Shown: piece after piece, positions 1 through 23,709 of the stretch
How positions within the stretch are numbered: position 1 is the stretch's first letter
How the letters are laid out: each line of letters begins with the position of its first letter
IMG/VR virus record: IMGVR_UViG_3300034374_005036
Location: 1-23,709 of that record
DNA from: a virus
Reading direction: 5' to 3' (one strand)
Length of the DNA: 23,709 nucleotides
Position numbers and translations under genes: made by a program
The notes under the pieces: model-generated
Told to the model about the DNA's origin: nothing
The model's database searches: none
The model's input: the letters and a program-made list of their open reading frames with translations, nothing else

Positions 1-3000
1 TTCACCTTTGATGCCAGGAAAGAAGCTTCCAAAATATTCGAGCCAATCCTCGTCACTCATCTTTGCCAGGGCTTGCAGCTTCTCTTCATCGCCAGTCGCC
101 AACGCATACATCAATCGCTGAAGAACAATGCCAAACATGAAGAACCCGACCAAGCGGGTAGCGAACATGGCTGTTGCGATAACCTGTTTTGAGGCGCCCT
201 GGCCCTCAAGCTGCTGGGCTCTTTTGAACGCGACCTTCTCAACGCGCGAATTGAATGCGTGTGAATAGGACATTAGCGACCACATCAACCGACCGGGCGA
301 CGACTTGCTGGCATAGACAGGCTTGTCAAGGCGCCCTGGCTCTAAGAAGTGGTTGTTCACATACTTGAACATGGCGTCGGTGATCTGGTCAAAATACTTG
401 CTGTTCTCAAGCTGCTCAGGCGTTGGCTTGAACCCCATAGACAGCAGCTCCTTCGACACCTGCTCCCAATCGTCTGTGATCCCAAAGTCTTTCAGCTCTT
501 GCTTGTAGACATCTCTTAGCTTGTCGCCTTTTTTGGCAAACCTGTAGAGGCGCCGGTAGGCATGCAGCGCGCCAATACGCTGCATCAGCATCATGTGTCC
601 TGTCATGCCGATAAAGCGGTAAGAGACTTGAGAGAACCTAGAGAGCGGGCCGTTATGGTTCTTGGCCGCGTCAACGTCCATGCCGGCCCTTGCGTGGTGC
701 AGCATCGACATTTGAAGGTCGGAGCCAATGCCTGCCAAAGCGGCAATTTCATTTGAATAATCAACAAAGTTTGTGGAGCGCTTGCCGACTAGCTTCGATG
801 CATGGTTCAATAGAACGCGCGCTTGTTGAGCCATGTGCGTAATGTAACCAGCAAAGTCGCCTTCAGCAAAGATCATGGTGGCGGGCTCTGTGAACTGCAT
901 GATAACCGCCTTAGGGAGCATCACCGCCGTGACAATGTTACTCGCGTTTTCAACGATTGGATTGTATTCGGCCAGGTCGAGGCCAGACGCGTAGCGCAGC
1001 AATTCAGCTCCAAGCGCTCGGTCTTTAGCCGTCGTGACATCGTTGATTTCGCTAAGGCCTTTAGCAATCAATTGCTCAAGGTTTTGCCTTGGCTGAAGCA
1101 CATCACCGCTTTTTGAGACCCCTGGCCCAACAGAAGCATACCAAGCTGTGATATCCGCAGCATTTGCAGCGTATGCGCGCGCCAAGGTCGAGACGTTTTG
1201 CACGCGATATTTGGCTGTGTTCTTGCGAGCTGTCGGTAGCAGCGAGCGTGACTTGGTGTGCGCCTCGTGTGAAGTTGTCCCTCCGCTGCCAGCTTCGTTT
1301 ATGATGGCTTTGATCCAACGGTCTGCGCGATCCTCAGCAATGGTCTGGATAACGTCATCCGTCAAATCTTCTGGTTCTTTGACCTTGTTGCGACGGGCTT
1401 CTTCGTTGGTCAAAATGCCATTCGCACCAGTTACCTTTTGTCCGTTGTCCAAGCGCTGGCTGATATCGTCGGCATAATCTTGGGTCGCCGCTTCGACAAA
1501 GCCGTCCTTGTCTTTGGCAATCAAATCGGCGTCATAAACGCCATAAATGTAAGACGAAGTGGCCATGATATTTGGGCCGATTTGGGCGTTAGTTGCTCGA
1601 TTGACGACGTAGTTTTGTTTGGCAAGCATGCTGTCAAACAGGTCACGCAAAACGCCGACCTTCTTCTTGACGACGCTGCGCATCTCCCCCGGCACGGTGG
1701 TGAAATTAAAGTTGGGATCGTCCAGCGCAGCGTAAACGTAGCGCTCCTCTTTCTTGGTCGGAGCTGCTTTCTTCAAAGCCTGCTCCACCATGTTTGCGTA
1801 CTGACCGCCGTACTTCTTCTTGGCCTCATGCAACACAAGCTGCTGCACGCGCCCGCTGCCAGGCGCATCAACAATGCTGTCGATCACACGACGCAAAGTC
1901 TTGCTGGAGCTGCCAAGTCGGCGCAGGGCAAGCAAGCGACCGCGCAGGTCCGCGTTCATAACTGCCGCCTTTTTTGCTGCGCCAGTTAGTCCGGCAATAT
2001 CTGTTTCGCCAAACGCCCTGTCTCGATCCCCCTTCTGCTGGGCTGTCAAACGCTTGCGCAGCTTGATTGTTTCTTCACGTCGAATGTTCTTCGACTGATC
2101 GGCTTCTTCTTCGATTTGCTTGGCGGGGTCAAAAAACAGCGGTGTAGGTAGGTCGGGCAATTCGTTCTGAATGTCCCTCGTTGTTGTCGTCTCTCTTGGC
2201 AACGCCTTCTGCGAGCCGCGAGCCTCAACAATGTTTTCGCCAATGATTTCACCGAACACACGTCTAAAGGCATCGCTGATTGCAGCCAGGTCTTTGAAGG
2301 ATGGATAGGCTTGGGCAATGTTCTCTTGAGCGTCGAGGTTGATTAGACCCTCAGGAACCACAGACGACAAGCCGCTCAAGCCAGAGCGAATTTGCACCCA
2401 GTTCGCCAAAGTCGCTTCAAACGCCCGAGCGGTCATTTCGGCAATTCGACCGGTGTAATCCATGTCAGACTTGGAGAGCTTGCCAATATCCGTATTCATG
2501 GCTGCATGAAGCTTGTTGATCTGGTCCTTTAGGGCCTTCCGCTTCTTCTTAACGCCAATGCCGCCTTGCGCCAGTTGCTCAAGCTGTTCTTCTAAGTCGC
2601 GCATCTGGATCGCGCGTTGTGCGTCGTCGCCCTCAAAGAGCGTCATAATCAATTCAGCATAGGCTTTCTTGATGGCCAATGCTGGTTCGTTCTTGGCTTG
2701 CCGACGCGAAGCCAGGTGTTCAGACAAAAGCTTGCCCTTGACCTGCCCCACCAGATAATTGTCGATTGCGTGGAACCATTCATGCGCAAAGGTGCTGTTC
2801 CGATTGACGGACACAACGAATGGCTTGGTTCCTTTGCCGCGCTTGTAGACGAAATACCCCATGACGCCTGGCTTCGGCTCGCCTGAAAAGCCCAGGCCAA
2901 TCTTTCCGTTTAGGCTCATGGCCTTGCGGTTGACGCCAATCACGTCGGCCATCTCGTCAAGATTGCCGTACATCTCAAGCGCTTGGTCAAGGACAGTTGC

Positions 3001-6000
3001 TTTTGACAAATTTCGCGACAGATTGATGAAGTCAAAGCCGTACTGATCTTGCAAGGCGCGCTTGACATAGCCAAGCTTCTTGTCGAACCCCATTGCATTC
3101 CAGTCGTCCAGCGGGATGCCGAACAAGTGGCGCACGCCAGTCTCACCGCTGCGCTTGGCAATGCCCTGCCGTGAAACGACATTCGGCTTCGAGGCGCTTT
3201 TGGTGCGCGCGTCGAGGCTTTCTTGCCCAGCACTTTTTTTTGCTTCCTGGGCTTGCGTCCGGCTAAACAAACCGTTCTGATCGGCGGCGGGCTTTGGCGC
3301 TGCGTCCTTCGTTTGTTTGGCACGCGCCACGTCAAGAATAGCGGCAGGATCGTCTACGCCGGCAAGAAGCCCACCATTAGCCTGCTTCTGGGCTTCATCC
3401 ACATATGTCTTGAAGAAGTTGACCATGTGATCTTGGCCGTAGGCAGCATTGCCTTCTGGGCGATAGAAGCTCTCAAGGATCTTGGTGACGACTTCGCTAT
3501 CGGGGTCGATGGATGTTTGACTGAGATAGTCCCTCAGCTTCGTGCCGCTCTTGCGCAGATCGGACAGACGCTTGACGGCCGTCACAATGTCTTGAGAAAT
3601 ATCCAAAGACTTTGGAATGGTGCCTTGTTCAGCCAGCGCTTTTATGTACGCATACGACGGCGCCACCTGCTTCAGAGCGTTGCCAATGCTCTTGACGTTG
3701 TTGTCAGGATCGTTGGTGAACAAATCAACCAATGATGGGTCGCCAAAAGCAGCATGGAGCAAGGCACCTTCAACGCGCTTATGGGCCTCGTTGTTCAGTT
3801 CACCCTCGCCATCGACCAGGTTTTGCAGCTCTTGAGTGGAGGCAATGGCTTTAATCACCGACTGGGCAAACCCTCTGTTGTTGGCGCCGTCCAGCTTGCC
3901 TCCCTCGTATTGGCTGAGAATGTCGCCAGTCAACTTGCCTGCATCGACCTTCGCGCGCTCCTTCACGCTGGAAGCCATCTTGTCGTCTTTGTTGGCGCCC
4001 TGAGTGAAAGACACACGTTCTTGGTCCGTGAACACAGTCGTGCGCCGACGGATCAAGACTGGTTTAGACATGCCTGTCGTATCGAAACCCAGGCTCTCAA
4101 TCATATTGCGATAGGCTTGGGCCTTGTCGCCAATCTCGTCATAGACAATGTTGATCGACCGCACGCGACCATTGCCTGACTCGATCACATTGTCTGGACC
4201 GACAATCGGCGCCCCACGGTCTGCGCTCGGATCGTCAAACAAGATGTAGGGGTCAAGGTTAGCTGCAATTTGCCGAATATTTGCATCACTGGCAATTGAT
4301 GTTCGGTCGCGACTTTGCAGCTCACCGTCCGCTCCAACCAATGTGTCGTACTCAACCACCTCAAATTCTGTATCGACCAGGCGGCCAGAGTCCGGTTCAC
4401 GAACACCGACCTGCTTGAGTTTGCCGTCTGTGTCTCTGAACGCGCGTCCTCGGCGGCTTGTGTTGTCGTCTTTCTGCTTTGCTTCGCCCGGATCAACCTG
4501 CGGCGAAGGCGTCAGAGCATTTGGCTCAACAGGCGCGGGCGCCGGTTGAGATGTTGCATTATCTGCAACAACTGGCACAGGAGAAACCGTTGGAGCGGTC
4601 GCCGGAGTAGGCTCTTGTACTTGCTGGGTAGGTGTCTGCTTGGGAGCCGCAGGAGCCGCGTCTGGCGTCTGTCCTGAACCCTGGTACTGTGGACCTGGAA
4701 CAATGTTTTGGCCCAGCACGAGGTCCCCCTGGGCGGCCGGCTGCGCGTTCAGGACATCAGCCAGGGTTTCCACTTTAGGCGCGCTAGTGACAGGAGCCGA
4801 GGGAGTGGCGTCGGGCGTTTGACCCGTGCCTTGATAATCAGCCACCGTGCCGGGCTGAACATTTTGTTCCGGCTTCCTGCCATCAACAAACAAGGTGATC
4901 TCGCCGGTCTTAGGGTCAACCGTATAGAGCGGGTTTTCTGTCCGCTGCTCGGGAGCCGGAGCCATGTTGCGTGCCGCCTGTTCTGGCAAAGCTGCATCAG
5001 ACTGCGCGGCCATGTCCTTCGCAATCGCGTCTGCTAGGGTCTCTGTCGTTTGATTGCGTGCCTGAATGTTCTGATTGGCAGCCTGGATGCCAGCAGTCGT
5101 ACCGCCTTGAACGATCTGCTGCCCGCCACCAAGAACGCCCTCTGCGACGATCTCTGGGCCGCTATAGACCTCTTTGTCGGTAATGACCTGGCCGAGAGCT
5201 TCTGTTGCTGCATCGCTGGCCGTACCCACGGCAGCGTCACGCGCAAACCGTTGGAGCAATGAGCCGCCCAGGCCGCCAGAAACAATGTCCGCAGCCGTAC
5301 CGCCAGCCGCGATTGCGGCTCCGCGTCCAAAAGCTCTGCTGTTCAGTTCTCGAACCAAGCCAGGGTTTTCAATGACGAATTGCTTTACGGCTTCAGGGTC
5401 GGTGGGGTCAATGCCAGCGCGTTGTAACTGGTCCTGAAGGGACGCCTCGCGCTCTGCCTCTGCTGCCGCGCTCAGTGTGATCGGTGCGCCAAACACCGGC
5501 GCCACCATAGTCGCCGCGCCAGCCGCGGTTGCCAGTGGTTGCGAGGCCACGGACTCAGCCAGCATGCTTCCTGCGCCGCTTGGGTTGCTTGCGAACGCAC
5601 CAAGGGTCTGGAGAGTGCCCTGCTGCATTGCGTCCTGAATGTTCTGCTGCTGCCGGCCGACGGGGATAGCGTCAAGCGCCGCCTTGCCTTGCTCTGCTCG
5701 CTTAGCTCCCTTCTCAATGCGTGTTGTGGCTCGATCCTGCAAAACAGGTTGAGCGGCAACCATGTTTTCAATGGCCTTTGCTAAGACAGACGGCGGTAGT
5801 TTTTGTGCTGTGCCTGGTTGCCATTGCATGGGAAATTCTTCGACCATGCGCGCGTCAATTTCTTCAGGCGTCATGTCTGGCGAAATGGCATTTGCTCTAG
5901 CCAAGTCCTCAGCACCAAGCGCAATTTCAGACACACCCTGCCTTTGCGGGCGCATGCCAAAGAAACCTCGCTCAATTGGATCAGGAATCCAATCGTTCGG

Positions 6001-6321
6001 CGTATAGGTCGGTGTCGTAGGCTCGGCTGGCTGAATGACAGGCGTAGGCGCGGCAGGTGCTACGTTTTGGTTCTGGGGTGCTTGTGGCGCACGGAATACG
6101 TCACCAAGCGTCTCGGGCTTTGGAACAGGCAAGGGCGCCATGTTCTTTCCCGGCACGAGTGGTGGAGCCTCTGCGGGCATAGGCGCAGGGACCGCGCCTT
6201 CAGACATGAACCACAGGTCTTCAATTTGCTCGTCTGTAAGCCCCCGCGAACGGCCCTGGTCAATGAAGGCACGCGATGGCCGCGTCGATTGCGACGACCC
6301 GAAGAGCTTTAGTGCGTCCAT
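1..6321 (-). CDS. Giant polyvalent internal virion (ejection) protein, gp16-like position, 3' end missing
   Basis: An open frame runs from ATG at 6321 to the left edge without a stop: 2,107 codons are visible and the C-terminus is missing. GGAG in the end of the preceding gene serves as ribosome binding site, 4 nt after that gene's stop. Visible parts: a Pro/Ala/Gln-rich N-terminal third; Gly/Ala-rich helical segments about 260-380; a ParB/DdrB-like region about 620-790 with E714-S-G-N-G-R719; a region about 1050-1190 resembling large polyvalent protein domain LPD1, ending in H1180-E-W-F-H1184, an HExxH metallopeptidase-like motif; long helical stretches; and a hydrophobic, probably membrane-spanning segment about 2044-2074. 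Its place last in the ejection cluster matches T7 gp16. By family knowledge, such proteins are packaged and injected with the DNA, and their domains may protect or modify it. Catalytic activity is inferred, not shown. Confidence 0.88.
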   Translation of the reverse strand, partial: MDALKLFGSSQSTRPSRAFIDQGRSRGLTDEQIEDLWFMSEGAVPAPMPAEAPPLVPGKNMAPLPVPKPETLGDVFRAPQAPQNQNVAPAAPTPVIQPAEPTTPTYTPNDWIPDPIERGFFGMRPQRQGVSEIALGAEDLARANAISPDMTPEEIDARMVEEFPMQWQPGTAQKLPPSVLAKAIENMVAAQPVLQDRATTRIEKGAKRAEQGKAALDAIPVGRQQQNIQDAMQQGTLQTLGAFASNPSGAGSMLAESVASQPLATAAGAATMVAPVFGAPITLSAAAEAEREASLQDQLQRAGIDPTDPEAVKQFVIENPGLVRELNSRAFGRGAAIAAGGTAADIVSGGLGGSLLQRFARDAAVGTASDAATEALGQVITDKEVYSGPEIVAEGVLGGGQQIVQGGTTAGIQAANQNIQARNQTTETLADAIAKDMAAQSDAALPEQAARNMAPAPEQRTENPLYTVDPKTGEITLFVDGRKPEQNVQPGTVADYQGTGQTPDATPSAPVTSAPKVETLADVLNAQPAAQGDLVLGQNIVPGPQYQGSGQTPDAAPAAPKQTPTQQVQEPTPATAPTVSPVPVVADNATSQPAPAPVEPNALTPSPQVDPGEAKQKDDNTSRRGRAFRDTDGKLKQVGVREPDSGRLVDTEFEVVEYDTLVGADGELQSRDRTSIASDANIRQIAANLDPYILFDDPSADRGAPIVGPDNVIESGNGRVRSINIVYDEIGDKAQAYRNMIESLGFDTTGMSKPVLIRRRTTVFTDQERVSFTQGANKDDKMASSVKERAKVDAGKLTGDILSQYEGGKLDGANNRGFAQSVIKAIASTQELQNLVDGEGELNNEAHKRVEGALLHAAFGDPSLVDLFTNDPDNNVKSIGNALKQVAPSYAYIKALAEQGTIPKSLDISQDIVTAVKRLSDLRKSGTKLRDYLSQTSIDPDSEVVTKILESFYRPEGNAAYGQDHMVNFFKTYVDEAQKQANGGLLAGVDDPAAILDVARAKQTKDAAPKPAADQNGLFSRTQAQEAKKSAGQESLDARTKSASKPNVVSRQGIAKRSGETGVRHLFGIPLDDWNAMGFDKKLGYVKRALQDQYGFDFINLSRNLSKATVLDQALEMYGNLDEMADVIGVNRKAMSLNGKIGLGFSGEPKPGVMGYFVYKRGKGTKPFVVSVNRNSTFAHEWFHAIDNYLVGQVKGKLLSEHLASRRQAKNEPALAIKKAYAELIMTLFEGDDAQRAIQMRDLEEQLEQLAQGGIGVKKKRKALKDQINKLHAAMNTDIGKLSKSDMDYTGRIAEMTARAFEATLANWVQIRSGLSGLSSVVPEGLINLDAQENIAQAYPSFKDLAAISDAFRRVFGEIIGENIVEARGSQKALPRETTTTRDIQNELPDLPTPLFFDPAKQIEEEADQSKNIRREETIKLRKRLTAQQKGDRDRAFGETDIAGLTGAAKKAAVMNADLRGRLLALRRLGSSSKTLRRVIDSIVDAPGSGRVQQLVLHEAKKKYGGQYANMVEQALKKAAPTKKEERYVYAALDDPNFNFTTVPGEMRSVVKKKVGVLRDLFDSMLAKQNYVVNRATNAQIGPNIMATSSYIYGVYDADLIAKDKDGFVEAATQDYADDISQRLDNGQKVTGANGILTNEEARRNKVKEPEDLTDDVIQTIAEDRADRWIKAIINEAGSGGTTSHEAHTKSRSLLPTARKNTAKYRVQNVSTLARAYAANAADITAWYASVGPGVSKSGDVLQPRQNLEQLIAKGLSEINDVTTAKDRALGAELLRYASGLDLAEYNPIVENASNIVTAVMLPKAVIMQFTEPATMIFAEGDFAGYITHMAQQARVLLNHASKLVGKRSTNFVDYSNEIAALAGIGSDLQMSMLHHARAGMDVDAAKNHNGPLSRFSQVSYRFIGMTGHMMLMQRIGALHAYRRLYRFAKKGDKLRDVYKQELKDFGITDDWEQVSKELLSMGFKPTPEQLENSKYFDQITDAMFKYVNNHFLEPGRLDKPVYASKSSPGRLMWSLMSYSHAFNSRVEKVAFKRAQQLEGQGASKQVIATAMFATRLVGFFMFGIVLQRLMYALATGDEEKLQALAKMSDEDWLEYFGSFFPGIKGE

Positions 6322-6325
6322 GGCT

Positions 6326-7756
6326 TTATTCTCCGTACCGCTTGGCCCACATTGCTTCTGCGTCAGCCGCGGTACCGCCGTTGTCGATCACGCGCTTGAA
6401 GAATGCCGCTTTGAGTTCTTCTGGTGAGAGCTGCGTGCCGCCTTGGCTTTCTGCCGCCGCCGTCGCGGCCACGGGATCGCTAGGGGCAAAGATCGAGGCA
6501 ATGCCCTGATATCGCTTCTCTGGATGAGCCTCTAGCTCGGCCGTCCGGTTGTTTATCGCATCAAGCGCGGCGCCCGCTGCGCTATCTACGTTTTGAGCCA
6601 TGACTTCAGGAACACTGGCAACAGCATTGCCAACGGCTCCTGCTGCTCCGCTGACAGCATTTCCGACAGTGTTAGCCGCTCCACCAATAGAGTCACCAAC
6701 GCCACCCACAATGCGGCCTGGCAATGCAAGCCAACTGTTTTCGCTTGCTTGGTCGGGTGCTTGCGCGCCCGCGACTGCATTCACAATAGGGCTCTGATCT
6801 GGCGCAGGGGTAGCGCCCACGGCGGGCTGATCTGGCACAGTCCGACCATTGATACTCGCAGGCTTTTGCTGCGGGACAAGAACGTCCATTGCATAAGTAT
6901 CCGTTGGCTTCCCGCCAAACACGCCGCCGAGCGCCGGCTTCTTCTCTCCGGTTACAGCGATGTAGGTCGGGGGCGCGGCTTTGCCAGCAATCTTGCTTGC
7001 TTCGTTGCGCGAATAGGACGGGCCAAGTTTGTTCTCGTTGATCTGCCCCTTGTTTGGCGCGCGCGTGTAGCGAGACCCATCTATCACGGCACCAGCAATC
7101 TTTTCCTCGGCGCCAAGCAGGTAGGTGGCCGCATCCTTCGACAGTCCGTCAAAGCCAGTAATGTTGCCTTTGCTATCTCTTTGAACGCCAATCTCATCCA
7201 ACATTGTTGCTGGAATGCGGCCCGCCGCAATGTCGTCTTGAACCTTTTTCAGAATTGATCTGTTCAGCTCAAGATTGGCAGCCGTTTGCACTTTGTTGCG
7301 CGTTTCGGAGCCAACTTCATTCAACAAGCCTGCGGCCTTGTCTGCTGATACGATTGTTGGGGCTGCCGCCGCCTTAGTGCCAGACTTCTTTGCTGCCTTT
7401 TTCCCACTTGACCGGGCTGTGGGTGATGGACCGATCGTCCTCCCATTGACCGCTCGCAACTGCGCCTGCCCTGGCAACATGCCCATCGTCCGACGAGAAC
7501 CAGGATCAACGCCAAACAGATTGCCGCCATTGCCACCGCGAAAGCCCGCAGCGCGCAGATACTCGCTCGGCAAGCCAATGCCGCGCGCCATCGCGTCTTG
7601 CTGGAACGCGCCAGCCGAAGCGCCAAACCCACGGCCAGGATAATAGCCGCGCAAACGATTGCGCATTGCCATTGCAGCTTCCATTGGGCTCATGTCGCGC
7701 GTGTTGACGCCTGCGCCGATGTTCATTGGCGGCATACCGCCTGCTGACATACACAT
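6326..7756 (-). CDS. Probable ejection (internal virion) protein with glycine-zipper segment
   Basis: This 476-residue protein is not recognised by sequence. ATG at 7756 follows AAGGAA at an 8-nt spacing, and that site overlaps the stop of the gene before. It starts MCMS, like the protein two genes upstream. Features: a Met/Gly-rich N-terminus; a Lys/Ala-rich linker about 120-135; a central mixed domain about 135-275; a Pro-rich stretch; and about 345-390 a run with repeated small residues (VGGVGDSIGGAANTVGNAV and following), a glycine-zipper pattern typical of helices that pack in membranes. The C-terminus is charged. In T7 this slot, between gp14 and gp16, holds gp15, part of the channel that crosses the periplasm. 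The gp15 role is inferred from position and the zipper segment. Confidence 0.85.
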   Translation of the reverse strand: MCMSAGGMPPMNIGAGVNTRDMSPMEAAMAMRNRLRGYYPGRGFGASAGAFQQDAMARGIGLPSEYLRAAGFRGGNGGNLFGVDPGSRRTMGMLPGQAQLRAVNGRTIGPSPTARSSGKKAAKKSGTKAAAAPTIVSADKAAGLLNEVGSETRNKVQTAANLELNRSILKKVQDDIAAGRIPATMLDEIGVQRDSKGNITGFDGLSKDAATYLLGAEEKIAGAVIDGSRYTRAPNKGQINENKLGPSYSRNEASKIAGKAAPPTYIAVTGEKKPALGGVFGGKPTDTYAMDVLVPQQKPASINGRTVPDQPAVGATPAPDQSPIVNAVAGAQAPDQASENSWLALPGRIVGGVGDSIGGAANTVGNAVSGAAGAVGNAVASVPEVMAQNVDSAAGAALDAINNRTAELEAHPEKRYQGIASIFAPSDPVAATAAAESQGGTQLSPEELKAAFFKRVIDNGGTAADAEAMWAKRYGE

Positions 7757-7768
7757 GACGATTGTTCC

Positions 7769-8338
7769 TTAAATGCTCATCAACAGTTTGGCGCGGCCCT
7801 TCGCGCCATCGTACTGTCGTTCGATCCAATTCATTGATCCAGGCATGGCGTTCGTTCCGGCTCGTGACTGGCCGCCAAGCTGGTTGTTGTCGCTCGTCGT
7901 ACGATCCATGCCCGAAGTCAGATCAAACAAGGTTGGGCCAAAGGCGCCAAATGCCGCTCGCCGCATGCCCTCTGCTGCTGTCGCGTCAGCTACTCTTGCG
8001 TTGGTGTTGGCAATGGCGTTTGCAATGGGGCTGTCCATGCCTGCCACTGTTCCCGGCACGGTGTAGGGGTTGGGACTAGCAACCGCCGCATAAGCGTTCT
8101 GTAGGCCTTCTTGATTGGCCGCCATGTCAGAACCAAACTGTGCCGGGTTCATCGTTGCCTGTTGCTGATCGTAAGTCGCCTGCGCTTGCTTTTGAAGCTC
8201 ATCCTGAAACGCCATTTCTCGCGCCAGGTAGGCTTCTTCTTGTGCGCGCTGCGCTTTCTCTGCTCGCATCATCTGGCTTGCACCAGCGAAATTGACCGCT
8301 GTGGTGGCCAGGCCGATTGCTGCTGATGGACTACACAT
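7769..8338 (-). CDS. gp14-like internal virion protein
   Basis: This 189-residue protein begins MCSPSAAIGLATTAVNFAG. The Met-Cys start followed by a small-residue hydrophobic helix, then a Gln/Ala/Glu-rich helix (about 22-65), is the pattern of T7 gp14, which starts MCW and has 196 residues. gp14 is thought to form the outer-membrane part of the ejection conduit. ATG at 8338 is preceded by TAAGGGGG, in which the TAA is the stop of the previous gene. The C-terminal half is Ala/Asn/Thr-rich without known motifs. The neighbours are other ejection-type genes in the same direction, which supports the call. Confidence 0.85.
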   Translation of the reverse strand: MCSPSAAIGLATTAVNFAGASQMMRAEKAQRAQEEAYLAREMAFQDELQKQAQATYDQQQATMNPAQFGSDMAANQEGLQNAYAAVASPNPYTVPGTVAGMDSPIANAIANTNARVADATAAEGMRRAAFGAFGPTLFDLTSGMDRTTSDNNQLGGQSRAGTNAMPGSMNWIERQYDGAKGRAKLLMSI

Positions 8339-8347
8339 AAATCCCCC

Positions 8348-8986
8348 TTAGCCGATCACATAGTATGGGTTGCGGTTGGTCGCATACGGGTCGTAGATGT
8401 TTCCTCCACTGCCCGTTGTGCGCTTAGAAGCTGAACTGGCAAGGCTCCCCAAAGAACCAAGAGCAGAGCCAATTGCCCCGCCCATAGCGCTGTAGCTGCT
8501 AGACAGACGCGGGAACATCGGCTCGGCCAAAGCACCCTCAACCTGGTTGAGCGCAGCATTGTAAGAGGCGTTCGGATCGAAGGTCGTGTTGACCATCGTC
8601 AGGCCTTGCTTGCGCGCATCCGACACCTGCCCTTTCAAGCCCTGGATATACTGGTTTTGCTGATCCACCAGGTCTTGCTTGTTGCGCTCATATTCTTGAG
8701 ACAAATCACCGTACAAGCTGGCGGCCGCCGACGTGTTCGACATGCCCTTGCGCGCGAAGTCATAGGCCAGCTTTTGCCGCGCTTCGTTGTACTGCTGCTC
8801 GGCCTGCGGTTGGTAGTTGTCCATGAAGGCAGTGCGCCGCTCCTGATAGAAGTCAGGCGTAAAGGTGTTGTCAAAGTAGTCGTTGATTTGGGTCGTGCCT
8901 TGAGCCACCTTTTGGGCCTGTTCACGCGCGCGGATTTCCGACGGTGACGGGCCAAGGTTGCTTGGCATACTTCCAGACATGCACAT
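8348..8986 (-). CDS. Probable internal virion protein, helical, Met-Cys start
   Basis: This 212-residue protein starts MCMSGSMPSNLG. The start at 8986 has AAGGAG 8 nt upstream, and that site overlaps the stop of the gene before. Residues about 18-115 are strongly helical and rich in Gln, Glu, Arg and Asn (for example DLSQEYERNKQDLVDQQNQY), suggesting a coiled coil. Residues about 165-190 form a Gly/Ala/Ser run (AMGGAIGSALGSLGSLAS) that could be a membrane-seeking glycine-zipper helix. The C-terminus is Tyr/Asn-rich. No homologue is recognised. Its place in the ejection cluster and the shared Met-Cys start suggest a packaged protein. Confidence 0.85.
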   Translation of the reverse strand: MCMSGSMPSNLGPSPSEIRAREQAQKVAQGTTQINDYFDNTFTPDFYQERRTAFMDNYQPQAEQQYNEARQKLAYDFARKGMSNTSAAASLYGDLSQEYERNKQDLVDQQNQYIQGLKGQVSDARKQGLTMVNTTFDPNASYNAALNQVEGALAEPMFPRLSSSYSAMGGAIGSALGSLGSLASSASKRTTGSGGNIYDPYATNRNPYYVIG

Positions 8987-8998
8987 GGTCTTGGCTCC

Positions 8999-9952
8999 TT
9001 AGCTAAACAGTTTGTATCGCTGGCGAATGCGTGGATTGCGCAGGTAGTCAATGGGGGTGGCGCCAGTGCGTGACGCATCTCGGCGCGCTGCCTGTGAGGC
9101 CATCTGAAACAGCTTGGCGCCCGGAACAGCGCTTGAAAATGGATTGGCCGCTTCGGTGTATTGCGCGCCTTGAAGCCCGCTCAGAGCGTTGGCAAGATTG
9201 GTTTCGTTGCCCGCGATTTTGCCGGACCCCGTTACGCCGCCAGCCGTAAGCCAATAGTCACTTGCGTAAACGCCCCTCTGAACTTTGTTCGGCGCAGTCT
9301 GCGCCCCACGCGTGCCGCTTCCGTCAACGCTACCCGCCTTCTCGCTGTTCAAGACGTTCTGGAAATAGTCGTTGAAAACGTTCCCAACATTCCCAGCGTA
9401 TGAGCTTGTTGCGTCATTCGCGGATTGAGTCATGGAGCTGAGAGCGTCCTTGTAAATGCTCCCAATACGCGCTCTTTGAGTCTTTTCAAATGACTTACCA
9501 CGCTGGCCGCTTCGTGCGGCCGCATTTGCCAGGTCTTGCATTGCGCCCACCTGATACCCGTCAAGCGCTTCTGTCTGGCCACCAATGTGCTGCTGCTGCC
9601 CGTCATAGATGGAGCCCGCCAAATTGGTTGCCTGGCCGTTCATTCGCGCAAGCGTGTTCAATGCCTGCATTGCATCAACAGCATCTCGGGACGCGGCGAC
9701 AGAATTGAAGAAATTGCCATGAATTTTGTCGCGCTTGTTTTCGCCCGCGTTGGTGAGCTTCCAGTCATATCCAAACAACCCCGTTGGTTTTTTATACCAA
9801 TAGCTACTGTCGTATAGCTTCCGGTCATTCGTAAACGCATTCATGTAGTTTGTTGCGTCGTTGGAATAGCCCGTTTTCCTGGTGCTCATCGTGTTTTTTG
9901 CAGGATCGTATCCAGCGGAAAGCGTTGACAGGATATCTGCAAGACTAGGCAT
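8999..9952 (-). CDS. Hypothetical virion-associated protein
   Basis: This 317-residue protein (MPSLADILSTLSAGYDPAK...) is not recognised. A longer frame reaches 10030, but ATG at 9952 has GGGAGG with a 5-nt spacer and overlaps the preceding gene by only 8 nt, so I chose it. The protein is rich in Ala, Asn, Gln, Ser and Gly. A helical central part (about 75-210) has regular Ala/Asn spacing (DAVDAMQALNTLARMNGQA, then SMTQSANDATSSYAGNVGN). The C-terminus is basic (RNPRIRQRYKLFS). It lies between the gp13-like and gp14-like genes. A structural or ejected protein is likely from context; no catalytic motif is seen. Confidence 0.82.
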   Translation of the reverse strand: MPSLADILSTLSAGYDPAKNTMSTRKTGYSNDATNYMNAFTNDRKLYDSSYWYKKPTGLFGYDWKLTNAGENKRDKIHGNFFNSVAASRDAVDAMQALNTLARMNGQATNLAGSIYDGQQQHIGGQTEALDGYQVGAMQDLANAAARSGQRGKSFEKTQRARIGSIYKDALSSMTQSANDATSSYAGNVGNVFNDYFQNVLNSEKAGSVDGSGTRGAQTAPNKVQRGVYASDYWLTAGGVTGSGKIAGNETNLANALSGLQGAQYTEAANPFSSAVPGAKLFQMASQAARRDASRTGATPIDYLRNPRIRQRYKLFS

Positions 9953-10430
9953 GATTGCCTCCCACATAAGCAAAACAGACAAAACTTTCGCCGCCCTTAC
10001 CCCATCCTTCGTGAATGGCCTCGGGTTCAAATCCCAGCACGGTGAGCCAATTGTGGGCTTCCTTGTGATCGGCGTGGCTCCAACAATGCGCCCGGTGGCA
10101 GCCTTCCTTGGCCATCTGCGGGTTCATCACGCGCGCAGCAAACTTGGTCGCCGTCAAAGCAACTTGCTTCCACTTGGGTGTGGCCCACATGCCAACGCCC
10201 CAAACGCCCGGCCAGTGTTCTTGGGCCGTAATCAGAGCGACAGGCTCATTTCCCAGAAGTACGCAAAAGCGCATGCGCGCCTTCATGCACATGAAAATCA
10301 GAGTGTCGGACGCTTCTTCAATTGTATCAAACGGCAGGCCAGCCAATAACTCTTTCGCATCTTCATCGCGCATGTTGCGCGTCACGTGAGAGATTTGGGC
10401 CTGTGTTGCCTTAACGACGGTTCGCTGCAT
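9945..10430 (-). CDS. GNAT-like protein, T7 gp13 / DUF2833-type
   Basis: The protein has 161 residues from ATG at 10430. An alternative ATG at 10499 would add 23 residues and overlap the nozzle gene by 89 nt; the 10430 start has GGGGGT 8 nt upstream and overlaps by 20 nt, so I prefer it, without certainty. Residues about 60-145 look like an acetyltransferase fold: a strand (FCVLLGNEPVALITA), a Trp-rich turn, a helix, then WSHADHKEAHNWLTVLGFE, in which the H..AH.WL..LGF end matches the last helix and strand of GNAT proteins. T7 gp13, in the same genome position, belongs to the related DUF2833 family. Activity is unproven; it may be purely structural. Confidence 0.8.
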   Translation of the reverse strand: MQRTVVKATQAQISHVTRNMRDEDAKELLAGLPFDTIEEASDTLIFMCMKARMRFCVLLGNEPVALITAQEHWPGVWGVGMWATPKWKQVALTATKFAARVMNPQMAKEGCHRAHCWSHADHKEAHNWLTVLGFEPEAIHEGWGKGGESFVCFAYVGGNHA

Positions 10431-11859
10431 CAAAATGGACCCCCAACATGCCAAGAATTGCTCTCTCGCTGGTCGCATTGACGCAACGAATTGAGACATG
10501 GCTAGTCACACCTTTCAGTGCAATTTGCTGCAAGCTGAAGGTGGAGCCATTGAAAACACCAGCCTCATAGAAGATCGATGGATCACGAGGGTCTGGGTGG
10601 ACGTAAACCCGCCATGTGCCCTGCGCAGCAATGTCCAGCCCCTTCAACGTCTTGTGGCCAGACGGGTCTTGCAGGGCAATGAATGGCGTCTGAACCTCGA
10701 CGGTGGCGCTGTCATAGGTCTCGCCGTCGGTCCCGCCGTAGAGATACAGCGTATTCCCAGAGCGCACATAGAGCTTCTGACGAATGCTCGCCACATGCTC
10801 AGCAGAAAACCCAAGGGAATACTCGCTCCAAGCGCTGATCTGGCTGCTCGGAAACTGGCTGTAGACGAATGTTCTGTCGCCAATCTGGATCGTGTAGCGC
10901 CCGTCTTGAGGGTCTTGCCAGGCCATTGAAGCTGCAACGGTTGCCGCGCTTTGCCCATTGACGTGTTCAAGGATCGTCGCATCAACAGCCGTTCCAATGC
11001 TCGAAGCCGAGGCATAGTTAGAGGACGACTTGGCGCGCAGGGAGCGAATGCCCCTGTTGTCCAGATAATAAACGTCGTCTGAACTCATGGCCACAATGCT
11101 GTTTGGCGCGTCGGTGCCCGCCGCCGTCAAGGTCTGGCTTACAAAGTTGAAATCAGCGTCAACGTCAATTGACCAAAGTTGGATTGCATCAGTGCCGAAA
11201 ATGGCCATCAGGTCCATGTATGGCACGACGCCCGTAATGTCCTCGATGCCTTCAGTCTGGCGCGAGAAGCCAATTGATCCGGCGCCAATGGAAGGGTCGG
11301 CAGGATCGTCGCCGTCGTCCGTCCAATTGGCCGGCTCATTCAGGTTCGAGAAATAGAGAAATCCGTCAGCCGGGCTGTAAACCTTGGCCTTATACGGCAT
11401 AGCAAATGTGCCGATAGCCACAGGATTGCCGGTCGCGCCGTCATACCAATGAGAGATGATTGTCCCGTCATAGAAGTGCCGGGTAGACCCGTCGTCAAAC
11501 GTAGCAATGACGTACATCAGCCCATCAAAACTCGTCACATCCAGAACGCCAGTCATGTTGGCCGCGCTTTCATGGACAAGCTGTTGATAGTTGACAGTCG
11601 TGCCGTTGCCTAGCGTGTAAGGAAAACTCACAGGAGCCGCACCCGAGCCAAAAACATAAAGCTGCTTGCCAGACACACCCAGGCCAAAAGAGCCGCTCAG
11701 ATCGAGCCCCTGGTCCACATAGGCCTTACGCTTTTCAATCTCACCGCCACGGGTCAAGTGTGCGTTGGTCAGGCTGATAAGGGTGCCAGGCGCAGCCGTG
11801 TCAATCATGCGCCGGTCATCAAGACCGCCGCGAAAATTCTCAATCAAGGCAAGAGGCAT
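10411..11859 (-). CDS. Tail nozzle / stabilisation protein (T7 gp12 or P22 gp10-like)
   Basis: The protein has 482 residues. ATG at 11859 lies 1 nt after the adaptor stop, with GGAGG at a 7-nt spacing. The N-terminus (IENFRGGLDDRRMIDT, then N-HL-RGGEIEKRKAY) has the 'N..GG......G...KR' layout seen at the start of T7 gp12. Most of the protein is beta-rich with repeated Trp/Tyr/Gly-Asp turns (YLYGGTDGETYDS, VYSPADGFLYFSN), suggesting a beta-propeller that closes the head-tail channel below the adaptor. The length is close to P22 gp10 and shorter than T7 gp12. The tail-tube role is well supported by position; which family it belongs to is open. Confidence 0.82.
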   Translation of the reverse strand: MPLALIENFRGGLDDRRMIDTAAPGTLISLTNAHLTRGGEIEKRKAYVDQGLDLSGSFGLGVSGKQLYVFGSGAAPVSFPYTLGNGTTVNYQQLVHESAANMTGVLDVTSFDGLMYVIATFDDGSTRHFYDGTIISHWYDGATGNPVAIGTFAMPYKAKVYSPADGFLYFSNLNEPANWTDDGDDPADPSIGAGSIGFSRQTEGIEDITGVVPYMDLMAIFGTDAIQLWSIDVDADFNFVSQTLTAAGTDAPNSIVAMSSDDVYYLDNRGIRSLRAKSSSNYASASSIGTAVDATILEHVNGQSAATVAASMAWQDPQDGRYTIQIGDRTFVYSQFPSSQISAWSEYSLGFSAEHVASIRQKLYVRSGNTLYLYGGTDGETYDSATVEVQTPFIALQDPSGHKTLKGLDIAAQGTWRVYVHPDPRDPSIFYEAGVFNGSTFSLQQIALKGVTSHVSIRCVNATSERAILGMLGVHFDAANRR

Positions 11860-11860
11860 G

Positions 11861-12568
11861 TTAGAGCCTCCGAACCATAATCTTCGGAAGCATCACTGAA
11901 CCACCTTGAAGGTCGTTCAATTCTCCGCCGATCATAAAGCTTTCAGCGGGCGTTGCCTGGCCTTTGAGCTTGTTGAGGCGGTTGGTATAAAGGTTGAGCT
12001 TCATGTCTGCATCGCGTTGGCTATTGCGCGCAAGCAGGAATGAGCTGGCCAACAAAACAACAAGCTGGTCGTCAAGATCAACAACATCAGTGCCGCTTGT
12101 CGGGCGCACGAAGGGCATGGAGCCTTCAAACATGATCTGGCCGTCACCATTGCTGCTGTCATAGCCATGATCGGGCGTGGGCCAGACTTCAATCTGGTCG
12201 CCGTATCGCTGGAAATTCAGAACGCGATTAGCGCGTTCGTCCAGGAATGGATCGTAGGCCGCATAATGCGAAGGGTCGATGCCGTAATGAAGCGGGCACC
12301 AAGTCGAGCCATATCGGATCGAGGCAGCAGTCAAACGATCAATGTCCACGGTGGAAGGCGCGTCGTAAAGACGTTGGCCTTCAACCAGGTTCAAGAACCC
12401 GCGTCGGCGCAAGTGAGGCCATTCGTAGGACGTGGCCACCTGCTCGCAGGCGTTCTGCACAAGCTGCAAGACGGAATTGTAGACAGCCTCATTCTGTCCC
12501 GGCACGTCTGAAAAGCCAGCGTCCCGCAGAGTGTCTGTCACCAATTCATCAAGCAGCCGCTTGCGCAT
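11861..12568 (-). CDS. Head-tail adaptor / tail tubular protein A (gp11-like)
   Basis: This 235-residue protein has the usual size and order of podovirus adaptors. An N-terminal helical part (about 1-50, RKRLLDELVTDTLRDAGFS...) precedes a beta-containing centre (about 55-165) with the pattern W....LVEGQRLYDAPSTVD and QIEVWPTPD. A C-terminal helix pair follows (VVLLASSFLLARNSQRDADM). By family knowledge, twelve copies sit under the portal and hold the nozzle. Start and preceding stop overlap as TAATG, indicating translational coupling. The call rests on layout and gene order, directly before the nozzle gene. Confidence 0.82.
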   Translation of the reverse strand: MRKRLLDELVTDTLRDAGFSDVPGQNEAVYNSVLQLVQNACEQVATSYEWPHLRRRGFLNLVEGQRLYDAPSTVDIDRLTAASIRYGSTWCPLHYGIDPSHYAAYDPFLDERANRVLNFQRYGDQIEVWPTPDHGYDSSNGDGQIMFEGSMPFVRPTSGTDVVDLDDQLVVLLASSFLLARNSQRDADMKLNLYTNRLNKLKGQATPAESFMIGGELNDLQGGSVMLPKIMVRRL

Positions 12569-12966
12569 TATTCATTCTCACCATTCAAGAGAGCGTCAAC
12601 CTCGTCTTGAGGCACTTCTTTGGCTTCTGCGGTCTTGCGTGTGCGGCGAACCTTCTTAGGGCTATCGTCAGCATCTTCGACCACATGGGGAGTATCAGAG
12701 AAGCTCTCTGGCAATTGAGGCGCATGGCCAGGGAACAGTTGCATCAAACCATCAACGCCGTTCTTGTTGCGCCCATAGCGAGCGCGCAGACGCTCAATTT
12801 CATCAATGGAAGAACGGTCTTCTTCGCCTTGATAAACGGCAGAAGCAAAAGCGCCTTCGCCGTGGATGAACGCGAGCAGCATCATTTCAGCCGGGGTCAC
12901 GGCAGAACGATTGACGATGGTGTTTGACGATCCGCTAACGCGGATTTGGATGCGGGCTAGTTGCAT
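12568..12966 (-). CDS. Small hypothetical protein between capsid and adaptor
   Basis: The protein has 132 residues from ATG at 12966. A longer frame begins at TTG 13014, but that codon lies at the base of a stable hairpin, and ATG 12966 is just beyond it with GAGAGA 4 nt upstream. The N-terminal half is a compact domain (MQLARIQIRVSGSSNTI..., then TPAEMMLLAFIHGEGAF). The second half is acidic and then basic (SPKKVRRTRKTAEAKE), ending in DEVDALLNGENE, so it is probably partly disordered. The position after the capsid gene suits a minor head, decoration or completion protein, but no family is recognised. Its stop overlaps the adaptor start as TAATG. Confidence 0.78.
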   Translation of the reverse strand: MQLARIQIRVSGSSNTIVNRSAVTPAEMMLLAFIHGEGAFASAVYQGEEDRSSIDEIERLRARYGRNKNGVDGLMQLFPGHAPQLPESFSDTPHVVEDADDSPKKVRRTRKTAEAKEVPQDEVDALLNGENE

Positions 12967-12990
12967 GTATTCTCTCAGTTGAAGTAGCAA

Positions 12991-13012
12991 GGGCCCCGCC
13001 GAAGCGAGGCCC
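12991..13012 (-). terminator. GC-rich UUCG-capped hairpin after the capsid gene
   Basis: As minus-strand RNA, GGGCCUCGC and GCGGGGCCC form a nine-pair stem (one U-G wobble) closed by the UUCG tetraloop. On the plus strand the wobble becomes an A-C mismatch, so the structure favours leftward RNA. The following sequence has only short T runs, so it may be a leaky terminator or an RNA-stability element rather than a full stop. It lies 14 nt after the capsid stop. Confidence 0.6.
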
Positions 13013-13026
13013 AAGCTGGGGCGGGG
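12994..13026 (-). promoter_or_regulatory. Alternative stem competing with the post-capsid hairpin
   Basis: On the minus strand CCCCGCC (13026-13020), directly after the capsid stop, is the exact complement of GGCGGGG (13000-12994), which also forms part of the UUCG hairpin. The two pairings exclude each other. A ribosome on the capsid stop would cover the first arm and so favour the UUCG hairpin. Confidence 0.45.
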
Positions 13027-14193
13027 TTACTTGAACTCCATCACCATCGACGTGTTGCGCTGCCAGCAGCACAAAGCACCAGTGTAGGTGATTGCACGAT
13101 AGAGAGCGTATTGGTCGTGGGGACGTGCCGGGTGGTGAATACGATCAACCTCACCGTCCATGTCGTAGAGTTTGATCCGAGACGTGTCGATGAAGTACGC
13201 GCGCTTCAGGAAGTCCTTGTCACCAGATGTGCCAAGATCGTCCAGCGAAGGATCGTACTCGAACTTCAGCTTGCCGAACTTTGGCTCGGACATGTCGAAG
13301 TTGGTTGCTGTGCCGTTTGCAAAGCCCTGCTGGGTCAGGATGCCTTTGGCAAACAATTCTGCCTCCAAAGTCTCCATGAACTCAGAGCCACAAAGAACCA
13401 TATCAGGCCCTTTGCCGTAGCGACGAAGCTGGCGCATTTCATTGCGAACAGCGGTCATCAACGGACTGTCGATTGTGGCGCCAGTCACATCAACGCGGCC
13501 ATCAACAGCACCGACCAACACGTTCGCACGGTTGCGCCACCAAGTGCGAACCTCGGTTGCACCAGTCCGGCTAGTGGTGATACCGCCAACGGTCTCAGAG
13601 AAGTCACCAGAAGCAGGAATGTCCGTAATAACGGACTGGATGCCCGGCACCAGGGTTGAGTCTTGAGTGCCGTCGTCCCACAACATCGCGTTGAAGGCGG
13701 CCTCGTAACCCTCCATCATGTCGTTCAGCTTGTCTTTCAACAGGCTGTGAATGCGGGTCACATCGGCTTTGGAGTGGTTGGACGTGCTGGCGCCGTTTGC
13801 GCTGTCTGTCACGGTAATGCCGTCTTGCTTCAGCTCGGTGAAAGTCACAGACAGACCGTCGTGCAATTCTTTCCAATCGAACTGAGCTTGATCGACATTA
13901 CCACGGTTGCCGTAGCTTACCGTGTCAGTGTAGGCGTAGCCTTGCATGGTGTGCTCGGGCTTGCCCTTGACGTTGCGGCGAATTGAAGTGTTACCGCCAG
14001 GGTAGACTTCAGATTTGCTGCGCATTGCATCGTAGAGAGGACGCGCTTGGCGCTCGTTCTCTAGGGGTTGACCCTTGATGAAGTAGTCAAGCGCAGCATT
14101 CATAATGCTATCAAGCTGCGCCTGGGTGAAAGTGCCAGCGTTTGCGTCGTTATAAACGCTGGCCTTTGAAGTAGCTGAAGTCAGCAAAGCCAT
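13027..14193 (-). CDS. Major capsid protein
   Basis: The protein has 388 residues. ATG at 14193 has AGAAGGA 8-9 nt upstream. It lies directly after a scaffold-like gene and before the small protein and adaptor genes, where podoviruses encode the coat protein. The sequence is balanced, with an N-terminal helix (TQAQLDSIMNAALDYFI), a long central helix (ADVTRIHSLLKDKLNDMMEG, then YEAAFNAMLW) and a C-terminal strand-rich part (RIKLYDMDGEVDRIHH...), as expected for the HK97-type coat fold. A promoter upstream and a GC-rich hairpin downstream suggest it is made at a higher level than its neighbours. I cannot assign a specific coat family. Confidence 0.85.
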   Translation of the reverse strand: MALLTSATSKASVYNDANAGTFTQAQLDSIMNAALDYFIKGQPLENERQARPLYDAMRSKSEVYPGGNTSIRRNVKGKPEHTMQGYAYTDTVSYGNRGNVDQAQFDWKELHDGLSVTFTELKQDGITVTDSANGASTSNHSKADVTRIHSLLKDKLNDMMEGYEAAFNAMLWDDGTQDSTLVPGIQSVITDIPASGDFSETVGGITTSRTGATEVRTWWRNRANVLVGAVDGRVDVTGATIDSPLMTAVRNEMRQLRRYGKGPDMVLCGSEFMETLEAELFAKGILTQQGFANGTATNFDMSEPKFGKLKFEYDPSLDDLGTSGDKDFLKRAYFIDTSRIKLYDMDGEVDRIHHPARPHDQYALYRAITYTGALCCWQRNTSMVMEFK

Positions 14194-14243
14194 GTCGGGT
14201 TATCCTTCTAAATGGCTGTTCAGTTTTGAACCCGACTGCCTAT

Positions 14244-15215
14244 CTAGAGAGCGCTTTCAATCGCTTCCATAAGGCTTTCGGGTCGCTTACTCGCGGTAGA
14301 AGTGCGTCCGCCTGAGACTGTTCGTTTCGGCTGCGGCTTTGGGATCATGGCGCCCAAACGCTGATTGACGTTTTTGTAGGCCACTTCAACAAGCTGCCTC
14401 GCCATCTGTGCGTTCTGTGGGGCTCCATACTGTGTTGCCAATGCGCGAATTTCAGACTCAAGGAACGGAACCTTGCTTGCAAAATCAGGATCGCTGGCGC
14501 GAAGCTCTGCTTCGACTGTCGCCGCCGCATTCGCCATTTCAGTTTGCGCTGTCTGCTGCTGTTGCTCTTGGAACCGCTGTTGCTGATCCCTCTGCTGCTG
14601 CTGCATCCATCCTTGTTCAGATCGCGCCCGCGCTAACTCTCGCGCCCGCTGTTCTGAAATTTCCCCGTTTTCCAAATCCTCAGCCAAATCATCAGGCAAG
14701 TGTTCGCCGGTGAATTGTCGAAGCTGGTCAACATAGGGACCAAGCAATTCGAGAGCCTTTGCAGGGTCGTTGCGCATGGCGGCCATGATCTCAAAGCCTT
14801 GCTGCGCTTCTTCCGCTGAAATGCGGTTCTCGCTCAAGAAACCTGTGATACGCTCGAAATTCTCTGCGGCTGGTCGAAGGCTTTCAACCTGCTCCTTGAA
14901 CTCACGGCGCTCCCTGGTAACCTGCTGCCATCGAGGGTGCTTACCAAAAGGCAAATTGGCGTCGCCGCTATCATCAGCTTCGGCACTGGCTTCAGGTTGT
15001 GCGCCCTCGCCTTCTGTGTCGTCACCTTCTGATTGCTCGCTCGGCTCATCAGGTTGCGAACCCTGCTCGTCAGCTTCATCAGGCTCATGGAGCGCGCTTT
15101 GAATGGCGTCCATTAGATTAGGCTGATTCTCTACGCTCTCCGACGACGACTCAGAATTTACGTCTTGATCTACCGGAGACGACCCGGTTTCTACGTCTTG
15201 TTCCATTGTATTCAT
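14244..15215 (-). CDS. Capsid scaffolding protein
   Basis: The protein has 323 residues from ATG at 15215. The frame extends to GTG 15251, but no ribosome site precedes it; another ATG lies at 15206. Typical scaffold features: a very acidic, Ser/Glu/Asp-rich N-terminus (about 5-85), a long helical Gln/Glu-rich middle with a glutamine tract (WMQQQQRDQQQRFQEQQQQ, about 204-222), and a short basic tail (PKPQPKRTVSGGRTS). It directly precedes the capsid gene. Near-identical peptides LMDAIQSAL (about 34-42) and LMEAIESAL (the last nine residues) occur at both ends. The scaffold directs coat assembly and leaves before or during packaging. A strong internal promoter overlaps the start region. Confidence 0.83.
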   Translation of the reverse strand: MNTMEQDVETGSSPVDQDVNSESSSESVENQPNLMDAIQSALHEPDEADEQGSQPDEPSEQSEGDDTEGEGAQPEASAEADDSGDANLPFGKHPRWQQVTRERREFKEQVESLRPAAENFERITGFLSENRISAEEAQQGFEIMAAMRNDPAKALELLGPYVDQLRQFTGEHLPDDLAEDLENGEISEQRARELARARSEQGWMQQQQRDQQQRFQEQQQQTAQTEMANAAATVEAELRASDPDFASKVPFLESEIRALATQYGAPQNAQMARQLVEVAYKNVNQRLGAMIPKPQPKRTVSGGRTSTASKRPESLMEAIESAL

Positions 15216-15233
15216 GTGTTCACTTGTTGTCAA
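15205..15233 (-). promoter_or_regulatory. Internal sigma70-type promoter before the capsid gene
   Basis: On the minus strand: TTGACA (15233-15228, perfect), a 17-bp spacer, TACAAT (15210-15205, five of six). A run of seven Ts on the minus strand at 15252-15258 could act as an upstream element. Transcription would start near 15198, inside the scaffold start region, giving extra capsid mRNA that lacks the full scaffold start. The match is seen; activity is inferred. Confidence 0.65.
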
Positions 15234-15251
15234 TGTGGTAGCATTAGGCAC

Positions 15252-15281
15252 AAAAAAACGGGGAAATAGGCCGAGACCTAT
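15252..15281 (-). other. Weak stem plus T-run between portal and scaffold
   Basis: On the minus strand AUAGGU-CUCG-GCCUAU (15281-15266) is a short stem overlapping the portal stop. Seven Ts follow after a 7-nt gap (15258-15252). The stem is too weak and the gap too long for a convincing terminator, but it may lower read-through just before the internal promoter. Confidence 0.3.
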
Positions 15282-17356
15282 CCAGAGACAGCCGCTTGCG
15301 CAGCCCCGCCATCAGTCACTTGATTCAAATTTGGGTCCATTGGCGGACGCCCTGGCGCCCCCGTACCAGGCCGCGCGCCCGCTGGGCCTTGAGCATTGGG
15401 GTCGGTTGCGGGATCACCTGTGCCGGGTTGCTTCATGGCGTTCATGGCCACAATAGACGGCACCGCCTCTGCAATTGCTTCGTTCACATCTAAGCCGTCG
15501 TCCAGGCGCGTCAGGACTTGTTCAACCAGCCATGACGGTGAAATTCCTGGCATTTGGATAAGGAAGGGAATGACGCGCTCAAGATTAGCAAGCTCTTGCG
15601 CCTTGTTCGGGCGTCCTGACGACCCGGCACGGACTTCTAGGAACATTTCGTTGGCAATCTCTTGGCGGTTCAGCTCCGGCCAAACGGCACCGTTGCCTAC
15701 AATTGCCTTCACACGATCGGCAGGCATTTCAACCAACAAGACCTTGCCGGCATCGCGGCCAATCTGAGACAGCAAAGTATCAAGCTCGTCCACCTGGCTT
15801 TGCATGGCCGACATGCGAGAGCTTTCAGCAATCGAACTCTCTGTTGCAGAGGCGCCCGCCGTCCCGCCAAAGTTGGCTTCTTGGGCGCCCGCAATCCGTT
15901 GAATGTCGTCAAACGTGCTGGAAGTCTCGTAAAGGATCGGGTTGATCTGCGGCAAAGCCATTGGCTGGATAACCTGATCGACAGAGCGCCCTTCTTCCAA
16001 TGATTGCAATTCAAGGTGCTGGAAGGCAACGCCGTTCTTCAGCTTGTTCTTGTCCTCGTCCGTCAACATGCCAGCCGGAGAAACTGTCTTAGGACGGCTT
16101 GCAATGCGGTGTTCGCGCAATCCTTGCCGGGCACGATTGTATTCTAATTGAGCGTGGCGAATAAGGCTCACATCTGAACGCGGCCACAAGCTTTCTGACT
16201 GCTCGTCCACCTCAAGCGTATGGAAGGCCAAGGTGTAGATTGGAAAGAACTGATCGACTTCGACGTTTGGATTTTCTGGCGCAGCCAGATATTCAGGGTA
16301 GCCGTCCGCAATGGTGAACTGCGTGTTGGTCGTCTTGTCGTAGACCTCCCAAACGCACACCAGCTCGTCGCGGGGTCCAGACGATTGCTTGCGACCTGCT
16401 GAACGATAGCCGCCATTCTTGTTTTCCGTGTAAGCGTTGTATTTCTCTTTCACGTCAACGCCGTAAATCTGCAACACCTCATCGCGCGTGAAGTGGAACT
16501 GTTGGGCAAGCCAATTAGCATTGATCCACCCCTGGACGCTTGTGCAAGCAGGATCGGGGATGATTGATGTTGATGATGGGAAGTCAAACACCAAGCCTTC
16601 GCGAAGGACGATCTGATCTTGGCTTTCCATGCTGCTGATTGCGTTTTCAAGCTCTGCGCGCTCCGCGTCCAACAAGTCAATTTCTTCATCGGCTGCATCA
16701 AGGAGCTTTTGTTGAATGATTGCCAGGCGGTCTGTGTGATCGGCGATCTGCGTCTTGATCTCTGGCCGCAGGTCCATCTCTCGCTGATACCCAAGCTTCA
16801 CATAGCCAACACCGGTCGTCACGGCACGACGCACGGCAGACTTCATCTGTTGCTTGAAGCTGTGGCGCTGTTCGTCGATCTCGTACTTGAACAGGATCTC
16901 CAAGGTTTTACCCATGCGCTTAGCCATCTCTTGAGTAAGAGAGCCTTCAGCGTAATCGGCCAGCAAAGTTGCCGGAGCAAGAGACGCCGGGTTTTCAAGG
17001 CCTGCCATCTGAAGCGCTTGAACGGCTTGCATGATCTGTTCGATCTTCCCGTCCCAATAGGCATAGGGAAGCTTCTCCCTGCGCTTGGCAACAAAGCGAG
17101 GGTTCTTTGCATAAAGACTAGCCGTGCGCGCATCGACAAATCGTTGCGTGATGTTGGCAATGTAGAGGTTTTGGTTGCTTGCATAGTTGCCTTCAGAGCC
17201 GAAGCGCGCAAGCTTCTGATCTTCCATCATTTGCTTGAACGCTGGTTCATGGAGCTTCTTGGCGTCCATGATTTTTGACTGCCAGCCTTGAATGTATTTG
17301 CGGTGTTCGACAGGCAATTCCATGTCGTCGTCCCGCTCAGCCATCATCTCTTTCAT
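15278..17356 (-). CDS. Portal protein
   Basis: The protein has 692 residues and comes directly after the terminase gene, overlapping it as TAATG. Position and size fit a podovirus portal (P22 gp1 is of similar length). The N-terminal quarter has RFVDARTASLYAKNPRFVA, a pattern common in portal N-termini (helix, then 'lyaknP'). A helical coiled stretch about 205-240 (LAIIQQKLLDAADEEIDLLD...) is followed by a strand-rich wing. A region about 405-560 with SLIRHAQLEYNRARQGLRE and the conserved-looking ATESSIAESSRMSAMQSQV helix probably forms the stem and crown. The tail is Pro/Gly-rich and disordered. It forms the dodecameric DNA channel at the packaging vertex. Confidence 0.85.
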   Translation of the reverse strand: MKEMMAERDDDMELPVEHRKYIQGWQSKIMDAKKLHEPAFKQMMEDQKLARFGSEGNYASNQNLYIANITQRFVDARTASLYAKNPRFVAKRREKLPYAYWDGKIEQIMQAVQALQMAGLENPASLAPATLLADYAEGSLTQEMAKRMGKTLEILFKYEIDEQRHSFKQQMKSAVRRAVTTGVGYVKLGYQREMDLRPEIKTQIADHTDRLAIIQQKLLDAADEEIDLLDAERAELENAISSMESQDQIVLREGLVFDFPSSTSIIPDPACTSVQGWINANWLAQQFHFTRDEVLQIYGVDVKEKYNAYTENKNGGYRSAGRKQSSGPRDELVCVWEVYDKTTNTQFTIADGYPEYLAAPENPNVEVDQFFPIYTLAFHTLEVDEQSESLWPRSDVSLIRHAQLEYNRARQGLREHRIASRPKTVSPAGMLTDEDKNKLKNGVAFQHLELQSLEEGRSVDQVIQPMALPQINPILYETSSTFDDIQRIAGAQEANFGGTAGASATESSIAESSRMSAMQSQVDELDTLLSQIGRDAGKVLLVEMPADRVKAIVGNGAVWPELNRQEIANEMFLEVRAGSSGRPNKAQELANLERVIPFLIQMPGISPSWLVEQVLTRLDDGLDVNEAIAEAVPSIVAMNAMKQPGTGDPATDPNAQGPAGARPGTGAPGRPPMDPNLNQVTDGGAAQAAVSG

Positions 17357-18960
17357 TAGAAACCATCCGCGTGTTCAAAGGCGTTTAGACGCGCCCTATT
17401 TGTCATGTACTTCACCCAACCGAGCGTGCCGGTCGGAGGAATGCCCGATTGGCCAACGCCACCAGCGCTTGCCTTGACCATGCTTTTCACGCCGAGCCCC
17501 AGGTAGCTCATCGTATCAACAATGTCGTCATGCTGGCCGTTCGGGAAAGAAAGCAGCTCGTTTTCAAAATGGTGGAGCCAGCTTGCATTGCGAGGGATTT
17601 TCACCAGGCCCATGCCCATCATGCCCTGGATGGACTGGGAGCGCTGCATCTTGTCCTCTTTTGGCGCCATCTCTCGGATGTTGATCCAAGTGCCAGTCTC
17701 TTGCATCTGCTGCTTCAAGAATGGGCCAATTGACTGCGTGATATGCGTGCGCTCAGCAAACCAAATGAGAGGCTTGTACTTGTCGGCGAACCAGAGCATT
17801 GACTTCACCTGGCCCATCGAGGACGCCTTTTTGCGCCACATATCGACGATGTAAAGAATGCCCTTCTCATCCACCGCGCCGCAGATGAAAACTGTGTAGT
17901 CGTTCTTTTGCCCGCTCTTAACAGCATGGTCACTGGCGACGTAGTAGCGACAGTTTGCTGGAAGGTCTTTGAAGTTGTAGTAGTCGAACCATTCACGCTG
18001 GAATGTCACGCCTTCTGCTGGCGTCGGGTTCGACTGGAACACACACGAAAACGCCGTCACGCCCATTTGAGCGCGCATGTCTTTCAAAGACTTGGTGCTG
18101 TGAATTTCAGGCCAAAGCGGCTCATCTACCTTGCGACCAAGTGGATCATCATCTTCGGCCAGAGCTTTCAGATTGATAATGTGCCAATCCTTAGCGACCT
18201 TTGGATTGTAGTGCGGGTTGTCCTTGTTGGTCAGGCGGCCAATCACATCATCTTCATGCCAGCGCGTCATAATGATAAGGACAGCGCTGTCCTTGTTCAT
18301 CAATCGCGTCATAAAGGTGGTGGTGAACCATTCCCAGCACGTGTTTCTGATTGTTGGCGACTGAGCTTCTTCCTGGTCTTTGAACAAGTCGTCCACGATC
18401 AACAAGTGGCCGCCACGTCCCGTAATTGCACCACCACGGCCCACAAAGTAACCGTCGCCGCCGCGAATGCCGTTGGTATCAACACCGATCCGTCGCTTGC
18501 TTCGAACGCCTTTTGTTAGCCGCACGTCTGGAAAGACTTGGTTGAAAGCAGGGCTGGCAATCAGCTCGCGCACCTTTTCGCCATGCTGATCGGCAAGGTC
18601 TTGGTTGTAGGTGGCCAAGATCACGTTTTTGGTGGGGTTGCGCCCTAAGAACCAGGCGCTTCCGCGCAGGCTGAAATGCTCCGTCTTACCGTGCCGGGGT
18701 GGAACAGTGACAATCAAGCGCTTGTACTTGCCGGCTTCGACAGCTTCCATCGTCCGGCAAAACAATTCATGCACGCGGCTTGGGCGATAAAGAGTGCGCG
18801 ATGGATCGTCTGGATTGCGCGGGTCTGGCATGGTGTGGTGGATGAAGGTGCCAAGATTGTCGTGAGCCTCGCGCGCCTGAAGCAATCGTTGCGCAACAAG
18901 AGCCTGACGCTCCTTCATGCGAGCATCGCCGAAGTCAAATGCCCGTTCGTGTCTAGCCAT
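17356..18960 (-). CDS. terL: Terminase large subunit
   Basis: The protein has 534 residues from ATG 18960, which overlaps the nuclease stop (ATGGCTAG). An upstream start at 19020 would overlap by 68 nt and is less likely. The N-terminal ATPase has a Walker A motif VPPRHGKTE (86-94), a Walker B motif LLIVDD (186-191), and IIMTRWHEDDVIG (about 229-241) as coupling motif. The C-terminal RNase H-like nuclease shows acidic residues at VASD344, D354 and D373, and HDDIVD (477-482). It is the motor that cuts and pumps DNA through the portal encoded next. No small terminase is recognised nearby. This is the firmest assignment in the window. Confidence 0.95.
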   Translation of the reverse strand: MARHERAFDFGDARMKERQALVAQRLLQAREAHDNLGTFIHHTMPDPRNPDDPSRTLYRPSRVHELFCRTMEAVEAGKYKRLIVTVPPRHGKTEHFSLRGSAWFLGRNPTKNVILATYNQDLADQHGEKVRELIASPAFNQVFPDVRLTKGVRSKRRIGVDTNGIRGGDGYFVGRGGAITGRGGHLLIVDDLFKDQEEAQSPTIRNTCWEWFTTTFMTRLMNKDSAVLIIMTRWHEDDVIGRLTNKDNPHYNPKVAKDWHIINLKALAEDDDPLGRKVDEPLWPEIHSTKSLKDMRAQMGVTAFSCVFQSNPTPAEGVTFQREWFDYYNFKDLPANCRYYVASDHAVKSGQKNDYTVFICGAVDEKGILYIVDMWRKKASSMGQVKSMLWFADKYKPLIWFAERTHITQSIGPFLKQQMQETGTWINIREMAPKEDKMQRSQSIQGMMGMGLVKIPRNASWLHHFENELLSFPNGQHDDIVDTMSYLGLGVKSMVKASAGGVGQSGIPPTGTLGWVKYMTNRARLNAFEHADGF

Positions 18961-19411
18961 CAGCGCACCAGTCTTTCTTTGCGCCCTGGCCAAAGTACGG
19001 AGCAGCAAGACCAGCACCAACGATCAAATCAGACCATGATAAGCTGTCGCCTCGCGTCACGTTTGCAACGACGCGGCCAGCGAATTTGCCCAGCACGATG
19101 TGAGTTAGGTTGACTGTTGATCCGACCTCAAATGCTTCGGCCATGATCGTCTTGGCCTCTTGCGCACGCTGCTTTTCAAGGTCGCACTTTCCATGACGTT
19201 CTGGCGTGTCAATACCAAACACGCGGACGCTGATGTTATCGACTGTGAGCTGAGGCCAGACGCGCGCGTTGACGACGATGGTATCTCCATCAATCACGCG
19301 GACGACTTGAGCCTCTACGGGACCGGAAATGGTTTCAGCACCATGAACAAGCTTGGCGCCAAAAATGGAAATTGCAAAGGCGCAAACGCCAAAGGTAATT
19401 CGCCACATCAT
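18953..19411 (-). CDS. Secreted staphylococcal-nuclease (thermonuclease) family protein
   Basis: The protein has 152 residues from ATG 19411 (GTG 19414 and ATG 19408 are alternatives). Residues 1-25 form a signal peptide: a short start with Arg, a hydrophobic core ITFGVCAFAISIFGA, then KLVHGA before the mature chain. The SNase core carries the equivalents of all six active-site residues of S. aureus nuclease: DGDT (D43), R63, D68-T69-P-E71, and R113 in FAGRVVANV. It should cut single- and double-stranded DNA or RNA with calcium, outside the cytoplasm. It lies between holin and terminase, overlapping the terminase start by 8 nt. What a phage gains from an exported nuclease is open. Confidence 0.9.
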   Translation of the reverse strand: MMWRITFGVCAFAISIFGAKLVHGAETISGPVEAQVVRVIDGDTIVVNARVWPQLTVDNISVRVFGIDTPERHGKCDLEKQRAQEAKTIMAEAFEVGSTVNLTHIVLGKFAGRVVANVTRGDSLSWSDLIVGAGLAAPYFGQGAKKDWCADG

Positions 19412-19415
19412 CACA

Positions 19416-19730
19416 TCACTTCTTCTTAGTTGAGAACCAGTTAATCAAGAATGCTTCAGCGCCCCTCGGGCCCAGGTAAGCCAGAACAGCCACAATGCCG
19501 GTGCTGACCGGCTGCCCGAAACCGAAATATGAGGCCACAGCTTCACCAACCATAGCCATGCCGACCGCGACCGGGATCTCCCAGACAATCTCTTTGCCGA
19601 AGAACTTGCGCTTGCCCTGGCGCACCTCACCAGCGTGCCACATCAAACGCCCCGTGAGCGCGCCAAACAGTGTCGTGACGGTCCCGCCAAAGAGGCTGTT
19701 AATCAGCTCAATTAGGCCGTTATTGCTCAT
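19416..19730 (-). CDS. Holin, LydA-like (phage holin superfamily III type)
   Basis: This 104-residue protein has two or three hydrophobic helices: a first around 5-27 (LIELINSLFGGTVTTLFGAL), one about 51-70 (IPVAVGMAMVGEAVASYFG), and one about 73-97. The segment RQGKRKFFGKEIVWEIPVA and the GPRGAEAF end resemble LydA-type holins. The tail is basic (STKKK), as in many holins. It forms the timed holes in the inner membrane that start lysis. AGGGGTG precedes ATG 19730, and only 3 nt separate it from the previous stop. No endolysin gene is seen beside it; the partner must lie outside the window or be unusual. Confidence 0.82.
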   Translation of the reverse strand: MSNNGLIELINSLFGGTVTTLFGALTGRLMWHAGEVRQGKRKFFGKEIVWEIPVAVGMAMVGEAVASYFGFGQPVSTGIVAVLAYLGPRGAEAFLINWFSTKKK

Positions 19731-19733
19731 TAT

Positions 19734-20045
19734 CTACACCCCTGTGTTATTTGCATCGGGTTCCCAAGATAAGGAAGCCTCATTCCAAGTATATTGTCCG
19801 CCGTCATTAGGGTAAGCTGTTGGTGACTCCCAAAGGCACGTAGCCTCGTCTAATAACCAACTTGGATACGGCTTTGGGGGGATAAACGCATCGCGTTGGG
19901 GGTCGTAAGTATATCCAACTTCAGGCATATTTTTACGTTCTGGGGTGCATTCGACCAGACCATCTAAGTCGGGGGTGTATGGGACTGAGCCCTGCTCATA
20001 AGCAACGACAACATTGTTTTCGTCTAGATACGCAAACCTAACCAT
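19734..20045 (-). CDS. Small fibre-associated / structural protein with PPKPYPSW motif
   Basis: This 103-residue protein has a compact, Trp/Tyr/Pro-rich C-terminal half: FIPPKPYPSWLLDEATCLW at about 54-72, then YPNDGGQYTWNEASLSWEP. I know this pattern from small proteins that recur beside tail-fibre genes in marine phages, including cyanophages. Their role is not established; they may be fibre tips or assembly helpers. The N-terminal part (FAYLDENNVVVAYE) is a strand pair. The start at 20045 has a very strong site, AGGAGGT, overlapping the previous stop TAG. It lies between the receptor-binding protein and the holin. Confidence 0.82.
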   Translation of the reverse strand: MVRFAYLDENNVVVAYEQGSVPYTPDLDGLVECTPERKNMPEVGYTYDPQRDAFIPPKPYPSWLLDEATCLWESPTAYPNDGGQYTWNEASLSWEPDANNTGV

Positions 20046-20054
20046 CCTTACCTC

Positions 20055-21056
20055 CTACCGTATTGCCAACCAACTAACGTTCACATTTGAAGAATTAGCT
20101 ACCTCTGAAAAATTAACTGTGAAGCCCGTTGTTGTTGGCTCGTAATCTGTCGCCTTGCTTTCCCTAACAGACAGCGAGGAATTATGTCCTGCGACGTTTA
20201 ACACGCCAAAATTAGTCAGGATAAAGGACGGCGGAGATGCAAACGTTGTATTGAATGGAATAGTATGCCGCGAACCGTAAACCGTAGACCCAGGAATCCA
20301 GGTCGTGTTTGTCTGTGTGATATTACTGCCTGCGCTTAATCCTGTGGCAGAAATAGATTCTGTTCCATAGTCAAGCGTAGGCTTCGGACCCCTGAACGTC
20401 GCCGTGTCGTCCACGGCAAACCAAGCAATGTCAATATCGGTTGCGGTGTTTGACAATCCAATCAATGCAAGAGTGCATCCTGTTTTCGTTACGGTTCCGT
20501 TCTTAACTTGTGCGCCCAACAAAGACGTATGGTCTGTCTCATTAGTCCTTAGGCCAACGATAACTTTAGGGGCGGATGCAAATGCTCTAGGGAATGTAAG
20601 AGGAACCTCGGTGACGTAAGTCGTGAAATTAGTCTGGTAGGTCAGGTCGTATGACGTTGGAGATTGGCTTATGCCTGTTACGTACCCGTATTGGAAATCA
20701 GGAGATGGTACGGTTGTTGACGGCGTACCAAGGAGCAAAGAGTGCTGGATAATGCCAGTTGAGCCAGAAACCATTGACATAGATATAGTGGCGCTACTTG
20801 CCAAAACCTCATAAAATCTGGGCGAATACGTAGACGCATGGCCTCCTGCGTTTCCAGTGACGGAGCCAATGGCAGTGGGTGCCGCAGTAAACCCGTTAGT
20901 GTAAGTCAGGCCGGTTGTGTCCGTATACAGAGTGATATTTCCGTCCGTATAGCTGTCAGTGCCAGTCGCAGGGCTCCAAGTGGCAGACTCAACGCTAAAC
21001 CATGCGTCATGGCCTGCCTGAGGCACGCCAAACATCATGTGGTGAATGCCAACCAT
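20055..21056 (-). CDS. Receptor-binding protein with H-type-lectin-like repeats
   Basis: The protein has 333 residues from ATG 21056, which shares one base with the fibre stop (TAATG) and has AGGA 10 nt upstream; a longer frame to 21083 would overlap more. It is beta-rich, with almost no charged helices. Two C-terminal segments, about 153-216 (PLTFPRAFASAPKVIVGL ... IDIAWFAV) and about 266-332 (IPFNTTFASPPSFILTNF ... VNVSWLAI), follow the H-type lectin layout: strand, F..aF.s.P.v, middle strands, then a closing 'v.Wla'. A weaker copy lies about 52-100. H-type lectins bind sugars such as GalNAc as trimers, so this probably recognises host surface glycans at the fibre tip. By-eye assignment only. 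Confidence 0.8.
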   Translation of the reverse strand: MVGIHHMMFGVPQAGHDAWFSVESATWSPATGTDSYTDGNITLYTDTTGLTYTNGFTAAPTAIGSVTGNAGGHASTYSPRFYEVLASSATISMSMVSGSTGIIQHSLLLGTPSTTVPSPDFQYGYVTGISQSPTSYDLTYQTNFTTYVTEVPLTFPRAFASAPKVIVGLRTNETDHTSLLGAQVKNGTVTKTGCTLALIGLSNTATDIDIAWFAVDDTATFRGPKPTLDYGTESISATGLSAGSNITQTNTTWIPGSTVYGSRHTIPFNTTFASPPSFILTNFGVLNVAGHNSSLSVRESKATDYEPTTTGFTVNFSEVANSSNVNVSWLAIR

Positions 21057-22636
21057 TAGCTTACGTTTCCTGTTACGACGCACGAATTTGTGCCGATCAT
21101 TAAAATCGTAGCAACCCCGTAGGCAGAAAGTGCCGCGCTTGAACCGTTCAAGTCGGTTGCATCGCCTGCCATGCGGGCCGTAACACCTGCGGCAAACGAA
21201 ATAGAAGGCGTGCTGCCGACAGTTTCAACAACGCTGAAAGTTTGCCCGGCAGTAAGGCCAGTCGGAACAGTGATTGAACCGCCCGTCCCCAACAATATGT
21301 GATTGCCGTTGTCTGACGTTTGAAGCGAATAGACTCCGGTCTTTGCTGCCCCGGCACTAGGGATACCCTTCTCACCAATCTCACCGCTGGGGGCCGCCTT
21401 GGTCGCATAGGTTCCCGGCGTTGCTGTGCCGACCAGGATGTTTCCATCGCTAAAGTCGCCGTCCATGACAGCGCCAACACCGTCAACAGCTAGCGTCGTG
21501 ACGGTCGCATCTGAGCCATCAGCACCATCAGCACCGGCCGGACCGGTCGGCCCGACTAGGCTTGTGCCCGTAGGCCATGAACCAGCGGCCTTGGGTCCAA
21601 AGATTGTGTTGCTGCTACTGTTGATCCAAAAATCACCGTCAACACCGTCCCCGGCACCAGGGTCAGAAGCACCATAGAGGACCGTGTTGCCATTCGCACC
21701 AGTTGGGCCGGTCAGATCATCAGTCGAATAGGAGCTTGCATCGGCCAGGTAAAAGGTAACAACGCCGTTCGACTCTTGAATAGGGCCTCCAGGATAGGCA
21801 AAATCCAAACCAGTGCCGGGATCACCTTTAGGGCCGCTCGCGGCCTCCCAGGCCGTACCGCTCAAATTGTACGAATAGAGCGTGTCGTCGGTCGAATTGT
21901 AATACAGCGCCCCATCAATCAAAGCGTTGCCATTCGGGTCGAGAGCCGGAGCAGACGCATAAGAGCCCAGATAACGCGCCTCAACACCTCCAAGAGCGGT
22001 CTCAGCTTGCGCAGCATACGTTCCTGCACTTGAAGCGCTTGTCGCTGCTGCGCCTGCACTATTCCCGGCACTGGTGGCTGAAGATGCAGCGTTGGTCTCT
22101 GACGTAGCCGCGTTCGTTGCGCTCGTGGCCGCCTCAGCCGCTTTGGTCGTGGCCGTCGCCGCATCACTAGAAGCAGACGTGGCAGACCCAGAAGCAGAAG
22201 CCTCAGAAGCAGCAGCGTTCGTTTCAGACGTAGACGCCGCGCTCGCTGAAGCCGCTGCATTCGTTTCGCTTGTACCAGCAGCAGCTTGTGCCGTCTCAGC
22301 CGCAGTTTGTGCCGCCTGGGCCGCCGCAGCAGCCGCATCAGAAGCATTTAATTGCTCGTCAACCGTGACCGCAATGTTGCCAACAGCGACCTTAGAGCCA
22401 TTCAGCTCAATCAAAATATCCTGGTTCAGAACAGGCGCGCCATTGACAGGCGCTTCGGCTGAAAAACTGTCAGAATGCAAAAGAGCATTCATGGCACCTT
22501 CAACGTCGGACGTGTGATTAGAAATGGCCGCCAATTCAGCATCAAGGTCAGCGCCGTTAATCCCGCTGTCACCACTAGCTACTTGTGCGTCACTGAAATC
22601 CGTCCCCTGGGTATAGGCTGTAGGGCGAACTGCCAT
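21056..22636 (-). CDS. Tail fibre with Ala-rich stalk and collagen-like segments
   Basis: This 526-residue protein is the first gene of the leftward operon. N-terminal residues 1-60 carry a 'DLDAELAAI' element like that of fibre attachment domains. Residues about 96-215 are almost only Ala, Ser, Thr, Glu, Asn and Gln, with repeats such as TSETNAA at 122, 136 and 178, fitting a trimeric helical stalk. Collagen-like Gly-X-Y stretches follow (GPKGDPGTG about 268-276, GPTGANG about 310-316, GPTGPAGADGADG about 362-374). The last part (about 432-526) is beta-rich. AAGGAA lies 8 nt before ATG 22636, with a strong promoter just upstream. It probably anchors to the tail and carries the next gene's product. 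Confidence 0.88.
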   Translation of the reverse strand: MAVRPTAYTQGTDFSDAQVASGDSGINGADLDAELAAISNHTSDVEGAMNALLHSDSFSAEAPVNGAPVLNQDILIELNGSKVAVGNIAVTVDEQLNASDAAAAAAQAAQTAAETAQAAAGTSETNAAASASAASTSETNAAASEASASGSATSASSDAATATTKAAEAATSATNAATSETNAASSATSAGNSAGAAATSASSAGTYAAQAETALGGVEARYLGSYASAPALDPNGNALIDGALYYNSTDDTLYSYNLSGTAWEAASGPKGDPGTGLDFAYPGGPIQESNGVVTFYLADASSYSTDDLTGPTGANGNTVLYGASDPGAGDGVDGDFWINSSSNTIFGPKAAGSWPTGTSLVGPTGPAGADGADGSDATVTTLAVDGVGAVMDGDFSDGNILVGTATPGTYATKAAPSGEIGEKGIPSAGAAKTGVYSLQTSDNGNHILLGTGGSITVPTGLTAGQTFSVVETVGSTPSISFAAGVTARMAGDATDLNGSSAALSAYGVATILMIGTNSCVVTGNVS

Positions 22637-22644
22637 GCTTTACA

Positions 22645-22650
22645 TTCCTT
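22645..22650 (-). promoter_or_regulatory. Ribosome binding site of the tail fibre gene
   Basis: On the minus strand the sequence is AAGGAA with 8 nt before ATG 22636. It fixes the start of the first operon gene. Confidence 0.75.
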
Positions 22651-22663
22651 AAATCTGGGTTAC

Positions 22664-22702
22664 TCTATAGTACAACGCACGTCACATCTAGTCAACGCGC
22701 AC
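22664..22702. promoter_or_regulatory. Candidate operator pair (imperfect direct repeat) over the leftward promoter
   Basis: On the plus strand TCTATAGTACAACGCAC (22664-22680) and TCTAGTCAACGCGCAC (22687-22702) align with small gaps as TCTA(TA)GT(A)CAACGC(GC)AC. The copies begin 23 bp and end 22 bp apart, about two helical turns, and cover the -10 and the -35. This is a natural place for the neighbouring XRE protein to bind and repress. The similarity is seen; binding is inferred. Confidence 0.45.
22667..22695 (-). promoter_or_regulatory. Sigma70-type promoter of the leftward structural operon
   Basis: Read on the minus strand: -35 TTGACT at 22695-22690, a spacer of exactly 17 bp, -10 TACTAT at 22672-22667. 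Five of six and four of six bases match consensus. The start of transcription should fall near 22660, about 25 bases before the fibre ATG. It faces away from the XRE gene. This suggests that host RNA polymerase, not a phage enzyme, reads the late genes. Confidence 0.75.
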
Positions 22703-22710
22703 TCTTTAAT
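22681..22710 (+). promoter_or_regulatory. Possible promoter of the XRE regulator
   Basis: On the plus strand GTCACA (22681-22686), an 18-bp spacer and TTTAAT (22705-22710) form a moderate sigma70-like match 25 bp before the XRE ATG. It would lie back to back with, and overlap, the leftward promoter, so the two could compete. Weak evidence. Confidence 0.35.
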
Positions 22711-22734
22711 TCCCAGCACGATAGAAAGCCACTT

Positions 22735-23133
22735 ATGGACGGACTTCAGCCAACAATTGCTGAAATCAAACAAGAGATTGCAGAGGCTTTGCCGTTCAGC
22801 AAAAAGCTCATGCTTATCCGAAAAGCGACAGGCCTCACTTACGAGGCAATAGCCCAGCACGTTGGGGTTTCCCGCACCGCTGTTAGTCGATGGAAGAAAG
22901 GCCATTCCCTGCCAAAAGAAACTAATGTCAGTAAGTTAGCAGCACTCATGGGCATGAAAACATCCGACTTGCTAGTGTTCCAGGAACCCCACAACACCGC
23001 CACTTTCCGCGATGTACTGGGAGAGCAAGTCAATGTCAGGCTGAACCTAACAATGGCCCGTGAGGACGCCCTGGCCGTCCGTAGGCTCGCATCTCACTAC
23101 ACCGAACCACACACAGCTCAGGCTTCACCATAA
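22735..23133 (+). CDS. XRE/Cro-CI family DNA-binding regulator
   Basis: The protein has 132 residues and is the only convincing plus-strand gene. Residues about 22-80 form an HTH_3 domain: LMLIRKATGLTYEAIAQHVG then VSRTAVSRWKKGHSLPKE (recognition helix SRTAVSRW), and a closing helix with LAALMGMKTSDLLVF. The remaining 50 residues are polar with no peptidase domain, so it is not a full-length CI that self-cleaves. The ribosome site is weak (GAAAG). It diverges from the fibre operon across a 98-bp region holding both promoters and a repeat that may be its operator. It probably controls late genes or a lysis-lysogeny choice. Its stop codon lies within the T-tract of an opposing terminator. Confidence 0.88.
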   Translation: MDGLQPTIAEIKQEIAEALPFSKKLMLIRKATGLTYEAIAQHVGVSRTAVSRWKKGHSLPKETNVSKLAALMGMKTSDLLVFQEPHNTATFRDVLGEQVNVRLNLTMAREDALAVRRLASHYTEPHTAQASP

Positions 23134-23166
23134 AAAAAGAGGCGGTCAGCTTGTGAGCCAACCGCC
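23132..23166 (-). terminator. Rho-independent terminator for leftward transcripts
   Basis: On the minus strand a hairpin with GGCGGT/ACCGCC outer stem and a GCT/AGC inner stem (23166-23141) is followed by TC and seven Ts (23138-23132). It would stop leftward transcription from the right before it enters the XRE gene antisense. No T-tract follows on the plus strand, so it is one-directional by sequence. It overlaps the XRE stop codon. Confidence 0.72.
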
Positions 23167-23216
23167 GCAAAGGCCAAAGTGAAAGACGGAACCAACGCCA
23201 AACATCAAAAGCAATC

Positions 23217-23233
23217 TGCCTATTTTTTAGGCA
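23217..23233. repeat. Perfect dyad TGCCTA-TTTTT-TAGGCA
   Basis: Six-base arms are separated by five Ts. The arms are exact complements. It resembles a protein-binding operator more than a terminator, because the stem is short and no T-tract follows on either strand. Confidence 0.55.
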
Positions 23234-23332
23234 TTCGTCAAGTAGCACCTGTCGTTCACCGCCCGGTCAAATCTCGAAAACTGAAAATTTTGGTAGGGTG
23301 GTCCGTAATACCATCTGATCGGGGAATCGGAG

Positions 23333-23422
23333 ACCCCCCTGGGGGGTGGGGTCGGCCCCTGGGGGTGGGGTGGTGGTGCCCGCTGGCCTCGCCGCCCTGC
23401 CCGCCTCGCCTGCCCCCCTGGG
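23333..23422. repeat. C/G-tract palindrome cluster with G-quadruplex potential
   Basis: A perfect palindrome ACCCCCCTGGGGGGT lies at 23333-23347; CCCCTGGGG at 23356-23364 and CCCCCCTGGG at 23413-23422 repeat the theme. On the plus strand four G-runs of 6, 4, 5 and 4 (23341-23370) could form a four-layer quadruplex. The composition is unlike any other part of the window. Confidence 0.6.
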
Positions 23423-23425
23423 TGG

Positions 23426-23446
23426 TAGACTGTCTTGGCTAGACTG
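23426..23446. repeat. Direct repeat TAGACTG with 14-bp period
   Basis: TAGACTG at 23426-23432 and 23440-23446 are identical, separated by TCTTGGC. Only two copies are seen, so this is suggestive of a small binding site at most. Confidence 0.4.
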
Positions 23447-23459
23447 ATACGGCAATGCG

Positions 23460-23709
23460 CTAACCCTCTGAATCTTCGACGCTTTCCGCCTCACCAACAA
23501 TATCTGGCTGTGACGGTGTGTTGCCTGTGACCCGCTTGACGTGAGCTTTGACGGCCTCACCGGCCTTGCGCCCTGCCTCGATCACTTCAAACAATTCCGC
23601 GTTGGTCATCTCGGACAACGGTTTTCGATCCGTATCGTGGGACGCCTTAGCCGCCGCCGCCTGGCTACTACCATCCAACCCCGCCACCTCAACCAACTTT
23701 GACGCAGCA
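23460..23709 (-). CDS. Small unknown protein, N-terminus beyond the window
   Basis: A frame ends with TAG at 23460 and stays open to the right edge; 82 residues are visible. A TTG at 23696 could be a start, but the frame continues upstream, so the true start probably lies outside. The visible part has an Ala-rich linker, then a predicted helix pair (SEMTNAELFEVIEAGRKAGE, then AVKAHVKRV) and an acidic tail ending ESVEDSEG. The acidic tail and balanced helix look like a real small phage protein. No family is recognised. Its transcript should end at the terminator at 23132-23166. Confidence 0.55.
   Translation of the reverse strand, partial: AASKLVEVAGLDGSSQAAAAKASHDTDRKPLSEMTNAELFEVIEAGRKAGEAVKAHVKRVTGNTPSQPDIVGEAESVEDSEG

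Follow-up and report, generated by a model that had tools for sequence, protein, structure and literature searches.

What is encoded by the giant open reading frame that runs off the end of virus record IMGVR_UViG_3300034374_005036, and what is the role of its HEWFH sequence? The window, that is the whole stretch of DNA analyzed, comes to 23.7 kb (23,709 nt) of viral sequence and is probably a fragment. The original prediction was of a polyvalent virion protein of more than 2,100 residues, probably injected, with ParB-like GNGR and HExxH motifs. A single frame is indeed open for 2107 residues, from an ATG at 6321 on the minus strand to the end of the window with no stop, but the protein does not end there; its complete form of 2290 amino acids is given by a near-identical contig (L002:405-7277), which matches across all 2107 residues with one difference (G/V near 1431). 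In that contig the giant gene is followed by a 140-aa lysozyme, and then by an integrase and a repressor-like gene, so that the phage is probably temperate. The closest prophage relatives are found in Alphaproteobacteria, and comparison of the whole protein with the sequences of the PDB gave no match. The features of the window are collected in Table 1.

Table 1. Positions in the window of the giant ORF, its component parts and selected genes of the late operon.
Feature	Residues	Window position	Strand	Remarks
Giant polyvalent ORF	1-2107 of 2290	1..6321	-	cut by window end
Ala/Gly-rich hydrophobic stretch	263-287	5461..5535	-	within N-terminal 1-640
DdrB-like ParB domain	646-761	4039..4386	-	Pfam PF18763, E 2.6e-30
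SGNGR motif	715-719	4165..4179	-	invariant, 18 aligned sequences
Partner region of ParB domain	770-1009 (~1010)	3295..4014	-	also in P1 DdrB, E 1.8e-44
CLCA_X-type metallopeptidase domain	~1079-1370	2212..3087	-	NF041907; profile-profile; models
HEWFHAID (H1180, E1181, H1184, D1187)	1180-1187	2761..2784	-	conserved in 77 relatives
Pfam LPD1 match	1284-1358	2248..2472	-	best read as C-terminal half of peptidase
E1295, proposed third zinc ligand	1295	2437..2439	-	57/59 relatives not selected for motif
C-terminal core	1750-2107 of 1750-2110	1..1074	-	PHROG 342
Hydrophobic segment	2046-2076	94..186	-	probably membrane-active
476-aa gene		6326..7756	-	directly upstream of giant ORF
212-aa gene		8348..8986	-	near giant gene, kept in syntenic phages
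184-aa gene		9945..10499	-	related to gene annotated N-acetyltransferase in syntenic phages
Major capsid protein		13027..14193	-	NCBIfam capsid_maj_Podo
Portal protein		15278..17356	-	
Terminase large subunit		17356..19020	-	

The minus strand of the window is a late operon, with terminase, portal, a protein at the scaffold position, major capsid protein, adaptor, head-closure proteins, small genes and the giant ORF. Relatives of the terminase, portal, scaffold-position and capsid genes are found with their order mostly kept in Microcystis phage Mae-Yong1326-1 and Rhizobium phage RHph_N65, as are those of the adaptor, head-closure, acetyltransferase-like and 212-aa genes. Between the head genes and the giant gene lie the 476-aa gene and a 189-aa gene (7769-8338), for which no relatives were detected in any of the loci compared, although their neighbors are conserved; by its position the 476-aa product would be a virion or ejection protein. 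In RHph_N65 the slot of the giant gene holds a 708-aa protein and a separate lysin (L006:8757-10883), and comparison of the 708-aa protein with the peptidase, ParB domain and core gave no match. According to its description, Mae-Yong1326-1 (L005, OP028995.1) has a flexible tail of 340 nm and infects a cyanobacterium, despite which its structural genes are syntenic with those of the podovirus-like window and of the Rhizobium relatives; its morphology or host may perhaps be mismatched with the genome. Elsewhere in the window, an H-type lectin domain (Pfam E 7.5e-12) is found in a 342-aa protein (20055-21083) that is encoded beside the tail fibre gene and is likely to be a receptor-binding protein. 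An SNase-like or endonuclease protein (18953-19414) overlaps the terminase gene at its start, a place in which one might look for a small terminase subunit.

The front of the giant protein begins with a long N-terminal part, and a search with residues 1-640 detected no relatives. The domain that follows is a real ParB domain of the DdrB type, scoring 105.5 bits against the curated cut-off of 27.6 for the family, and the GNGR originally noted is part of an SGNGR motif that, together with Y737, is unchanging in 18 of 18 aligned sequences. Iyer et al. (PMC5512222) have described the conserved arginine and family tyrosine of ParB as pocket residues. By analogy with its family, the module probably acts as a nucleotide-dependent DNase or binds DNA. 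It is accompanied by a helical and unannotated partner region of ~240 residues, found next to the ParB domain in the relatives and in DdrB of phage P1.

The HEWFH sequence falls exactly at the predicted H1180-H1184. The stretch containing it matches the NCBIfam family CLCA_X (NF041907) over residues 1090-1307 with E 2e-11, at a score of 43.8 bits that is below the whole-protein cut-off of 260, and profile-profile comparison of the peptidase domain with the stand-alone family gives E 5e-75. Relatives were sought by comparing five seed sequences with viral contigs, whereby 423 were found and 80 kept, using an AHEW motif and an E..AR.FE motif as hooks. None of the 77 aligned domains, most of which were recruited via AHEW itself, departs from A1179, H1180, E1181, H1184 and D1187. 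The same 77 domains retain E1295, R1299 and E1302 in 95-97% of cases, and Y1289 is conserved alongside R1299 and E1302. Among the 59 relatives found without the E..AR.FE hook, E1295 is present in 57, R1299 in 56 and E1302 in 55. Judged from these alignments, HEWFH marks the active site of a genuine metallopeptidase family, and the metal site envisaged there has in E1295 a conserved candidate for its third ligand.

E1295 lies within the match to the Pfam family LPD1 (PF18796), and here the order of the elements has to be revised. An LPD1-like domain had been expected to end in HEWFH, but it begins ~100 residues after that motif, in the same peptidase. Family profiles, which had been suggested as a check of the ParB and LPD domains, match the protein for ddrB-ParB and CLCA_X; LPD1 scores 22.6 bits against a Pfam cut-off of 27 and is thus below it, while the relatives reach 48 to 101 bits. 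LPD1 comes after HEWxH in all four of the reference giants. The reverse test started from LPD1, scanning 369 whole genomes of one class and 385 of another. This gave four new places with LPD1 over the cut-off, each with HEWxH upstream in the same frame, and one further place below the cut-off, at which a peptidase match was absent.

The two halves are also found together as a protein in their own right. A search of bacterial genomes made with the peptidase alignment revealed ~60 stand-alone genes (L094-L168, e.g. L098:8926-9723) of ~255 aa that contain only the CLCA_X/LPD1 unit, from ~60 species that are nearly all marine gammaproteobacteria. Their sequence is very strongly conserved, and the AHEW-type and downstream E motifs are both kept in 59 of 59 aligned. 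A predicted structure of the stand-alone protein L098, based on 42 sequences, has a pLDDT of 92.2 and a pTM of 0.91. Its best PDB matches in Foldseek are zincin metallopeptidases, at modest scores: first come entries for anthrax lethal factor (E from 0.034, probability up to 0.97), aligned over ~265 columns for the 266 residues of L098, followed by Wss1 and then the ERAP/LTA4H aminopeptidases; none of these passes E 0.001. The model of the peptidase domain of the giant protein (58 sequences) has a pLDDT of 78.7 and gave no Foldseek match in the PDB. In it a helix is followed by three strands, the HEXXH helix, a helical insert and the helix bearing E1295. The order of elements in both models fits a zincin, with a strand sheet, the HEXXH helix and a later helix with the candidate ligand, and we take the matches of the L098 model as support, not proof, for a zincin fold. 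Given the conservation of E1295, the stand-alone genes with both halves, the reverse test and the zincin fold matches, the best reading of LPD1 is that it forms the C-terminal half of the CLCA_X peptidase and probably provides a zinc ligand. In the open-licence papers searched we found no description of LPD1 as a part of CLCA_X that provides the third ligand.

What connects this protein to the virion? The C-terminal core of 361 aa matches PHROG 342, 'internal virion protein with endolysin domain', with E 4.6e-8. The same family is matched by 15 of 21 aligned core members, and PHROG 6958 and 30152 (internal or structural virion proteins) by 15 core members each. PHROG 342 includes T7 gp16 over its full length. 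The match of the core to T7 gp16 alone is not significant, while that to six gp16 sequences is collinear over 253 columns with E 4e-4 and a probability of 35%. A profile search of the PDB finds the phage ejection protein 8vb2 at E 0.0034. Fragments of 590 and 871 aa of the giant protein gave no match to virion-protein families, which were matched by the corresponding longer fragments of two relatives; a search of phage genomes with the single C-terminal half gave no match of any kind, and virion proteins were found only by the family-level core search. No Pfam family was matched by residues 1360-2290, and the possibility that the core is an LPD38 domain was ruled out (hhalign probability 1%). 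The late membrane segment that had been foreseen is there as one hydrophobic stretch. The idea of an injected virion protein is supported indirectly, by the syntenic place of the gene, by the match of the core to the T7 gp16 family and by P1 DdrB, which is found in virions.

Comparison of the relatives reveals a constant peptidase and core, preceded by a part that differs. When searched core-first, the peptidase is present in every ORF that has enough upstream sequence. Most of these giants have ParB at the front; two have an ADP-ribosyltransferase, and two a weak methylase-like match, which in one case accompanies ParB. In the remainder the front is unrecognized, though a module may have been missed, as some of the ORFs are cut at that end. 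In a Vibrio hannami contig (L102) the ParB, peptidase and core pieces are split among several short frames, as if the giant gene had decayed.

The most likely reading, which we hold with reasonable though qualified confidence, is that the giant protein is an ejected polyvalent internal virion protein with a gp16-like core, a ParB front and a CLCA_X zincin between them; PMC12810830 is cited in support of such an ejected protein. It would leave the capsid together with the DNA, and the core and its membrane-active segment would serve passage through the cell envelope, while the ParB module at the front would act on DNA or nucleotides. The zincin, complete only with its HEWFH and 'LPD1' halves, would hold zinc through H1180, H1184 and E1295, with E1181 as general base, as suggested by conservation and by the model of the relative. 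The peptidase might then cut poorly conserved linkers of the giant protein itself, before or after ejection, and so free the ParB module from the envelope-bound end; we put forward this self-cleavage only tentatively. A function in counter-defence or host takeover may also be envisaged.

Instead of cutting its own polypeptide, the peptidase could stay joined after ejection and act on host or defence proteins, as Iyer et al. (PMC5512222) have offered for polyvalent metallopeptidases. Its occurrence alone in ~60 bacterial species shows that a polyprotein to cut is not needed, but in the giants the front varies and the link between peptidase and entry core is constant; this suits processing better, and we consider such an ejected effector rather unlikely. 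We regard it as improbable that the ParB and peptidase modules lack catalytic activity and serve as a scaffold when the head is assembled or loaded. P1 DdrB would provide the parallel, since it is listed as a helper in the addition of DarB to the capsid (PMC9024508) and plaque formation was not impaired on ddrB knockdown (PMC10695390), yet even very divergent relatives retain the active-site residues of the two modules. That this is a late cytoplasmic protein, encoded in a structural operon without belonging to the virion, is very improbable, given that the gene follows head and portal genes as in the syntenic phages, that the core matches virion proteins and that JC1 virions contain a DarB-like giant protein (PMC9144972).

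Returning to the ejected protein with an internal zincin, its two parts can be combined in one proposal, for which we claim no more than that it is plausible: LPD1 would be no separate domain but the zinc-ligand half of the CLCA_X zincin, and in this lineage of phages the peptidase, permanently joined to the gp16-like core, would be a release joint for interchangeable fronts (ParB, ADP-ribosyltransferase, methylase-like). If LPD1 and CLCA_X are indeed to be merged, the number of domains without explanation in polyvalent proteins, now 40, falls by one, and a mutable active-site residue is predicted. The constant peptidase and core with variable fronts provide a testable idea of payload release after entry.

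How does the giant protein compare with known systems? It is more than twice as long as P1 DdrB (995 aa). The two match over almost the full length of the ParB domain and of the helical region after it (E 1e-38 and 2e-44). In both proteins ParB comes first and a peptidase later. However, P1 DdrB lacks the C-terminal core and has at its end a metallopeptidase of its own, of another clade (HELGH at 872); membership of the same clade was ruled out, there being no match to the giant's peptidase profile. T7 gp16 is comparable through the core, which aligns with positions 811-1066 of the PHROG 342 profile, and through the gene position of an ejected protein. In contrast to gp16, a transglycosylase domain was not found in the giant protein, which has ParB and the peptidase instead, and the single-sequence match is weak. 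ORF38 of Mae-Yong1326-1 (2441 aa) is the product of the syntenic gene and shares the peptidase and C-terminal core, but it has a different front part in which a ParB domain was not found.

The peptidase belongs with CLCA_X, a zincin-like family for which Lenart et al. 2013 (PMC3650047) already reported phage members and many long proteins. The domain is the same, with AHEWxHxxD and the NCBIfam match in the giant protein, but the extra ligand suggested there is the nearby aspartate, and the one proposed here is a conserved glutamate in the LPD1 segment, ~70-220 residues further downstream. Iyer et al. 2017 (PMC5512222) described polyvalent proteins with DdrB-ParB, metallopeptidases and LPD1, including a peptidase clade with HEXXH and an aspartate three residues on. 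The giant protein is like these in being very large, multidomain and virion-linked, and in combining DdrB-ParB, a metallopeptidase and LPD1; with at least two distinct domains and a gene among those for the virion, it is polyvalent in their sense. In that study LPD1 was among the domains of elusive function, whereas here it is read as the C-terminal half of the peptidase. Thus the giant protein is a new polyvalent protein of an already described type, and the proposed re-annotation of LPD1 is its useful outcome.
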